A stretch of DNA of 64,000 nucleotides from Pseudomonas oryzihabitans. Lineage in GTDB: Bacteria; Pseudomonadota; Gammaproteobacteria; Pseudomonadales; Pseudomonadaceae. A program made the translations under genes and the position numbers. The DNA lies in contig NZ_CP013987.1 in the NCBI RefSeq assembly GCF_001518815.1, positions 2,564,501 through 2,628,500 of the forward strand, read 5' to 3'. Shown here one piece after another: positions 1-64,000 of this stretch; the stretch's first letter is position 1; every line of letters starts with the position of its first letter. The notes under the pieces were generated by a model. The model was not told where the DNA came from and did not search any database. It saw nothing but the letters and a program-made list of their open reading frames with translations.

Positions 1-587
1 ATTGCGCCGAGCGGGTCTATGTGGAACGCGCGGTGGCCGAGGACTTCATCGAGCGCATCGGCCGCGCCATGGCCGCCACCCGCTATGGCGACCCCCAGGC
101 TGATGCTGGCGTGGAGATGGGGCCGTTGATCAACGCCGCCGGCCTGGACAAGGTGGCGGCCAAGGTCGATGTCGCCCTCGGCCAGGGCGCTCGCCTGGTC
201 ACCGGCGGCAGCCGCGCCGACCTGGGTCGCGGCTTTCACTTCCAGCCCACGGTACTGGCGGACTGTCGCGCCGAGATGCCGATCATGCGCGAGGAGATCT
301 TTGGCCCGGTGCTGCCGATCCAGGTGGTGGACGATCTCGACGAGGCCATCGCTCTGGCCAACGACTGCGAATACGGCCTGACCTCCTCCGTCTATACGCG
401 CAGCCTGAGCAAGGCCATGCACGCCATGCGCGAGATCGACTTCGGCGAGACCTACATCAACCGGGAAAACTTCGAGGCCATGCAGGGCTTTCACGCCGGG
501 GTGCGCAAGTCCGGCATCGGTGGCGCGGACGGCAAGCACGGGCTCTATGAGTACACCCACACCCAGGTGGTCTATCTGCAGGGCTAG
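1..587 (+). CDS. aldA: AldA-type aldehyde dehydrogenase, C-terminal part (5' end outside window)
   Basis: NAD-dependent oxidation of a small hydroxyaldehyde (lactaldehyde or glycolaldehyde) is the family role. The reading frame is open from base 3 and opens with CAERVYV, which in AldA follows the catalytic cysteine by two residues, so that cysteine lies just outside the window. The visible part carries the EEIFGPVLP segment and the AldA-like end with FGETYINRENFEAMQGF and GIGGADGKHGL, closer to E. coli AldA than to the other dehydrogenases here. A GTG at base 21 is internal, not a start. Substrate is inferred from similarity only. Confidence 0.8.
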   Translation, partial: CAERVYVERAVAEDFIERIGRAMAATRYGDPQADAGVEMGPLINAAGLDKVAAKVDVALGQGARLVTGGSRADLGRGFHFQPTVLADCRAEMPIMREEIFGPVLPIQVVDDLDEAIALANDCEYGLTSSVYTRSLSKAMHAMREIDFGETYINRENFEAMQGFHAGVRKSGIGGADGKHGLYEYTHTQVVYLQG

Positions 588-696
588 GGGTCGAGGCTGG
601 TGGCTACCCGCTTCGCTCGAATGTTCTTGGGCGAACGCGGGTCGAAACAGGCGCAATCCAAGATCAGGCACGGGCCAGCGGCCCCAGGGAGACCAG

Positions 697-921
697 ATGC
701 AGAACTACCACATCGTACCTACCGACACCGGCTGGGAATTCAAAGAGGAACATGGCGATCGTGCCCTGCTCAAGGCGTCGACCAAGGACGCCATCGTCCA
801 CCAGGCGGCGCAATACCTGGATGGCAAGACCGGCAGCGTCAAGATCCACACCAGCGACGGTCGTATCGAGGAAGAGCGTACCTATCCACGCAGTGCGGAT
901 CCGGCCCAGTCCAAGGGCTGA
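697..921 (+). CDS. DUF2188 family small protein
   Basis: A 74-residue protein of unknown function. It has the DUF2188 pattern: an N-terminal YHIVPTDTGWEFK strand, a central helix rich in alanine (TKDAIVHQAAQYL), then KIHTSDGRIEEERTYP. The ATG at 697 follows a purine-rich stretch and fits the domain start; reading further upstream gives a non-conserved arginine-rich extension. It stands alone between the aldehyde dehydrogenase and the NUDIX gene and is followed by a hairpin. No signal peptide or membrane segment. Confidence 0.75.
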   Translation: MQNYHIVPTDTGWEFKEEHGDRALLKASTKDAIVHQAAQYLDGKTGSVKIHTSDGRIEEERTYPRSADPAQSKG

Positions 922-926
922 CGCGT

Positions 927-959
927 CAGGACCTTGCTGCTGAGCACGGCAGGGTCCTG
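927..959 (+). terminator. Hairpin after the DUF2188 gene
   Basis: Thirteen-base-pair stem (927-939 with 947-959, two G-U pairs) and a 7-base loop, six bases after the stop codon. The T-run behind it is short (CTTTG), so it is a moderate candidate for factor-independent termination. Confidence 0.55.
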
Positions 960-996
960 CTTTGACCGCATCCCCCTCGCCTACCATTCGTAGTGG

Positions 997-1006
997 TGGT
1001 ATACCG
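997..1006. promoter_or_regulatory. GGTATACC operator, site a (NUDIX gene)
   Basis: TGGTATACCG, with the full GGTATACC core at 998-1005, lies 41 bases before the NUDIX start codon. It differs by one flanking base from the TGGTATACCA found at 4890 and 10783. Inferred to bind the GntR regulator encoded at 9662-10417. Confidence 0.6.
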
Positions 1007-1046
1007 TAAGACCATAACAATCAGAATGGCGGTCAGCGAGGTCAGC

Positions 1047-1613
1047 ATGAATTCATCTCCGCGTTTCTGCTGCCAGTGCGGCAGTGCCGAACTCCTTCGT
1101 AGGCGGCCAGCAGGAGATAGCCACGAGCGGCTGCTGTGCGGCGCCTGCGGTCATGTGCTCTACGACAATCCGCGAGTGATCGCAGGCTGCCTGGTGGAGC
1201 ACGAGGGACGCTACCTGCTCTGCCGCCGGGCCATCGAGCCACGCCGGGGCTACTGGACACTACCAGCAGGCTTCATGGAGAACGACGAGAGCGCCGAGCA
1301 GGCCGCGCTGCGGGAGACCTGGGAGGAAAGCGGGGTCAGGGCCCGGATCCTCGCGCCCTACTCCATCTTCAATGCGGCGGGCGTCAATCAGGTCTACCTG
1401 ATCTTCCGCGCCGAATTGGTCGAAATCGACGCCGAGGCTGGCATTGAAACCCTGGAGCGCCGCTTTTTCGCACCGGACGAGTTGCCCTGGGCCGACCTGG
1501 CCTATCCCTCGATTCGCCAGATCCTCGAACGCCGGCTTCAAGAACAGGTACAGGGCCATCATGGTCTCTATTTCGGTACCGCCGAAGCCGGACAGTTGCA
1601 TACCCTTGGCTGA
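1047..1613 (+). CDS. NUDIX hydrolase with N-terminal zinc ribbon
   Basis: A 188-residue NUDIX pyrophosphohydrolase, cytoplasmic. Two CxxC pairs (C8/C11 and C31/C34) form a zinc ribbon like that of the NudC/NADH-pyrophosphatase group. The NUDIX box is complete: G75, E81, R89-E90, E93-E94 and G96, giving Gx5Ex7REUxEExGU. Likely substrates are dinucleotide cofactors such as NADH, FAD or ADP-ribose; which one cannot be read from sequence. I chose ATG 1047 because GAGG lies just upstream; the ATG at 1026 is also possible, while the GTG at 993 would overlap the operator. The operator at 997-1006 suggests membership in the GGTATACC regulon, so the enzyme may serve cofactor turnover there. Confidence 0.85.
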   Translation: MNSSPRFCCQCGSAELLRRRPAGDSHERLLCGACGHVLYDNPRVIAGCLVEHEGRYLLCRRAIEPRRGYWTLPAGFMENDESAEQAALRETWEESGVRARILAPYSIFNAAGVNQVYLIFRAELVEIDAEAGIETLERRFFAPDELPWADLAYPSIRQILERRLQEQVQGHHGLYFGTAEAGQLHTLG

Positions 1614-1627
1614 CTTGAGCGGGCCCC

Positions 1628-1704
1628 GTTGGGCTTCGACGATGGAGCCGTTTCAGCCCAACCTACGGTAAAGGTAGGTTGGGCTGAGCATAGCGAAGCC
1701 CAAC
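1628..1704. repeat. Inverted-repeat element, copy 1
   Basis: Outer arms GTTGGGCTTCG and CGAAGCCCAAC, inner arms CAGCCCAACCTAC and GTAGGTTGGGCTG, so it can fold as one long hairpin. It lies between the convergent NUDIX and gabD genes, where it may end transcription from both sides. Related copies are at 1727-1805 and 33556-33629. Confidence 0.85.
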
Positions 1705-1726
1705 ACATCCAGACTCGGTGCCTCCC

Positions 1727-1805
1727 GTTGGCCTTCGACGATGGAGCCGTTTCAGCCCAACCTACGTATCTAGCGTAGGTTGGGCTGAGCGTAGCGAAGC
1801 CCAAC
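1727..1805. repeat. Inverted-repeat element, copy 2
   Basis: Nearly the same sequence as copy 1, in the same orientation, 22 bases further on, with GTTGGCCTTCG as one outer arm and a different inner loop (GTATCTAGC). It ends 8 bases from the gabD stop codon. The tandem arrangement suggests local duplication or repeated insertion. Confidence 0.85.
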
Positions 1806-1813
1806 GAACGGGA

Positions 1814-3259
1814 TCAGACGCCCAGGCAGAGGTACTTGATCTCGAGGTATTCCTCGATGCCGTACTTGGAGCCCTCGCGGCCCAGGCCCGAAGCCTTGAC
1901 GCCACCAAAGGGCGCGACTTCGTTGGAGATCAGGCCGGTGTTGATGCCGACCATGCCGTACTCCAGCGCCTCGGCCACACGGAATACGCGGGACAGGTCG
2001 CGGGCATAGAAGTAGGAGGCCAGACCAAATTCGGTGTCGTTGGCCAGCTCGATGACCTCGGCCTCGTCCTTGAAGCGGAACAGCGGCGCCAGCGGGCCGA
2101 AGGTCTCTTCCTTGGACACCTTGGCGCTCTTGGGCACGTCGGCGAGGATGGTCGGCTCGAAATAGCTGCCCCCGTTGGCGTGGGCCTTGCCACCGGCGAT
2201 GACCTTGGCGCCTTGGCTCACGGCGTCGTCGATGTGCTCCTTGACCTTGGCCGCGGCCTTGGCGTCGATCAGCGGGCCGATGGTGACGCCCTCCTCCAGG
2301 CCGTTGCCGACCTTGAGCTTGGCCACCGCGGCCTTGAATTTCTCGGCGAAGGCGTCGTACACGCCGTCCTGGATATAGAGGCGGTTGACGCAGACACAGG
2401 TCTGGCCGGCGTTGCGGTACTTGGAGGCGATGGCGCCTTCCACGGCCTTGTCCAGATCGGCGTCGTCGAAGACGATGAAGGGCGCATTGCCGCCCAGCTC
2501 CAGCGACAGCTTCTTGATGGTGGGGGCGCTCTGCTCCATCAGCTTGGCACCGATCTCGGTGGAGCCGGTAAAGGAAATCTTGCGCACGATGGGACTTTCG
2601 GTCAGCTCGGCGCCGATCTCGGCGGCGGAGCCGGTGACCACGCTCAGCACACCCTTGGGAATGCCGGCGCGCTCGGCCAGCTCGACCAGGGCCAGGGCCG
2701 AGTACGGGGTCTGGCTGGCGGGCTTGATGACCATGGTGCAGCCCGCGGCCAGGGCCGGGCCGGCCTTGCGGGTGATCATCGCGGTGGGGAAATTCCACGG
2801 CGTGATGGCGGCGGTGACGCCGATGGGCTGCTTGATCACCAGGATGCGCTTGTCGGCCTGGTGGCCGGGAATGGTGTCGCCATAGATGCGCTTGGCTTCT
2901 TCGGCGAACCACTCGATGAAGGAGGCGGCGTAGACGATCTCGCCCTTGGCCTCGGCCAGTGGCTTGCCCTGCTCCAGGGTCATCAGCCGGCCCAGGTCAT
3001 CCTGGTTCTCGATCATCAGCTCGTACCAGCGCCGCAGCTTGGCCGAACGCTCCTTGGCGGTCAGCGCACGCCAGGCCGGCAGGGCGCGGTTGGCGGCGTC
3101 GATGGCACGTTTGGTCTCGGCGCGGCCGAGCTTGGGAATGGTGCCCAAGGTCTCGCCGGTGGCCGGGTTGTCCACGGTGACGGTGGCACCGCTGTCGGCG
3201 TCGATCCAGGCGCCGTCGACATAGGCTTGCTGGCGAAACAGGGAAGCGTCTTGCAACAT
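1814..3259 (-). CDS. gabD: Succinate-semialdehyde dehydrogenase (GabD / TgnE type)
   Basis: Oxidises succinate semialdehyde to succinate with NAD(P)+, cytoplasmic. It has 481 residues, the normal GabD length. Visible motifs are TPWNFP, the FTGSTEIG turn of the cofactor site, the glutamate in LELGGNAPF and the catalytic cysteine in NAGQTCVCVNR. It lies 52 bases behind the NCS1 permease gene on the same strand, so the two probably form one transcription unit controlled from the operator at 4790. In this setting it would take the succinate semialdehyde produced by the neighbouring ring-cleavage pathway (the role of TgnE in trigonelline degradation); an ordinary GABA role is the alternative. Confidence 0.9.
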   Translation of the reverse strand: MLQDASLFRQQAYVDGAWIDADSGATVTVDNPATGETLGTIPKLGRAETKRAIDAANRALPAWRALTAKERSAKLRRWYELMIENQDDLGRLMTLEQGKPLAEAKGEIVYAASFIEWFAEEAKRIYGDTIPGHQADKRILVIKQPIGVTAAITPWNFPTAMITRKAGPALAAGCTMVIKPASQTPYSALALVELAERAGIPKGVLSVVTGSAAEIGAELTESPIVRKISFTGSTEIGAKLMEQSAPTIKKLSLELGGNAPFIVFDDADLDKAVEGAIASKYRNAGQTCVCVNRLYIQDGVYDAFAEKFKAAVAKLKVGNGLEEGVTIGPLIDAKAAAKVKEHIDDAVSQGAKVIAGGKAHANGGSYFEPTILADVPKSAKVSKEETFGPLAPLFRFKDEAEVIELANDTEFGLASYFYARDLSRVFRVAEALEYGMVGINTGLISNEVAPFGGVKASGLGREGSKYGIEEYLEIKYLCLGV

Positions 3260-3311
3260 GGTCTGGATTCCTAGCTAGAGAGTTGAAGGCGATTACGAAG
3301 GGCTGCTGCGG

Positions 3312-4718
3312 TCATTGCGGGGAAGCCGCCTGCAGACGCGCTACCTGGGCCGGTGAGCCCTGATAGGCCAGCCAGAAATACAGCGGGCAGGTCACCAGCA
3401 GACCGAACAGCCAGGAGAGGTCGGCGCCTGCCACCAGGTCGGCATAGGGCCCCTTGAACAGCGCCGTGTTGGCGAACGGCAGCTGCACCAGGATGCCGAC
3501 CGCGTAGGCGGCGATGGCATGGCCGTTGAAGCGACCGTAGCGGCCACCGTCGGCGGCGAACAATGAAGGGATGTGGTAGTCGCCGCGCTTGATCAGATAG
3601 AAGTCGATGAGATTGATGGAAGCCCAGGGCACCAGGATCATGGTCATGGCCAGTACCAGGCCGATGAATCTTTCGATGAAATCGGCCGAGGCCATGAGCG
3701 CCACGCTGCAGCAGCCCACCAGCACCAGGCTGGACAGCACCACCTTGACCTTGACGCCCGGTGTCCAGCTGGCGGCGAAGGTCTGCACGCAGGTGATGAT
3801 GGCAAGTACCGCGCCATAGAGGTTGAGGGCGTTGTGGCTGATGATGTTGAGCAGGAACAGCACCATCAGCACCGGGCCCAGCCAGCCGGTGGCCTGGGCC
3901 ACGGCGGCCATGGCGTCGTTACCGGCCGGCACCGCCAGCACCGCCACCACACCAAAGGAAAAGGCCAGGATGGTGCCCAGGGTGGCGCCCAGGTAGGTCG
4001 CCCAGAAGGGTCGTGCGATCCCCACCGCTTCCGGGAGATAGCGCGAATAGTCGCTGGTGTAGGGCGAGAAACTCAGTTGCCAGATCACCCCCAGCGACAG
4101 CGTAGCGACGAAACCGCTGGCATTGAGACCGCCCCGGGTCAGGAAGTCCGCGGGCAGCGGCTGGCTCAGCATCATGGCGAAACCCGCCAGCAACCCCGCG
4201 CCCATGACCCAGGTACCCCAGCGATTGAGGGTATGGATGCAGCGATAACCGATCACCCCGATGGCCGTGGCGCTCAGGGCGCCGACCACGATGGCCAGCG
4301 GCATGGGTACGGCCGGCACCAAGCCTTGGATCGACTTGCCGGCCAGCACCACGTTGGAGGTGAAAAAGCCCACGTAGATCAGCGCGGTGACGCAGACGAT
4401 CAGCAGGGCGCCATAGCGGCCGAACTGGCCACGACTTTGCACCATCTGCGGAATGCCCAGCCGCGGGCCCTGGGCCGAGGCCAGGGCCAGCACCACCCCG
4501 CCGAGCAGATGCCCGAACACGATGGCCACCAGGCCCCAGGCCAGATTCAGGTGGAAGGTCTGGACCACCATGGCGCCGGTGACGATGGGCAACGGCGCGA
4601 TATTGGTGCTGAACCAGAGGGTGAAGAGATCGCGGCTATGGCCGTGGCGTTCGGCCGAGGCGACGTGATCCACGGTATGGGTTTCGATGGCGACGGCGGA
4701 GCGAGGGGCTGCGGACAT
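3312..4718 (-). CDS. NCS1 family (purine-cytosine permease-like) transporter
   Basis: A 468-residue inner-membrane protein with about twelve hydrophobic segments, of the NCS1 family that imports nucleobases, hydantoins, allantoin and related N-heterocycles by cation symport. The N-terminal part has the family feature of an aromatic and proline-rich first segment (LFTLWFSTNIAPLPIVTG). The start at 4718 is chosen because the upstream in-frame extension would run through the operator region and encodes no conserved sequence. It is divergent from the monooxygenase operon and co-directional with gabD. Uptake of the pyridine compound degraded by the neighbouring genes is inferred. Confidence 0.85.
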   Translation of the reverse strand: MSAAPRSAVAIETHTVDHVASAERHGHSRDLFTLWFSTNIAPLPIVTGAMVVQTFHLNLAWGLVAIVFGHLLGGVVLALASAQGPRLGIPQMVQSRGQFGRYGALLIVCVTALIYVGFFTSNVVLAGKSIQGLVPAVPMPLAIVVGALSATAIGVIGYRCIHTLNRWGTWVMGAGLLAGFAMMLSQPLPADFLTRGGLNASGFVATLSLGVIWQLSFSPYTSDYSRYLPEAVGIARPFWATYLGATLGTILAFSFGVVAVLAVPAGNDAMAAVAQATGWLGPVLMVLFLLNIISHNALNLYGAVLAIITCVQTFAASWTPGVKVKVVLSSLVLVGCCSVALMASADFIERFIGLVLAMTMILVPWASINLIDFYLIKRGDYHIPSLFAADGGRYGRFNGHAIAAYAVGILVQLPFANTALFKGPYADLVAGADLSWLFGLLVTCPLYFWLAYQGSPAQVARLQAASPQ

Positions 4719-4789
4719 CCAGGAATTCCATTGTTGTAGTTGTGGAAGACGCCTGCTGGACAGGTCGTCCTGGTAAGCGGAAAGTATTA

Positions 4790-4799
4790 CGGTATACCA
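4790..4799. promoter_or_regulatory. GGTATACC operator, site b (NCS1-gabD side)
   Basis: CGGTATACCA with a perfect GGTATACC core at 4791-4798, 72 bases upstream of the permease start. The 16 bases from 4791 (GGTATACCAGATTACA) recur exactly at 10785-10800 in front of ribB, which argues for a conserved site rather than chance. Confidence 0.7.
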
Positions 4800-4889
4800 G
4801 ATTACACAACCGCCTTTTACCGGGTGGGTTTGCCATCTGAGCACCGTCGCCAGATCTCGTTACATCTCCGCTTGCCAGCTAACGTATTA

Positions 4890-4899
4890 TGGTATACCA
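4890..4899. promoter_or_regulatory. GGTATACC operator, site c (monooxygenase operon side)
   Basis: Perfect palindrome TGGTATACCA in an AT-rich stretch 90 bases before the monooxygenase start and 100 bases from site b, in the divergent promoter region. TTGCCA at 4872-4877 could be a -35 element, which would put this operator over the -10 region, as expected for a repressor site. Confidence 0.72.
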
Positions 4900-4989
4900 A
4901 TAAAAACATCGACTGGCTGAGCCGTCGCGTACCGCCAACAAGAGACACCCGAGCCCCGCGCCGAGGTGGAAGACAAGAGGTAGGCTTCT

Positions 4990-6027
4990 ATGAAATTTTC
5001 CCTGTTCGTGCACATGGAACGCTGGGACGAAAGCGTCAGCCATCGGCAGCTGTTCGAAGAGCTGACCGAGCTGACCCTGATGGCCGAAGCCGGTGGGTTC
5101 TGCACCGTCTGGGTCGGTGAGCATCATGCGATGGAATACACCATTTCCCCCAGCCCCATGCCGATCCTGGCCAACCTCGCAGCTCGCACCTCGACCATCC
5201 GCCTGGGCGCCGGCACCTTGATCGCGCCTTTCTGGCATCCCCTGCGTGCAGCCGGTGAATGCGCCCTGCTGGACGTGATCAGCGAAGGCCGCATGGAAGT
5301 GGGCCTGGCCCGCGGCGCCTACCAGGTGGAGTTCGATCGCATGGCCGGCGGCCTGCCCGCGACGGCCGGCGGCAAGCACCTGCGCGAACTGGTACCGGCG
5401 CTGCGCAAGCTGTGGGAGGGCGACTATGCCCACGACGGCGAAGTCTGGCAGTTCCCCACCTCCACCAGCGTGCCCAAGCCGGTCGGCACCCCGCCGATCT
5501 GGATCGCCGCGCGGGATCCGGATTCGCACAATTTCGCCGTGGCCAATGGCTGCAACGTCATGGTCACGCCGCTGATGAAGGGCGATGAGGAAGTGGTCGA
5601 CCTCAAGCACAAATTCGACAACGCCCTGGCCAACAATCCCGGCGTCGCCCGGCCCAAGCTGATGGTGCTGCGCCACACCCATGTGCACGCCGCCGAGGAG
5701 CCCGAAGGCTGGAAGATCGGCGCCCAGGCCATCGGCCGCTTCTACCGCACCTTCGATGCCTGGTTCGGCAACAAGGAAACCCCGGTCAACGGCTTCCTCG
5801 CCCCGAGTCCGGAAGAGAAGTTCGCCGGCCGCCCGGAATTCGAGCTGGAGAATATCCGCAAGAACACCATGATCGGCACGCCGGAAGAGGTGATCGCCCG
5901 CCTGCGCCACTACGAGGAACTGGGCGTCGACGAGTTCAGCTTCTGGTGCGACAACAGCCTGCCTTTCGCCGAGAAGAAGAAGTCGCTGCAACTGTTCATC
6001 GACAAGGTGGCGCCCGCCTTCGCCTGA
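4990..6027 (+). CDS. tgnB: LLM-class flavin-dependent monooxygenase, oxygenase component (TgnB-like)
   Basis: A 345-residue bacterial-luciferase-fold enzyme that uses reduced FMN from a separate reductase to oxygenate its substrate. The family pattern is clear: MKFSLFVHMERW start, WVGEHH near residue 40, RLGAGTLIAPFWHPLR, the EGRMEVGLARGAY loop, and FxFWCDN close to the C-terminus. A good ribosome site (AGAGG) precedes the ATG. It opens an operon ending with a flavin reductase, with an aldehyde dehydrogenase and an alpha/beta hydrolase between. That set equals trigonelline monooxygenase TgnB/TgnA with TgnC and TgnD, which cleaves the pyridine ring of N-methylnicotinate. A different N-heterocycle is possible. 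Confidence 0.75.
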   Translation: MKFSLFVHMERWDESVSHRQLFEELTELTLMAEAGGFCTVWVGEHHAMEYTISPSPMPILANLAARTSTIRLGAGTLIAPFWHPLRAAGECALLDVISEGRMEVGLARGAYQVEFDRMAGGLPATAGGKHLRELVPALRKLWEGDYAHDGEVWQFPTSTSVPKPVGTPPIWIAARDPDSHNFAVANGCNVMVTPLMKGDEEVVDLKHKFDNALANNPGVARPKLMVLRHTHVHAAEEPEGWKIGAQAIGRFYRTFDAWFGNKETPVNGFLAPSPEEKFAGRPEFELENIRKNTMIGTPEEVIARLRHYEELGVDEFSFWCDNSLPFAEKKKSLQLFIDKVAPAFA

Positions 6028-6072
6028 TCCCCGGGTTGCGTAGTGACGCAGCCCTCAACACGCTCAAGTGCG

Positions 6073-6082
6073 TGGCATACCA
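6073..6082. promoter_or_regulatory. GGTATACC-like operator, site d (before AA_synth gene)
   Basis: TGGCATACCA, one mismatch from the consensus, in the 83-base gap between the monooxygenase gene and the AA_synth gene. It could mark an internal promoter; being imperfect and inside an operon it is less certain than sites b, c and e. Confidence 0.45.
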
Positions 6083-6110
6083 TCATCCAACAGACATCCC
6101 AGGAGTCAGC

Positions 6111-6701
6111 ATGAGTTTTGAAATCCGCAAGGTCGTCACCTATCTCGAAGAAACCCATATCGAAGGGGGCAAGGCCACCGACAAGCCGGTGACCATGGCC
6201 GGCGTCGCCGTGGTGATCCGCAACCCCTGGGCCGGCCAGGGCTTCGTCGAAGACCTCAAGCCCGAGATCAAGGCCCACTGCTCCGACCTGGGCGCCTTCA
6301 TCGTCGAGCGCCTGACCCGCGCCATCGGCGGCGCCGAACGCATCGAGGCCTATGGCAAGGCGGCCGTGGTCGGCGCCGACGGCGAGATCGAACACGCCTC
6401 GGCGGTGATCCATACCCTGCGATTCGGTAACCACTACCGCGAGGCGGTCCAGGCCAAGAGCTACCTGAGCTTCACCAACAAGCGCGGCGCACCGGGTACT
6501 TCCATCCAGATCCCCATGATGCACAAGGATGACGAGGGCCTGAGATCCCACTACATCACCCTGGAAATGCGCATCGAGGATGCCCCGCGGGCCGACGAGA
6601 TCGTGGTGGTGCTGGGCGCTGCCGATGGTGGCCGCCTGCATCCGCGCATCGGCAACCGCTACATCGACCTCGAGGAACTCGCGGCTGAAAAGGCGCGCTG
6701 A
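6111..6701 (+). CDS. AA_synth (DUF1185, PF06684) family protein
   Basis: A 196-residue protein of the family called amino acid synthesis, whose solved members have a chorismate-mutase-like trimeric fold; no reaction is established. Visible features are MSFEIRKVVTYLEETHIEGG at the start, AVVIRNPWAG, AYGKAAVVGADGEIEHASA and the ending IGNRYIDLEEL. The ribosome site AGGAG precedes the ATG. It lies between the monooxygenase and the alpha/beta hydrolase, so it probably handles an unstable ring-opening intermediate, much as RutC does in the pyrimidine (Rut) pathway; that is inference. No signal peptide. Confidence 0.8.
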   Translation: MSFEIRKVVTYLEETHIEGGKATDKPVTMAGVAVVIRNPWAGQGFVEDLKPEIKAHCSDLGAFIVERLTRAIGGAERIEAYGKAAVVGADGEIEHASAVIHTLRFGNHYREAVQAKSYLSFTNKRGAPGTSIQIPMMHKDDEGLRSHYITLEMRIEDAPRADEIVVVLGAADGGRLHPRIGNRYIDLEELAAEKAR

Positions 6702-6714
6702 GGAGAACCCGCGA

Positions 6715-7554
6715 ATGATCCGGTCTACAGACGCCAAGACCCCCGCCGGCACCGCCTACCGCATCGCCGGCGATGGCAGCCCCCTCGTCCTGATCCACGG
6801 GGTGGGGCTCAGCAAGGACATGTGGGGCGGTCAACTCGCGGGGCTCGCACCACGCTACCAGGTGATCGCCTATGACATGCTCGGCCATGGCGAGAGCCAG
6901 CGCCCGGCGGCGCAGGCGACGCTCGACGACTATGCCGCGCAGCTCACCGAACTGCTCGATCACCTGGCGCTGGAAACGGCCGTGGTGGTCGGCTTCTCCA
7001 TGGGCGGCCTGATCGCCCGGGCCTTCGCCCTGAGCTATCCGCAGCGGCTGGACGCGCTGGTGATCCTCAACAGCGTGTTCAATCGCTCGGTGGAGCAACG
7101 CAGCGGAGTTCTGGAGCGGAGCCGCCAGGCCGAACTCGAAGGCCCCGACGCCAATCTCGATAGCGCCCTGGCCCGCTGGTTCAGCCGCGAGTATCAAGGC
7201 GCCAACCCGGCGCAGATCCAGGCGCTGCGTCAAGCCTTCGCCAACAACGACCCCCAGGGCTATCTGACCACCTACACCCTGTTCGCCACCCAGGACCGCT
7301 ACGGTGCCGAGCGGCTGGACAGCCTCCAGGTACCCACCCTGGTGGCTACTGGCGAGCTGGACAGCGGCTCGACCCCGGAGATGGCGCGCCAGCTGGCCGC
7401 ACGGATTCCGCGCGCGCGCACTGCCGTGCTGGCCGACCAGCGCCATATGATGCCGGTCGAGTCACCCAAGCTGGTCAACGCCCTGCTGCTGGACTTCCTC
7501 GACGACGTCCTGGCCAAGGCCCCTTCCACTTCCATCAAGGGATACGTGGCATGA
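6715..7554 (+). CDS. tgnD: Alpha/beta-fold hydrolase (TgnD-like)
   Basis: A 279-residue cytoplasmic serine hydrolase. The oxyanion-hole motif LIHGVGLSKDMW, the nucleophile elbow GFSMGG, the acid segment VATGELDSG and the late histidine in DQRHMMPVE make up a full catalytic set. It starts 13 bases after the AA_synth stop and its own stop overlaps the next ATG (ATGA). In the trigonelline pathway TgnD hydrolyses (E)-2-((N-methylformamido)methylene)succinate to succinate semialdehyde, methylamine, formate and carbon dioxide. The operon position fits, but the substrate is not proven by sequence. Confidence 0.72.
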   Translation: MIRSTDAKTPAGTAYRIAGDGSPLVLIHGVGLSKDMWGGQLAGLAPRYQVIAYDMLGHGESQRPAAQATLDDYAAQLTELLDHLALETAVVVGFSMGGLIARAFALSYPQRLDALVILNSVFNRSVEQRSGVLERSRQAELEGPDANLDSALARWFSREYQGANPAQIQALRQAFANNDPQGYLTTYTLFATQDRYGAERLDSLQVPTLVATGELDSGSTPEMARQLAARIPRARTAVLADQRHMMPVESPKLVNALLLDFLDDVLAKAPSTSIKGYVA

Positions 7555-9032
7555 CCCTGCAACGTTTTCAGATGTGCATCGACGGCGAATGGACCGCAGC
7601 CCAGTCCGGCCGTACCTTCGCCAGTCTCGATCCGGCCACTGCGACCGCCTGGGCGGAATTGCCCGACGCCGATGCCGACGACGTCGACCGCGCCGTCCAG
7701 GCCGCCCAGCGAGCCTTCGAGGCGCCGGCCTGGCGTGGCCTGACCGCCAGCGCCCGCGGCAAGCTCTTGCGCCGGCTGGGCGATCTCATCGCCGCCAATA
7801 AGGAGGCCCTGGCCCAGCTGGAAAGCCGCGACAACGGCAAGCTGATCCGCGAGACCCGCGGCCAGGTCGGCTACCTGCCGGAATTCTTCCACTACACGGC
7901 GGGCCTCGCCGACAAGATCGAAGGCGGCACCCTGCCCCTCGACAAGACCGACCTCTTCGCCTACACGGTGCATGAACCCCTGGGCGTGATCGCCGGCATC
8001 GTGCCCTGGAACAGCCCGCTGTACCTGACCGCCATCAAGGTCGCCCCGGCCCTGGCTGCTGGCAACACCGTGGTGATCAAGCCGTCCGAGCACGCCTCGG
8101 CCACCATCCTGGAGCTGGCGCGACTGGCCCTCGAAGCCGGCATTCCTCCCGGCGTGTTCAACGTGGTGACCGGCTATGGTCCGGGCGCCGGCGCGGCCCT
8201 CACCCGCCATCCGCTGGTGCGCAAGATCGCCTTTACCGGTGGCGCCGCCACGGCCCGCCACGTGGTCCGCGCCAGTGCCGAGAACTTCGCCAAGCTGAGC
8301 CTGGAGCTGGGCGGCAAGTCGCCCAACATCATCTTCGCCGACGCCGACCTCGATAGCGCGATCAACGGCGCGGTGGCCGGTATCTATGCCGCCTCCGGGC
8401 AGAGTTGCGTGGCCGGCTCGCGGCTGCTGGTGCAGGACGAGATCTACGACGAATTCGTGACCCGGCTGGTGGAGCGCGCCCAGCGCATCCGCATCGGCAA
8501 TCCCCAGGACGATGCCAGCGAGATGGGCCCGATGGCCACCGAGCAGCAGCTCGCCATCGTCGAGCAGCTGGTAGAAGCGGCCCTGGCCGAAGGCGCGACT
8601 CTACGCCTGGGCGGCAAGCGACCCGACACCGGCAGCGCCGGCTGGTACTACGAACCCACCCTGCTGGAATGCGACCGCCACTCGCTGCGCATCATGCAGG
8701 AGGAAGTCTTCGGCCCGGTGGCCGCGGTGATCCGCTTCAAGGACGAGGCCGAGGCCCTGCGCCTGGCCAACGACAGCGAGCTGGGCCTCGCCGCGGGCAT
8801 CTGGACCCGCGACCTGGGCCGTGCCCATCGCCTGGCGCGGGACATCCGCTCCGGCATCATCTGGGTCAACACCTATCGCGCGGTCTCGGCCATGGCGCCG
8901 ATCGGCGGTTTCAAGAACAGCGGCTACGGCCGCGAGAGTGGCATCGACTCGGTTCTGGCCTATACCGAAACCAAAACGGTATGGATCAATCTGTCCCAGG
9001 CGCCGATGCCCGATCCCTTTGTAATGCGTTAA
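7551..9032 (+). CDS. tgnC: Aldehyde dehydrogenase (TgnC-like)
   Basis: A 493-residue NAD(P)+-dependent aldehyde dehydrogenase. It has VPWNSPL, the FTGGAATARH cofactor turn, the general base in LELGGKSPN and the catalytic cysteine in SGQSCVAGSR, then EEVFGPVAAV. It overlaps the hydrolase gene by 4 bases, indicating translational coupling. In the trigonelline pathway TgnC oxidises the ring-opened aldehyde, which cyclises as a hydroxybutyrolactone, to the methylene succinate that TgnD then hydrolyses. It is clearly different from gabD (1814-3259) and the aldA fragment at the window start, which points to a distinct substrate. Confidence 0.75.
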   Translation: MTLQRFQMCIDGEWTAAQSGRTFASLDPATATAWAELPDADADDVDRAVQAAQRAFEAPAWRGLTASARGKLLRRLGDLIAANKEALAQLESRDNGKLIRETRGQVGYLPEFFHYTAGLADKIEGGTLPLDKTDLFAYTVHEPLGVIAGIVPWNSPLYLTAIKVAPALAAGNTVVIKPSEHASATILELARLALEAGIPPGVFNVVTGYGPGAGAALTRHPLVRKIAFTGGAATARHVVRASAENFAKLSLELGGKSPNIIFADADLDSAINGAVAGIYAASGQSCVAGSRLLVQDEIYDEFVTRLVERAQRIRIGNPQDDASEMGPMATEQQLAIVEQLVEAALAEGATLRLGGKRPDTGSAGWYYEPTLLECDRHSLRIMQEEVFGPVAAVIRFKDEAEALRLANDSELGLAAGIWTRDLGRAHRLARDIRSGIIWVNTYRAVSAMAPIGGFKNSGYGRESGIDSVLAYTETKTVWINLSQAPMPDPFVMR

Positions 9033-9047
9033 ACGAGGTTGGCAGTC

Positions 9048-9533
9048 ATGATCGATCCCGCAATCTACAAGCAAGTGATGGGCGCCTTTCCGTCCGGCGT
9101 CACCGTGGTCACCACCCTGGATGCCGAAGGCAACCTCGCCGGCCTGACCGCCAGTGCCTTCAGCGCCCTGTCGCTGGATCCGGCGCTGGTGCTCTTCTGT
9201 CCCAACTACAGCTCCGACACCTACCCCCTGCTGCGTGACGGCAAGGGTTTCGCCATCCACCTGCTGAGCGCCGAACAGCAGCGTATCGCCTATGCCTTCG
9301 CCAGCAAGGGCAAGGACAAGACCCAGGGCATCGAATGGACGCGCAGCGCCCTGGGCAATCCGCTGCTGGCCGATGCCACGGCGGTGATCGAGTGCGAGCT
9401 GTGGCGCGAGTACGACGGGGGCGACCACGCCATCATCGTCGGGGCGGTGAAGAATCTGATCGTGCCGGACCAGGAGGTGATCCCGATGCTCTATCACCGG
9501 GGCCGCATGGGCGCCGCACCGATCTATGCCTGA
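9048..9533 (+). CDS. tgnA: Flavin reductase, reductase component (TgnA-like)
   Basis: A 161-residue NAD(P)H:flavin oxidoreductase of the HpaC/RutF type, which feeds reduced FMN to a separate oxygenase. Visible pattern: FPSGVTVVTTLDAEGNLAGLTASAFSA near the N-terminus and a late HAIIVGAV strand before the YHRGRM segment. ATG 9048 is chosen over an in-frame TTG at 9039 because GAGG lies about nine bases before it. It ends the operon begun by the LLM monooxygenase, the two forming a two-component system. Confidence 0.82.
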   Translation: MIDPAIYKQVMGAFPSGVTVVTTLDAEGNLAGLTASAFSALSLDPALVLFCPNYSSDTYPLLRDGKGFAIHLLSAEQQRIAYAFASKGKDKTQGIEWTRSALGNPLLADATAVIECELWREYDGGDHAIIVGAVKNLIVPDQEVIPMLYHRGRMGAAPIYA

Positions 9534-9661
9534 GCGGACGGGCCCATGAACGCCTGCAGGGGGCATGCTAGACTTGCTCTCTTCCGCCCTGGCGAGCACG
9601 CAGGCCCCACGTAGTCGCGTGCCTCGTCGTCGCCTGTAGAACCGGTCCGCCAGAGAGCCCC

Positions 9662-10417
9662 ATGAGACGCGCGCAACTAGACGACAGCTTCAAGATCACC
9701 CGCAGCCCGGTCACCCTGCGTGAAATGGTGTGCAATCGCCTGCGCCAGGCGATCCTGAACTTCCAGTTGCTGCCGGGCGACCGCCTGGTGGAGCGCGATC
9801 TCTGCGACCGCCTGGGTGTGAGCCGCACCTCGGTGCGCGAAGCCCTGCGTCATCTCGAATCCGAAGGCCTGGTGGAATTCGCCGATGCCCGTGGGCCGCG
9901 CGTCGCCATCATCACCCTGGAGGATGCCTGCGACCTCTATGAGCTGCGCTGCGTGCTGGAAGGCCTGATCGTGCAACTCTTCACCTTGCGCGCCGGCCCC
10001 CGTGAAATCGAGGCGCTGGAACAGGCCCTCGAGGAGAACCGCAAGGCCCTGGAGGGCGCCGAACTGCCAGAGGTCATCGAGACCGTGCAGAATTTCTATA
10101 ACGTGCTCATGGAGGGCTGCGGCAATCGCGTCGCCGCCACCCAGCTGCGCCAGCTGCAGGCGCGGGTGAGCTACCTGAGGGCCACCTCGGTGTCCCAGGC
10201 CAATCGCCGTCAGGCGAGCAACGCGGAGATGGAGCGCATGGTCGCCGCCATCCGCAGTGGCGATGCCCTGGCCGCCCACCAGGCGTCGGTCGATCACGTC
10301 CGTGCCGCCGCCCAGGTCGCCCTCGACTACCTGCAGCGGCAACAGGAGCACCAGGGCGAACAGGCCCGTGAGCTGTTCATTCCCCGCGTCCAGGACGAGC
10401 CGCGCATCGAGCGCTAG
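9662..10417 (+). CDS. GntR family regulator with FCD ligand-binding domain
   Basis: A 251-residue DNA-binding regulator. Residues about 20-75 form the GntR winged helix (LPGDRLVERDLCDRLGVSRT, then SVREALRHLESEGLVE), and about 95-225 form the all-helical FCD domain with the late HQASVDHV segment that usually helps bind metal or ligand. It follows the monooxygenase operon by 128 bases on the same strand. The GGTATACC palindromes around it fit the described FadR-subfamily operator type (GT then AC half sites), so it is the best candidate for their regulator, equivalent to TgnR. Whether it represses or activates cannot be read; repression is usual. Confidence 0.85.
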   Translation: MRRAQLDDSFKITRSPVTLREMVCNRLRQAILNFQLLPGDRLVERDLCDRLGVSRTSVREALRHLESEGLVEFADARGPRVAIITLEDACDLYELRCVLEGLIVQLFTLRAGPREIEALEQALEENRKALEGAELPEVIETVQNFYNVLMEGCGNRVAATQLRQLQARVSYLRATSVSQANRRQASNAEMERMVAAIRSGDALAAHQASVDHVRAAAQVALDYLQRQQEHQGEQARELFIPRVQDEPRIER

Positions 10418-10461
10418 CCGTCTTCGGCCAGACGCGGCAGTGCCGTGCCTGGCCGCCTGTC

Positions 10462-10749
10462 TCATAGTCCTTCGACGATGAAGATCTCGGCCCGCGCCGC
10501 CGTCTGCCGGTGCCCGCAGGCGTCCTGATACTCCGCCGAGCGATAGCAGGCCAGGGCCTGTTCGTAGGAATCGAACTCGATCACGACCCGGCGCGTCGCC
10601 CAGCCCTCTCCCTCCAGCTGCTCAGCGCGTCCGCCCCGCGCGAGGAAGCGTCCGCCATAGCGGGCGAAGGCCGCAGGGGCGCGCTCCGTATAGCCGCGAT
10701 AAGCCTCGGGATCGGTCACATCGACCTCTGCAATCCAATAACCTTTCAT
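10462..10749 (-). CDS. DUF1330 family protein
   Basis: A 95-residue protein with the DUF1330 (dimeric alpha-beta barrel) pattern: [18 protein letters not shown] at the start, [11 protein letters not shown] in the middle and [20 protein letters not shown] later. No function is established for the family. Its gene is divergent from the ribB-type gene and shares with it the operator at 10783-10792, which lies 34 bases upstream of its start. That links it to the heterocycle regulon; a role with a small reactive intermediate is possible but unsupported beyond context. Confidence 0.82.
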
Positions 10750-10782
10750 GGCGCTTTGCCTCTTTCGCTACGTTTTGTCTCA

Positions 10783-10792
10783 TGGTATACCA
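10783..10792. promoter_or_regulatory. GGTATACC operator, site e (DUF1330 / ribB)
   Basis: Perfect palindrome TGGTATACCA in the 78-base divergent gap, 36 bases before the ribB GTG. The 16 bases from 10785 are identical to those from 4791 in front of the NCS1 permease. Confidence 0.72.
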
Positions 10793-10827
10793 GATTACAG
10801 AACAATCCAGAACCCTGAGAGGTAGCC

Positions 10828-11937
10828 GTGGCCATCCATCCCATCGAAGCGATCATCGAGGATTTCCGTGCCGGCAAGATGGTCATCCTGGTCGATGACG
10901 AAGACCGCGAGAACGAAGGTGACATCCTGCTCGCCGCCGATGCCTGCACCCCTGCCGCGATCAGCTTCATGGCCCGCGAAGCCCGCGGCCTGATCTGCCT
11001 GACGCTGACCGAGGAACGCTGCCGCCAGCTCAACCTGATGCAGATGGTCAGTGACAACGGCACCGTCCACGGCACCGCCTTCACCGTGTCCATCGAAGCC
11101 GCTACCGGCGTCACTACCGGCATCTCGGCCGCCGACCGGGCGCGCACCATCGAAGCCGCGGTGGCACCGGATGCCACCGCGCGGGACCTGGTCCAGCCCG
11201 GCCACATCTTTCCGCTACGTGCCCGCGACGGCGGCGTGCTGACCCGTGCCGGCCATACCGAGGCCGGTTGCGACCTGGCGCGCCTGGCCGGTCGCAACCC
11301 TTCCGCCGTCATCGTCGAGGTGATGAACGACGACGGCAGCATGGCCCGGCGTCCGGATCTGGAGCGTTTCGGCGAACGCCACGGCATCAAGCTGGGCACC
11401 ATCGCCGACCTCATCCACTACCGACTGCGCCACGAACACACCGTCATTCGCATCGGCGAGAGCGAATTGCCCACCGTGCACGGCACCTTCCGCCTGCTGA
11501 CCTACGAGGACCGCATCGAAGGCGGTGTACACCTGGCCATGGTGATGGGCGACATCGACCGCGAGACGCCTACCCTGGTTCGCGTCCATGCCCTGGATCC
11601 CCTGCGCGACCTGGTCGGTGCCGAATACAGCGGGCCGCCGAGCTGGACCCTGTGGGCTGCCCTGGAACGCGTCGCCCGGGAAGGCCACGGCATCGTGGTG
11701 GTGCTGGCCAACCACGAATCTTCCCAGGCGCTGCTGGCCCGGGTGCCCTCGCTGACCCAGCCCAAGCGGCTGTTCGAACGCTCCCAGTCGCGCATCTATG
11801 CCGAGGTAGGCACCGGTGCGCAGATCCTGCAGGACCTGGGCGTCGGGCGCATCCGTCACCTGGGTCTGCCCCTGCGCTACGCCGGCCTGACCGGGTACGA
11901 ACTGGAGATCGTCGAAACCCTGCCTTTTCCTGGCTGA
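10828..11937 (+). CDS. ribBA: 3,4-dihydroxy-2-butanone 4-phosphate synthase with degenerate GTP cyclohydrolase II domain
   Basis: A 369-residue flavin biosynthesis protein. Residues 1 to about 205 are the DHBP synthase domain with the acidic loop [10 protein letters not shown] (23-32) and GHTEAGCDL; this makes the four-carbon unit of riboflavin from ribulose 5-phosphate. Residues about 210-369 resemble GTP cyclohydrolase II, but the zinc-binding cysteines of its SECLTGDVFGSxRCDC segment are replaced ([18 protein letters not shown]), so that activity is probably lost, as in many Pseudomonas RibBA proteins. The start is GTG with GAGAGG upstream. The leader is too short for an FMN riboswitch. 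The operator instead ties it to the flavin monooxygenase operon, suggesting substrate-induced flavin supply. Confidence 0.85.
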
Positions 11938-11943
11938 AGCCCT

Positions 11944-11961
11944 TTCCAGAGGCCTCTGGAA
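11944..11961. other. 18-base perfect palindrome after ribBA
   Basis: TTCCAGAGGCCTCTGGAA is self-complementary and lies 6 bases after the ribBA stop. It could fold as a 7-bp stem with a GGCC loop, but no T-run follows. It may be a terminator, or a second operator for the ABC transporter genes. Confidence 0.5.
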
Positions 11962-11976
11962 GGCTTGCAAAAAGTT

Positions 11977-11986
11977 TGGAATACCA
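11977..11986. promoter_or_regulatory. GGTATACC-like operator, site f (ABC transporter)
   Basis: TGGAATACCA, one mismatch from TGGTATACCA, set in AT-rich sequence 141 bases before the solute-binding protein gene. It places the transporter in the same putative regulon. Confidence 0.55.
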
Positions 11987-12127
11987 TAATATCGAATGAC
12001 AAAACGGCCCATTCGACAGGGTCGACAGCTCTACTTCGAGGTGCCGCTATCCGCCTCGAATCGCACGACTCCTACAAGGCCGCGACACCTCTGCCGCGCC
12101 GATCCAATAACAAAAGAGGGCGTCACG

Positions 12128-13150
12128 ATGTTGCTGAAGCTTAAAGTCGTCTCTGTGGTCGCTGCCGGCCTGTTGACTACGCTGGCCCTTCCGGCCCAGG
12201 CGGAAAGTCTCAACTTCACCAGCTGGGGCGGTACCACCCAGGACGCCCAGAAGCAGGCCTGGGCCGAACCCTTCACCCAGCAGACCGGCATCCAGGTAGT
12301 GCAGGACGGCCCCACCGACTACGGCAAGCTCCAGGCCATGGTGCAGAGCGGCAACGTCCAGTGGGACGTGGTCGACGTGGAAGCCGATTTCGCCCTGCGC
12401 GCCGCCCAGCAGGGCCTGCTCGAACCCCTGGATTTCAAGACCATCGATCGCAACAAGATCGACCCGCGCTTCGTCAATGACCATGCGGTGGGCTCCTTCT
12501 TCTTCTCCTTCGTGCTCGGCTACAACCAGGGCAAGCTCGGCAGCAAGCAGCCGCAGGACTGGTCGGCGCTGTTCGATACCACCACCTACCCCGGCAAGCG
12601 CGCGCTCTACAAATGGCCGAGCCCCGGCGTTTTGGAGCTGGCCCTGCTGGCCGACGGCGTGCCCAAGGACAAGCTCTATCCCCTGGATCTGGATCGGGCC
12701 TTCAAGAAGCTCGACACCATCAAGAAGAACATCGTCTGGTGGGGCGGCGGTGCCCAGTCCCAGCAGTTGCTCGCCTCCGGCGAAGCGACCCTGGGACAAT
12801 TCTGGAACGGTCGCGTCCATGCCCTGCAGCAGGACGGCGCGCCAGTAGGCGTGAGCTGGAAGCAGAACCTGGTCATGGCCGACATGCTAGTGGTGCCCAA
12901 GGGCGCCAAGAACAAGGACGCCGCGATGAAATTCCTCGCCGAGGCCAGCAGCCCTCGCGGCCAGGCGGATTTTGCCAATCTCACCGCCTATGCGCCGGTC
13001 AACGTCGACAGCATCGCCAAGCTGACCCCGGACCTGGCCAAGAATCTGCCCACCGCCTATGGCAGTGAGCAGGTCACCCTGGACTTCGCCTACTGGGCCC
13101 AGCACGGTGGCGAGATCGCCAGCCGCTGGAACGAATGGCTGGTGAAATGA
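12128..13150 (+). CDS. ABC transporter substrate-binding protein, polyamine-type
   Basis: A 340-residue periplasmic binding protein of the PotD-like class. Residues 1-25 are a Sec signal peptide (LKLK start, hydrophobic core, cleavage expected after PAQA). The mature part opens with LNFTSWGGTTQDAQ and has VQWDVVDVEADFALRAAQQG and SGEATLGQFWNGR, typical of the fold. ATG 12128 is chosen because the longer in-frame reading has no signal and passes close to the operator. First gene of a four-gene transporter operon. The ligand is not readable; polyamine-type systems also take up betaines and other amines, so trigonelline is a reasonable candidate from context. Confidence 0.85.
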   Translation: MLLKLKVVSVVAAGLLTTLALPAQAESLNFTSWGGTTQDAQKQAWAEPFTQQTGIQVVQDGPTDYGKLQAMVQSGNVQWDVVDVEADFALRAAQQGLLEPLDFKTIDRNKIDPRFVNDHAVGSFFFSFVLGYNQGKLGSKQPQDWSALFDTTTYPGKRALYKWPSPGVLELALLADGVPKDKLYPLDLDRAFKKLDTIKKNIVWWGGGAQSQQLLASGEATLGQFWNGRVHALQQDGAPVGVSWKQNLVMADMLVVPKGAKNKDAAMKFLAEASSPRGQADFANLTAYAPVNVDSIAKLTPDLAKNLPTAYGSEQVTLDFAYWAQHGGEIASRWNEWLVK

Positions 13151-13151
13151 C

Positions 13152-14075
13152 ATGTCTGCCTCCAGCTCCAGCCGGGCGGTGCTCGGCACTGCCAAGGACC
13201 GCCGTGCGCTGAACGATCCGGCGCGGACCCGGGGTGAACGCGCCGTCCGCTGGAAGGGCGCGAGTCACCTCGTCCCTGCCCTGCTGTTCCTCGGCCTGTT
13301 CTTCCTGGTCCCGTTGATCGGCCTGCTGCTGCGCGGCGTCCTCGAACCCACGCCGGGCCTGGGCAACTACCAGACCCTGTTCGCCAATGGGGCCTATGCC
13401 CAGGTGCTGCTCAACACCTTTGGCGTCGCTGCCCTGGTGACCCTGTTCAGCGTGCTGATCGGCTTTCCGCTGGCCTGGACCATCACCCTGATGCCCCGCG
13501 GCTGGGGCCGGGTGCTGTTCAACATCGTGCTGCTGTCGATGTGGACCAGCCTGCTGGCCCGTACCTACGCCTGGCTGGTGCTCTTGCAGGGCTCGGGGGT
13601 GATCAACAAGTTGCTCATGGCGATGGGTCTGATCGACGAACCCCTGGCGCTGGTCAATAACCTCACCGGGGTGGTGATCGGCATGACCTACATCATGATT
13701 CCCTTCATCGTGCTGCCGCTGCAGGCGACGCTACAGGCCATGGACCCCATGGTGCTGCAGGCCGGCGCCATCTGCGGCGCCAGCCCCTGGACCAATTTCC
13801 GCAAGGTGTTCCTGCCCATGTGCCGCTCGGGCCTGGGCTCTGGCGCGCTTATGGTATTCGTCATGTCGCTCGGCTACTACGTTACCCCGGCGCTGCTGGG
13901 CGGAGCGCAGAACATGATGCTGCCGGAGTTCATCATCCAGCAGGTGCAGTCCTTCCTCAACTGGGGCCTGGCCAGCGCCGCCGCGGCCTTGCTGATCGTC
14001 ATCGCCCTGGTGCTGTTCGCCCTCTATCTCAGGTTGCAACCGGAATCCCCGGTCGACCCCCAGAACGCGAGGTAA
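13152..14075 (+). CDS. ABC transporter permease, PotB-like
   Basis: A 307-residue inner-membrane permease with about six hydrophobic segments after a 35-residue charged N-terminus. The cytoplasmic EAA loop reads AGAICGASPWTNFRKVFLP, where the ATPase docks. It starts two bases after the binding-protein stop and is followed at 4 bases by the second permease. The two permeases form the heterodimeric channel of this importer. Confidence 0.88.
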   Translation: MSASSSSRAVLGTAKDRRALNDPARTRGERAVRWKGASHLVPALLFLGLFFLVPLIGLLLRGVLEPTPGLGNYQTLFANGAYAQVLLNTFGVAALVTLFSVLIGFPLAWTITLMPRGWGRVLFNIVLLSMWTSLLARTYAWLVLLQGSGVINKLLMAMGLIDEPLALVNNLTGVVIGMTYIMIPFIVLPLQATLQAMDPMVLQAGAICGASPWTNFRKVFLPMCRSGLGSGALMVFVMSLGYYVTPALLGGAQNMMLPEFIIQQVQSFLNWGLASAAAALLIVIALVLFALYLRLQPESPVDPQNAR

Positions 14076-14079
14076 CCCC

Positions 14080-14889
14080 ATGCTGCTGACTCCCAGTGCC
14101 CTCGGCTGGCGGCTGCGCGGTGGCCTGCTGCTGATCACCGGCGCCATCGCCGCGGTGCTCCTGCTGCCCATCGTCTTCATCGTGCTGCTGTCGTTCGGCT
14201 CGTCCCAATGGCTGGTCTTTCCGCCGCCCGGCTGGACGCTCAAGTGGTACCAGCAATTCTTCGCCAACCCGGAGTGGATGCAGGCGGCCCTGGCGAGCCT
14301 CAAGGTGGCGCTGCTGACCACCCTGGTTTCGGTAGCCCTGGCGGTGCCTTGCGCCTTCGCCCTGGTGCGCGGCAAGTTTCCCGGGCGCAAGACGCTCTAT
14401 GCGGTCTTCACCCTGCCGATGATCGTGCCACTGGTGGTGATCGCCGTGGCCATCTATGCCCTGTTCCTGCGCCTGGGCTACACCGGCACCCTACTGGCCT
14501 TCGTGGTCAGCCACGTGATCGTCGCCCTGCCCTTCGCCCTGATCGCTGTCATCAACTCGCTCAAGCTGTTCGATCAGTCCATCGAGGATGCCGCGGTGAT
14601 CTGCGGCGCCTCGCGCCTGCAGGCCATCTACCGGGTGACCCTGCCGGGGATCTGGCCGGGGGTGTTCGCCGGCGCCCTGTTCGCCTTCCTGGTGTCTTGG
14701 GACGAGGTGGTGCTGAGCGTGATGATGGCCAGCCCCAACCTGCAGACCCTGCCGGTGAAGATGTGGGCGACGCTGCGCCAGGACCTGACACCGGTGATCG
14801 CCGTGGCCTCCACGGTGCTGATCGGCCTTTCCCTGCTGGTGATGCTCGCGGCTGCCCTGCTGCGCCGCCGCCAACCCCTTTCCCGCTGA
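14080..14889 (+). CDS. ABC transporter permease, PotC-like
   Basis: A 269-residue inner-membrane permease with about six hydrophobic segments. The EAA loop is DAAVICGASRLQAIYRVTLP. The early segment contains SFGSSQWLVFPPPGWTLKWY, a feature common in PotC-type subunits. Partner of the preceding permease; the ATPase gene follows 16 bases later. Confidence 0.88.
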   Translation: MLLTPSALGWRLRGGLLLITGAIAAVLLLPIVFIVLLSFGSSQWLVFPPPGWTLKWYQQFFANPEWMQAALASLKVALLTTLVSVALAVPCAFALVRGKFPGRKTLYAVFTLPMIVPLVVIAVAIYALFLRLGYTGTLLAFVVSHVIVALPFALIAVINSLKLFDQSIEDAAVICGASRLQAIYRVTLPGIWPGVFAGALFAFLVSWDEVVLSVMMASPNLQTLPVKMWATLRQDLTPVIAVASTVLIGLSLLVMLAAALLRRRQPLSR

Positions 14890-14905
14890 GCTCCCGGAGC
14901 CTGCC

Positions 14906-16048
14906 ATGAGCGCCGTACTCCAGAACAACGCCCCCGCGGCCCCGCTGGTCCGCCTGCAGAACCTGAACAAGCACTACGGCGATTTCACCGCCGTGGATGA
15001 TCTCTCGCTGGACATCCAGGAGGGCGAGTTCCTCACCTTCCTCGGCTCCAGCGGCTCCGGCAAGTCCACCACCCTGTCGATGCTGGCGGGCTTCGAGACG
15101 CCCAGTTCCGGCGCCATCAGCGTGGCTGGCCGCTCGCTGCTGAGGGTCCCACCGCACCAGCGCGACATCGGCATGGTGTTCCAGCGCTATTCGCTGTTTC
15201 CGCACCTGTCGGTGCGCGACAACATCGGCTTCCCCCTGGATATCCGCAAGATCGGCGCCGCCGAGCGCAACCAGAAGGTCGACGCCATGCTGCGCCTGGT
15301 GCAGCTCGAAGCCTTCGCCCATCGGCGTCCCGCGCAACTCTCCGGCGGCCAGCAGCAGCGAGTGGCCATCGCCCGGGCGCTGGTCTACGAACCACGCATC
15401 CTGCTGATGGACGAACCCCTGGGCGCGCTGGACAAGAAGCTGCGTGAAGACCTGCAGGACGAGCTGCGCCAGCTGCACCGTCGCCTCGGCATCACCATCG
15501 TCTACGTGACCCATGACCAGGAGGAGGCGCTGCGGCTATCCCAGCGCATCGCCATCTTCAGCCACGGGCGCATCGTCGGCCTGGGCAGTGGCTACGACCT
15601 CTACCAGAATCCGCCGAACGCCTTCGTCGCCGCCTTTCTCGGCAACTCCAATTTCCTGCGCGTGACCGCGCGGGCCCAGGCGCACTGCGCGTTCGAGGGC
15701 CAGGAACTGGCGATGCGGCCCACCGCCAGCGTCAGACCGAACCAGGAACTGCTCCTGATGCTGCGCCCGGAAAAGCTACAGCTGCTGACCACCGAGCAGG
15801 CGGCGACCCTGCCCATGCCGGCGGGCTGGAACGAGATCCCGGCCCAGGTGGGCGAGGCCCTCTTCCTCGGGGAAAGCCAGAGCTGCGTACTGCAGACCGC
15901 GGGCGGCGCCCAGCTGATGGTCAAGTCTCTGGCCCACACCCAGGGCCTGCAACCTGGCCAGGTGGTGCGCCTGCGCTGGGCCGCCAGCGACGCTTGCGTC
16001 TACACCGAGTGGAACGACGCCGACCTGACCAAAGCCGCCGCCCACTGA
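14906..16048 (+). CDS. ABC transporter ATP-binding protein, PotA-like
   Basis: A 380-residue ATPase that drives the importer. Walker A is GSSGSGKST, the Q-loop is in MVFQRYSLFPHLSV, the signature is LSGGQQQR, and Walker B with D-loop is ILLMDEPLGALD, followed by the switch histidine in YVTHDQEEAL. Residues from about 245 on form the TOBE-type regulatory domain usual in PotA proteins. Last gene of the transporter operon and convergent with the LysR gene. Confidence 0.92.
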   Translation: MSAVLQNNAPAAPLVRLQNLNKHYGDFTAVDDLSLDIQEGEFLTFLGSSGSGKSTTLSMLAGFETPSSGAISVAGRSLLRVPPHQRDIGMVFQRYSLFPHLSVRDNIGFPLDIRKIGAAERNQKVDAMLRLVQLEAFAHRRPAQLSGGQQQRVAIARALVYEPRILLMDEPLGALDKKLREDLQDELRQLHRRLGITIVYVTHDQEEALRLSQRIAIFSHGRIVGLGSGYDLYQNPPNAFVAAFLGNSNFLRVTARAQAHCAFEGQELAMRPTASVRPNQELLLMLRPEKLQLLTTEQAATLPMPAGWNEIPAQVGEALFLGESQSCVLQTAGGAQLMVKSLAHTQGLQPGQVVRLRWAASDACVYTEWNDADLTKAAAH

Positions 16049-16081
16049 GGCCGGAGAGCGGGCCTCCCGCGTCCGCCTCAG
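16045..16081. terminator. Hairpin between convergent genes
   Basis: CTGAGGC at 16045-16051 pairs with GCCTCAG at 16075-16081, with an inner GCGGG/CCCGC pair. It overlaps both the ABC ATPase stop and the LysR stop. There is no T-run, so its role as a two-way terminator is uncertain. Confidence 0.35.
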
Positions 16082-16986
16082 CCCGCCGCCGATACCAGAA
16101 ACTGCCGAAACGCCTGGGCGCCGGGTCCCAGGCGCTCCTCGGGGCTCCAGATCAACCCCAGCTCCATGGGCGGGATGGCATCGGCCACCGGGCGCGCTTC
16201 CAGCTTGCGGCCTTCCAGGGACCAGCCGCGATACAGCATGTCGGACAGGATGGTCACGCCAAAGCCGTGGGCGACCAGGCCGCGCAGGGATTCCATGGAC
16301 GAGGTCTTGAACACCACGTTGGGTTCCAGGCCGGCCGCGCGCCAGTAGCGCAGGGTGGAGGTTTCCCCTTCGTCCACCGTGGCGAGGATATAGGGATAGG
16401 GCGCGATGTCGGCCAGGCTGACCTGCTCCGGAGCGAGCAAGGGATGGGCGCTGGGCAACCAGAGCTGGCGCGGCGAACGCATCAGCAGATGGCGCTCGAA
16501 GGGCTGGGCGGCGTCGACGTTGGAGATGACCGTGAGGCCGAGCTCCAGGGTGCCATCGTTGATGCCCGTCTCGATGCTGGGTCTGTCCATGTCGCGCAGG
16601 TCGATGTCGATCTGCGGATAGCTGCGCTTGAAGCGCGCCAGCAGGGTCGGCAGGTAGTAGCCGAGCACCGCATAGGAAGCCCCGACCCGGGCCTGGCCGG
16701 TCAGGGCATGACTCTGGAACAGCGGCTGACTCACGGCGTCCTGCAGGGTATCGAGGATGTGCCGGGCATGGTGGTAGAACTGGTGCCCCTCGGCGGTCAG
16801 CTTGACTCCATGGGGTAGTCGCTCGAACAACCGCACCGCAAGCATCGTCTCCAACTGGCTGACCGCCGTGGTTACGGCCGACTGGCTGACGTTGACCGCG
16901 CTGGCGGCCAGGGAAAACTGGCTGTTCTCGGCGGCGGCGACGAAATAGCGCAGTTGCCGCATCGAGATGTCCTTGTGCAGTGCCAT
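16078..16986 (-). CDS. LysR family transcriptional regulator (divergent from liu operon)
   Basis: A 302-residue regulator. Residues about 8-67 hold the winged helix-turn-helix (MRQLRYFVAAAENSQFSLAA, then SQSAVTTAVSQLE) and the rest is a two-lobed effector domain. ATG 16986 is chosen; an in-frame TTG lies 12 bases further up. It is convergent with the ABC operon and divergent from liuABCDE, so the leucine/isovalerate genes are its likely target; control of the ABC transporter is an alternative. An inverted repeat at 17016-17030 near its start could be its own site. Confidence 0.85.
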   Translation of the reverse strand: MALHKDISMRQLRYFVAAAENSQFSLAASAVNVSQSAVTTAVSQLETMLAVRLFERLPHGVKLTAEGHQFYHHARHILDTLQDAVSQPLFQSHALTGQARVGASYAVLGYYLPTLLARFKRSYPQIDIDLRDMDRPSIETGINDGTLELGLTVISNVDAAQPFERHLLMRSPRQLWLPSAHPLLAPEQVSLADIAPYPYILATVDEGETSTLRYWRAAGLEPNVVFKTSSMESLRGLVAHGFGVTILSDMLYRGWSLEGRKLEARPVADAIPPMELGLIWSPEERLGPGAQAFRQFLVSAAG

Positions 16987-17356
16987 CTGATTTTCCAATA
17001 CCTGGATTCTATTTTTATCGTTTCACGATAGCGCATTTCTCCTCCTAGACTCAGAGGCACAGGCGCGCCGCCTTCCTCTCGCGGTCGCCACGACAAGAAT
17101 AATGAACAGGAGGACGGACCATGTGCGCCCTGGCGCCATCGCTCCGCATGCGCGTCTCCCCCGCGCCCATAGCGTGCCGTCGGCAGCCACGTCCGACGCC
17201 TTTCCTGCCCGTGCTCCCGGGCCGCGCAGGATCCTGCTTGCTCGGTCATCTTCCGGTATTCCCTCCTGGCCCTGGTACGCCCGGCGCTGCCCCGCTGCGC
17301 CCGTACGGCCTCCTGTGCCCTCTCCTCACCCGCCAATCCCAACAACAGGTGACCCC
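16987..17356. other. Divergent promoter region between LysR gene and liuA
   Basis: About 370 bases without a convincing gene. It contains the inverted repeat at 17016-17030 near the LysR side and a GC-rich stretch of about 250 bases before liuA that is open in frame with liuA but encodes low-complexity proline/arginine-rich sequence, so I read it as leader rather than coding. No liuR-type (MerR) gene is present here. Confidence 0.6.
17016..17030. promoter_or_regulatory. Inverted repeat, possible LysR binding site
   Basis: TATCG-TTTCA-CGATA, a perfect 5-bp inverted repeat with a 5-base spacer, 30 bases upstream of the LysR start. Size and position fit an autoregulatory LysR site, though the sequence does not match T-N11-A exactly. 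Confidence 0.4.
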
Positions 17357-18520
17357 ATGAGCTATCCAAGTCTCAACTTCGCCCTGGGCGAGACCCTCGA
17401 TCTGCTGCGCGATCAGGTGCGCACCCTGGTCACACGCGAGGTGGCACCGCGCGCGGGCGAGATCGATGCCAGCAACAGTTTCCCCATGGACCTCTGGCGC
17501 ACCTTTGGCGACCTCGGGCTGCTTGGCATCACCGTGGGGGAAGAATACGGCGGCTCGGGACTTGGCTACCTGGCGCATGCGGTGGCCATGGAGGAGATCA
17601 GCCGCGGCTCGGCTTCGGTGGCCCTCTCCTATGGCGCCCACTCCAATCTCTGCGTCAACCAGATCCATCGCAACGGCACCGCCGCGCAGAAGGCGCGCTA
17701 CCTGCCCAGGCTGGTCAGCGGCGAGCACATCGGCGCCCTGGCCATGAGCGAGCCCAATGCCGGCTCGGACGTGGTCTCCATGAAGCTGCGCGCCGAGCGG
17801 CGTGGCGATCGCTTCGTGCTCAATGGCAGCAAGACCTGGATCACCAACGGCCCCGATGCCCATACCTATGTCATCTATGCCAAGACCGAACCGGAACAAG
17901 GCGCCCATGGCATCACCGCCTTTATCGTCGAGCGTGACTGGACCGGTTTCAGCCGCGGCAGCAAGTTCGACAAGCTGGGCATGCGCGGCTCCAACACCTG
18001 CGAGCTGTTCTTCGACGACGTCGAGGTGCCGGAGGACAACGTGCTGGGACAGGTGAACGGGGGCGTGAAGGTACTGATGAGCGGCCTTGACTATGAGCGG
18101 GTGGTCCTCGCCGGTGGTCCGGTGGGCATCATGCAGGCCTGCCTGGACGTGGTCCTGCCCTATATCCACGACCGGCGGCAGTTCGGCCAGAGCATCGGCG
18201 AATTCCAGCTGATCCAGGGCAAGGTGGCCGACCTCTACACCGGCCTCAATGCCAGCCGCGCCTATCTCTATGCCGTGGCCCAGGCTTGCGACCGTGGCGA
18301 GACCACCCGCAAGGACGCTGCCGGGGTGATTCTCTACACCGCCGAGAAGGCCACCCAGATGGCCCTGGAAGCCATCCAGATCCTCGGAGGCAACGGCTAT
18401 ATCAACGAGTACCCCACCGGCCGCCTGCTGCGCGACGCCAAGCTCTACGAGATCGGCGCCGGCACCAGCGAGATCCGCCGCATGCTGATCGGGCGCGAGC
18501 TGTTCAACGAAACCCGGTGA
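17357..18520 (+). CDS. liuA: Isovaleryl-CoA dehydrogenase
   Basis: A 387-residue FAD-dependent acyl-CoA dehydrogenase that turns isovaleryl-CoA into 3-methylcrotonyl-CoA in leucine breakdown. Motifs seen: [18 protein letters not shown] (flavin and substrate loop), [37 protein letters not shown], and [20 protein letters not shown] with [16 protein letters not shown] near the end. The glutamate of [12 protein letters not shown] is where isovaleryl-CoA dehydrogenases carry the catalytic base. Start 17357 is chosen because the longer frame adds a low-complexity extension. First gene of liuABCDE. Confidence 0.92.
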
Positions 18521-18530
18521 GGAGCCCTCC

Positions 18531-20138
<1,608 letters not shown>

Positions 20139-20141
20139 GCC

Positions 20142-20942
20142 ATGACTGACTTCCAAACCCTGGATCTGACCCGCGACCCGCGCGGCTTCGCCACCCTCTG
20201 GCTCGACCGTCCGGACCGCCACAACGCCCTGGATGCACGGATGATCGCGGAGTTGGGCACAGCGCTCACCGAGATCGCCGCCGATGCCGAGCTGCGCTTT
20301 CTGCTCGTACGTGGGCGCGGCCGGCACTTCTGCGCGGGTGCCGACCTGGCTTGGATGCAGGCGTCCGCCACCCTGGACGCGGCCGCCAACCAGGCCGACA
20401 CCGAGCGCCTGGCCGAGGTGATGTATCGCCTGCAGGCCTTGTCGATGCCCACCCTCGCCGTGGTGCAGGGCGCAGCCTTTGGCGGCGCCGTGGGTCTGGT
20501 CAGTTGCTGCGACCTCGCCGTGGCTGCCAGTGACGCCACCTTCTGCCTGTCGGAGGTGCGCATCGGCCTGGTGCCCGCCGTCATCGGCCCCTTCGTCATC
20601 CGCGCCCTGGGCGAACGGGTGGCACGGCGCTACATGCTGGGTGCCGAACGCTTCTCCGGTGCGCGCGCCGCCGAGCTGGGCCTGGTCGCCGAGACCGCGC
20701 CCGCCGCCGACCTGGAGCCCCTCGTGGAAGCCTGGATCGCCCGCCTGCTGGACAACGGTCCTCAGGCCTTGCGGGCCTGCAAACGGCTCCTGGACGGCGT
20801 CGGCGATGGTGTGCCGAGCCCCACGGTGCGCCAGTTCACCGAGGGCCTGATCGCCGCGGTCCGCGTCACCCCTGAAGCCCAGGAAGGCCTAGCCGCTTTC
20901 CTGGAAAAGCGCCGCCCCGCCTGGCAGGAGACCACGCCATGA
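20142..20942 (+). CDS. liuC: Methylglutaconyl-CoA hydratase (enoyl-CoA hydratase family)
   Basis: A 266-residue crotonase-fold enzyme that hydrates 3-methylglutaconyl-CoA to HMG-CoA. The oxyanion-hole segments are HFCAGADLAWMQ and VQGAAFGGAVGLVSCCDLAVA; the acidic segment SEVRIGLVPAVIGPFV follows. It lies 3 bases after liuB and overlaps liuD by 4 bases. Function is assigned by family and operon position. Confidence 0.9.
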   Translation: MTDFQTLDLTRDPRGFATLWLDRPDRHNALDARMIAELGTALTEIAADAELRFLLVRGRGRHFCAGADLAWMQASATLDAAANQADTERLAEVMYRLQALSMPTLAVVQGAAFGGAVGLVSCCDLAVAASDATFCLSEVRIGLVPAVIGPFVIRALGERVARRYMLGAERFSGARAAELGLVAETAPAADLEPLVEAWIARLLDNGPQALRACKRLLDGVGDGVPSPTVRQFTEGLIAAVRVTPEAQEGLAAFLEKRRPAWQETTP

Positions 20943-22873
20943 CCTTCGACCGTCTGCTCGTCGCCAACCGAGGCGAGATCGCCTGCCGGGTGATGCGCAC
21001 CGCCAAGGCCCTGGGCCTGGGCACCGTCGCCGTGCACAGCGCCATCGACGCCAGGGCACGCCATGTGCGCCAGGCCGACCTGGCGGTAGACCTCGGGGGC
21101 GCCAAGCCGGCCGACAGTTACCTGGCCGGCGAGCGGATCATCGCCGCTGCCCTCGCCACCGGCGCCCAGGCCATCCACCCTGGTTATGGCTTTCTGTCCG
21201 AGAACGCCGCCTTCGCCGAAGCGGTGGCCGCGGCGGGACTGGTCTTCGTCGGGCCGCCCGCCGCGGCGATTCGCGCCATGGGCAGCAAGTCCGCGGCCAA
21301 GGCGCTGATGACCGACGCCGGGGTGCCCCTGGTGCCGGGCTATCACGGCGAGGACCAGTCCCTGGCCACCTTTCGCGACGCCGCGGCGCGCATCGGCTAT
21401 CCGGTCCTGCTCAAGGCCACCGCCGGCGGTGGCGGCAAGGGCATGAAGATCATCGAGCGCGAAGCCGACCTGGCCGAAGGTCTCGCCTCCGCCCAGCGCG
21501 AAGCGCTCTCGGCCTTTGGCGATGCGCGGATGCTGGTGGAGAAGTACGTGCTGCAACCGCGCCACGTGGAGATCCAGGTCTTCGCCGACGGGCAAGGCCA
21601 TTGCCTCTATCTCAACGAACGCGACTGTTCCATCCAGCGCCGCCACCAGAAGGTGATCGAGGAAGCTCCCGCGCCCGGTCTTACCCCCGAATTACGCCGG
21701 GCCATGGGCGAAGCCGCGGTACAGGCGGCCCAGGCCATCGGCTATGTGGGCGCCGGCACCGTGGAATTCCTGCTCGACGCCCGCCGCGACTTCTTCTTCA
21801 TGGAAATGAATACCCGGCTGCAGGTCGAGCACCCGGTTACCGAGGCCATCACCGGCCTGGATCTGGTGGCCTGGCAGTTGCGCGTCGCCGCCGGTGAGGC
21901 GCTGCCCCTCACCCAGGCCCAGGTGCCCCTGCACGGCCATGCCATCGAGGTGCGCCTCTATGCTGAGGACACCGACCAGGGCTTCCTGCCGGCCTCGGGC
22001 ACCCTGCAGCTCTACCGCGAGCCCACGGCGGGTCCGGGTAGGCGCGTGGACAGCGGCGTGGAGGAAGGCGACGAGGTATCGCCCTTCTATGATCCCATGC
22101 TGGCCAAGCTCATCGGCTGGGGCGACAGCCGCGAACAGGCGCGCCAGCGACTGCTGGCCATGCTTGATGAAACCGCGGTAGGCGGCTTCGCCACCAACCT
22201 CGCCTTCTTGCAGCGCCTGCTTGCCCATCCGGCCTTTGCCGCGGCCGAACTGGATACCGGCTTTATCGAGCGTCACCGGGATGCCTTGCTGCCCGTACCC
22301 TGTGAGCTACCGGAGGCCTTCTGGACCCTGGCGGCCCAGGCCTGGCTGGCGACGCTGCCGGCCGCTGCCGATCCGACGTCGCCCTGGGCTTCCCGCCAGG
22401 GCTGGCGCCTGGGTGGACCGCCACAGATATCGCTGCGCCTGGCCTGTCGCGGCGAGGTACGCACCGTCGCCCTTCCCGGTTCGTCGGCGGTGGAGCTGAG
22501 CGGTGATCGCCTCCATTGGCATGCAGACGACATCCGCCAGAGCGCCCGCTTCTATCGCCGTGGCCAGACACTGTTCCTCGAATGGGAGAATCGTTTCGAA
22601 GCCGTTACCTGGGCCGATCCCCTCGCCGAGGTCGCGCGCCAGGCCGATGCCGGTGGGCTCACGGCGCCGATGAACGCCAGTGTGGTAGCCGTCTCGGTGG
22701 CGGTGGGCGACACCGTGGACGCCGGTACGCCGCTGGTGGTGCTGGAGGCGATGAAGATGGAACACAGCATCCGCGCGCCCCGCGCCGGCGTCGTGACCGC
22801 GCTGTTCTGCAGCCCTGGCGAACTGGTGGCCGAGGGCACAGCCCTGGTGGAACTGGAGGAGTCGGCACCATGA
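20939..22873 (+). CDS. liuD: Methylcrotonyl-CoA carboxylase alpha (biotin carboxylase and carrier) subunit
   Basis: A 644-residue protein. The biotin carboxylase part has LLVANRGEIACRVMRTA at the start, the ATP-grasp loop KATAGGGGKGMKI, FLSENAAFAEA, and FFFMEMNTRLQVEHPVTEAI. The C-terminal carrier domain ends with VVLEAMKMEHSI, whose second-motif lysine (MKM) carries biotin. It overlaps both neighbours by 4 bases, fitting tight translational coupling in the liu operon. Confidence 0.94.
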   Translation: MTFDRLLVANRGEIACRVMRTAKALGLGTVAVHSAIDARARHVRQADLAVDLGGAKPADSYLAGERIIAAALATGAQAIHPGYGFLSENAAFAEAVAAAGLVFVGPPAAAIRAMGSKSAAKALMTDAGVPLVPGYHGEDQSLATFRDAAARIGYPVLLKATAGGGGKGMKIIEREADLAEGLASAQREALSAFGDARMLVEKYVLQPRHVEIQVFADGQGHCLYLNERDCSIQRRHQKVIEEAPAPGLTPELRRAMGEAAVQAAQAIGYVGAGTVEFLLDARRDFFFMEMNTRLQVEHPVTEAITGLDLVAWQLRVAAGEALPLTQAQVPLHGHAIEVRLYAEDTDQGFLPASGTLQLYREPTAGPGRRVDSGVEEGDEVSPFYDPMLAKLIGWGDSREQARQRLLAMLDETAVGGFATNLAFLQRLLAHPAFAAAELDTGFIERHRDALLPVPCELPEAFWTLAAQAWLATLPAAADPTSPWASRQGWRLGGPPQISLRLACRGEVRTVALPGSSAVELSGDRLHWHADDIRQSARFYRRGQTLFLEWENRFEAVTWADPLAEVARQADAGGLTAPMNASVVAVSVAVGDTVDAGTPLVVLEAMKMEHSIRAPRAGVVTALFCSPGELVAEGTALVELEESAP

Positions 22874-23784
22874 GCGATGCCCTGCCGTCCCGGGTGCGGG
22901 TGGTCGAGGTCGGGCCACGCGATGGCCTGCAGAACGAACCCCAGGCGCTTGGCATTGCCGAGCGCATCCAGCTGTGCGAGGCCTTGGTCGCCAGCGGTGT
23001 GCAACATCTGGAAGTGGGCAGCTTCGTTTCGCCCAAGTGGGTGCCGCAGATGGCCGGGACCGCCGAGGTGCTGGCGGGACTGGGCTGCCCGGCGGGCGTG
23101 GTCCGTTCGGTGCTGGTGCCCAATATGAAAGGCTTCGAGGCTGCCCTGGCGGCGGGGGTAGATGAAATCGCCGTCTTCGCCGCCGCCTCGGAGGGCTTCT
23201 CCCAGCGCAACATCAACTGCTCCATCGCCGAGAGCCTGGCGCGCTTCGTGCCAGTGGTCGAGGGCGCGCGGGCGGCGGGGATCCGGGTGCGAGGCTATGT
23301 ATCCTGCGTGCTGGGCTGCCCCTACGACGGCGAGATCGCACCTGATCAGGTGGCGAGCGTGACGCGCGAGCTGCTGGAGCTGGGCTGCGCCGAAGTCTCC
23401 CTGGGGGACACCATCGGCGTCGGTACCCCCGGCCGAACCCGGGCGCTCTGGCAGCGGCTGGGTCGGGAGGTGCCGCTCACCCGGCTGGCCGGGCATTTCC
23501 ACGATACCTATGGCCAGGCCCTGGCCAATGTCTATGCCAGTCTGCTCGAAGGTATCGCGGTGTTCGACAGCTCCGTTGCCGGGCTCGGCGGCTGCCCCTA
23601 TGCAAGCGGCGCCAGCGGCAATGTCGCCAGCGAGGACTTGGTCTATCTGCTCGACGGCCTGGGCATCGCCAGCGGTCTCGACCTGCCCCAGCTCATCGAG
23701 GCGGGCCACCAGGTGTCCGCCCAGCTGGGGCGGCGCAACGAGTCCCGGGTCGGTCGCGCCCGGGCAGCGCGAGCGGTCGACTAG
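22870..23784 (+). CDS. liuE: Hydroxymethylglutaryl-CoA lyase
   Basis: A 304-residue TIM-barrel lyase that splits HMG-CoA into acetoacetate and acetyl-CoA, the last step of the liu pathway. It has VEVGPRDGLQNEP at the start, the FHDTYGQALAN metal-site segment and the signature GLGGCPYASGASGNVASED with the active-site cysteine. ATG 22870 overlaps the liuD stop. The gene ends the operon; no CoA transferase for acetoacetate follows in this window. Confidence 0.94.
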   Translation: MSDALPSRVRVVEVGPRDGLQNEPQALGIAERIQLCEALVASGVQHLEVGSFVSPKWVPQMAGTAEVLAGLGCPAGVVRSVLVPNMKGFEAALAAGVDEIAVFAAASEGFSQRNINCSIAESLARFVPVVEGARAAGIRVRGYVSCVLGCPYDGEIAPDQVASVTRELLELGCAEVSLGDTIGVGTPGRTRALWQRLGREVPLTRLAGHFHDTYGQALANVYASLLEGIAVFDSSVAGLGGCPYASGASGNVASEDLVYLLDGLGIASGLDLPQLIEAGHQVSAQLGRRNESRVGRARAARAVD

Positions 23785-23863
23785 CAAAGGCTCTGGCGGG
23801 CGCCCATGGCAACCGCCGGGGCTTGCTCTCATAATGGCGACTTCTCTTCTCCAAGGACCCGTT

Positions 23864-24895
23864 TTGGCCAGGAAGTCTCGACGCGAACTCGCCCAGCTCG
23901 ATGGCACCGCGCTGCCTCTCACCGTGCGCGAGGTCGCCCTCGCCGCCGGGGTGTCGCCCATTACCGTATCCCGGGCGCTGCACCGCCCGACCCTGGTGAG
24001 CGCTGCCACCCGCGAGCATGTCCTGGCCGTGGTCAAGGAGCTGGGCTACGTGCCCAATCTGCTGGCGGGCAGCCTCGCCTCCAGCAAGAGCCGGCTGGTG
24101 GCCATCCTGTTGCCCACCATCGCCAACTCCATCTATGCCACGGTGGTGCAGGCGATCATGGAACGCCTCACCGAGGCCGGCTATCAGGCGCTGATCGGGC
24201 CCACCGGCTATTCCCCGGAAAAGGAAGAGGAATTGCTCGAAGCCATCCTCGGCCGTCGGCCCGATGGCATCGTGCTCACCGGCACCCTGCACACCCCGGC
24301 GAGTCGCGAGCGCCTGGCGGCGCTGAACATCCCCGTGGTGGAAGCCTGGGATCTGAGCGAAGAAGCCCTGGACATGCAGGTGGGCTTCTCCCATGAGCAG
24401 GTCGGTGTCGCCCTGGCCGACCACTTCGTCGCCCGCGGTTATCGCCGCTTCGGGGTGATCTCGGTGGACGATCCCCGTGCCATGCGCCGCAACCTGGCAC
24501 TGCAGGCGCGGCTTGCCGCCCTGGGCGTCACCGAGGTACCCATGGAAGTCCTGCCCCTGCCGGCCACCTGGGAGGTCGGTCGCATCGGCCTCGCGCGGTT
24601 GCTGGCAAGGCCCGAGCCCGCGGAACTGGTGCTGTGCAGCTCAGACACCCTGGCGCTGGGCGTGGTCGCTGAGGCTACCAGCCGCGGCTTGAGCATTCCC
24701 GAGCAGCTGGCCGTGATCGGCTTCGGCGACACCACCAATGGTCGTTTCGCCAATCCGGCGCTGTCCACGGTCAGCGTCAACGCCGACGCCATGGGTCACC
24801 GCGTGGCTCAATCACTGCTCGATCGGCTGGCCGGCGATCAGCGGACCGTCCGCCTGGATACCGGCTTCGTGCTGATCGAACGCCAGAGCTCCTAG
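23864..24895 (+). CDS. LacI family transcriptional regulator (likely of gudPD)
   Basis: A 343-residue regulator. Residues about 15-70 form the LacI helix-turn-helix and hinge (LTVREVALAAGVSPITVSRA, later VKELGYVPNLLAGSLAS), followed by a periplasmic-binding-protein-like effector domain with ALADHFVARGYRRFGVIS and AVIGFGDT. The TTG at 23864 has AAGGA six bases before it; the alternative ATG at 23834 adds 10 residues but has no ribosome site. The gene precedes gudP-gudD on the same strand, and two LacI-type half-symmetric sites lie between. It therefore probably represses glucarate genes and responds to glucarate or galactarate (inferred). Confidence 0.85.
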   Translation: MARKSRRELAQLDGTALPLTVREVALAAGVSPITVSRALHRPTLVSAATREHVLAVVKELGYVPNLLAGSLASSKSRLVAILLPTIANSIYATVVQAIMERLTEAGYQALIGPTGYSPEKEEELLEAILGRRPDGIVLTGTLHTPASRERLAALNIPVVEAWDLSEEALDMQVGFSHEQVGVALADHFVARGYRRFGVISVDDPRAMRRNLALQARLAALGVTEVPMEVLPLPATWEVGRIGLARLLARPEPAELVLCSSDTLALGVVAEATSRGLSIPEQLAVIGFGDTTNGRFANPALSTVSVNADAMGHRVAQSLLDRLAGDQRTVRLDTGFVLIERQSS

Positions 24896-25095
24896 TGCGG
24901 TAGTCCAGGCGTCACCCACACCATTTTGACGGCACTTTTTTGACCTGGCAGGCGTCGCCCTTCTTGCAATAGCGCTGCCATGACTCGTCATGGCGTCTGG
25001 CACAAATCGCCAACCGCTCAACCGTGCCTGTACGATTTTTCGAAGCACCACGCTGACCAGTTTTTTGCGCCTTGCCACAGATTTACCGGTTGAAT

Positions 25096-25107
25096 GATAG
25101 CGTTATC
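25096..25107. promoter_or_regulatory. LacI-type operator 1 of gudP
   Basis: GATAGCGTTATC, an imperfect palindrome centred on CG as usual for LacI-family sites. Confidence 0.65.
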
Positions 25108-25115
25108 TGTTTAAT

Positions 25116-25127
25116 GATACCGCTATC
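25116..25127. promoter_or_regulatory. LacI-type operator 2 of gudP
   Basis: GATACCGCTATC, the second copy, exactly 20 bases after the first, so both sites face the same side of the helix. The combined consensus is GATANCGNTATC. Confidence 0.65.
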
Positions 25128-25203
25128 GTTGTCAGACGACTTACAACCTAAGACCGCTGCTCGATCTCCGCCCGCACACAAAAACAACCAGTGGGAGCTA
25201 TCC

Positions 25204-26559
25204 ATGCAAGACACCAAGCAGACGCGCGTCCGCTATCTGATCCTGTTCATGTTGTTCGTGGTGACCACGATCAACTATGCGGACCGCGCCACCATCGCCA
25301 TCGCCGGCTCCAGCCTGCAGAAAGACCTTGGCATCAGTGCCGTCTCCCTCGGCTACGTCTTCTCCGCCTTCGGTTGGGCCTATGTGCTCGGCCAGATCCC
25401 GGGCGGCTGGCTGCTCGACCGCTTCGGTTCGAAGAAGGTCTATGCCGCAAGCATCTTCACCTGGTCGGTGTTCACCCTGCTGCAGGGCTACATCGGTGAA
25501 TTCGGCATCGGCACCGCGGTATTCCTGCTGTTCGCCCTGAGATTCATGGTCGGCCTGGCCGAAGCCCCCTCCTTCCCCGGTAACGCCCGCATCGTCGCCG
25601 CCTGGTTCCCCACCAAGGAGCGCGGTACCGCCTCGGCCATCTTCAACTCCGCGCAATACTTCGCCACAGTGCTGTTCGCGCCGCTGATGGGCTGGATCGT
25701 CTACACCTTCGGCTGGCAGCACGTCTTCGTGGTGATGGGCGTACTGGGCATCGCCTTCTCGGCGGTCTGGATGGCGGTGATCTACAGCCCGCGCGAACAT
25801 CCCCGCGCCAATGCCGCCGAGGTCGAGTACATCGCCAGCAACGGCGGCCTGGTCGACCTGGACACCCCCGGCAAGAAGAGCGAGGGTCCGAAGTGGAGCT
25901 ACATTGGCCAGCTGCTGACCAACCGCATGATGGCCGGTATCTACCTGGGCCAGTTCTGTATCAACGCCCTCACCTACTTCTTCCTCACCTGGTTCCCCGT
26001 GTACCTGGTGCAGGAACGCGGCATGACCATTCTCAAGGCTGGCATCATCGCCTCCCTCCCGGCGATCTGCGGCTTCATCGGTGGCGTGCTGGGCGGGGTG
26101 ATCTCCGACTACCTGCTGCGTCGTGGCAACAGCCTGAGTGTGGCGCGCAAGACCCCCATCGTCGCCGGCATGCTGCTGTCGATGAGCATGATCCTGTGCA
26201 ACTACGTCGACGCCGACTGGATGGTAGTGGGCTTCATGGCCATGGCCTTCTTCGGCAAGGGCATCGGCGCCCTGGGCTGGGCGGTGGTCTCCGACACCAC
26301 GCCCAAGCAGATCGCCGGTCTTTCGGGTGGCCTGTTCAACACCATCGGCAACCTGTCCTCCATCAGTACTCCGATCATCATCGGCTACATCATCGCCGCC
26401 ACCGGCTCCTTCAAGATGGCCCTGGTGTTCGTCGGTGCCAACGCCCTGGTGGCCGCCATCAGTTACCTGTTCGTCGTGGGCGAGATCAAACGCGTCGAGT
26501 TGCGCGGCGTCACCACGCCGCCTGCCGAAGCCCCGCTCGCCGCTGAAACCTCTCGCTGA
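25204..26559 (+). CDS. gudP: MFS glucarate/galactarate transporter, GudP-like
   Basis: A 451-residue inner-membrane symporter of the anion:cation symporter branch of the major facilitator superfamily, with about twelve membrane segments. It opens with TRVRYLILFMLFVVTTINYADRA, has the loop motif GWLLDRFGSKKVYA and the RFMVGLAEAPSFPGNARIVAAW segment found in GudP/GarP-type sugar-acid carriers. Glucarate dehydratase follows 18 bases later, which supports glucarate as the substrate. Start chosen by the ribosome site at about 25195. Confidence 0.88.
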   Translation: MQDTKQTRVRYLILFMLFVVTTINYADRATIAIAGSSLQKDLGISAVSLGYVFSAFGWAYVLGQIPGGWLLDRFGSKKVYAASIFTWSVFTLLQGYIGEFGIGTAVFLLFALRFMVGLAEAPSFPGNARIVAAWFPTKERGTASAIFNSAQYFATVLFAPLMGWIVYTFGWQHVFVVMGVLGIAFSAVWMAVIYSPREHPRANAAEVEYIASNGGLVDLDTPGKKSEGPKWSYIGQLLTNRMMAGIYLGQFCINALTYFFLTWFPVYLVQERGMTILKAGIIASLPAICGFIGGVLGGVISDYLLRRGNSLSVARKTPIVAGMLLSMSMILCNYVDADWMVVGFMAMAFFGKGIGALGWAVVSDTTPKQIAGLSGGLFNTIGNLSSISTPIIIGYIIAATGSFKMALVFVGANALVAAISYLFVVGEIKRVELRGVTTPPAEAPLAAETSR

Positions 26560-26577
26560 TCGACAAGGAGCCCGACC

Positions 26578-27936
26578 ATGACTCAATTCAATGCCTCCCC
26601 AGCCCTGCACACCGGCACACCCGTGGTCACCTCGCTGGAAGTCGTCCCCGTTGCCGGCCAGGACAGCATGCTGCTCAACCTCAGCGGCGCCCACGGTCCC
26701 TATTTCACCCGCAACGTGCTGATCCTCAAGGACAACGCCGGTCGCACCGGTGTCGGTGAGGTACCCGGCGGCGAGACCATCCGCCAGACGCTGGAAGACG
26801 CCCGCCAATTCCTCATCGGCCAGCCGCTGGGCCAGTACCAGCGCATCCTCGGCCAGGTCCGCCAGGCCTTTGCTGGCCGCGATGCCAGCGGCCGCGGCCT
26901 GCAGACCTTCGACCTGCGCGTCACCATCCATGCGGTGACCGCCATCGAAGCCGCCCTGCTCGACCTGCTCGGTCAGCACCTGGAGGTACCGGTGGCCGCC
27001 CTGCTTGGCGAAGGTCAGCAGCGCGATGCCGTGGAGATGCTCGGTTACCTGTTCTATGTCGGCGACCGCAACAAGACCACCCTGGACTATCGCAGCGAAG
27101 CCGAGAGCGACGACGCCTGGTTCCGCGTGCGCAACGAAGAGGCCCTGACCCCCGAGACGGTGGTGCGCCTGGCCGAGGCTGCCTATGACCGCTACGGCTT
27201 CAAGGACTTCAAGCTCAAGGGCGGGGTGCTCAGCGGCGACGCCGAGATCGAGGCGGTCACCGCCCTGGCCGAGCGCTTCCCCGAGGCACGCGTGACCCTG
27301 GATCCCAATGGTGCCTGGTCGCTCAAGGAAGCCATCCGCCTGTGCCGCGACCAGCACCACGTGCTGGCCTATGCCGAAGATCCCTGTGGCGCCGAGAACG
27401 GCTACTCCGGTCGCGAAGTCATGGCGGAGTTCCGTCGCGCCACCGGCCTGCCCACCGCCACCAACATGATCGCCACCGACTGGCGCCAGATGGGCCATGC
27501 CATCCAGCTGCAATCGGTGGACATCCCCCTGGCCGATCCGCACTTCTGGACCATGCAGGGTTCGGTGCGGGTGGCGCAGATGTGCAACGACTGGGGCCTG
27601 ACCTGGGGTTCGCACTCCAACAACCACTTCGACATCTCCCTGGCCATGTTCACCCATGTCGCCGCCGCGGCGCCGGGCAAGATCACCGCCATCGACACCC
27701 ACTGGATCTGGCAGGATGGCCAACGCCTCACCCGCCAGCCGCTGGAGATCAAGGGTGGCCTGGTCGAGGTGCCGCAGCAGGGTGGCCTGGGCGTGGAACT
27801 GGACCTGGACGCCCTCGCCCGCGCCCACGAGCTGTACAAGACCAAGGGCCTGGGTGCGCGGGACGACGCCATGGCCATGCAATTCCTCTCGCCCAACTGG
27901 ACCTTCGATAACAAGAAGCCCTGCCTGGTGCGCTGA
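26578..27936 (+). CDS. gudD: Glucarate dehydratase
   Basis: A 452-residue enolase-superfamily enzyme that dehydrates D-glucarate (and L-idarate) to 5-keto-4-deoxyglucarate. The catalytic and metal-binding segments are visible: [18 protein letters not shown] (KxK-type lysine), [45 protein letters not shown], and [16 protein letters not shown] with the active-site histidine. Length matches GudD. Downstream steps (keto-deoxyglucarate dehydratase and KGSA dehydrogenase) are not in this window. Confidence 0.94.
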
Positions 27937-27957
27937 GCCGCTTCCGCCCGCCAGCAA

Positions 27958-27985
27958 CGACCGCTCCGAGCCTTCGGGGCGGTCG
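27958..27985 (+). terminator. Hairpin after gudD
   Basis: CGACCGC pairs with GCGGTCG across a CCGAGCCTTCGG inner stem-loop, 22 bases after the gudD stop, followed by the pyrimidine-rich CCTCTTCC. Confidence 0.7.
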
Positions 27986-28142
27986 CCTCTTCCGCTACAG
28001 CCTCCCGAAATACCTGGTTACAGCTACCGATAGCCTGCTAAGCGTTCGTTAAGCTCACCGGATCGACACTGAACTCACGGTATCTCGCAGCCCCGCCCGA
28101 TACCTCCGCGGTTCCAGTCACTTTCGTATCCGGGAGAAGCAC

Positions 28143-28853
28143 ATGAACCTCAATCGTCGTATCGCCAAGAGCCTCCTCGTCCTGACCATCGCCTCGGTGT
28201 TTTCCACCGTCGCCCTGGCCGATACCCGTCCCGACGTTGCCAGCCAGCAGGTCGCCACCCTGCCGGCGATCTCCCAGCAAGGCCAATCGGCCTTCAAGGA
28301 CGTGATCGCCGCACGCCAGGATCTCTTCGAAGGTCACGTCGATCAGGCCAAACAGCAACTGCGCGCCGCTGAAAGCGCATTGCAAACCGCCCAGACCGAC
28401 AAGACCGTCTATATGAAGGCCGCCAAGGACCTGCGTGGGCAGACCGGCCAGGCGGTCCCGGTAGCGGAGCAGGACGCCAAGGCCACCGCCTGGCTACCGA
28501 TCTGGAGCGGCATGACGCTCAGGGACGACTATGTCGCCACCCCCGCCAAGAATCAGGCCGTGGCCCAGGCCAGTGACAAGATCCAGCACGGCGACACCCA
28601 GGGCGCCAGCGAGATCCTCAAGGTGGCCGGTGTCGATGTCGACTACTCCACCGCCGTACTGCCCGCCCAGGAGGCCCTGGACCTGGTTCACAGGGCCAAT
28701 CAGGAACTGGCCCACGAGCAGTTCTGGCAGGCCGGGCTGACACTCAAGCAGGTGCAGAGCAGCCTGAAATACGACAACGCCAACGTCGACGTGACCCCCA
28801 CCAGCTGGTTCTCCAGGACCACCTCGATCTTCACTCCGGTCGACAAGACCTGA
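28143..28853 (+). CDS. YfdX family protein
   Basis: A 236-residue exported protein of the YfdX family, which is linked to acid and other stress responses in enterics; its molecular role is not settled. Residues 1-26 are a signal peptide ending at ALA. The mature part has the YfdX helical pattern: AFKDVIAARQDLFEGHVDQA, then YMKAAKDL, LPIWSGMTLRDDYV and QAGLTLKQVQSSL. It is transcribed alone, between hairpins at 27958 and 28866. Confidence 0.85.
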   Translation: MNLNRRIAKSLLVLTIASVFSTVALADTRPDVASQQVATLPAISQQGQSAFKDVIAARQDLFEGHVDQAKQQLRAAESALQTAQTDKTVYMKAAKDLRGQTGQAVPVAEQDAKATAWLPIWSGMTLRDDYVATPAKNQAVAQASDKIQHGDTQGASEILKVAGVDVDYSTAVLPAQEALDLVHRANQELAHEQFWQAGLTLKQVQSSLKYDNANVDVTPTSWFSRTTSIFTPVDKT

Positions 28854-28865
28854 GCAGACCCTCGC

Positions 28866-28890
28866 CCGCCGGGACCTTGCCTCCCGGCGG
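28866..28890 (+). terminator. Hairpin after YfdX gene
   Basis: Nine-base-pair perfect stem (CCGCCGGGA / TCCCGGCGG) with a 7-base loop, 13 bases after the stop, followed by ATTT. Confidence 0.7.
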
Positions 28891-29017
28891 ATTTCCCCAA
28901 GGACTGAACAGCCTGAAAACGTTAACTTCAGCGTAATGGTTTCGCCTCCAGGTTGATTGAATGTCAGGCAGCCGAGGTCTAGGGTAGCTCCACGACAGGT
29001 GATTCGTGGAGACCACA

Positions 29018-30694
29018 ATGACAACGACATCCTCCCCACCGGCTCGGATCGCCAGGCGCCGCAGCGACAAGCAGCAGCGCCTGGACCGGGTGGCCGCGCT
29101 GGCCGATGGCAAGGTGTTGCCCACCGCCTCCATCGTCGCCGCGCTGGAACAGCTGCTGGCCCCCGGTGATCGGGTGGTGCTGGAAGGCAACAACCAGAAG
29201 CAGGCCGACTTCCTCTCCCGCAGCCTGGCCCAGGTCGATCCGGCCAAGCTCCATGACCTGCACATGATCATGCCCAGCGTGGGTCGCGCCGAGCACCTGG
29301 ACCTGTTCGAGCGCGGCATCGCCCGCAAGCTGGACTTCTCCTTTGCCGGCACCCAGAGCCTGAGGATCAGCCAGCTGCTGGAGGACGGCCTGCTGGAAGT
29401 CGGCGCCATCCATACCTACATCGAACTCTATGCCCGGCTGCTGGTGGACCTGATTCCCAAGGTGGTACTCAGCGCCGGCTTCATGGCCGACCGTGCCGGC
29501 AACATCTACACCGGCCCCAGCACCGAGGACAGCCCGGCGCTGATCGAGCCGGCGGCCTTCAGCGACGGCATCGTCATCGTCCAGGTCAACCAGCTGGTGG
29601 ACGATGTCTCCGAGCTGCCACGGGTGGACATCCCGGCGGACTGGGTCGACTTCGTGGTGGTGGCCGACCGGCCTTTCTATATCGAGCCGCTGTTCACCCG
29701 CGATCCGCGCCACATCAAGCCGGTGCACGTGTTGATGGCGATGATGGCGATCCGCGGCATCTACGAACGCCACCAGGTGCAGTCACTCAACCATGGCATC
29801 GGCTTCAACACCGCCGCCATCGAGCTGATCCTGCCCACCTACGGCGAGCGCCTGGGCCTCAAGGGCAAGATCTGCCGGCACTGGACCCTGAATCCGCATC
29901 CCACGCTGATCCCGGCCATCGAGAGTGGCTGGGTGGAAAGCGTGCACTGCTTTGGCACCGAGCTAGGCATGGAGGGCTATATCGCCCAGCGCCCGGACGT
30001 CTTCTTCACCGGTCGCGATGGCTCGCTGAGATCCAACCGGCTGCTCTGCCAGCTGGCCGGTCAGTACGCCGTGGACCTCTTCATCGGCGCCACTCTGCAG
30101 GTGGATGGCGACGGCCATTCCTCCACCGTCACCCGAGGGCGCCTCGCCGGCTTCGGTGGCGCGCCCAACATGGGCCATGATCCGCACGGTCGCCGCCATC
30201 CCACCCCAGCCTGGCTGGACATGCGCCAGCAGACCGGTGACAGCGCGCCCGCCCTGCTGGAACGCGGCAGGAAGCTGGTAGTGCAGATGGTCGAGACCTT
30301 CCAGGAAGGCGGCAAACCCACCTTCGTCGACACCCTGGATGCCGTGGAGGTGGCGCGCAAGAGTGGCATGCCCCTGGCGCCCATCATGGTCTATGGCGAC
30401 GACGTCACCCACCTGCTCACCGAAGAAGGCATCGCCTATCTCTACCGGGCGCGCTCGCTGGAGGAACGCCGGGCGATGATCGCCGCCGTGGCCGGGGTCA
30501 CCGCCATTGGCCTGCGCAGCGACCCGGCCGAGGCCCGGCGCCTGCGCCAGGAAGGCCTGGTAGCCCTGCCCGAGGACCTCGGCATCCGCCGCACCGACGC
30601 CAGCCGCGAGCTGCTCGCGGCGAAGAGCATCGGCGAGCTGGTGGAGTGGTCCGGCGGTCTCTATCAACCTCCGGCCAAGTTCAGGAGCTGGTGA
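29018..30694 (+). CDS. mdcA: Malonate decarboxylase alpha subunit (acetyl-S-ACP:malonate ACP transferase)
   Basis: A 558-residue CoA-transferase-like subunit that exchanges acetyl for malonyl on the carrier protein MdcC. Recognisable segments: [58 protein letters not shown] and [21 protein letters not shown] 29018 is preceded by GGAG; a GTG at 29006 is the alternative. First gene of mdcABCDEGH-madLM, a fully overlapping or closely spaced set. Confidence 0.93.
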
Positions 30695-31551
30695 TGCGCG
30701 CCCTCGCCCGCCTTGCCCCGTCACCCGCCGAGCGCCTGGCCGATTTGGCCGTTTCCGCCCTGGTGGACGAAGCCGAACTCTCGCCCAAGCCGGCCCTAGT
30801 GGATCGCCGCGGCCAGGGCGCCCACAGTGACCTCACCCTTGGCCTGATGCTGACCTCGGCCCAGGCATTGCAGCCCTGTTTCCAGGCCATGGCCGAAGCC
30901 GCCGAGCGGGGGCTGCCCGCGGCCGAACTGCGCTGCCTGATCGGCCAATTGGGGCGTGACGGCGAAGCCGCCATGCTGCAGGTCACCGGCGGAGTCAACA
31001 CCCACCGCGGCGCCATCTGGGCGCTGGGGCTGCTGGTGACGGCGGCCGTACATGAGCGTCCGACTTCCGCCCAGGCGCTGTGCCTGGCGGCCGGTCGCCT
31101 GGCCAACCTGCCCGATCCGGGAGCGCCCCAGGCCGCGCCCAGCCATGGCCAGCGCGTCGCCCAGCGCTATGGCGTCGGCGGTGCCCGGGCCGAGGCCGCC
31201 GCGGGCTTTCCCGCCATCCATCAGCGCGGCCTGCCGCAGCTGCGCGCCAGCCGCCAGGCCAGTGCCGGCGAACAGAACGCTCGCCTGGATGCACTCCTGG
31301 CCATCATGACCGCGCTGGACGATACCTGTGTGTTGCACCGCGCGGGCCCCGCGGCCCTCACCAGCATGCAGCAGGGTGCCCGCGCCGTGCTGCAGGCCGG
31401 GGGCAGCGCCAGTCTCGCCGGTCGCCGCCAGCTGCTGATACTGGACCGCCAGTTGCTGGCCGCCAATGCCTCCCCCGGCGGCGCCGCCGATCTGCTGGCC
31501 GCCACCCTTCTCGTCGATCGCCTGGAGCCCCGGCTCCCTGGAGACCTCTGA
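30694..31551 (+). CDS. mdcB: Triphosphoribosyl-dephospho-CoA synthase
   Basis: A 285-residue CitG/MdcB family enzyme that makes the precursor of the prosthetic group of MdcC from dephospho-CoA and ATP. It has [20 protein letters not shown] near residue 25, [20 protein letters not shown] and the [12 protein letters not shown] segment, all typical. The start overlaps the mdcA stop by one base. Confidence 0.92.
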
Positions 31552-31865
31552 TGGAACACTTCACTTGCAGCTATCCGGCCAGCCAGCGCCGCCAGGGTCG
31601 CGCCCTGGTGGGCTGTGTCGGCTCGGGGGACCTGGAAGTCCTCCTCGAACCCGCCAACGCCGACTTCACCCTCAAGGTGACCACCTCGGTCAACGGCAGC
31701 GAGCCTCGCTGGCGTGCCCTCTTCGACCGGCTGTTCGCTACCCGCGAGGATCTGCCGGCCCTGACCCTGGACATCCATGACTTCGGCGCCACCCCTGGCG
31801 TGGTGCGCCTGCGCCTGGAGCAGGGCCTGGAAACCCTCGACCTGGAGGAAAGCACCCATGGCTGA
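31551..31865 (+). CDS. mdcC: Malonate decarboxylase acyl-carrier (delta) subunit
   Basis: A 104-residue carrier protein. The attachment serine for the phosphoribosyl-dephospho-CoA group is in VGSGDLEVL, near residue 26. Malonyl and acetyl groups ride on this cofactor as thioesters during decarboxylation. It overlaps mdcB by one base and mdcD by 8 bases. Confidence 0.93.
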   Translation: MEHFTCSYPASQRRQGRALVGCVGSGDLEVLLEPANADFTLKVTTSVNGSEPRWRALFDRLFATREDLPALTLDIHDFGATPGVVRLRLEQGLETLDLEESTHG

Positions 31866-32724
31866 AGCCCCTCTTCCCGATGTCCAGGAGCTGCTGCACA
31901 GCCGCAGCTTCGTCGAACTCGGCGCCCGCGAGCGGGCCCGTGTGGTGCTCGATGCCGGCAGCTTTCGCGAGCTGGCCGGACCCTTCGACCGGCTGATGTC
32001 GCCGTGGCTGCCCAAGCAGGGCATCGTTTGCCAGGCCGATGACGGCGTGGTGGTGGCCAAGGGGCTGATCGACGGCCAGCCCGCGGTGGTCTGCGCCATC
32101 GAGGGCGCCTTCCAGGGCGGCAGCATGGGTGAAGTGGGCGGCGCCAAGATCGCCGGTGCCCTGGAGCTGGCGCTGGAAGACAACCTCGCCGGTACCCCGA
32201 CCCGCGCCGTACTGCTGCTGGAAACCGGCGGCGTGCGCCTGCAGGAAGCCAATCTGGGCCTAGCCGCCATCGCCGAGATCCAGGCGGCCATTGTCGCCCT
32301 GCGCAACCATCAGCCAGTGATCGGCGTCATCGCCGGCAGCGTTGGCTGCTTTGGCGGCATGTCCATCGCCGCCGGCCTATGCAGCCAGCTGATCGTCACC
32401 CGCGAGGCACGCCTCGGGCTCAATGGCCCCCAGGTGATCGAACAGGAAGCCGGCATCGAGGAATACGATTCCCGCGATCGCCCCTTCATCTGGAGCCTGA
32501 CCGGCGGCGAACAGCGGGTCGCCACGGGTCTAGCCGACGTCTTCGTCGCCGACGACAGCACCGCCGTGACCGCCGCCATACGCCAGGGCTTCGCGGACGG
32601 CGGTGCAGCCCCCCTACGCAGCCAGCAGACCGAACACTACCTGACGCGCCTCGCCGACCTCGACACCCATCCCCAGGCGGACGCCGCAGCGGTTCGCCAC
32701 CTCTATGCGGGAGACCAGCCATGA
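31858..32724 (+). CDS. mdcD: Malonate decarboxylase beta subunit
   Basis: A 288-residue carboxyltransferase-fold subunit; with MdcE it decarboxylates malonyl-S-carrier. Crotonase-type segments seen are IEGAFQGGSMGEVGGAKI, VLLLETGGVRLQEANLGL and GSVGCFGGMSIAAGLCSQL. It overlaps mdcE by 4 bases. Confidence 0.93.
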   Translation: MAEAPLPDVQELLHSRSFVELGARERARVVLDAGSFRELAGPFDRLMSPWLPKQGIVCQADDGVVVAKGLIDGQPAVVCAIEGAFQGGSMGEVGGAKIAGALELALEDNLAGTPTRAVLLLETGGVRLQEANLGLAAIAEIQAAIVALRNHQPVIGVIAGSVGCFGGMSIAAGLCSQLIVTREARLGLNGPQVIEQEAGIEEYDSRDRPFIWSLTGGEQRVATGLADVFVADDSTAVTAAIRQGFADGGAAPLRSQQTEHYLTRLADLDTHPQADAAAVRHLYAGDQP

Positions 32725-33536
32725 GCACCCAGCCTTCGCAACGCGGCCTGACCTGGTTCCAGGCCCTGGCCGGCCAGGGTGAGGCCGTCGCCGGCCTGCC
32801 CGCCTCCCTGCGCGTCGCCGACCTCGAACTGGCCGGCCGGCCCGCACGCTGGCTGGCCGTGGTGCCCGATACCGACAATCCCTTCCCCCGCGCCCGGCAG
32901 GGCGAGGTCGGCCTGCTGGAAGGTTGGGGCCTGGCCCGGGCGATCCAGCAGGCCGTCACCCAGGATCGCGACGCCTCGGTAAAACGCACGTTGATCGCCC
33001 TGGTGGACGTGCCCAGCCAGGCCTATGGCCGGCGCGAAGAAGCCTATGGCATCCATCAGGCCCTGGCCGGAGCCGCGGGTGCCTATGCCGAGGCGCGCCT
33101 GGCCGGCCACCCGGTATTGGGCCTGCTGGTGGGCAAGGCCATGTCCGGGGGCTTTCTGGCCCACGGCTACCAGGCCAATCGGCTGCTGGCCCTGCGTGAT
33201 CCCCAGGTGCAGGTGCACGCCATGGGCAAGGCCTCGGCCGCGCGGGTGACCCTGCGCAGTGTCGAAGACCTGGAGCGCCTGGCCGCCGACATCCCGCCCA
33301 TGGCCTACGACCTGGACAGCTATGCCTCCCTGGGCCTGCTCTGGCGCCAGCTGGAGGTCGCTCAGCCCGACCAGCCCTCGGCCGCCGATCTGGAGCAGGT
33401 ACGCCAGGCCCTGGCCGAGGCTCAGGCCGATGTGCTCGCCAGCGGCGCCACCGATCTCAAACTGCGTCTGAACGGCGCCAATCGCGCGGCCTCTCGCGAG
33501 GTGCGCGAGCGCCTGCGGGCAGGTTGGAACGCGTGA
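32721..33536 (+). CDS. mdcE: Malonate decarboxylase gamma subunit
   Basis: A 271-residue partner of MdcD, also of the carboxyltransferase fold. Visible segments are TLIALVDVPSQAYGRREEAY, GKAMSGGFLAHGYQANRLLA and VHAMGKASAARVTLRSVEDL. Together MdcD and MdcE form the decarboxylase proper. Its stop overlaps the mdcG start by one base. Confidence 0.93.
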   Translation: MSTQPSQRGLTWFQALAGQGEAVAGLPASLRVADLELAGRPARWLAVVPDTDNPFPRARQGEVGLLEGWGLARAIQQAVTQDRDASVKRTLIALVDVPSQAYGRREEAYGIHQALAGAAGAYAEARLAGHPVLGLLVGKAMSGGFLAHGYQANRLLALRDPQVQVHAMGKASAARVTLRSVEDLERLAADIPPMAYDLDSYASLGLLWRQLEVAQPDQPSAADLEQVRQALAEAQADVLASGATDLKLRLNGANRAASREVRERLRAGWNA

Positions 33537-34237
33537 TGAGCGGGCGGAAGAGCCCGTTGGGCTTCGCTGGCGCTCAACCCAACCTACCGGACACCCCCAT
33601 AGGTTGGGTTGAGCGCAGCGAAGCCCAACACAGGCCCCACGACCTCCTCTGGGGCCTGACCCCGGACGCTTTGCCCGCGCACGCTCCACTCTGGGCCCAC
33701 CAGATCGCTCAGACTGGGCTGCCCGTGGTGGTGCGCCGAACCGCACCCGAGGCCGGCCGCATCCCGGTCGGCCTGCGTGGTGCCACCCGCGTCGAGCGCT
33801 TGGCGGCCTGGCTGGCACCGACCGCCGTAGTGCAACAGCGCGCGCCTGAAAACCTGCGGATCGCGGAGGGCTGTCGCGATCTACCCGTCTTCGACACCCT
33901 GGCCCGCGTGCAAACCCTGCTGGATGACCTGGGGCTGCCCTGGGGTCCTACCGGTGCTGCCGGTTACGAACTGGCCTCTGGCTGGCCGGCGCTGCATGCC
34001 GGGAGCGATCTGGACCTGCTGGTCCGCTGCGATGTCCCGCTGCCTCGCGATCAGGCACGGGCGCTGCTGGCGTCGCTGCAGGCGCAGGCCCTGTGCCGGC
34101 TGGATATCCTCCTGGAAACCCAGCATGGCGGCGTCGCTCTCGCCGATTGGGCTGGACGGACCGCTCGGGTATTGCTCAAGACCGATGCCGGCCCCTGCCT
34201 GGTGGACGATCCCTGGCAACGGGAGCGTGCCGCATGA
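33536..34237 (+). CDS. mdcG: Phosphoribosyl-dephospho-CoA transferase, N-terminus carrying a translated repeat
   Basis: A 233-residue enzyme that attaches the prosthetic group to MdcC. The nucleotidyltransferase-type acidic motif is GSDLDLLVR. The family body begins at RPHDLLWGL, about residue 33. Between codon 6 and that point the frame runs through a repeat element (33556-33629) and encodes LGFAGAQPNLP and GWVERSEAQH, sequence that is not family-like. The frame is kept, so the protein should still be made, with about 25 extra residues. No better ATG follows the repeat. The gene still overlaps mdcE and mdcH as in an intact operon. Confidence 0.88.
   Translation: MSGRKSPLGFAGAQPNLPDTPIGWVERSEAQHRPHDLLWGLTPDALPAHAPLWAHQIAQTGLPVVVRRTAPEAGRIPVGLRGATRVERLAAWLAPTAVVQQRAPENLRIAEGCRDLPVFDTLARVQTLLDDLGLPWGPTGAAGYELASGWPALHAGSDLDLLVRCDVPLPRDQARALLASLQAQALCRLDILLETQHGGVALADWAGRTARVLLKTDAGPCLVDDPWQRERAA
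33556..33629. repeat. Inverted-repeat element inside mdcG
   Basis: Same family as the elements at 1628 and 1727: outer arms GTTGGGCTTCGC and GCGAAGCCCAAC, inner arms CAACCCAACCTA and TAGGTTGGGTTG. It lies wholly within the mdcG reading frame near its 5' end and leaves the frame open. A strong mRNA hairpin is expected there. Confidence 0.88.
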
Positions 34238-35169
34238 GCACCCTCTTCCAGTTTCCCGGCCAGGGCGCCCAGCGTCCCGGCCTGCTGCATGCCCTGCCCG
34301 TGGACCCCGAAGTCCGGCGCACCCTGGAGGAAGCGGCCAAGGTGCTGGAGGCCGACCCCCTGAGCCTGGACACCGCCCACGCCCTGGAACACACCCGCGC
34401 CGTCCAGCTGTGCCTGCTGATCGCCGGCGTCGCCACCGCGCGCCTGCTGCTGAATCGCGGACCGGCGCCGCAGCTGGTGGCGGGTCTGTCCATTGGCGCC
34501 TATGCCGCGGCGGTGGTGGCCGAGGCCCTGGACTTCGCCGATGCCCTGCGCCTGGTGGCGCGTCGCGGCGAGCTGATGCAGACGGCCTATCCCAAGGGCT
34601 ACGGCATGCTGGCGATCCTTGGTTTGGACCGTGCCACGGTGGAAGGGCTGGTCGCTGACCACCATCGTCCCGAAGCGCCTATTTATCTCGCCAACGCCAA
34701 TGCCGAACAGCAATACGTGGTCGCGGGTAACGACGCCGGCCTGGCGGTGCTGTCCGAGGCGGCGCGCACCCAGGGCGCCGCAGCGGCCAAGCGCCTGGCC
34801 ATGAGCGTGCCCTCTCACTGCCCGCTGCTCGCCGAAGCCGCCCAGACACTCAACCAGGCCTTTGCCGAGGTCGAGCTACGTGCGCCTCGGCTGGCCTATC
34901 TGAGTGGGACTTCCGCACGGCGGCTGGTGCGCGCCGAGCAACTGCGTGACGACCTGGCCTTCAACATGGCGCGGCCCATCGAATGGCACGCCACCCTGGA
35001 AGCCGCCCGCGAGCGCGGCGTGCGCCTGGCTATCGAACTGGCGCCCGGCAGCGTCCTCAGCCAACTGGCCAGGCGAGTCCTGCCTCCGGCCGGCGTACTG
35101 GCCTGGCAGGATACCCACCCCGAGACCCTGGATGCGCTCAGGCGCGAGGAGGCGGCACGACTGGACTGA
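34234..35169 (+). CDS. mdcH: Malonate decarboxylase malonyltransferase (malonyl-CoA:ACP transacylase)
   Basis: A 311-residue FabD-like acyltransferase that primes the carrier with malonyl from malonyl-CoA. It has FPGQGAQRPG at the start, the nucleophile in GLSIGAYAA and the catalytic histidine in VPSHCPLL. It overlaps mdcG by 4 bases. The 113 bases after it hold a GC-rich stretch before madL. Confidence 0.92.
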   Translation: MSTLFQFPGQGAQRPGLLHALPVDPEVRRTLEEAAKVLEADPLSLDTAHALEHTRAVQLCLLIAGVATARLLLNRGPAPQLVAGLSIGAYAAAVVAEALDFADALRLVARRGELMQTAYPKGYGMLAILGLDRATVEGLVADHHRPEAPIYLANANAEQQYVVAGNDAGLAVLSEAARTQGAAAAKRLAMSVPSHCPLLAEAAQTLNQAFAEVELRAPRLAYLSGTSARRLVRAEQLRDDLAFNMARPIEWHATLEAARERGVRLAIELAPGSVLSQLARRVLPPAGVLAWQDTHPETLDALRREEAARLD

Positions 35170-35282
35170 GCATTCCCCATACGGCTATTGCCCTCACCCC
35201 AGCTCTCTCCCCGAGGAGGAGGTAAAAGCGGGAGCAGTGGCCAGGCTTCACCCCACCCCAAGCACAACCGAGGACAACAACA

Positions 35283-35717
35283 ATGATCATCTACGGTGTA
35301 GCTCTCCTGGCCGTCTGCATGCTTGCAGGCGTCATCATCGGCGACTTCCTGGGCGTCTTGCTCGGAGTCAAGTCCAATGTCGGCGGGGTGGGCATCGCCA
35401 TGCTCCTGCTGATCTGCGCCCGACTCTACATGGAGCGGCACGGTGGCATGAGCAAGGAATGCGAATTCGGCGTCGGCTTCTGGGGCGCGCTGTACATCCC
35501 GGTGGTGGTGGCCATGGCCGCCCAGCAGAACGTGGTCACCGCCCTGCATGGCGGACCCGTGGCAGTGCTGGCGGCCGTTGGCGCCGTGGGTATCTGCGGG
35601 GTGACCATCGCCCTGATCAGCCGCAGCCATCGCGGCGAACCGTTACCCCCGTTGCCGGACGCAGCCGTGGTACCCGCGCCAGCGGTCGCCCATGCCGCGC
35701 CGGCCGGAGGTCGCTAG
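35283..35717 (+). CDS. madL: Malonate transporter subunit MadL
   Basis: A 144-residue inner-membrane protein with about four hydrophobic segments (MIIYGVALLAVCMLAG, GGVGIAMLLLICARLYM, then two more). It works with MadM as a malonate symporter. The ribosome site GAGGA precedes the ATG and the stop lies one base before the madM start. Last 25 residues are proline/alanine-rich and not conserved. Confidence 0.92.
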   Translation: MIIYGVALLAVCMLAGVIIGDFLGVLLGVKSNVGGVGIAMLLLICARLYMERHGGMSKECEFGVGFWGALYIPVVVAMAAQQNVVTALHGGPVAVLAAVGAVGICGVTIALISRSHRGEPLPPLPDAAVVPAPAVAHAAPAGGR

Positions 35718-35718
35718 G

Positions 35719-36483
35719 ATGAACGACATCGTCACCAAAGCGCTGCAACACAATGGCCTGGTCGCTGCCTTCGCGCTGATCGGCCTGATCATGTGGATCT
35801 CGGTGGTTCTCTCGCGCAGATTGACCTTCGGCCGGGTGCACGGCTCGGCCATCGCCATCGTCATCGGCCTGGTGCTGGCCTGGGTCGGGGGTACCGTCAC
35901 CGGTGGCCAGAAAGGCCTGGCTGACCTGGCCCTGTTCTCCGGCATCGGCCTGATGGGCGGCGCCATGCTGCGTGACTTCGCCATCGTCGCCACCGCCTTC
36001 GAGGTGCAGGCCACCGAGGCACGCAAGGCGGGGATGATCGGCGCCGTGGCCCTGCTACTGGGTACGGTGCTCCCCTTTATCGTCGGCGCCGCCGTGGCCT
36101 GGGCCTTCGGCTATCGCGACGCCGTGAGCATGACCACCATCGGCGCCGGTGCGGTGACCTACATCGTCGGCCCGGTGACTGGCGCCGCCCTGGGCGCCAG
36201 TTCCGACGTCATGGCGCTGTCCATCGCCACCGGCCTGATCAAGGCCATCATCGTCATGGTGGCGACGCCCGCCTCGGCGCGGCTGCTGGCGCTGGACAAT
36301 CCGCGCTCGGCAATGGTCTTCGGCGGCCTGGCAGGCACCGTCAGCGGCGTTACCGCCGGCCTCGCCGCCACCGATCGCCGGCTGGTGCCCTATGGTGCCC
36401 TCACCGCCACCTTCCACACGGGTCTGGGATGCTTGCTGGGGCCGTCGCTGCTGTTTTTCTGCGTGCGGGCATTGGTCGGTTAA
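35719..36483 (+). CDS. madM: Malonate transporter subunit MadM
   Basis: A 254-residue inner-membrane protein with about eight hydrophobic segments and the MadM patterns GIGLMGGAMLRDFAIVATAF and TTIGAGAVTYIVGPVTGAALG. It completes the MadLM symporter. Its stop overlaps the convergent mdcR stop by 4 bases. Confidence 0.92.
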   Translation: MNDIVTKALQHNGLVAAFALIGLIMWISVVLSRRLTFGRVHGSAIAIVIGLVLAWVGGTVTGGQKGLADLALFSGIGLMGGAMLRDFAIVATAFEVQATEARKAGMIGAVALLLGTVLPFIVGAAVAWAFGYRDAVSMTTIGAGAVTYIVGPVTGAALGASSDVMALSIATGLIKAIIVMVATPASARLLALDNPRSAMVFGGLAGTVSGVTAGLAATDRRLVPYGALTATFHTGLGCLLGPSLLFFCVRALVG

Positions 36484-37388
36484 TTACGCGCATACATCCG
36501 GCATTCAGCGACGAAGGCCAGCAGATTGGGATCGCGCTCGCGGCTGCGCAGGAACACCGCGCCAATGCGCTGCTGCAGACGGTAGCGCGGCGCCAGGGGC
36601 AACAGCTTGAGGCGGTTCTGGTAGACCGCCTCGACCCGCCCGGGCAACAGGGCGTAGCCCACCCCGGAGCTGACCATGCTCATCAGCGAGAAGATGTCGT
36701 TGACCTGCATGATCACCTCCGGCTCGAAGCCGGCCTGGGCGAACACCTGGCGCCCGTCGCGAAAGGTGGCGAAGCCCTGGGTCAGGGTCACGAAGGGCAC
36801 GCCGGCGAGGTCGCGCAGGTCGACCTCGGCTTGGTCGGCGAAGGGCGAATCAATGGGCGCGGCGAGAAAGATGTCGTCACTGAACAGCTCCACGCTTTCG
36901 CAGTCGGCATCCACCACGGCGTCGTCCAGGGCCACCAGCATGGCGTCCAGCTTGAAGTCGTGCAGTTGCTCGGCGAGATCGGCGTTGGAGCCCAGCACCA
37001 GATCGATGTTGAGTTCGCTGCGCCTGAGCTTGAGCCCCATGATCAGCTGGGGCACGGTCTTGACCGTCAGCGAATAGAGCGCCCCCAGACGAAAACGATC
37101 AGCCGAGAAGCCCGCCGCCTGGCGCGTGAGCCGTACCGTCTCGGCCAGGTCCTGCATCAACCGTTCGGCACGGGCCTCCAGCACGAAGGCGCCGTCCAGC
37201 GGCGTCAGGGTGCGCCCCTCGTGCTTGAACAGCGGGCAGCGCAGGGCGTTTTCCAGCGAGTGGATGGCCCGATGCACGCTGACATGGCTGGTGCCCAGTT
37301 CAGCGGCGGCGCGTGCCAGGTTGCGACTGCGCATGAAGGCCAGAAAGATCTCCAGCTTGCGCAGAGTGAGTTCGTCGGTATCGGACAT
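36480..37388 (-). CDS. mdcR: LysR family regulator of malonate genes (MdcR)
   Basis: A 302-residue regulator with the LysR helix-turn-helix at residues about 9-68 (LRKLEIFLAFMRSRNLARAA, then HVSVHRAIHSLE) and an effector domain. Start 37388 is chosen; the open frame upstream runs into the divergent LysR gene and is not conserved. Position directly behind madM on the opposite strand is the usual place of mdcR in Pseudomonas, where it controls the mdc operon in response to malonate. Confidence 0.87.
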   Translation of the reverse strand: MSDTDELTLRKLEIFLAFMRSRNLARAAAELGTSHVSVHRAIHSLENALRCPLFKHEGRTLTPLDGAFVLEARAERLMQDLAETVRLTRQAAGFSADRFRLGALYSLTVKTVPQLIMGLKLRRSELNIDLVLGSNADLAEQLHDFKLDAMLVALDDAVVDADCESVELFSDDIFLAAPIDSPFADQAEVDLRDLAGVPFVTLTQGFATFRDGRQVFAQAGFEPEVIMQVNDIFSLMSMVSSGVGYALLPGRVEAVYQNRLKLLPLAPRYRLQQRIGAVFLRSRERDPNLLAFVAECRMYARN

Positions 37389-37520
37389 GGCGGCCAGCGG
37401 GCGAGAAAGACAGCTGCTCACCTTGCCCGGATGGGCGGGCGGCGTCGAGGCCCGTGGCGGACTGGTCGTGAACGCCTGCACACCGTACCCTGCCCTGGCC
37501 TCGAAACAGGTCTGGGATCT

Positions 37521-38420
37521 ATGCAACTGGAATGGCTGGAAGACTTCATCGAACTGGCGCGCACCCGTAGCTTCTCGCGTGCGGCGGAAAACCGCTTCGT
37601 GACCCACCCGGCTTTCGGCCGACGTATCCGAGCCCTGGAAGACTGGTGCGGCGCTTCGCTGATCCGTCGTCAGCAGCCCATCAGCCTGACGCCCGAGGGC
37701 CTGCTGCTGTTGGAAACGGCGAGCGAGGTGGTCGATCGGCTGAGCGAATGCCGCTCGCTGTTTCAGGGCGCCGCCCTGCAGCGCGAACAGCCGATCCGTA
37801 TCGCCACGGGCCGTACGCTGGCCAGCGACTTCTTTCCGGAGTGGTACGACAGCCTCAGTGCGCGCTTCGGCGAGTTTCCGGTCTCGCTCATTACCAGCGG
37901 AGCGCAGGAAGCCATCAGCCGACTGGCCGCGGGCGATGCCGATCTGATGCTGATCTTCAGCAGTCCGCTGACCGAACGACTACTCGATCCGGCACGCTTC
38001 GATACCCTGGTCATCAGCCAGGACGAGCTGCTGCCCGTGAGCGCGCCGGATGCCGACGGGCAACCCCGCCACCGTCTGGACGATGGCGCTCCCGCCGTAC
38101 CCTGGCTGGCCTTCGCACCGTCGCTGGCCCTGCGTGGCGTCCTGGCGCGGCATCTCGCCCGCCTGCCAAGCAAGCTGGCCATGCGCATGATCTACCAGGC
38201 CGACTCCTACCCCGCCATCCACCAGATGGCCCGACGCGGCCACGGCCTGGCCTGGCTGCCCCGCATGGTGGTACGCGAGTCCCTAGCCCAGGGCAGTCTG
38301 GTGCTGGCGGGATCGACCGGTCTGGTCGCCACCTTCGACATCTGCCTGCATCGGCTGCGCGGTCGCCACGATGAGCGCCTCGAACGCATCTGGCAGACCC
38401 TGGCAGAAAGCGCCCCATAA
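37521..38420 (+). CDS. LysR family transcriptional regulator (MHS / hydrolase genes)
   Basis: A 299-residue regulator starting MQLEWLEDFIELARTRSFSR, with the helix-turn-helix in the first 60 residues and an unusual THPAFGRRIRALEDW recognition segment found in one LysR subgroup. It is divergent from mdcR by 132 bases and lies 188 bases ahead of the MHS transporter and aspartoacylase-like genes on the same strand, which are its likely targets. Confidence 0.85.
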   Translation: MQLEWLEDFIELARTRSFSRAAENRFVTHPAFGRRIRALEDWCGASLIRRQQPISLTPEGLLLLETASEVVDRLSECRSLFQGAALQREQPIRIATGRTLASDFFPEWYDSLSARFGEFPVSLITSGAQEAISRLAAGDADLMLIFSSPLTERLLDPARFDTLVISQDELLPVSAPDADGQPRHRLDDGAPAVPWLAFAPSLALRGVLARHLARLPSKLAMRMIYQADSYPAIHQMARRGHGLAWLPRMVVRESLAQGSLVLAGSTGLVATFDICLHRLRGRHDERLERIWQTLAESAP

Positions 38421-38608
38421 CGGTGCACGGCGAAATAATCGGCTCCAGGCACTCCGCCAGCACGCAGGCTCTTGAGCCCCTGTGCCCACTTGGCCCTCAG
38501 TTGTGCCGAAACGGCAATTGAGCCACTGCCCAACCATGACCCAAGGTTGAACCTCACTCGTGAAGGCGCCGCCACCCTCGGCCGCGCTCCGCCAAGGGGA
38601 ACCAGGCC

Positions 38609-39925
38609 ATGCCGCACTCCATATCGACCCTTGCCAGCGCCGAGGCTGGCGCACCAGCCCGGCGCGGCTCCTGGAAGGAAATCTGCGCGGCCGGCATCGG
38701 CAACGCGCTGGAATTCTACGACCTGCTGATCTACGGTTACTTCGCCGTCATCATCAGCCGGCAGTTCTTTCCTGCGGAAAATGAAACCACCTCCCTGCTG
38801 CTGAGCGTGGCCACCTTCGCCATCTCCTTCATCATGCGGCCTCTGGGTGCCGTGGTGCTGGGCTCCTATACCGACCGCCGCGGTCGCAAGGCCTCGCTGA
38901 CGCTGTCCATCGCCCTGATGATGATCGGCACCCTGCTGATGACCTGCGTCCCCACCTACGGCCAGATCGGCCTGCTGGCGCCGCTGATCGTGATTATCGC
39001 GCGGATGCTGCAGGGCTTTTCCAGCGGCGGCGAGTTCGGCGCCTGCACCGCCTTCATGGCCGAGAACGCCACCGAGGGTCGGCGCGGCTTCTTCGCCAGC
39101 TGGCAGCTGTCCACCCAGGGCCTGGCCACGGTCTTCGCCGCTGGCGTGGCGGCGGTCCTGAGCTATGTGCTCAGCCCCGGGCAGCTGGACGACTGGGGCT
39201 GGCGCCTGGCCTTCGGCATCGGCCTGCTGATCGGCCCGATCGGCCTGTATATCCGCCGGCAGATGGATGAAACCCCTGAATTCAAGGCGCTGGCCCGCCG
39301 CGAAGGCCCGGAGCCAACCCCGGTGCGGGATCTGCTGAAGGCCGACTGGCGCGTGCTGCTGCTGTGCATCGGCGTGGTGTCCGGCGCCACCGCCTTCAAC
39401 TACGTGCACAAGCTGTACATGCCCACCTACGCCATGAAGCAACTGCACATCGCCGCCACCTCCTCCTTTCTGGGCGCCTTCATTACTGGCCTTGCCATCA
39501 TGCTGATGTCCCCGGTATTCGGCATCCTGTCCGATCGCTTCGGCCGCCTGCGGGTGCTGGGCATCGCCATGACCCTGGTCGGCCTGTCGTCCTATCCGCT
39601 GTTCCTGCTCCTCAACGCCCTGCCCTCCATCACCACCCTGCTGCTGGTGCAGGCGCTGGTGGGCGTCTTGATCGCCGCATCCCTCGGGCCAATCCCGGCG
39701 ATGCTGGCCGATGCCTTTCCCACCCGTACCCGCGGCTCGGGCCTGTCGCTGAGCTACAACTTCTCGGTCACGGCCTTTGGCGGCTTCGCCCCGTTGGTGG
39801 TGACCTGGATGATCAACAGCAGCGGCGACAACCTGGCCCCCAGCTATTACGTGATGGCCACCGCCGCCCTGAGCCTGGTCTCGATCCTGGCGCTGACCCG
39901 CGCCCGGCGCCACGTCCCGTCCTGA
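38609..39925 (+). CDS. MFS transporter, metabolite:H+ symporter (MHS) family
   Basis: A 438-residue inner-membrane carrier with about twelve membrane segments. MHS features: AGIGNALEFYDLLIYGYFA in the first segment, FIMRPLGAVVLGSYTDRRGR with the conserved loop motif, and RMLQGFSSGGEFGACTAFMA. Family members import citrate, proline/betaine, ketoglutarate and similar organic acids. The following hydrolase gene suggests an N-acyl amino acid or related amide as cargo, which is inference. Confidence 0.88.
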   Translation: MPHSISTLASAEAGAPARRGSWKEICAAGIGNALEFYDLLIYGYFAVIISRQFFPAENETTSLLLSVATFAISFIMRPLGAVVLGSYTDRRGRKASLTLSIALMMIGTLLMTCVPTYGQIGLLAPLIVIIARMLQGFSSGGEFGACTAFMAENATEGRRGFFASWQLSTQGLATVFAAGVAAVLSYVLSPGQLDDWGWRLAFGIGLLIGPIGLYIRRQMDETPEFKALARREGPEPTPVRDLLKADWRVLLLCIGVVSGATAFNYVHKLYMPTYAMKQLHIAATSSFLGAFITGLAIMLMSPVFGILSDRFGRLRVLGIAMTLVGLSSYPLFLLLNALPSITTLLLVQALVGVLIAASLGPIPAMLADAFPTRTRGSGLSLSYNFSVTAFGGFAPLVVTWMINSSGDNLAPSYYVMATAALSLVSILALTRARRHVPS

Positions 39926-39972
39926 TCCATCGCCGGGGCCCGGCCCCGGCCTGCCCACCCTAGGAGCCTGCC

Positions 39973-40971
39973 ATGACCACTCTCGCCCAGATCCGTGCCG
40001 GTCTGCCCCGCTACCCCATCGAAGTCGCGTTTCCGGACGTCGACCGCTGGAAGACCGGCAACACCGGCATCGACTACGTCCACACCTTCGACAGCGGCGT
40101 CGAAGGTCCTCACGTGGCCATCATGGCCCTGACCCACGGTAACGAGGTCAGCGGCGCCATCGCCGTCGACGAATTGCTGAGCCGGGGTATCCGTCCGCGC
40201 CGCGGCAAGCTGACCCTGGCCTTTGGCAACGTGGCCGCCTATCACGCCTTCGACCCGGACGACATCGACGCCACCCGCTACCTGGAGGAGGACATGAATC
40301 GCGTCTGGCTGCCACAGCGACTCCAGGGTCCGGCCACCACGGCAGATCTGGCGCGTGCCCAGCAACTGCGCCCGCTGATCGACGAGATCGACTGGCTGCT
40401 GGATATCCATTCCATGCACGAGCATTCCGCGCCGCTGATGATGACCGGTCCCCTGGAAAAAGGGCTGCGTCTGGCCGCCCAGCTGGGTACGCCGGAGTTT
40501 GTCATCGCCGACGCCGGACATCAGAACGGTCGGCGCCTGCGCGACTATGGCGGCTTTGGCGAAGGCGATAGTCCCAAGAACGCCCTGCTGATCGAAACCG
40601 GCCAGCACGTGCTGGCCGTGAGCCGTCAGATCGCCCTCGATTGCGTCGCGCGCTTCCTGCTATTGGCCGAGGTGGTGGATGAAGCTGCGGTGGCCGACCT
40701 GTTACAGGTGGCCAAGCCGGTGCGCCAGCGCTTCCTGCGGGTGACCGATGCCATCGTCGCGGACACCCTGGACTTTCGCTTCACCCAGGACTTCAAGGGC
40801 CTGGAGACCATCGCCGAAGCGGGCACTCTCATCGCCACCGACGGCGAGCGCGAGATCCGTACGCCCTACGCCAACTGTGTGCTGATCCAGCCCTCGATCC
40901 GCCACCTGGGTAGCGGTGTCACTGTCGTGCGCCTGGCGCGGGAGCTGGACGAGGACGAAGTGCCGCGCTGA
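39973..40971 (+). CDS. Succinylglutamate desuccinylase / aspartoacylase family zinc hydrolase
   Basis: A 332-residue M14-like zinc enzyme that would cleave an N-acyl amino acid or similar amide. Zinc ligands are in ALTHGNEVSG (H and E) and DIHSMHEHS; a late ENIETGQ-like segment (LLIETGQHV) holds the catalytic glutamate. It lies 47 bases after the MHS transporter with AGGAG in front, so uptake and hydrolysis are probably coupled. The true substrate is unknown; it is not next to arginine-succinyltransferase genes, so it is unlikely to be AstE itself. Confidence 0.83.
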   Translation: MTTLAQIRAGLPRYPIEVAFPDVDRWKTGNTGIDYVHTFDSGVEGPHVAIMALTHGNEVSGAIAVDELLSRGIRPRRGKLTLAFGNVAAYHAFDPDDIDATRYLEEDMNRVWLPQRLQGPATTADLARAQQLRPLIDEIDWLLDIHSMHEHSAPLMMTGPLEKGLRLAAQLGTPEFVIADAGHQNGRRLRDYGGFGEGDSPKNALLIETGQHVLAVSRQIALDCVARFLLLAEVVDEAAVADLLQVAKPVRQRFLRVTDAIVADTLDFRFTQDFKGLETIAEAGTLIATDGEREIRTPYANCVLIQPSIRHLGSGVTVVRLARELDEDEVPR

Positions 40972-41043
40972 GTCGGGGAGTGAGGCGCTGCAGGTGCCGC
41001 TTGTCACACTGTCTTAGCAGGAACGAGGGTGATCCTTCGACCA

Positions 41044-41925
41044 CTAAGGCACCTGCAGCCGCTCCCGGAGCAAGGCAACGAACGCCTGAGCCGCCGGGGT
41101 GAGGCTGCGGCCGGCGGGGGTCAGGATGCCCAGCGGGCGGGCCAGGCTTTCGCCGCGCACCGGCAGCGCAACTACCGGCGCCTCGCCGCCCGCCGACTCC
41201 GGCAGCAGGGCCACGCCCTGTCCGGCGGCCACCAGGGCCAGCAGGGTGCTCATGTAGTTCGCCTCCAGGGCCGCCACCAGGCGCAGGCCGGCGGCGGCGA
41301 AGGCGAAGTCCAGGCACTCGCGCACGCTGCTGTCACGCCCCGTCAGCAGCAAGGGTACAGCGTCGAGTTCGGCCAGGGTGATTTCCGCCCGCTCCGCCCA
41401 GGGATGGTCGCGGGGCACGAACAGCTGCAGGTGATCGACGTACAGCGGCTGAAAATCGAGTCCCACGGCGCGCGGGCGGACGCCGATGCCGAGATCGACA
41501 TGACCTTCGCGCACCAGGGCCTCGACCCGTCCGGCCACCACGTCCTGCACCCGGATTTCGATGGCCGGATGACGCGCCTGAAAGACCCTCAGCAGTTCCG
41601 GAAAGGGCCCCATGAAAAACGACGGCAAGGCGGCCAGGGTGACCCGCCCGCGGCGCAGGCCGGCCAGGTCCCGGGCATGGGTCTGGACATCGCCCAGATC
41701 CACCAGGACCCGTTCCAGGGGGCCGCGCAGTTCTTCACCCGCGGTGGTCAGCTGGACCCGCCGCGGGGTGCGTTCGAGCAGCTGCACCTCAAGCCAGGCT
41801 TCAAGTTGCTGGATCTGCACGGTGAGCGCGGGCGGTGACAGGTGCAACTCCTCCGCCGCGCGGGCGAATGAGCCATGGCGGGCCACGGCGAGAAAGGCCT
41901 GCACGTGCTGGAGCAGATTCTTCAT
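41044..41925 (-). CDS. LysR family transcriptional regulator (CitMHS / AtuA operon)
   Basis: A 293-residue regulator with the helix-turn-helix at residues about 3-62 (VQAFLAVARHGSFARAAEEL, then SPPALTVQIQQLE) and a substrate-binding-like effector domain. It is divergent from the CitMHS transporter by 128 bases, the usual arrangement for a LysR regulator and its target operon. Confidence 0.87.
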   Translation of the reverse strand: MKNLLQHVQAFLAVARHGSFARAAEELHLSPPALTVQIQQLEAWLEVQLLERTPRRVQLTTAGEELRGPLERVLVDLGDVQTHARDLAGLRRGRVTLAALPSFFMGPFPELLRVFQARHPAIEIRVQDVVAGRVEALVREGHVDLGIGVRPRAVGLDFQPLYVDHLQLFVPRDHPWAERAEITLAELDAVPLLLTGRDSSVRECLDFAFAAAGLRLVAALEANYMSTLLALVAAGQGVALLPESAGGEAPVVALPVRGESLARPLGILTPAGRSLTPAAQAFVALLRERLQVP

Positions 41926-42053
41926 TTTGTTTTTCTGAACGCCGCTTCGGAAGATTCCAATTTACAGGACGTCGACCGTCTTCGAATACTGCGAGCACAA
42001 CAACAAAACCTCCCGTGTGCCCGCTCGCCGCGCCACGGTCCAAGGAGTCCGCC

Positions 42054-43364
42054 ATGCTCGCCCTGCTCGGTGTCGTCACCATTCTTGCGTTGCTCGTCGC
42101 GGTCATGAGCAAACGCGTTTCACCCCTGGTCGCCCTCATCGTCATCCCCATCGCCGCCGCCCTGATCGGTGGCTTCGGCCTGGGGACCAGCGCCTTCATC
42201 ATCGCCGGGATCAAGGGCGTCGCCCCGGTGATCGGCATGTTCGTCTTCGCCATCCTGTTCTTCGGCATCATGACCGACGCCGGGATGCTCGATCCCATCA
42301 TCGATCGCATCCTGCGCACCGTCGGCACCCGGCCGACGCGCATCGTCTGCGGCAGCGCCCTGCTCGCCCTGCTGGTGCACCTGGACGGCTCCGGCGCGGT
42401 GACCTTCCTGGTGACCATCCCCGCCATGCTGCCGCTCTATACCCGCCTGGGCCTGGATCGCCGCATCCTGGCCTGCGTCGCGGCCATGGCCGCCGGGGTC
42501 AACTTCCTGCCCTGGACCGGGCCGGTGCTGCGCTCGTCCGCCGCCCTGCACGTGCCGGTGGCCGATCTCTTCCAGCCGCTGATCCCCGTGCAGCTGGTGG
42601 GCCTGGCCTTCGTCTTCGCCAGTGCCTGGTGGCTCGGGCGCCGCGAAGAAAAACGCCTGACCCTGGCCGGCCAGGCGCCCTGGCTGGACGCTGGTGGCGC
42701 GGGCGCTGCGCCGGAGCGGGTACTCAGCGACGCCGAGCGCGCCCTGCGTCGCCCTGGGCGTTTCTGGATCAACCTGCTGCTGACCCTGGTTGTGATGGGC
42801 GTGATGATCGCCGGCTGGGTCGATCCGGTGGTGATGTTCATGCTCGGTACCGTTGCCGCGCTGTGCCTGAACTACCCTTCGGTGGACGCTCAGAAGGCGC
42901 GCATCGACGCTCACGCCAAGACCGCCCTGACCATGGCCAGCATCCTCTTCGCCGCCGGCGTCTTCACCGGCATCATGCAGGGCAGCGGCATGCTCAAGGC
43001 CATGGCCCAGGTGGCGGTGGCCGGCATCCCGGCCGGGCATGGCCAACTGATCCCGGCGGTGGTGGGCTTCCTGTCCATGCCGCTGAGCCTGCTGTTCGAT
43101 CCGGATTCCTTCTACTTCGGCGTCATGCCGGTGATCGCCGAGGTCGGCCGCAACCTGGGTGTCGACCCGGTGCAGGTGGCCCAGGCCTCGCTGCTCGGGG
43201 TGCACACCACCGGCTTCCCGGTCAGCCCCCTGACCCCGGCGACCTTCCTGCTGGTGGGCCTGTGCAAGCTGGACCTCGCCGATCACCAGCGCTTCACCAT
43301 CCCCTTTCTGTTCGCGGCCTCGGTCCTGATGACCCTGACCGCCCTGCTCCTGGGAGTCTTCTAG
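42054..43364 (+). CDS. CitMHS family citrate:H+/divalent-metal symporter-like protein
   Basis: A 436-residue inner-membrane transporter with about twelve hydrophobic segments. Family patterns include GMFVFAILFFGIMTDAGMLD, LLALLVHLDGSGAVTFLVTI and SMPLSLLFDPDSFYFGVMPV. CitMHS proteins move citrate or related tricarboxylates, often as metal complexes. ATG 42054 has AAGGAG in front. The next gene starts directly after its stop, so the AtuA-type proteins probably act on what it imports. Confidence 0.88.
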   Translation: MLALLGVVTILALLVAVMSKRVSPLVALIVIPIAAALIGGFGLGTSAFIIAGIKGVAPVIGMFVFAILFFGIMTDAGMLDPIIDRILRTVGTRPTRIVCGSALLALLVHLDGSGAVTFLVTIPAMLPLYTRLGLDRRILACVAAMAAGVNFLPWTGPVLRSSAALHVPVADLFQPLIPVQLVGLAFVFASAWWLGRREEKRLTLAGQAPWLDAGGAGAAPERVLSDAERALRRPGRFWINLLLTLVVMGVMIAGWVDPVVMFMLGTVAALCLNYPSVDAQKARIDAHAKTALTMASILFAAGVFTGIMQGSGMLKAMAQVAVAGIPAGHGQLIPAVVGFLSMPLSLLFDPDSFYFGVMPVIAEVGRNLGVDPVQVAQASLLGVHTTGFPVSPLTPATFLLVGLCKLDLADHQRFTIPFLFAASVLMTLTALLLGVF

Positions 43365-44717
43365 ATGACCCGTCTTCTTCGCATCGGCTGCGGCGCCGGC
43401 TATTCCGGTGATCGCATCGAGCCCGCCGTGGAGCTGGCCGAGCATGGCCGCCTCGACTACCTGGTGTTCGAATGCCTGGCCGAACGCACCATCGCCCTGG
43501 CGCAACAGGCGCGACTGGCCGATCCCGAGGCCGGCTTCGATCCGCTGCTGGAGGCGCGGATGCGCCGCATCCTGCCACTGCTGCGCCAGGCGGATCGTCC
43601 GCGCCTGCGGGTGATCACCAACATGGGCGCCGCCAACCCGACCGCCGCGGCGCGCAAGGTCGCCGCCCTGGCCCGGGAGCTGGGCGTCACAGGGCTGAAG
43701 ATCGCCGCGGTAGCCGGCGACGATGTGCTGGCCCAGCTGCCCGCCGACGCCCTGCTGGACAATGGCCAGACCCTGGCCGAACTCGGCGATCGGGTGATCT
43801 CGGCCAACGCCTACCTGGGGGTGGACGGCATCGTCCAGGCCCTGGAAGCGGATGCCGATATCATCGTCACCGGCCGGGTAGCCGATCCCTCGCTGTTTCT
43901 CGCCCCCCTGGTGCACGAGTTTGGCTGGGCCGCGGATGACTGGGAGCGCCGCGGACGTGGTACCCTGGTCGGTCACCTGCTGGAATGCGCCGGTCAGGTC
44001 ACTGGCGGCTACTTCGCCGACCCGGGCTACAAGGACGTCCCGGACCTCGCGCGCCTTGGGTTTCCGCTGGCGGAAGTAGACGCCGATGGCCACGCCACCC
44101 TTACCAAGGTGGCCGGTTCCGGCGGCTGCGTGACCCCGGCGACCTGCACCGAGCAGTTGCTTTACGAAGTGCATGATCCAGCCGCCTACCTGACCCCCGA
44201 CGTAACCGCCGATTTTTCCGGTGTCGCGCTACAGCAAACGGGCCCGGACCGGGTATCCGTGAGCGGCGCTCGTGGCACCGCGCGGCCGGACCAGCTCAAG
44301 GTGTCGGTGGGCTATCGCGATGGCTGGCACGGTGAGGGTCAGCTCTCCTACGCGGGTCCCGGCGCCGTCGCCCGCGCCCGACTGGCCGCTGCCGTGGTAC
44401 GCGAGCGTTTGCAACTCTGCGGCGTACCGGTCGAGGAGCTGCGCTGTGAGCTGATCGGCTGCGACGCTCTCCATGGAGAGACGCTCGCTGCCCGGGCCTC
44501 CGGCGAACCCTGGGAGGTACGGCTGCGGGTGGTTGGCCGCTGCGCCACCCGCGCGGCGGCAGTGCAGATCGGCAACGAGGTGGAAACCCTCTATACCAAT
44601 GGCCCAGCGGGCGGCGGCGGCGCGACCAAGGCGGTGCGCGAGGTCATCGCCGTGGCTTCGCTGCTCTGGCCCCGAACCGCCGTCACCCCCACCCTGGATC
44701 TGGAGACGCTGCCATGA
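43365..44717 (+). CDS. AtuA-like (DUF1446) protein
   Basis: A 450-residue protein of the acyclic terpene utilization AtuA family; the reaction of the family is not established. Recognisable segments are LRIGCGAGYSGDRIEPAVEL, the VITNMGAANP strand, VTGRVADPSLFLAPLVHEF and GSGGCVTPATCTEQLLYEVH. It directly follows the CitMHS gene and overlaps the small AtuA-C gene by 4 bases. No carboxylase or acyl-CoA genes of a terpene pathway are nearby, so the name should not be taken as evidence for terpene breakdown. Confidence 0.83.
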   Translation: MTRLLRIGCGAGYSGDRIEPAVELAEHGRLDYLVFECLAERTIALAQQARLADPEAGFDPLLEARMRRILPLLRQADRPRLRVITNMGAANPTAAARKVAALARELGVTGLKIAAVAGDDVLAQLPADALLDNGQTLAELGDRVISANAYLGVDGIVQALEADADIIVTGRVADPSLFLAPLVHEFGWAADDWERRGRGTLVGHLLECAGQVTGGYFADPGYKDVPDLARLGFPLAEVDADGHATLTKVAGSGGCVTPATCTEQLLYEVHDPAAYLTPDVTADFSGVALQQTGPDRVSVSGARGTARPDQLKVSVGYRDGWHGEGQLSYAGPGAVARARLAAAVVRERLQLCGVPVEELRCELIGCDALHGETLAARASGEPWEVRLRVVGRCATRAAAVQIGNEVETLYTNGPAGGGGATKAVREVIAVASLLWPRTAVTPTLDLETLP

Positions 44718-45028
44718 AAGTACGCGAGATTGCCCACGTCCGTACCGGCGACAAGGGGGACACCTCGAACATGGCGGTGATCGCCTATCGTCGGGAAGAT
44801 TTCGACCGCCTGCGCCAGGCCCTTACCGCCGAACGGGTCGCGGCCTGGTTTGCCGACAGTCGCCCGACCGATGCCGCGCCCGTCCGCCGCTACGAGTTGC
44901 CGGCCCTGGGCGCGCTGAACTTCGTGCTGCCAGGCGCGTTGCGCGGGGGCGTCACCCGCTCTCTGGCCCTGGACGCCCATGGCAAGGGCCTGGGCGCAGC
45001 CCTGCTGGAGCTGGAACTGGACGACTGA
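44714..45028 (+). CDS. AtuA C-terminal-like ferredoxin-fold protein
   Basis: A 104-residue protein matching the domain often fused to the C-terminus of AtuA proteins: VREIAHVRTGDKGDTSNMAV at the start and LNFVLPGALRGGVTRSLALD later. Here it is a separate gene, coupled to the DUF1446 gene by a 4-base overlap, so the two probably form one enzyme. Last gene of the CitMHS operon. Confidence 0.83.
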   Translation: MKVREIAHVRTGDKGDTSNMAVIAYRREDFDRLRQALTAERVAAWFADSRPTDAAPVRRYELPALGALNFVLPGALRGGVTRSLALDAHGKGLGAALLELELDD

Positions 45029-45046
45029 TCAGCCGCGGCGCGGTAC

Positions 45047-45328
45047 TCAGCCTGGTGCGCCGACCTCGCCGCTGGGCAGCGCTGTCAGCAGCACCGTATC
45101 CGCGTCGAGTGGCACCTGGGCACCCTTGCGGCGCAATTCGTTGATGGCGTGGAGCAGGATCAGATTGACCTGTTCGACTTCCCTCATGTCGTCGGCCTTG
45201 AGCAGGCGCGATACTCGGGCGTTGTGGTCCGGCTCGATGAGGATGATCAGCAGCCCATCGCTGCGCCGCTCTAGTTGATGGTGGACGGGCGGATCGAGTC
45301 TGGCCAAGCGTTCGTGCAACCCGTCCAT
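45047..45328 (-). CDS. Small hypothetical protein
   Basis: A 93-residue protein I do not recognise. It is charged, with no signal or membrane segment, and has a hydrophobic strand LLIILIEPDHNARVSRLLKA followed by a helix with LILLHAINELRRKGAQ. Start 45328 is chosen because a run of six G lies six bases upstream; an ATG at 45334 is in frame but directly abuts that run. It is convergent with the AtuA-C gene, 18 bases away. Confidence 0.55.
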   Translation of the reverse strand: MDGLHERLARLDPPVHHQLERRSDGLLIILIEPDHNARVSRLLKADDMREVEQVNLILLHAINELRRKGAQVPLDADTVLLTALPSGEVGAPG

Positions 45329-45542
45329 ATACATCCCCCCGAAAAACAACTGCTTCACATTCAGGCTAGCTGCCGCACGGGGGAACGCAAGATGTCTGCG
45401 CTGGGCCTTTCTGCTGGAGGGGGATGACACCCGGCAGGAGACCGACGCCTGCCGAAGGACCTCACTTCGTCCTGTCACGAAGCTGCCATCAGCCCCCAGC
45501 ACGCTGGGGTTCCTGATCGCCCCCTGTGGCCGAGGCCGCCTC

Positions 45543-46010
45543 ATGGATAACCGTCGCACCCCTCACTCGCTCAGTTCGCCCGGTATCACTCGACGTCCCT
45601 GCCTAATTACTGCGGCTGAACGCTGCCTGGCGCCGCAGGCACAGACCCAGCGCATCGCCGATGCTACTCGATGCCTGGTCGCACTCGGTCATGAGCGAAT
45701 CCTGCTGGTTTCAACAGCGGAGCGAGCCATGGCACTGGCGGACGCCGAGTTGCAGGGACACTGCCAGATCATGCTTGCAGCCGGCCTGCCGCTCTTGCCC
45801 CGTCTGGAACTCGATGAGGCAGGCGAGCCAGTCTGGCCGGAGCTGACAGCCTTGCTTACAGAGGTCACCCCCACCGCCTTGCTGTGCACTCAGCACGCAC
45901 TGGTGGCAAGACTCAGAAGCGCCCTGCACCAGCACGCCGGGCTGCTGGGCTCTGTGCTCGTCGTGGGGCCAGGGACCAGCGACCCGCAGGGAGGTACGAC
46001 CTGGCATTGA
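45543..46010 (+). CDS. Orphan protein resembling a LacI-type effector domain, no DNA-binding domain
   Basis: A 155-residue protein. From about residue 36 it resembles part of the sugar-binding domain of LacI regulators: RIADATRCLVALGHERILLV, a QGHCQIMLAAGLPLLP segment, and TPTALLCTQHALVARLRSAL. There is no helix-turn-helix and the first 35 residues look unrelated. It may be a remnant of a regulator gene or a free-standing ligand-binding protein. Moderate confidence that it is a real gene, low confidence on role. Confidence 0.45.
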   Translation: MDNRRTPHSLSSPGITRRPCLITAAERCLAPQAQTQRIADATRCLVALGHERILLVSTAERAMALADAELQGHCQIMLAAGLPLLPRLELDEAGEPVWPELTALLTEVTPTALLCTQHALVARLRSALHQHAGLLGSVLVVGPGTSDPQGGTTWH

Positions 46011-46070
46011 CCCCGTGGAGACATCTGGAAGCACCAGCCCCAACCAGACGTCTGCCGATTCTTTCCTCGC

Positions 46071-47042
46071 TCAGAAATTCGAACCCCGGATGCCCTGCCC
46101 GGCCTGATCGGGCTGCTGCAGGTTGCCCGAGGTATCGGCCTTGACCGGGTTCCAGTCGATCTCGGCGCGCTGCACCGCATCGGCCGTGAAGCGTTCGTTG
46201 AGTTCCGGCGCCAGGCGATGGCCCCAGTAGGCCATCTTCGCCTTGTAACCCACGGTGATTTCCTTTTGTGGTTGCAGCAACGCCTTGACGATGGCCTGGA
46301 CCGCCTTGTCCGGTGCGTCCTTGGTCGGCAGATCGGGGCGGTGACCGGTATAGGTGGCCGAATGGCCCCAGATCGGGGTATCCAGCGCCCAGGGCAGCAC
46401 CGTCGACAGCTGGATGTTGGGCTGCCGACCACGCCGCAGTTCCTGCTGGAGCACACGGCCGAGGCTGAGTACCGCGGCCTTGGACGCCGAATAGGAGGCC
46501 TGGTAGGCATGGGGGATCTCGCCGTCGACCGACGCCACGTTGACCAGCCGGCCATAACCCTGGCGGCGGAAGCGCTGCATGGCCAGGTGGGTACCGATGA
46601 CCACGCCTTTGACATTGGTATCCAACAGACGCAGGTGGTCGTCCAGCGGGATTTCTTCGAAGCGACCCACCGCGACGACGCCGGCATTGTTGATCCAGCC
46701 GTCGATACGACCGAAGCGCTGCTCGGCCTGCTCGGCCAGGGCATTCATCTGCGCCACGTCGGCGACGTCGGTCGGCACCACCAGGGCCGCGACGCCTAGC
46801 GCCTGCACCTCCACCGCCAGGGCTTCGAGTGCTTCGGTCCGCCGTGCGGCCAGCACCAGATTGGCACCACGCTGGGCCAGCGCCAGGGCCACACCGCGAC
46901 CGACGCCACTGGAAGCGCCGGTGACGACGATGGTCCGGCCGATCAGCTGCTGGCGATCAGGCCGCTCTGAGCGCCGGGACGAGGTGCGGTTCAGCAGGGC
47001 CAGGGCGGCAGGCAGGGCAAGTAACAGTGGCAGGGTACGCAT
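46071..47042 (-). CDS. Short-chain dehydrogenase/reductase, membrane-anchored
   Basis: A 323-residue SDR. Residues 1-20 are hydrophobic (LPLLLALPAALALL) and may anchor it. The cofactor loop is TGASSGVGRG, then NNAG, and the catalytic serine and YxxxK are in NVASVDGE and YSASKAA. The long C-terminal extension (GHRLAPELNERF and beyond) is seen in a group of Pseudomonas SDRs of unknown substrate. Start 47042 is chosen; the longer frame has no conserved sequence. It is downstream of acoR on the same strand but 169 bases away. Confidence 0.83.
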   Translation of the reverse strand: MRTLPLLLALPAALALLNRTSSRRSERPDRQQLIGRTIVVTGASSGVGRGVALALAQRGANLVLAARRTEALEALAVEVQALGVAALVVPTDVADVAQMNALAEQAEQRFGRIDGWINNAGVVAVGRFEEIPLDDHLRLLDTNVKGVVIGTHLAMQRFRRQGYGRLVNVASVDGEIPHAYQASYSASKAAVLSLGRVLQQELRRGRQPNIQLSTVLPWALDTPIWGHSATYTGHRPDLPTKDAPDKAVQAIVKALLQPQKEITVGYKAKMAYWGHRLAPELNERFTADAVQRAEIDWNPVKADTSGNLQQPDQAGQGIRGSNF

Positions 47043-47211
47043 CAGGGGTCTTCCTCGGGTCTGTGTCTGAGGTGTGACCCGTAGGCGACCGCGGTAACGT
47101 CCCGCTTGGGACGACCGGGGCCTGACGCGACGACGGCAACCGCTTCGCTTGATCGACGAGATGGCCGCGCCAGGGCGGCTGCCATGCTTCACGACCGTTC
47201 GGCGGAAGACC

Positions 47212-49095
47212 TCAGGTTTCTGGCTGGCGATGCGGCATGACGATGCCATGCAGCTTGAGCCGCCGATAGAAGGTGGCCCGGGACATACCCAGCGCTTGGG
47301 CAGCAGGAACCGCCTTCCAACGGTGCCGCACCAGCGCGGCGAGGATAAATCGCCGTTCAGGGCTATCGACCTGTGGCTGTGGCTCCGTGGACAGCGGCAC
47401 GTCTAGCCCCAGGCTGGGCGGCAGGTGATCGAGGGTGATGAGGGCGCCGTCGCAGAGCGCACAGGCGTAACGCAGCACATTGCGCAACTCGCGCACGTTG
47501 CCCGGCCAGTCGTGAGCGAGGATGGCCTCTTGCACCTGGGGTGCCATTTCCGGGATGGCATCGCTACCGCGCTCCTCCGCCAACAGGCGCTGCGCCAGGG
47601 CCAAACGGTCGGCGCGTTCACGCAGCGGTGGCAGCTGGAAGACGGCGCCGTTTAAGCGATAGAGCAAGTCTTCGCGAAACAGGCCGGCCGCGACCCGTTC
47701 GCCGAGATCCCGATGGGTCGCGCAGACCAGACGGACGTCCACCCGCCGTGGCTGGGCGCTGCCCACCGGCAGCACCTCGCCCTCGGCCAGCACGCGCAGC
47801 AGGCGAGTCTGCAGGACCAAGGGCATATCGCCAATCTCGTCGAGAAACAGCGTGCCGCCATCAGCCGCTACGATCAGGCCGTCGCGGCCCTGGCGCTGGG
47901 CCCCGGTAAAGGCACCGGCCGCGTGGCCGAACAGCTCGCTCTCGATCAGGCTCTCCGGCAGCGCCGCGCAGTTGAGGGCGACGAAGGGCCGTCCTGCGCG
48001 GTCACCGCCCTCGTGCAAGGCGCGAGCAAAGACCTCCTTGCCAGTGCCTGTCTCACCCGTGACCAGGATCGGCAGGCCGTGGCGATAGAGGCGCTTGCCA
48101 GTCTGCAGTGCCTGGCTGATCCGTGGTTCCTGTTCCGGCTCGGCCTCCACCTGGGCGCGAACCAGGGGAATGACCACGCCCGCACGCTGGCGCGGCGCCC
48201 GCACCCGGGCATGGAAGTGCGCTTCGCCCAGGCGCAGCGGTTCGCCATAGTCCTCCTGTAGCCGCGCCGAGGCGTCGCGACCGAACAACTCGTCGAGGCG
48301 CTGCGGCAGATAGCCCAGCTGGCCCAGGCAGAGCTGTCGGGCCGGACGATTCAGACCGGTCAGGCGACCGCTGGCATCCCAGGCGAGCAGAAATTCCGGC
48401 TGGGTGTCCAGGTAGCTGGCCTGGGCATGGCCGCAGAGTACCCAGTCGCCCCGGGCACTGTGCATGAAGTAGGCATTCTCGATGCGCTGGGCGCTGTCAC
48501 GGGTGAATTGCTGGATCAGCAACTGGCTGCGGCGATCGTCCGGCGAGCGTGGCGCCGACACGTCCAGCACCCCAAGCAACTCGCCACCCGGGGCGAACAC
48601 CGGCGCGGCGGTACAGGTCAGGCCGGTGAAGGCCACGCGGAAGTGATCGGCCTTGTGCACCGTTACTGGCGCCCGGTCGGTCAGCACCGCGGCCACGCCG
48701 CAGGTGCCCTCCTCCTGCTCGGACCAGCAGGTCCCCAGGTAGAGTCCGGCGCGGCGGCATTCCTCATCGAGCCGATCGCTGACCCGGTAGTCCAGGGTAT
48801 GGCCCTGGGCGTCGGCCAGCAGCACGCAATAGTCGGCGGCCTCGACCCGCCCATGCAGGGCCGCGAGTTCGCCGTCGGCCACGCGCAGGAAGTCTTCGGC
48901 GGCCTGCTGGTGCTGGCGCAATTCATAGCGCGAGAGGATGCGCGGGCCGCGCAGGCTGCCCGGGTCGAGCTGATACTGCTCGAAAGAGCGTCGCCAGGAA
49001 TCGAGGATGCGCCCGGGCGGACTGGCCGCGCGCAGCGGGGCGCGCAGGGCCTGGTCGATGGCGCGGGCGTGATAGCGGGCCTGGGTAGACAACAT
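47212..49095 (-). CDS. acoR: Sigma-54-dependent activator AcoR
   Basis: A 627-residue enhancer-binding protein. Residues about 60-220 form a GAF-like sensor region, a PAS-like part follows, and the AAA+ domain begins near 320 with Walker A GETGTGKE and the sigma-54 contact motif GAFTGA; the C-terminus has a Fis-type helix-turn-helix (VPAAQALGMSRATFYRRLKL). GGAGAG lies six bases before ATG 49095. It is divergent from acoXABC, whose -24/-12 promoter and upstream inverted repeats are visible. Acetoin or a product of its breakdown is the usual inducer. Confidence 0.92.
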   Translation of the reverse strand: MLSTQARYHARAIDQALRAPLRAASPPGRILDSWRRSFEQYQLDPGSLRGPRILSRYELRQHQQAAEDFLRVADGELAALHGRVEAADYCVLLADAQGHTLDYRVSDRLDEECRRAGLYLGTCWSEQEEGTCGVAAVLTDRAPVTVHKADHFRVAFTGLTCTAAPVFAPGGELLGVLDVSAPRSPDDRRSQLLIQQFTRDSAQRIENAYFMHSARGDWVLCGHAQASYLDTQPEFLLAWDASGRLTGLNRPARQLCLGQLGYLPQRLDELFGRDASARLQEDYGEPLRLGEAHFHARVRAPRQRAGVVIPLVRAQVEAEPEQEPRISQALQTGKRLYRHGLPILVTGETGTGKEVFARALHEGGDRAGRPFVALNCAALPESLIESELFGHAAGAFTGAQRQGRDGLIVAADGGTLFLDEIGDMPLVLQTRLLRVLAEGEVLPVGSAQPRRVDVRLVCATHRDLGERVAAGLFREDLLYRLNGAVFQLPPLRERADRLALAQRLLAEERGSDAIPEMAPQVQEAILAHDWPGNVRELRNVLRYACALCDGALITLDHLPPSLGLDVPLSTEPQPQVDSPERRFILAALVRHRWKAVPAAQALGMSRATFYRRLKLHGIVMPHRQPET

Positions 49096-49196
49096 GGGCG
49101 TCTCTCCCTGAATTCCGGTCATGGCATGGAAGGCCGGTCATTGTTCTGTCCCTCATTTAGCGCTCCCAGGGCGCTGCCTTCAAGTCCGCCGCTCCG

Positions 49197-49213
49197 TGAG
49201 ACGAATCGTCTCA
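49197..49213. promoter_or_regulatory. Upstream activator site 1 (probable AcoR site)
   Basis: TGAGACGAATCGTCTCA, a perfect 8-bp inverted repeat about one central base, 120 bases upstream of the -24 element, a distance usual for enhancer-binding proteins. Confidence 0.65.
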
Positions 49214-49238
49214 GCGTCTCGCTATTCCGCCATCGCCC

Positions 49239-49259
49239 TGAGACGAGCGGGCTCGTCCA
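49239..49259. promoter_or_regulatory. Upstream activator site 2 (probable AcoR site)
   Basis: TGAGACGAG and CTCGTCCA form an inverted repeat (GACGAG / CTCGTC core) similar to site 1, 42 bases further downstream, which is four helical turns. Confidence 0.55.
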
Positions 49260-49333
49260 GCCGCTCCCGATCAGACCGCTCCAGGTGCCTGCAGCCCGCG
49301 CCAGGCCTGACCCGCAAGGGATCGACGCCAACC

Positions 49334-49349
49334 TGGCACTGGCCTTGCT
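49334..49349 (+). promoter_or_regulatory. Sigma-54 promoter of acoX
   Basis: TGGCAC, five bases, then TTGCT: a full match to the -24/-12 consensus TGGCAC-N5-TTGCW. Transcription should start about 12 bases later. It fits the sigma-54 activator gene next door. Confidence 0.8.
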
Positions 49350-49460
49350 CTGGGCTCTGCGACGCTCCCATGACAACGACAAGAGGGCCAGACCCATGAG
49401 CGCATCGCGGTATAGCAGAGCGGCTCCCATGACGGGCGACCTGGCACTCCGGAGCCCGCC

Positions 49461-50510
49461 ATGCCCATAACCGTTGGCATCCTGCCCAACCCGGCCTCGG
49501 GCCGTGACCTGCGGCGGCTGACCGGTAATGCCGCCCTGACCTCCAGCACCGACAAGGCCGGGGTGGTGATGCGCCTGCTGGCCGCCTTTGGCGCCACCGG
49601 TGTGGAGCGGGTGCTGCTGCCGCCGGACATGACCGGCATCGCCGCCGCCGTGCTCAAGGCCAGCAGCAGCCGTCAGGCCCGCGAGCAGCACTGGCCGGAG
49701 CTGGTGTTTCTCGATCTGCCGCTCACGCAAACGGTGGATGACACCCGCCGTGCCGCCAGGGCCTTACTGGCCCAGGGCGCCCGGGTGATCGCCGTGCTCG
49801 GCGGCGACGGCACCCACAAGGCGGTCGCCGCCGAGGTGGGCGACCTGCCGCTGCTGACCCTCTCCACCGGCACCAACAACGCCTTTCCGGAATTGCGTGA
49901 GGCCACCAGCGCGGGACTGGCCGGCGGCCTGGTCGCGGCCGGCCGGGTCGACCCAGCACTGGCGCTGCGGCGCAACAAGCGGCTGCGGGTGGAAGTGCCC
50001 GAGCGCGGCATTCGCGACTGGGCGCTGGTGGACGTGGCGGTCTGTCGCCAGACCTATATCGGTGCCCGCGCGGTGACCCAGGTGGAGGATCTCGCGGAGG
50101 TCTTCACCACCTTCGCCGAGCCCTGGGCCATTGGCCTGTCGGCCCTCTGCGGCCTCTGGCATCCGGTCGCGCGTAGCGCCTCCCATGGCGGCTGGGTGCG
50201 GCTGGAGCCGGAGGCTCCGGCACAACTGACCGTTCCCCTCGCCCCCGGCGTGCTGGCCCAGGCCGGCATCGCCGCCAGTGGCCTGCTTCTGCCCGGCGAA
50301 CCCCGGGCGCTGTCCCTCGCTACCGGCACCCTGGCGCTGGACGGCGAGCGGGAAATCGAATTCAGCCCCGAGGAGCGTCCGCAGGTGACGCTGGACCTCG
50401 ACGGCCCCCTGAGCATCGACGTGGAGCGGGTATTGGAATTGGCGGCGCAGCAGCGCCTGCTGGTCCGCCGCCTGCCCGCGTCGGCCCTCGGCAATCCTGG
50501 AGAACAATAA
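49461..50510 (+). CDS. acoX: AcoX, NAD-kinase-like protein of acetoin operon
   Basis: A 349-residue protein with an ATP-NAD kinase-like fold: GILPNPASGRDLRRLTGNAA at the start and the nucleotide-binding GGDGTHKAVA with LSTGTNNAFPE. AcoX is found in many aco operons but its function is not known, and it is not needed in all hosts. First gene of the operon, two bases before acoA. Confidence 0.9.
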   Translation: MPITVGILPNPASGRDLRRLTGNAALTSSTDKAGVVMRLLAAFGATGVERVLLPPDMTGIAAAVLKASSSRQAREQHWPELVFLDLPLTQTVDDTRRAARALLAQGARVIAVLGGDGTHKAVAAEVGDLPLLTLSTGTNNAFPELREATSAGLAGGLVAAGRVDPALALRRNKRLRVEVPERGIRDWALVDVAVCRQTYIGARAVTQVEDLAEVFTTFAEPWAIGLSALCGLWHPVARSASHGGWVRLEPEAPAQLTVPLAPGVLAQAGIAASGLLLPGEPRALSLATGTLALDGEREIEFSPEERPQVTLDLDGPLSIDVERVLELAAQQRLLVRRLPASALGNPGEQ

Positions 50511-50511
50511 G

Positions 50512-51489
50512 ATGAGCGAGAACCCCAGCGTCGAAAATCTGAGCCATGCCTACCGGGTGATGCGCACCATCCGCGCCTTCGAGGAGCGGCTGCACGTGGA
50601 ATTCGCCACCGGCGAGATTCCCGGCTTCGTCCACCTCTATGCCGGCGAGGAGGCCTCGGCCGCCGGTGTCATGGCCCACCTGGGCCACGAGGACAGCATC
50701 GCCTCCACCCACCGCGGCCACGGCCACTGCATCGCCAAGGGCGTGGACGTCTACGGCATGATGGCCGAGATCTACGGCAAGAAAACCGGCGTCTGCCAGG
50801 GCAAGGGCGGCTCCATGCACATCGCCGACCTTGAAAAGGGCATGCTCGGCGCCAACGGCATCGTCGGGGCTGGCGCGCCCCTGGCCGCAGGTGCCGCCCT
50901 GGCAGCCAAGCTCAAGGGCAGCGACGCGGTGGCCGTGGCCTTCTTCGGCGACGGCGGTTCCAACGAGGGCGCGGTATTCGAGGCCATGAACCTGGCCTCG
51001 GTGTGGAACCTGCCGTGCATCTTCGTCGCCGAGAACAATGGCTACGCCGAGGCCACCGCCGCCAACTGGTCGGTGGCCTGCGACCACATCGCCGACCGCG
51101 CCGCCGGCTTCGGCATGCCCGGCGTGACGGTGGACGGCTTCGACTTCTTTGCCGTCCATGAGGCCGCCGCGGCTGCCGTGGCCCGTGCCCGGGCCGGCGA
51201 AGGCCCCTCGCTGATCGAGGTGAAGTTCACCCGCTACTTCGGCCACTTCGAGGGCGACGCCCAGACCTATCGCGATCCGGACGAGGTCAAGCAGGCCCGG
51301 GAGCAGCGCGACTGCCTGATGCAGTTCCGCGAGCGGGTGACGCGCTCTGGCCAGCTCCAGCCCGCCCTGCTCGACAGCATCGACCAGGAGGTGGAACAGC
51401 TCATCGAAGACGCCGTGCGCAAGGCCAAGGCCGATCCCAAGCCCGGCCCGGAAGACCTGCTCACCGACGTCTACGTCACCTACGCCTGA
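50512..51489 (+). CDS. acoA: Acetoin dehydrogenase E1 alpha subunit
   Basis: A 325-residue thiamine-diphosphate-dependent subunit that cleaves acetoin to acetaldehyde and an acetyl group. The TPP motif is seen as FFGDGGSNEGAVFEAMNLAS followed by NGYAEAT; EEASAAGVMAHL and STHRGHGHCIAKG are typical of the E1 alpha fold. It pairs with AcoB. Confidence 0.93.
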   Translation: MSENPSVENLSHAYRVMRTIRAFEERLHVEFATGEIPGFVHLYAGEEASAAGVMAHLGHEDSIASTHRGHGHCIAKGVDVYGMMAEIYGKKTGVCQGKGGSMHIADLEKGMLGANGIVGAGAPLAAGAALAAKLKGSDAVAVAFFGDGGSNEGAVFEAMNLASVWNLPCIFVAENNGYAEATAANWSVACDHIADRAAGFGMPGVTVDGFDFFAVHEAAAAAVARARAGEGPSLIEVKFTRYFGHFEGDAQTYRDPDEVKQAREQRDCLMQFRERVTRSGQLQPALLDSIDQEVEQLIEDAVRKAKADPKPGPEDLLTDVYVTYA

Positions 51490-51514
51490 TCGGAAAACAA
51501 CAAGGAGCGCCACC

Positions 51515-52534
51515 ATGGCCAGAAAGATCAGCTACCAGCAAGCCATCAACGAAGCCCTGGAACAGGAGATGCGCCGCGATCCCACCGTCTTCCTCATGGG
51601 CGAAGACAACGCCGGGGGCGCCGGAGCGCCTGGCGAGCAGGATGCCTGGGGCGGCGTGCTCGGCGTCACCAAGGGCCTCTACCACAAGTTTCCCGGACGG
51701 GTGCTGGACACCCCGCTGTCGGAGATCGGCTACGTCGGCGCGGCGGTAGGCGCCGCCGCCCGCGGCACCCGGCCGGTGTGCGAACTGATGTTCGTCGACT
51801 TCGCCGGCTGCTGCCTGGACCAGATCCTCAACCAGGCTGCCAAATTTCGCTACATGTTCGGCGGCAAGGCGGTCACCCCGCTGGTCCTGCGCACCATGGT
51901 CGGCGCGGGCCTCCGCGCCGCGGCCCAGCATTCGCAGATGCTCACCTCCTGGTGGACCCATATCCCCGGGCTAAAGGTGGTCTGCCCGGCCACCCCCTAC
52001 GATGCCAAGGGCCTGCTGATCCAGGCCATCCGCGACAACGACCCGGTGATCTTCTGCGAGCACAAGCTGCTCTACGGGATGCAGGGCGAGGTGCCCGAGG
52101 AGTCCTACGCCATCCCCTTCGGCGAGGCCAGCTTCCTGCGTGAAGGCGACGACGTCAGCCTCATCACCTATGGCCGCATGGTGCACCTGGCCATGGAGGC
52201 CGCTGCCAACCTGGCGCGCCAGGGCGTTTCCTGCGAGGTGCTGGACCTGCGCACCACCAGCCCGCTGGATCGCGACAGCATCCTGGAAAGCGTCGAGAAG
52301 ACCGGCCGCGCGGTGGTCATCGACGAAGCCAATCCGCGCTGCTCGGTGGCCACCGACATCGCCGCCCTGCTCGCCGAGCAGGCCTTCGACGATCTGCGCG
52401 CCCCGGTGCAGCTGGTGACCGCGCCGCACACCCCGGTGCCCTTTTCCGATGCCCTGGAAGACCTCTACATCCCCGACGCGGCCAAGATCGAGCGCGCCGT
52501 GCTGAAGATCACCCAAGGGAGGCAGGCCGCATGA
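51515..52534 (+). CDS. acoB: Acetoin dehydrogenase E1 beta subunit
   Basis: A 339-residue transketolase-like subunit. It has AINEALEQEMRRDPTVFLMG, the TPLSEIGYVGAAVGAA segment with the cofactor-activating glutamate, and GEASFLREGDDVSLITYGRM at the start of the C-terminal domain. It overlaps acoC by 4 bases. Confidence 0.93.
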   Translation: MARKISYQQAINEALEQEMRRDPTVFLMGEDNAGGAGAPGEQDAWGGVLGVTKGLYHKFPGRVLDTPLSEIGYVGAAVGAAARGTRPVCELMFVDFAGCCLDQILNQAAKFRYMFGGKAVTPLVLRTMVGAGLRAAAQHSQMLTSWWTHIPGLKVVCPATPYDAKGLLIQAIRDNDPVIFCEHKLLYGMQGEVPEESYAIPFGEASFLREGDDVSLITYGRMVHLAMEAAANLARQGVSCEVLDLRTTSPLDRDSILESVEKTGRAVVIDEANPRCSVATDIAALLAEQAFDDLRAPVQLVTAPHTPVPFSDALEDLYIPDAAKIERAVLKITQGRQAA

Positions 52535-53652
52535 GCCAGATCCATACCCTGACCATGCCCAAATGGGGCCTGTCCATGAGCGAAGGCCGGGTCAACGCCT
52601 GGCTCAAGGCCGAAGGCGACAGCATCACCAAGGGCGACGAGGTGCTCGACGTCGAGACCGACAAGATCAGCAGCAGCGTCGAGGCGCCCTTCTCCGGCAC
52701 CCTGCGCCGCTGCCTGGCGCGGGAGGACGAGACCCTGGCGGTAGGCGCCCTGCTGGCCATCGTGGTGGAAGGCGAAGCCAGCGACGCCGAGATCGAGGCG
52801 GTGATCGCGCGCTTCCAGGAAGACTTCGTACCCGGTGGCGAAGACGCCGCCGACGCCGGTCCCCAGGCGCAGCGCATCGAGCTCGACGGCCGGCCGCTGC
52901 GCTATCTGGAACGCGGCGAAGGCGGCCTGCCGCTGGTGCTGATCCACGGCTTCTCCGGCGATCTGGACAACTGGCTGTTCAACCACCAGGCCCTGGCCGC
53001 CGAACGCCGGGTGGTCGCCCTGGACCTGCCGGGCCATGGTCAGTCCGGCAAGGGCCTCGCCACCGGGGACCTTGCCGAGCTAGGCGCTGCGGTGCTGGCT
53101 CTGCTCGACCATCTGGACATCCGCCGCGCCGTGCTCGTCGGCCACTCCATGGGCGGCGCCGTCGCCCTGCAGCTGGCGCAGACGGCGCCACAGCGGGTTG
53201 CCGGCCTGGTGCTGATCGGCAGCGCCGGGCTGGGCCAGGACATCAATGGCGCCTACCTGGAAGGCTTCGTCGCCGCCACCAGTCGCAACCAGCTCAAGGG
53301 ACCGGTCAGCCTGCTGTTCAGCGATCCCGGCCTGGTCACCCGACCACTGCTGGAGGACCTGCTCAAGTACAAGCGCCTGGAAGGCGTGGACCAGGCCCTG
53401 AATCGACTGGCCGGCACGCTCTTCCCCAATGGCCAGCAGGCCCAGGTGCTGCGCCAGGTACTCGAAGGGGATCTGCCCGCCCTGGTGATCTGGGGCAAGG
53501 CCGACGCCATCATTCCGGTCCAGCATGCCCAAGGCCTGCCGGAAACCGTTCAGGTCGAGATCCTGGAGGGCCAGGGCCATATGGTGCAGATGGAGGCCGC
53601 GGACCGGGTCAATGCCCTGATCCAGGCCTTCCTGCCCCGCTGCGAACGCTAG
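52531..53652 (+). CDS. acoC: Acetoin dehydrogenase E2 with lipoyl domain and alpha/beta-hydrolase domain
   Basis: A 373-residue protein that takes the acetyl group to CoA. Residues 1-80 are a lipoyl domain with lysine 45 in DVETDKISS. From about residue 115 the sequence is an alpha/beta hydrolase (LIHGFSGDLDNW, nucleophile elbow GHSMGG, late histidine in GQGHMVQ) in place of the trimer-forming catalytic domain of pyruvate dehydrogenase E2. This layout is known for AcoC of pseudomonads and Ralstonia. No E3 (acoL) gene follows, so a general lipoamide dehydrogenase must serve. Confidence 0.92.
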   Translation: MSQIHTLTMPKWGLSMSEGRVNAWLKAEGDSITKGDEVLDVETDKISSSVEAPFSGTLRRCLAREDETLAVGALLAIVVEGEASDAEIEAVIARFQEDFVPGGEDAADAGPQAQRIELDGRPLRYLERGEGGLPLVLIHGFSGDLDNWLFNHQALAAERRVVALDLPGHGQSGKGLATGDLAELGAAVLALLDHLDIRRAVLVGHSMGGAVALQLAQTAPQRVAGLVLIGSAGLGQDINGAYLEGFVAATSRNQLKGPVSLLFSDPGLVTRPLLEDLLKYKRLEGVDQALNRLAGTLFPNGQQAQVLRQVLEGDLPALVIWGKADAIIPVQHAQGLPETVQVEILEGQGHMVQMEAADRVNALIQAFLPRCER

Positions 53653-53661
53653 AGGAGCCTC

Positions 53662-54729
53662 ATGATGAAAGCAGCCCGTTTCCATGCCGCCCGCGACATC
53701 CGGGTGGAAGACGTCCCGGCTCCCGGCGCGCCGGGCCCTACCCAGGTCCTGGTGAAAAACCAGTTCTGCGGGATCTGCGGTACCGATCTGCACGAGTACC
53801 TTGGCGGGCCCATTTTCATTCCCACCGCGCCGCACAGCTACACCGGCGGTAAGGTGCCGCAGATCCTTGGCCACGAGTATTCCGGCGTGGTGGAGGCCGT
53901 TGGCAGTCAGGTGACGTCGGTGAAACCCGGTGACCGGGTCTCCATCCAGCCCATGGTGTCGCCACGCGACGACTACTACGGCCGCCGCGGCCAGTACCAG
54001 CTCAGCGAGCAGCTGGCTATCATTGGCCTGTCCCATCCCTGGGGCGGCATGGCCGAGTACTCCCTGGTGGAGGACTACAACGCCATCCCCATGCCGGACG
54101 ACCTCAGCACCGAGCATGCGGCGCTGATCGAGCCCACGGCGGTGACCGTCTATGCCACCCACCGGGGCGGCGTGAAGCCCGGCGACAGCGTGCTGGTCGC
54201 CGGCGCCGGGCCCATCGGCCAGCTGCAGGTCATGGCCGCCCGCGCGGCCGGGGCTACCCGGATCTTCCTGGTGGACCTCAACGACAACCGCCTGGAGATG
54301 GCACACAGCCTGGTGGAGGGGCTCATCACCCTGAATCCCGGTAGCACCGATGTGCTGCGCGAGATCCGCGCCCGGACGGCGGGGGGCGTGGGGGTGGATG
54401 TGGCCTTCGAATGCGTGGGTGCCGAGGCGCCGTTGGGCATGTGCCTGGAAGCGGTGCGGCGCCAGGGCGTGGTGGTCCAGGTGGGGATGCAGGGCAAGCC
54501 ACCGGCGCTGGATGGCTTCACCCTGACCTACAAGGACGTCGACCTGCGCGGCTCCTGGTGCTACTCCACGCTGATGTGGCCCCAGGTGGCAGCCCTGATC
54601 GCCAGCGGCCAGCTACCGGCCGAGAAGGTCGTGACCCGCCATATCGCCCTGGACGACGTGGTGGAACAGGGGTTCGAGGCTTTGCTGGACAAGGCCGGCA
54701 CCCAGCTGAAGATCCTGATCGAGCTCTAG
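53662..54729 (+). CDS. 2,3-butanediol dehydrogenase, zinc alcohol dehydrogenase family
   Basis: A 355-residue medium-chain dehydrogenase that would oxidise 2,3-butanediol to acetoin. Zinc ligands are in NQFCGICGTDLHEY and LGHEYSG(VVEAVG), the cofactor-binding loop is VAGAGPIGQLQVM, and EPTAVTVYATHRGGV is typical of the BdhA/BDH1 group. The structural-zinc cysteine cluster of classical alcohol dehydrogenases is missing, as is usual for this group. It starts 9 bases after acoC with GAGGAG, making the operon able to use both substrates. An in-frame ATG three bases later is an equal start. Confidence 0.88.
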   Translation: MMKAARFHAARDIRVEDVPAPGAPGPTQVLVKNQFCGICGTDLHEYLGGPIFIPTAPHSYTGGKVPQILGHEYSGVVEAVGSQVTSVKPGDRVSIQPMVSPRDDYYGRRGQYQLSEQLAIIGLSHPWGGMAEYSLVEDYNAIPMPDDLSTEHAALIEPTAVTVYATHRGGVKPGDSVLVAGAGPIGQLQVMAARAAGATRIFLVDLNDNRLEMAHSLVEGLITLNPGSTDVLREIRARTAGGVGVDVAFECVGAEAPLGMCLEAVRRQGVVVQVGMQGKPPALDGFTLTYKDVDLRGSWCYSTLMWPQVAALIASGQLPAEKVVTRHIALDDVVEQGFEALLDKAGTQLKILIEL

Positions 54730-54735
54730 CGCTTA

Positions 54736-54770
54736 CCACGCGGTCGGCGGGGGCCGCCGCGTGGGCTTTT
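54736..54770 (+). terminator. Terminator of aco operon
   Basis: CCACGCGG pairs with CCGCGTGG around a G-rich loop, followed directly by GCTTTT; six bases after the butanediol dehydrogenase stop. Confidence 0.85.
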
Positions 54771-54775
54771 ACGCC

Positions 54776-55354
54776 TTACTGGAAGGTCGTCGCGGCAAAG
54801 CTGGGGCGCGCCATGAGCCGCCGATGAAAGGCCACCAGCCGCGTGCGGCCCGACCAGTCGATCTCCGGCAGGCGAAAGCTCAGGTAGTCCAGGCCGACGG
54901 CTACGAGGTAATGGCTGAAATCGAGGTCTTCCGCGTTACGCTCCGAATGTTCTTCCAGGCGCGCCAGCAGGCGTTCGATGGCTGCCAGCCGCCGTGCGCC
55001 GAGCACGGACCCATCCTGGCCCGCACCGCCATGCTTGCGGGCGATGACGGTGCCGAAGGCCGCGTCGATCAGGCCCTGGCCAAGGCCGGCCAGTTGCAGG
55101 CGTTCGGCCGCAAGCGCGGCACCGCCGCCCAGCTGGTGCAAATGGACGCAGATCAGCAGAGTCTCACTGAGGGCGATACCCTCGTCGGTGATCAGCACCG
55201 GCACCTTGTTGGCCGGGTTGGCGGCCAACAGCTGCGCGTCTTCGTTCCAGGGGTCGCTCCATACCAGTGCCAGTCGCTCGCCAAAGCCGGCTTCGAGGGC
55301 GGTGACGCGCGCGGAGCGGGCATAGGGCGAGGTCTGGTTCAGCAGCAATTGCAT
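54776..55354 (-). CDS. Glutathione S-transferase family protein
   Basis: A 192-residue cytoplasmic protein. The N-terminal thioredoxin-like part has LLLNQTSPYARSARVTALEA and NPANKVPVLITDEGIALSET, which contain the glutathione-binding cis-proline and ES/ET positions; an all-helical C-terminal part follows. Convergent with the aco operon and alone. Substrate unknown. Confidence 0.87.
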   Translation of the reverse strand: MQLLLNQTSPYARSARVTALEAGFGERLALVWSDPWNEDAQLLAANPANKVPVLITDEGIALSETLLICVHLHQLGGGAALAAERLQLAGLGQGLIDAAFGTVIARKHGGAGQDGSVLGARRLAAIERLLARLEEHSERNAEDLDFSHYLVAVGLDYLSFRLPEIDWSGRTRLVAFHRRLMARPSFAATTFQ

Positions 55355-55419
55355 GGTCGACTCCTAGACACGAGCGGGCGGTGAAAGGGGCCCGCCCGTA
55401 TAGCCGCTCCCGTGCGCCT

Positions 55420-56382
55420 TCAGCGCGGCCGGGTCACGGTCAGGACGACGGCGGCGATGCGATCGGTATGGGCATAGACCCCTGCCTCCAGCTCTTCACC
55501 GAAGACATCCGGATCCAGTTCGCGATAGCGCCAGGCCATGTCCTGGCCGTCCAGGCGGGTGCGGACTTCTTCGAGAAAAGGATCTCGACCGTCGACCATG
55601 GCGACGCCGGTATAGAGCAGCAAGGTGCCGCCCGGTGCCAGGCGCTGCAGCGCGGTGTCGAGGATGGCCAGGGACAGGCCAGCCCCGAGGGGACCGCCGC
55701 CATGGCGATAGGCGCGCTCACCGGGATCGACCAGATAAGGGGGATTGGACAGGATGAAATCGAAGTTGCCCGCCACATCGTTCAGCAGGTTGCTGTAGCA
55801 CGCGCTGACATTGTCGGCACCGGCCAGCTCGGCGTTGGTCCGGGTCAGCGCCAGGGCGCGCTCGTTGATGTCCACGGCGAGCACCTCGGCATCGGGCCGC
55901 GCCAGGGCGACCAGGATGGCACCCGGACCGGCACCGCTGCCGATGTCCACGGCGCGGCGGATGTCAGCGGTGTCGAAGCGCAGCTGGGCTTCGAGGGCAT
56001 TGGCATAGCGATAGGTGTCGGGGCCGAAGAACACCGCATCGGCGTCCTCGGTGGGATAGGCGGAATGCACGAACAGCTGGTCGCCCAGGCTCGATACCCG
56101 CACCCGGCTGCGCCAGCCACCCGGCACCGCGGTCAGCAGCTTGGCCGCCGCCAGGGTGTCGATCAAAGAACCGGGCAGCAGCTCGGGGGAAAACGGCCGG
56201 CTCCAGCCGAAGATGCCCTGCAGATCCTGTGCCCAGGCATTACCTGGCCGGGCATTGACCCGCGCATGGGAGGCCGGAGTGGGCGTAATGAAGTGATAGT
56301 CCGCTGCTCGGAGTGTCTCGATCAGGAGTTTCAGGACAGCGGCCGCGTCAGGGCTGGTCGCGGTACGTTCGGGATGTTCCAT
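55420..56382 (-). CDS. SAM-dependent methyltransferase with NPPY motif
   Basis: A 320-residue class I methyltransferase. The SAM-binding motif is AVDIGSGAGPGAILVALA, followed by EVLAVDIN and the catalytic FILSNPPYLV. NPPY marks enzymes that methylate planar nitrogen in glutamine side chains or nucleobases (PrmC/RsmC-like). The first 120 residues are a separate helical part. Start 56382 is chosen; an in-frame TTG eight codons upstream is possible. It follows the redox enzyme gene at 56452-57924 but a terminator separates them. Confidence 0.83.
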   Translation of the reverse strand: MEHPERTATSPDAAAVLKLLIETLRAADYHFITPTPASHARVNARPGNAWAQDLQGIFGWSRPFSPELLPGSLIDTLAAAKLLTAVPGGWRSRVRVSSLGDQLFVHSAYPTEDADAVFFGPDTYRYANALEAQLRFDTADIRRAVDIGSGAGPGAILVALARPDAEVLAVDINERALALTRTNAELAGADNVSACYSNLLNDVAGNFDFILSNPPYLVDPGERAYRHGGGPLGAGLSLAILDTALQRLAPGGTLLLYTGVAMVDGRDPFLEEVRTRLDGQDMAWRYRELDPDVFGEELEAGVYAHTDRIAAVVLTVTRPR

Positions 56383-56418
56383 GGCCGTCACGGGCGGTTC
56401 CTTCAATGACAGTCGAAA

Positions 56419-56443
56419 TGAAAAAGGACCCGCGAGGGTCCTT
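56419..56443 (-). terminator. Terminator after the redox-enzyme gene
   Basis: Perfect 8-bp stem AAGGACCC / GGGTCCTT with a 4-base loop; read on the minus strand it is followed by TTTTT. It lies 9 bases after the end of the gene at 56452. Confidence 0.85.
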
Positions 56444-56451
56444 GAATAGGG

Positions 56452-57924
56452 TCAGCCCAACAGGGAGACGAACAGCCGCGTCGCCAGCAGGCCGGCGCGG
56501 CTGTGATGGCGTGCCGGTGACAGCTGCTCCACCAGCAGGCCCATGGCGGCCGCGCGGCTGGGCTGGCTGGCCAGACGCTGCTCCAGCGCGACCTCATCGC
56601 TATCGAAGTCGCTCGCCTGGGCCTTGCTCGCATTGGCCGCCGTGCTCTGCTCGGCTTCCAGCGCCGGGCACAGGCGCTCCTGCTGACGCTGGCGAGCGCG
56701 AAAGCTCACCTCCCGGCGTGGCAGTACCGCCACCCGCTCGGCGGCAGCCTGGTTCCGGGCGCCGCTGTGCACGAAGTCGCCAGCGATCCAGTCGTGGATC
56801 AGCTGTTGCTCGTAGGCAGTGAAGACGCCGAACATCTCGGCGCGCTCCCCCTGGATCAGCCGCCAGAAACGACTGTTGGCCGGATCTTCATGACGCTTGA
56901 TCCAGCCCTGCTCCTGCATGACCTGAAGGAAATCGGGAATCTGCGAGGGATCGGTCAACCAGTCGCTGACACTGCGACCACCGATGCGGCAATAGTCCGA
57001 GTGCACATAGCGGCCAACGGTACTCTTTTCCGCCAGCACCTCGATCACCGCCTGCTCCAGATCGAAGCTGCCGATCACCGACGTGGTGCCGGCGCCCAGC
57101 TCATTGAGCAAATAGCCCTGCACCACTCGCTGGTAGAAGGCGGTGCGGCCTTCGGCAGGCATGGCATCGTGCACCGCCTGCAGCGCCTTGCGCGCATGAC
57201 CGGTGCCGGCATTGTCGACGGTAACGTGCAGGGTGAAGTAATAGGGGTCGATACCCAGTTCGTTGAGCTCGTAGGAGGTGATCAGCAGGTGCAAGGGCAG
57301 CTGCTCGTAACCCAGATTGAAACCGAGCACCTCGGGCAGGTAGTGATCGGCGTGGTAGGCCAGGGCCAGCTGGATCGCGCCCTGGACATAGTGGTCGTCG
57401 CTCAGCTGCGAGAAATCTTCACAGCCGTGGCTGGCCAGCAGCTTGCGATAGAGCACCACATGATTCTTGTCGGGCTGACCGTCACCCAGTTCTTCGAGAT
57501 AGATCTGGATGGCCGCGCGATAGCGCAGGTCGTCCCAGTGGGCGAGCGTGCCATAGAGCCAGGCGCCATCGACCAGCTTGGTAGGCGCCACGCCACGCAG
57601 GAAGTACAGCGCATGGGCCTTGCTGCCAAAATAGCGTCGCGGCGCACCAGCCTTGCGGGCCGCCAGATAGTCCTGGTACTGGGCGCCAACCCGGGCGTTG
57701 TTCTCCAGCACCCAGGCTTCCAGCGTGTCGGGATCCGCCGGGAGGTCGGCCTTCATGGCACTTACGGCCTGCAGCTGGTCATCGAGATAGTGCCGCGCCT
57801 GCTCCCGCGCAACACCGCTGGGTTTTTCCACCAGCAGCTCGCGATAGAGCGACTTGGCGGGTTCCAGGGCGACGGGAGTCGACCCAGGGCGCTGGCCGGT
57901 TACGGCTCTTGTAGTGGTCTGCAT
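56452..57924 (-). CDS. Iron-containing redox enzyme family protein (heme-oxygenase-like diiron fold)
   Basis: A 490-residue protein whose middle (about 190-330) fits the heme-oxygenase-like diiron oxidase group: AYHADHYLPEVLGFNLGYEQ, then TSYELNELGIDPYYFTLHVT and VDNAGTGHARKAL, which supply the E/D and H residues expected for two irons. The N-terminal 180 and C-terminal 150 residues are additional; the last part is low in complexity. Family members carry out oxidative C-C or C-N cleavage or N-oxygenation, so a metabolic or biosynthetic oxidation is likely, with unknown substrate. Start 57924 (ATG) is chosen; GTG 57933 is possible. Confidence 0.8.
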   Translation of the reverse strand: MQTTTRAVTGQRPGSTPVALEPAKSLYRELLVEKPSGVAREQARHYLDDQLQAVSAMKADLPADPDTLEAWVLENNARVGAQYQDYLAARKAGAPRRYFGSKAHALYFLRGVAPTKLVDGAWLYGTLAHWDDLRYRAAIQIYLEELGDGQPDKNHVVLYRKLLASHGCEDFSQLSDDHYVQGAIQLALAYHADHYLPEVLGFNLGYEQLPLHLLITSYELNELGIDPYYFTLHVTVDNAGTGHARKALQAVHDAMPAEGRTAFYQRVVQGYLLNELGAGTTSVIGSFDLEQAVIEVLAEKSTVGRYVHSDYCRIGGRSVSDWLTDPSQIPDFLQVMQEQGWIKRHEDPANSRFWRLIQGERAEMFGVFTAYEQQLIHDWIAGDFVHSGARNQAAAERVAVLPRREVSFRARQRQQERLCPALEAEQSTAANASKAQASDFDSDEVALEQRLASQPSRAAAMGLLVEQLSPARHHSRAGLLATRLFVSLLG

Positions 57925-58195
57925 AGAGGGCACATCTGGCAGCTGATGAATACCCTATTCGGCCTGCAGGCCCCAGCTTGGTTCCGACCGGCCCGGGCAT
58001 GCGGGCCGGCCGTCTCGCTTGAAGCCGTCAAACGCCTACGCTTGCCCGGCCTGCCATTCGTCGGCGAACGCCCCAATCGGCTGACCTGCCCTGCTTTCAC
58101 CCACAACGCGGCGACGGGTGACCGGACGACAGACCTCAGTTCCTGCCGTACCAGGCCGATAGCCTGACAATTCGTACGACCTCCAGGCCCTGCCC

Positions 58196-59113
58196 ATGTC
58201 CCCTGCCAATTCCGACGTCGATCTTCGCGCCCTACTCGATTCGATTCAGGAGTTCATCGTCGCCAAGGACGGCCAGGGGCGCTGGCTGTTCGTCAACCGC
58301 ATCGTGCTCGAAGCCTATGCCATGGTTGGCTTCGACTACGTCGGCGTCACCGACGCCGAGTTGATCGAGCGCTTTCCCGCCTTTGCCGAGGCGTTCGTCT
58401 ACAACATCCGGACCGATGAACTCGCCTGGCAGAACGCGGCGCCGACATTGGTCGAAAAGTCCTTCATAGGTCCCGATGGACGTATCAATACCTGGGAGGT
58501 GGTCAAGACCCCGCACTTCGACACCCAGGGCGAGCGCCGGCTGCTGACCATCGTCAGTCGCAACGTCACCGAGCGCAAACTGGCCGAGACAGCCCTGCAG
58601 GAGAGTGAAAGTCGCTACAAGTCCCTGGCCTATCTGGATGCCCTGACCGGGGTGGCCAACCGACGTAGCATTCTCGACCAGATCGCGCGCCATAGAGCCA
58701 GTGATGCCAACAGCCCCTGTGCCCTCTTCTACCTGGACCTCGACTGCTTCAAGGCCATCAACGACGAATTCGGCCACGAGTTCGGCGATCTGCTACTGGT
58801 GGCCTTCGTCGCCCGGGTGACCGCCTGCCTGCGTCAGGGGGATCTGCTCGGCCGCATCGGCGGTGACGAATTCATCGTCTTCCTGCGCGATACCTCGCCC
58901 GCTGCCGCCCTGTCCATGGCCGAGCGCCTGTGCCGCGCCCTGCAGGAGTCCTGGCAACTCCAGGGCGTCACCTTGAGGACCACCTCCTCCATCGGCATCG
59001 CCCGCTGCACCGATGGCAGCCTCAGTGTCCATGAGCTGATCCGCCGGGCGGACGCCGCTCTTTACCAGGCCAAGCGAGCTGGGCGCGCGCGGGTCGTGCT
59101 GGACGAGGCCTAG
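58196..59113 (+). CDS. Diguanylate cyclase with PAS sensor domain
   Basis: A 305-residue cytoplasmic protein making cyclic di-GMP. Residues about 8-130 form a PAS domain (LLDSIQEFIVAKDGQGRWLF), and about 145-305 the GGDEF domain. The active-site GGDEF is at about residue 222, and the inhibitory-site RxxD (RQGD) lies five residues before it, so both catalysis and product inhibition should be intact. No membrane segment, so it senses a cytoplasmic signal. Its stop overlaps the next gene's stop tail to tail. Confidence 0.92.
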   Translation: MSPANSDVDLRALLDSIQEFIVAKDGQGRWLFVNRIVLEAYAMVGFDYVGVTDAELIERFPAFAEAFVYNIRTDELAWQNAAPTLVEKSFIGPDGRINTWEVVKTPHFDTQGERRLLTIVSRNVTERKLAETALQESESRYKSLAYLDALTGVANRRSILDQIARHRASDANSPCALFYLDLDCFKAINDEFGHEFGDLLLVAFVARVTACLRQGDLLGRIGGDEFIVFLRDTSPAAALSMAERLCRALQESWQLQGVTLRTTSSIGIARCTDGSLSVHELIRRADAALYQAKRAGRARVVLDEA

Positions 59114-59418
59114 AGTCGTTCCGTGGGCTGGGCCCGGATCAGGATCTCGCGCTGCCGGAAGGCCACTTCCAGTTGTCGGCGATAGCCGTCCCACCAGGCC
59201 CGATCCAGGGCCTCGGTCATCACTTCGTAGACCAGCAACTCATCGTCCTCGACCTGATCCGCCTCGTCCTGGCACAGACCTTCGACCGGAGCCCGGCTGA
59301 AGGCCGTTAGGCCGCCGAAGCGCTCGACCAACACCTGGCGCACCTCCTGAAACAGCGCCCCCGGCAGGCGCTGGCCGTCATTGTCGTTAAGGGGTAGCAG
59401 CAACTGGACGAGGTACAT
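59110..59418 (-). CDS. Conserved hypothetical protein, 102 residues
   Basis: A small protein of no family I recognise. It starts MYLVQLLLPLNDNDGQRLPG, has LVERFGGLTAFSRAPVEG and ends with RQLEVAFRQREILIRAQP; the pattern suggests a compact alpha-beta fold. GGAGAG lies six bases before the ATG, which supports this start. Its stop overlaps the diguanylate cyclase stop by 4 bases, so the two genes are convergent. Confidence 0.72.
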   Translation of the reverse strand: MYLVQLLLPLNDNDGQRLPGALFQEVRQVLVERFGGLTAFSRAPVEGLCQDEADQVEDDELLVYEVMTEALDRAWWDGYRRQLEVAFRQREILIRAQPTERL

Positions 59419-59519
59419 GGTCGTCTCTCCTGGGGTATTGGCTGCAGACCCTGGCACACCCCGGATGGGTTCCCGCCCGTTGGTCCTGCGGCCCCTGCCC
59501 GCCAGCCGCCCGGAAACGA

Positions 59520-59554
59520 AAAGGCCCTGCCGAGACGCTCTCGGCAGGGCCTTT
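59520..59554. terminator. Terminator after chemoreceptor gene
   Basis: Perfect 16-bp stem AAAGGCCCTGCCGAGA / TCTCGGCAGGGCCTTT with a CGC loop. On the minus strand it is followed by a T-rich tail, ending the chemoreceptor transcript 19 bases after its stop. Confidence 0.9.
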
Positions 59555-59573
59555 CATCACCTTTGCGTCTGGA

Positions 59574-61193
59574 TCAGACCGAGAAGCGGCCAACCAGGCG
59601 ATTCATGTCCACCGCCAGGCGCGAGACCTCGTGAGCGGCCGCGGCGGTCTGGTGGGCACCGGCCGAGGTCTGGATCGAGAGGTCACGGATGCTGACCAGG
59701 TTCTGATCCACTGAGCGGGCGACCTGGGCCTGCTCTTCCGACGCCGTGGCGATGAGGAAGTTGCGCTCGTTGATCTCGGTGATCGAGCGCGCGATCTCTT
59801 CCAGGGCGGCGCCTGCTTCATTGGCGATCTTCAGGGTAGCGTTCGCCTCGTCGCGGCTGCGCTGCATGGCCTGGACGGCTCCTTCCGAACCGCTCTGGAT
59901 ACCGCCGATCATCTGCTCGATTTCACGGGTGGATTCCTGAGTCCTATGGGCCAGGGCGCGTACCTCATCGGCGACCACGGCGAAGCCGCGGCCCTGTTCA
60001 CCCGCCCGGGCGGCCTCGATGGCCGCGTTCAGCGCCAACAGGTTGGTCTGCTCGGCGATCCCGCGGATCACGTCGACCACGGTGGCGATACCCTGGGCCT
60101 GCCCGGCCAGCGCGACGATCTGCTCGCTGGTATGGGACACGGTGCCGGTCAGCGAGTGAATGGCGTTGACGGTTTCGGTGACCCGCGCCGCGCCCAGACC
60201 GGTAGACCGCTCCGACTGCTGCGCCGAGGTCGAGGCCGAGGCGGCATTGCGGGCCACCTCTTCGACAGCCGCGGTCATCTCGTTGACCGCGGTCGCCGCC
60301 TGTTCCACTTCGCTGTTCTGCCGCTGCAGCCCGCGGCTGCCCTCTTCGGTCACCGCGTTCATCTCTTCGGCCGCCGAGGCCAGTTGCGTCGAGGCCTCGC
60401 CGATGTGGCTGACGGTATCGCGCAGGGTCTGCTGCATCTGCACCGTAGCCTGCATCAGCTCGGCCATCTCGTCGCGCCCCTTTACCTCGGCAACGACCCG
60501 CAGGTCACCCTCGGCGATACGGCGGTTGATCCCGAGTACCTCGCGCAGCGGTTGCAGGATGCTGCGGGTATAGAGCACGGCCAGCACCACGGTCAGGGCC
60601 ACGGCCACGGCCGAGATCAGGCCCAGCAGCCAGAGGTTGCGGCTGTAGGTATGGGTCGCCAGTGCGCCGGCCTGTTTGGCCCCGCGCTGGTTGAAGTCGC
60701 CCAGGGCCACGATCTTGTTTTGCAGGTCGTTGGTCAGCGGGCGAATGTTGGCGTTGATGAAAACGGTGCCTGCGCTGGCGGGTTGGGTACGGGCGATGCT
60801 GAGGATCTCATCCAAGCGCGCATCATAGGCCTTGACCCCGGTCGAAACAGCGTCAGCTAGGTGCTGCTCTTCCGGCGAGGCAACCAGCGCCTGATAGTCC
60901 GCCACTGCCTGTTGCAGGTCGCCGCGGGATTGGGCGATGGTCGCGGCAGCGGTCTGTTTCATCTGCTGGTCTTCAGAGGCCACCATGCGCAGCGTCTCCA
61001 GGCGCAACCGGAGCACCAGGGTGTCCATCTTGCCGGTCTGGGCGATGCTGGCCATCCAGTTGGTTTCAACGTCCTGTTCGGCGTTGTACAGCGAATTCAG
61101 GCCCAGGGCCGAGGTGGCAGCAAGCACCAACAGCAACAGGGTGACGGTGGCAAAGCAAACGGCCGAGCGGGCCGACAATTTCAGGGTACGCAT
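59574..61193 (-). CDS. Methyl-accepting chemotaxis protein
   Basis: A 539-residue chemoreceptor. A membrane segment at about 12-34 and a second at about 190-212 flank a periplasmic four-helix-bundle sensor region of about 155 residues; a HAMP domain ([20 protein letters not shown]) follows, then the long cytoplasmic signalling coil. The hairpin tip is [20 protein letters not shown] plus [17 protein letters not shown], the site that binds CheA and CheW. Start 61193 is chosen because it begins the first membrane segment. Ligand unknown. Confidence 0.93.
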
Positions 61194-61418
61194 GGCGCAA
61201 CTCCGAGAGGGAAAGGCAGGTTCACCCCTTCTGGTCGGCGGCCCAGGCGCCAGCTGAACCGCCACCCATCGCCGATCAGCGGCATTCACCGTCCCAGCCG
61301 CATGCTAGAGCAGGCGCGGGTTCCATGAGGTCGGACAGCTTCCCGACCACTGTGCATTCCTGGCAAATCGCCACCGGTGCTCAGGCTAGAATGACGACTT
61401 TCCGCCATTGAAACCGAC

Positions 61419-64000
61419 ATGCCACCGCCGATCGCTCGCCCCAAGCGTCTGGTCCCCTTGCGCAACCGCCTGCTGGCGATCGCTCTCGCGGGAATCGTGC
61501 CCCTGGCCCTGGTGGCCGGCCTCGGTCTCTGGCTGCTGGTGCAGCACCAGCAACGTGAAACGGAGCAGCGGGCGCTGGAATCCAGTCGCCAGGCGGCGAC
61601 CACCATCGAAATCGAATTGCGCCGCTCCGTGACCATCCTGCAGGCGCTCGCCGAGTCTCCCCTGCTGAACGAGAACCTCGACGACTTCGCCACCCAGGTC
61701 GGACGGGTATTGCCCCTGGTCCCGGGCTGGCGGACGGTATTGCTCGCCGCTCCCGACGGCCAGATCGTGCGGCGGATCTCGGCCCACAATCGGGCACCTG
61801 GGGGCCCCCTGGCCGAACCGGACAGCTTTGCCGAGGTGATCGCCCAGCGCCGGCCGGTGATCGGCCATTTGGCCCGCGGACCCGCCGGGCAGTTCGCCTT
61901 TCCGATACGGGTACCGGTACTCCGCGACGGGCAGCTCAGCTTCGTGCTGACCGCCGTGATGACGCCTGAGAGCATCAGAGCGGCCCGGATGACCCGCACC
62001 CTGCCGAAAGACTGGATCGGTTCGGTGTTCGATCGCCAGGGTCTTCGCATCGCGCGAACGGCCTTGCACGAAGAATCCCTCGGCCAGCGGGCCTTGCCGG
62101 GGTTGACAGAGATCCTGGCGCAACCGGGTGACGAAGGGGTCGGCATTTCTCGTACCCGGGAGGGCCATGACGTCTACACGGCCTTCGTACGCCTGCCCGA
62201 TTCCGGCTGGACCGTGACCACGGCCATCCCGACCGAAGAGGTGTCGGCAGCCGCCATCCGCTCCTTCGCTCTCTATGGCGGCGGGCTGGTGCTGTCGGTG
62301 GCCTTCGCCTGGGCGGTGGCCCTGCTACTGTCACGGCGGATCAGCCGCCCGGTGCAGGCACTGCAGAAGGCGGCCGAGGCCCTGGGTCAACGCCTGCCAC
62401 CGGTACTGCCCGACAGCGATGTCCTGGAGGTCCAGCTGGCAGGCGAGGCGCTGCTGGCCGCCGCCGAAGCGCGCCGGCTGATCGAAGAGGAGCGCGACGA
62501 CTACCTGCGTGGTCTGCAACTGAGTCAGGGGGAGCTGCAGCTGCAGGTCGCCGATCTGGAGATCCTTCAGCGGCTGAACCATCGCCTGCTGCAACTCCCT
62601 TCGCTGCCGCAGCAGTTGCAGGAGATCCTGGATATCCTGTGCCGCTTTCATCAGACGCCCTTCGGCTGTGTGTCGCTGGTCGAGGACGGCAGGCCGCCGC
62701 AACTGTATTTCACCGCAGGCTTCGCGGCCGAGGACCACGCGCAGTTGGCCGCCCTGCCGCCCGAGGCCAGCGCCTGTGGCGCTGCCATTCGCAGCGGTGA
62801 CCGAGTAGTGGCCGAACTCGCGGCCGCGACCGAATTCGCCGCCCTGGCGACCGTCGGCCGCCGCCTGGGCTTCGCCGCCGTGCATGCCGTGCCCCTGCGC
62901 AGCACCCTGCATGGCACCCTTGGAGCCATCACCGTACACCTGCCGGCGGCCCGGGCACCCACGCCACGCGAGCAGCGTCTCGCCGATCTCTGTGCCTCCA
63001 AGGCGGTGCTGGTGATCGACCGTGCGCGCAGCCAGGAAACCGCGCAGCGATCCCAACGACGCCTGCGGGTGGCCCTGGAGAGTTCGCAGGTCTGCTTTGG
63101 CATCGCCGTGCCCACGGCGGGGGCTACCCTGGCCTGGGACTACCTTAATCCCATCGGCGCAGCGACCCTGGGTCTCGCTCAGCCGGAGGCCCACGGCAGC
63201 CTGACATGGGCCAGCGCCAGCATCCTGCAGCTCTGTCAGGAACGACTGGGCAGCGACACGACCTGGTCCACCGAGGTGCAGGGCCCTGACGTCGCGGGTA
63301 CCAGCAGCTGGCTACAGGTCAGCGCGACGCCGTTCGATGGCAACGTGGCCGTCTGGTTCCTCGACATCAGTACGCGCAAGCAGCAGGAACAGGCGCTGAG
63401 GGACATCGATCGGCAAAAGGACGAATTCCTCGCCATCCTCGCCCACGAGCTGCGCAACCCGCTGGCGCCGATTCGCCATGCGGCGGCGCTGATCGCGTCC
63501 CCGGCCGCCTCGCCGGAACAACAGCGTCGCAGCTGTCAGACCATCGATCGGCAGGTGGAGCGCATGGGCGCCCTGCTCAACGACCTGCTGGACATCTCCC
63601 GCCTCACCTTTGGCCGGATCACCTTGCACCAGGAGTTCATCACCCTCCAATCGGTTCTCGACGCGAGCGCGGATGCGGCGCTGCCCCTGTTTCAGGAGCG
63701 GGGGCAGGCCTTCGACCTGCAACTGCCCGAGGCGCCCATCTGGCTCTATGCCGATCCACTGCGCCTGGAGCAAATCTTCCTGAACCTGCTGGGCAATGCG
63801 GCTCGCTATACGCCGGTGGCTGGGCAGATCAGCCTGGCCGTCTTGGAGCGCGCCGACGGGGTCCGGGTGGAGATCGCCGACAACGGCATCGGCATAGCGC
63901 CTGAGCGCCTGGACGCCCTGTTCCAGATGTTCGGCCAGGTCGATCCGCGCCTGACGGAGCGCTCGCCGGGGCTGGGCATCGGCCTGGCGCTTTCCCGGGA
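61419..64000 (+). CDS. Sensor histidine kinase, possibly hybrid (3' end outside window)
   Basis: At least 860 residues, open at the window end. Order: membrane segment at about 16-39, periplasmic Cache-like sensor, second membrane segment near 285-305 with a HAMP part (RRISRPVQAL), coiled coil, GAF domain about 390-530, PAS-like region about 545-650, then the kinase. The phosphorylated histidine is H676 in FLAILAHELRNPLAPI; the ATP-binding boxes N (LGNAARYT), G1 (ADNGIGI) and G2 (GLGIGLALSR) are visible. ATG 61419 is the first start that gives the membrane segment. Whether receiver domains follow cannot be seen. Confidence 0.9.
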   Translation, partial: MPPPIARPKRLVPLRNRLLAIALAGIVPLALVAGLGLWLLVQHQQRETEQRALESSRQAATTIEIELRRSVTILQALAESPLLNENLDDFATQVGRVLPLVPGWRTVLLAAPDGQIVRRISAHNRAPGGPLAEPDSFAEVIAQRRPVIGHLARGPAGQFAFPIRVPVLRDGQLSFVLTAVMTPESIRAARMTRTLPKDWIGSVFDRQGLRIARTALHEESLGQRALPGLTEILAQPGDEGVGISRTREGHDVYTAFVRLPDSGWTVTTAIPTEEVSAAAIRSFALYGGGLVLSVAFAWAVALLLSRRISRPVQALQKAAEALGQRLPPVLPDSDVLEVQLAGEALLAAAEARRLIEEERDDYLRGLQLSQGELQLQVADLEILQRLNHRLLQLPSLPQQLQEILDILCRFHQTPFGCVSLVEDGRPPQLYFTAGFAAEDHAQLAALPPEASACGAAIRSGDRVVAELAAATEFAALATVGRRLGFAAVHAVPLRSTLHGTLGAITVHLPAARAPTPREQRLADLCASKAVLVIDRARSQETAQRSQRRLRVALESSQVCFGIAVPTAGATLAWDYLNPIGAATLGLAQPEAHGSLTWASASILQLCQERLGSDTTWSTEVQGPDVAGTSSWLQVSATPFDGNVAVWFLDISTRKQQEQALRDIDRQKDEFLAILAHELRNPLAPIRHAAALIASPAASPEQQRRSCQTIDRQVERMGALLNDLLDISRLTFGRITLHQEFITLQSVLDASADAALPLFQERGQAFDLQLPEAPIWLYADPLRLEQIFLNLLGNAARYTPVAGQISLAVLERADGVRVEIADNGIGIAPERLDALFQMFGQVDPRLTERSPGLGIGLALSR

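Follow-up and report, generated by a model that had tools for sequence, protein, structure and literature searches.

A palindrome shared by gene units around a GntR/FCD regulator in Pseudomonas oryzihabitans: a predicted operator for N-heterocycle catabolism and flavin supply

Introduction

Why does one short palindrome recur in front of several gene units around a single gntR gene in Pseudomonas oryzihabitans, and what do the genes behind it have in common? The locus lies in a stretch of 64,000 nucleotides (the window, to which all positions refer), and a first-pass annotation of this DNA had proposed that the GntR protein controls all the units as one regulon. Here, we find it highly probable that the GntR/FCD protein encoded at 9662-10417 (+ strand) recognises this palindrome as its operator and is a repressor that would be released by trigonelline or a pathway intermediate, so that ring cleavage, uptake and a riboswitch-free flavin supply are derepressed together. 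This would provide a concrete predicted regulator-operator pair for the use of an N-heterocycle, probably trigonelline, in plant-associated pseudomonads and rhizobia; higher plants accumulate trigonelline (PMC8269262). Searching the open-licence literature for the exact motif returned no title on bacterial operators among the 20 matches listed of 30, and the titles among the matches listed included no paper on this GntR regulator.

Results

Scanning the window for TGGTATACCA with up to one mismatch returned exactly six sites, at 997, 4790, 4890, 6073, 10783 and 11977, with the places and letters reported in the first-pass annotation. The chance expectation in the 64 kb window was 0.32 sites, and a count of six was reached in 0 of 100 shuffles. 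In the whole genome of 4,834,356 bases, the exact palindrome was found at 4890 and 10783 only. At up to one mismatch the genome holds 33 places, six of them inside these 11 kb, and a reversed-pattern control gave 37; the genome as a whole thus shows no excess, and the enrichment is confined to this locus. The 16 bases GGTATACCAGATTACA are common to two of the sites, as had been noticed before; one copy starts at 4791, as first given, and the other at 10784 rather than 10785. The earlier remark that the sites lie in AT-richer pockets also held, with 45-52% AT in the 111 bp round each of the six sites and 33% in the window.

The sites were then scored with a matrix whose training set came from other Pseudomonas loci and whose weakest training site scored 18.0. 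Site 1 (997-1006, TGGTATACCG), 40 bp upstream of the Nudix gene, scored 20.2; site 2 (4790-4799, CGGTATACCA), 71 bp upstream of the NCS1 gene, 29.8; site 3 (4890-4899, a perfect TGGTATACCA), 90 bp upstream of the monooxygenase gene, 33.7; site 5 (10783-10792, also perfect), between the DUF1330 and RibBA genes, 26.9; and site 6 (11977-11986, TGGAATACCA), upstream of the ABC transporter genes, 31.2. Site 4 (6073-6082, TGGCATACCA), 28 bp upstream of the PF06684 gene, is weak (9.0) and probably minor; its letters are identical in five of five oryzihabitans-group loci. TGGTATACCG is kept in all five of these loci as well, and at the matrix threshold it stands ahead of the Nudix start in four of them. 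The remaining 27 genome places scored at most 15.5, and 24 of the 27 lie within mechanically called open reading frames of at least 150 aa. Furthermore, a 20-bp sequence model, likewise derived from other Pseudomonas loci and applied to the whole genome (E ≤ 10; 150 of 346 first-look candidates scored) gave eight strand matches that correspond to five sites, all at the GntR locus. Single matches are weak (E 0.03-1.64, the best being 0.03), and the strength of this result is where the matches fall, not the single E-values. The motif is not equally common elsewhere in the genome, a check that had been set in advance. Since site 6073 is weak and binding is a prediction, the earlier claim on all the units is narrowed to the five good sites, which are better read as serving the Nudix gene, the NCS1-SSADH unit, the monooxygenase operon, the DUF1330/RibBA pair and the ABC transporter; the idea of one GntR regulon itself gained strong comparative support, as described below.

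The genes around these sites include a luciferase-like flavin monooxygenase (TgnB-like, putatively ring-opening; 4990-6027, + strand; PF00296) and a flavin reductase (TgnA-like; 9048-9533, + strand; PF01613, with an HsaB-like match below cut-off). Domain and family searches identified an alpha/beta hydrolase (TgnD-like; 6715-7554, + strand) and an aldehyde dehydrogenase (TgnC-like; 7551-9032, + strand), the family types to which TgnD and TgnC presumably belong. In addition, an NADP-dependent succinate-semialdehyde dehydrogenase (SSADH; TgnE-like; 1814-3259, - strand) scored above the cut-off of the NCBIfam equivalog NF008415, and a PF06684 protein (DUF1185, 'AA_synth'; 6111-6701, + strand) is TgnF-like, a relation given in PMC7913881. 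By family, the flavin reductase, luciferase-like monooxygenase, aldehyde dehydrogenase, hydrolase, SSADH and PF06684 protein of a tgn cluster thus occur together; the tgn parts list draws on PMC8269262 (roles of TgnA and TgnB in the trigonelline pathway) and PMC7913881 (roles of TgnE and TgnF).

For uptake, the window encodes an NCS1-family permease (3312-4718, - strand; PF02133), which likely imports the substrate and adjoins the monooxygenase in many surveyed loci. It also encodes an ABC system, found by family search, with a PotD-like periplasmic binding protein (12128-13150, + strand; scanned from the longer ORF start at 11996), two permeases (13152-14075 and 14080-14889, both + strand) and a PotA-like ATPase (14906-16048, + strand). 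For flavin supply, there is a Nudix hydrolase with an N-terminal zinc ribbon (1047-1613, + strand; PF14803 and PF00293), a candidate FAD-to-FMN pyrophosphatase, whose gene lies directly 3' of gntR in 30/30 other-Pseudomonas loci where both were found. A DUF1330 protein (10462-10749, - strand; PF07045) is encoded divergently, over site 5, from a second RibBA-type protein (10828-11937, + strand), which has a DHBP synthase (RibB) domain and a RibA domain without the cysteine motif. An Rfam scan of window positions 1-16100 gave no match, that is, the window ribBA is without an FMN riboswitch (RF00050), which was also absent from seven of seven other loci scanned; across the genome, one FMN riboswitch was found, upstream of the housekeeping operon ribE-ribBA-ribH.

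Co-occurrence of sites and regulator was surveyed in 298 genomes of the family, in which counts are not phylogenetically independent. All 81 genomes with this GntR carried at least two exact sites (mean 3.1), compared with 36 of the 217 genomes without it (mean 0.74). The reversed pattern, as a control, showed no such difference (mean 1.49 with GntR vs 1.67 without). When a monooxygenase locus had no gntR nearby, the gene was present elsewhere in the genome and the sites were kept in 18 of 19 checked cases, which speaks for regulation in trans; the other, a MAG, had the monooxygenase locus with a site and no GntR match. Two of 80 loci had no site, and both were short contigs. Counted at a matrix score of at least 15 in other Pseudomonas loci, a site was found upstream of ribBA (28/28), the DUF1330 gene (28/28), the PF06684 gene (10/10), the binding-protein gene (29/31), NCS1 (35/39), the flavin reductase gene (43/62) and the monooxygenase gene (41/75), and of none of the hydrolase (0/10), aldehyde dehydrogenase (0/10), gntR (0/24), Nudix (0/27), ABC permease (0/32 each) and ATPase (0/33) genes. 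The spacing from site to start codon was alike for the same genes across species.

We also analysed clusters outside Pseudomonas, in 17 of 326 matching plasmid records, using the matrix trained on Pseudomonas alone. Among these 17 records were 13 clusters from alpha-, beta- and gammaproteobacteria whose GntR is related (33-41% identical); all 13 carried the palindrome upstream of the PF06684 gene, as against 0/3 clusters with another regulator type. In the 13 clusters, gntR was divergent from the PF06684 gene in eight, just upstream in four and about 11 kb away in one. In the 17 real loci (0.33 Mb) the matrix matched 21 times; after local shuffling, 6.52 Mb of sequence held 15 matches. An Arthrobacter cluster carried a distant GntR (30%), no palindrome and the closest monooxygenase among the plasmid matches (77%). 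The AT-richer pockets and the genome count of 33 against 37 in the control would suit palindromes arising by chance or composition from AT-rich pockets in a GC-rich genome, but this explanation has next to no probability and was rejected on the window shuffles, the rarity in the genome, the matrix scores, the model scan with no 20-bp match elsewhere in 4.83 Mb, the comparable site-to-start distances of corresponding genes in different species and the shuffled-sequence control.

The GntR protein consists of a PF00392 winged helix (residues 20-81) and a C-terminal PF07729 (FCD) domain (residues 91-214), the domain composition of the FadR subfamily. In other FCD proteins, His residues serve as metal ligands; at what would be the corresponding places, the FCD domain of the window GntR appears to have Tyr and non-His residues. 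The full operator consensus is the 20-bp perfect palindrome TATTATGGTATACCATAATA, with the core TGGT-AT-ACCA, which we take to be the same 10-bp core as in the UxuR operator. It differs from UxuR-type FadR-subfamily operators in its TATTA/TAATA flanks and its target genes, and a UxuR/ExuR hexuronate regulon was rejected because the targets include no hexuronate genes; the window GntR also scored far below the NCBIfam cut-offs for UxuR (35.5, cut-off 442) and ExuR (22.7, cut-off 396). The core fits the TKGT/ACMA boxes of FadR-subfamily operators, in which 2-3 nt separate GT from AC (PMC4494728); here the spacing is 2 nt, as in the UxuR, GntR, HpxS, HypR, MdcY and PrpR operator groups (PMC4494728). 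Arg at HTH position 28, Ser at 40 and Gly at 59 accompany G at the K of TKGT (PMC4494728). In the window GntR, R45 and S57 would correspond to positions 28 and 40 (numbering of Table 1 in PMC4494728, aligned through FadR); without gaps, position 59 falls on A76, with G78 two residues further. In the alignment, position 40 is V or I in its relatives from outside Pseudomonas.

Because TKGT/ACMA-type boxes are recognised by many FadR-subfamily proteins (PMC4494728), a paralogue could bind the palindrome in place of this GntR. We consider a different regulator very unlikely, given the presence/absence link in 81/81 genomes, the position of the related gntR in the 13 site-bearing clusters and the missing site where another regulator type replaces GntR. 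The local LysR (16078-16986) was rejected as the binder, with a match (37% identical) in only one of 80 loci. Collectively, these comparisons of sequence strongly support the prediction that the palindrome sites are under the control of this GntR.

Discussion

In the mechanism that we propose, a GntR dimer would sit on sites 28-141 bp ahead of start codons in the window and block transcription, acting by repression rather than activation, until it leaves the operator in response to trigonelline or an intermediate of the pathway. No sigma-70-like promoter was found in window positions 900-16100, so repression by promoter occlusion is something that we infer. Derepression would provide uptake through the NCS1 permease and the PotD-like ABC system. 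It would also provide ring opening to succinate by the flavin reductase and luciferase-like monooxygenase, the aldehyde dehydrogenase, the hydrolase, the PF06684 protein and the SSADH and, in Pseudomonas, a second RibB-type enzyme without an FMN riboswitch together with the Nudix protein, perhaps converting FAD to FMN.

The tgn trigonelline pathway was reportedly described in Acinetobacter baylyi ADP1 by Perchat et al. in 2018. All six part families, TgnA-F, are present in the window at the family level; Pseudomonas differs in adding RibBA, Nudix and the ABC system, in having its genes over several units and in its actinobacterial-type monooxygenase. A plasmid cluster of Acinetobacter junii has the same part families, the NCS1 permease, the GntR and the palindrome; its monooxygenase is 48% identical, and the Pseudomonas protein is on another branch. 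The pSymA cluster of Sinorhizobium meliloti shares the GntR, PF06684 protein, hydrolase, reductase, monooxygenase, aldehyde dehydrogenase, ABC system, SSADH (by tblastn) and palindrome, but it is a single one-direction gene run with a monooxygenase 52% identical, and RibBA and Nudix were not found in its 21 kb. An S. meliloti strain that lacks pSymA fails to use trigonelline for growth (PMC4207669), and this cluster probably serves trigonelline catabolism. Since the PF06684 protein corresponds to TgnF and pSymA is needed for growth on trigonelline, we infer trigonelline rather than pyridine as the substrate, another N-heterocycle being possible.

The GntR regulon could be real and yet serve a different substrate, such as pyridine, an N-methylpyridinium compound besides trigonelline or some related N-heterocycle, whose ring would likewise be cleaved to a formamido-aldehyde, with succinate semialdehyde at the end of the route. 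The Pseudomonas monooxygenase shares 75-80% identity with its actinobacterial counterparts and groups with them; enzymes of the S. meliloti type share 44-55% with it, the S. meliloti enzyme itself only about 52%. The substrate might therefore differ. Moreover, an Arthrobacter pyridine route is said to use the same enzyme types. We regard a substrate other than trigonelline as rather unlikely, however, because the cluster on pSymA, the replicon required for growth on trigonelline, likewise encodes a PF06684 protein, an SSADH and the PotD-like ABC transporter, and because PF06684 (TgnF) stems from the A. baylyi trigonelline work (PMC7913881). A pyridine pathway was thus set behind trigonelline and kept as a rival. 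Four of 120 monooxygenase relatives among the matches listed (75-79% identical) are called 'trigonelline monooxygenase' by JGI naming, and the literature search returned no title on a homarine operon.

Pseudomonas might have a private, substrate-induced flavin supply, formed by the riboswitch-free second RibB and a FAD-to-FMN Nudix under the ring-cleavage operator. The gene set would have changed by addition, relocation (Nudix) and replacement (monooxygenase), the operator code remaining constant in the alpha, beta and gamma classes of proteobacteria; we hold this reading to be an even call. If it is true, FMN for the two-component monooxygenase can rise though the riboswitch shuts the housekeeping rib operon. 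Judged from its architecture, the Nudix may convert FAD to FMN; the closest relative with a solved structure bears the label 'undetermined'. The general design suggested is a catabolic route with a high demand for flavin that brings along its own flavin synthesis, free of feedback and under the control of the substrate. In the lux-rib operon of Photobacterium, a luciferase-family flavin enzyme is co-expressed with riboflavin synthesis genes. The two systems are alike in combining such an enzyme with riboflavin genes; there the product is light, whereas here the genes belong to a predicted catabolic GntR regulon with a single RibB-type gene.

A 20-bp palindrome marks the locus

Gene-family searches identified in the window a Nudix gene (1047-1613), SSADH (1814-3259) and an NCS1 permease (3312-4718) on the minus strand, a luciferase-like monooxygenase (4990-6027, plus strand), a PF06684 protein, an alpha/beta hydrolase, an aldehyde dehydrogenase, a flavin reductase and a GntR/FCD protein (9662-10417) encoded in the same orientation, a divergent pair of DUF1330 (minus) and a RibBA-type gene (10828-11937, plus), and a PotD-like ABC system (12128-16048, plus). 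The first-pass annotation had placed one palindrome at 997, 4790, 4890, 6073, 10783 and 11977; all six sites were found as described, with no further one-mismatch copy in the 64 kb, and six or more matches occurred in none of 100 shuffles of the window. The 16-mer said to be common to two sites is indeed shared, but begins at 10784, one base from the assigned position. The genome, a single contig of 4,834,356 bases, holds two copies of the perfect palindrome, both at this locus; forms with at most one mismatch occupy 33 places, six of them here. Because this total is not enriched over a control pattern (33 versus 37), the signal is local.

To compare density inside and outside the locus, as first proposed, we used a 20-position sequence model (E ≤ 10), which matched only the five better sites genome-wide (E 0.03 to 1.64; 150 of 346 candidates scored). 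A matrix trained on loci of other Pseudomonas (L021-L095), with the oryzihabitans group left out, gave the window sites 33.7, 31.2, 29.8, 26.9, 20.2 and 9.0. None of the 27 other genome places exceeded 15.5, and the weakest training site scored 18.0. From 37 thinned sites we derived the consensus TATTATGGTATACCATAATA, a perfect palindrome of 20 bp. Between ribBA and the site at 11977, an inverted repeat (11944-11961, TTCCAGAGGCCTCTGGAA) was seen by eye; it is perhaps a terminator and is absent among the terminator-like sites predicted in the window. Two near-identical intergenic copies at 1620-1810, with inverted AGCCCAACCTACG / CGTAGGTTGGGCT arms, also appear by eye to be repeat-element-like.

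The sites precede the same genes in other Pseudomonas

Of 534 loci with the monooxygenase, 80 were retained (79 titled Pseudomonas and one 'gamma proteobacterium L18'). At least one site (≤ 1 mismatch) was present in 78, and none in L050 and L074, both short contigs. Distances to the same genes were similar across loci, and some extra one-mismatch copies lay elsewhere in them. Counting matrix scores ≥ 15 within 250 bp upstream, and crediting a site between divergent genes to both, we found sites in other Pseudomonas before ribBA (28/28), DUF1330 (28/28), the PF06684 gene (10/10), the binding protein (29/31), NCS1 (35/39), flavin reductase (43/62) and the monooxygenase (41/75), which in many loci follows a site-bearing flavin reductase. 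No site preceded the hydrolase (0/10), ALDH (0/10), SSADH (0/4), gntR (0/24), Nudix (0/27), either permease (0/32 each) or the ATPase (0/33). Of seven further genomes searched with the sequence model, three outside the oryzihabitans group (G298, G299 and G301) had their listed sites at E ≤ 1 placed on genes; each of these sites precedes NCS1, the monooxygenase, DUF1330/ribBA, the binding protein or the PF06684 gene.

In the oryzihabitans group, NCS1, monooxygenase, DUF1330, ribBA and binding protein each had a site (5/5), as did Nudix (4/5) and the PF06684 gene (2/5), with none before SSADH (0/2). The Nudix gene lies directly 3' of gntR in all 30 other-Pseudomonas loci having both; that of P. 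oryzihabitans is separate from gntR with its own site in front, which fits the expectation if the moved gene had to remain in the regulon.

GntR is the predicted binder

A GntR match (E ≤ 1e-40) was found in 81 of 298 genomes of the family. All 81 carried at least two exact sites (mean 3.11), versus 36 of the 217 genomes without it (mean 0.74), counts that are inflated by shared ancestry; a backwards control pattern lacked such a difference (means 1.49 and 1.67). Within the window's own genus, seven genomes with GntR had 2-4 sites and six without had 0, 0, 0, 0, 1 and 2. For 18 of 19 loci picked from those with the monooxygenase and no GntR nearby, GntR was encoded elsewhere in the genome; it was not found in the remaining one, a MAG.

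The operator conforms to the rule published for the FadR subfamily (PMC4494728), TKGT/ACMA boxes whose GT and AC are 2 nt apart. In the same source, a G at the K position is associated with Arg at position 28 of the HTH and with Ser at position 40; their counterparts in the window GntR are R45 and S57, position 59 being ambiguous. In aligned relatives outside Pseudomonas, position 40 is V or I.

Of 326 plasmid records carrying a relative of the monooxygenase, we also fetched 17. In 13/13 clusters from alpha-, beta- and gammaproteobacteria whose GntR is related (33-41% identical), the palindrome preceded the PF06684 gene; gntR was divergent from that gene (eight), just upstream in the same direction (four) or ~11 kb away (one). 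All 21 hits in the fetched loci (0.33 Mb) sit in gaps before cluster genes or gntR, versus 15 hits in 6.52 Mb of locally shuffled sequence. Neither palindrome nor GntR match was found in the fetched clusters of Shinella, Agrobacterium and R. binae (L180, L181, L182), where the same enzyme types adjoin a 600-aa helix-turn-helix regulator in place of GntR, and the palindrome was not found in an Arthrobacter plasmid cluster (GntR 30% identical). In pSymA of S. meliloti ABS7 (L127:6453-7292), the gntR copy is unannotated and seems frameshifted towards its end. Acidiphilium plasmid pACMV1 (L184:7839-14148) has an IS110-type element at the monooxygenase gene, of which residues 121-345 alone were matched, and another transposase gene separating two fragments with a cytosine permease annotation.

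The proposal of one GntR regulon over all units, with binding predicted, is strongly supported at the sequence level and has five good sites; the sixth is weak. GntR would repress transcription from these operators, given the habit of the GntR/FadR family, whose sugar-acid regulators are described as repressors in PMC12288454, and the closeness of sites to start codons (28-141 bp in the window; medians of 30-89 bp in other Pseudomonas, 167 bp for the ABC system). Promoter prediction identified no sigma-70-like promoter at the regulon (window 900-16100). A LysR gene adjoining an acyl-CoA dehydrogenase and, by reading, an apparent acyl-CoA carboxylase subunit (16078-20327) is adjacent to the regulon but apparently outside it.

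A probable trigonelline-type pathway

The refined picture predicted here comprises a 20-bp operator with five good sites and one weak, a pathway of trigonelline type, and an arm for flavin supply. In the trigonelline ring-opening pathway of Acinetobacter baylyi ADP1 (TgnA-F), TgnC is an aldehyde dehydrogenase and TgnD a hydrolase. At the level of family matching, all six Tgn families are present in the window. TgnA/TgnB open the ring (PMC8269262), and TgnF, a homologue of the PF06684 family, stimulates the oxidation of succinate semialdehyde that depends on TgnE (PMC7913881). Like the window, S. meliloti pSymA carries the cluster parts (SSADH by tblastn) and the palindrome, and growth on trigonelline has been used to distinguish the wild type from a pSymA-free strain (PMC4207669). 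For R. pomeroyi, trigonelline supports better growth than homarine does (PMC8269262); this species has a PF06684 gene whose product has a solved structure (PMC2954203).

The substrate is possibly a compound related to trigonelline, because the Pseudomonas monooxygenase groups on an actinobacterial branch (75-80% identical among the matches listed; node supports 0.83-0.84), versus 44-55% identity to other proteobacterial cluster members. The closest named relatives of the window enzyme are those of P. oryzihabitans strains (up to 99% identical). The Pseudomonas monooxygenase looks like the product of a gene replacement in which the incoming gene gained the local operator.

A possible flavin supply

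A second RibBA (4364222-4365295; 57% identical to the window copy) lies between the riboflavin synthase and lumazine synthase genes, after the sole FMN riboswitch found in the genome (4366114-4366273, between ribD and riboflavin synthase); ribD, the synthases and a separate ribA were identified by NCBIfam. The Rfam search near the window ribBA (1-16100) gave no match, and the FMN riboswitch was absent in 7/7 other ribBA loci scanned. The sole matches in these seven loci were two TwoAYGGAY RNAs on opposite strands, 3' of a monooxygenase gene (L031:11512-12001). The RibB motif is kept in both RibBA copies, and neither has the cysteine motif of RibA, which is present in the separate RibA; with no riboswitch, the window enzyme should therefore act as RibB free of riboswitch control.

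The window Nudix protein, whose zinc-ribbon architecture is common to 119 of the best 120 of 7,274 relatives, presumably resembles Arabidopsis NUDX23. NUDX23 is described as hydrolyzing FAD to FMN (PMC12840815), and for 3CNG, the closest solved relative of the window protein, the function is given as undetermined (PMC5389931). On the Arthrobacter dokdonellae plasmid (L126:2342-13068), two 'amino acid synthesis family' genes, a tautomerase, a Nudix gene and a riboflavin kinase lie beside the monooxygenase; the kinase and Nudix are an independent hint that flavin genes travel with such clusters.
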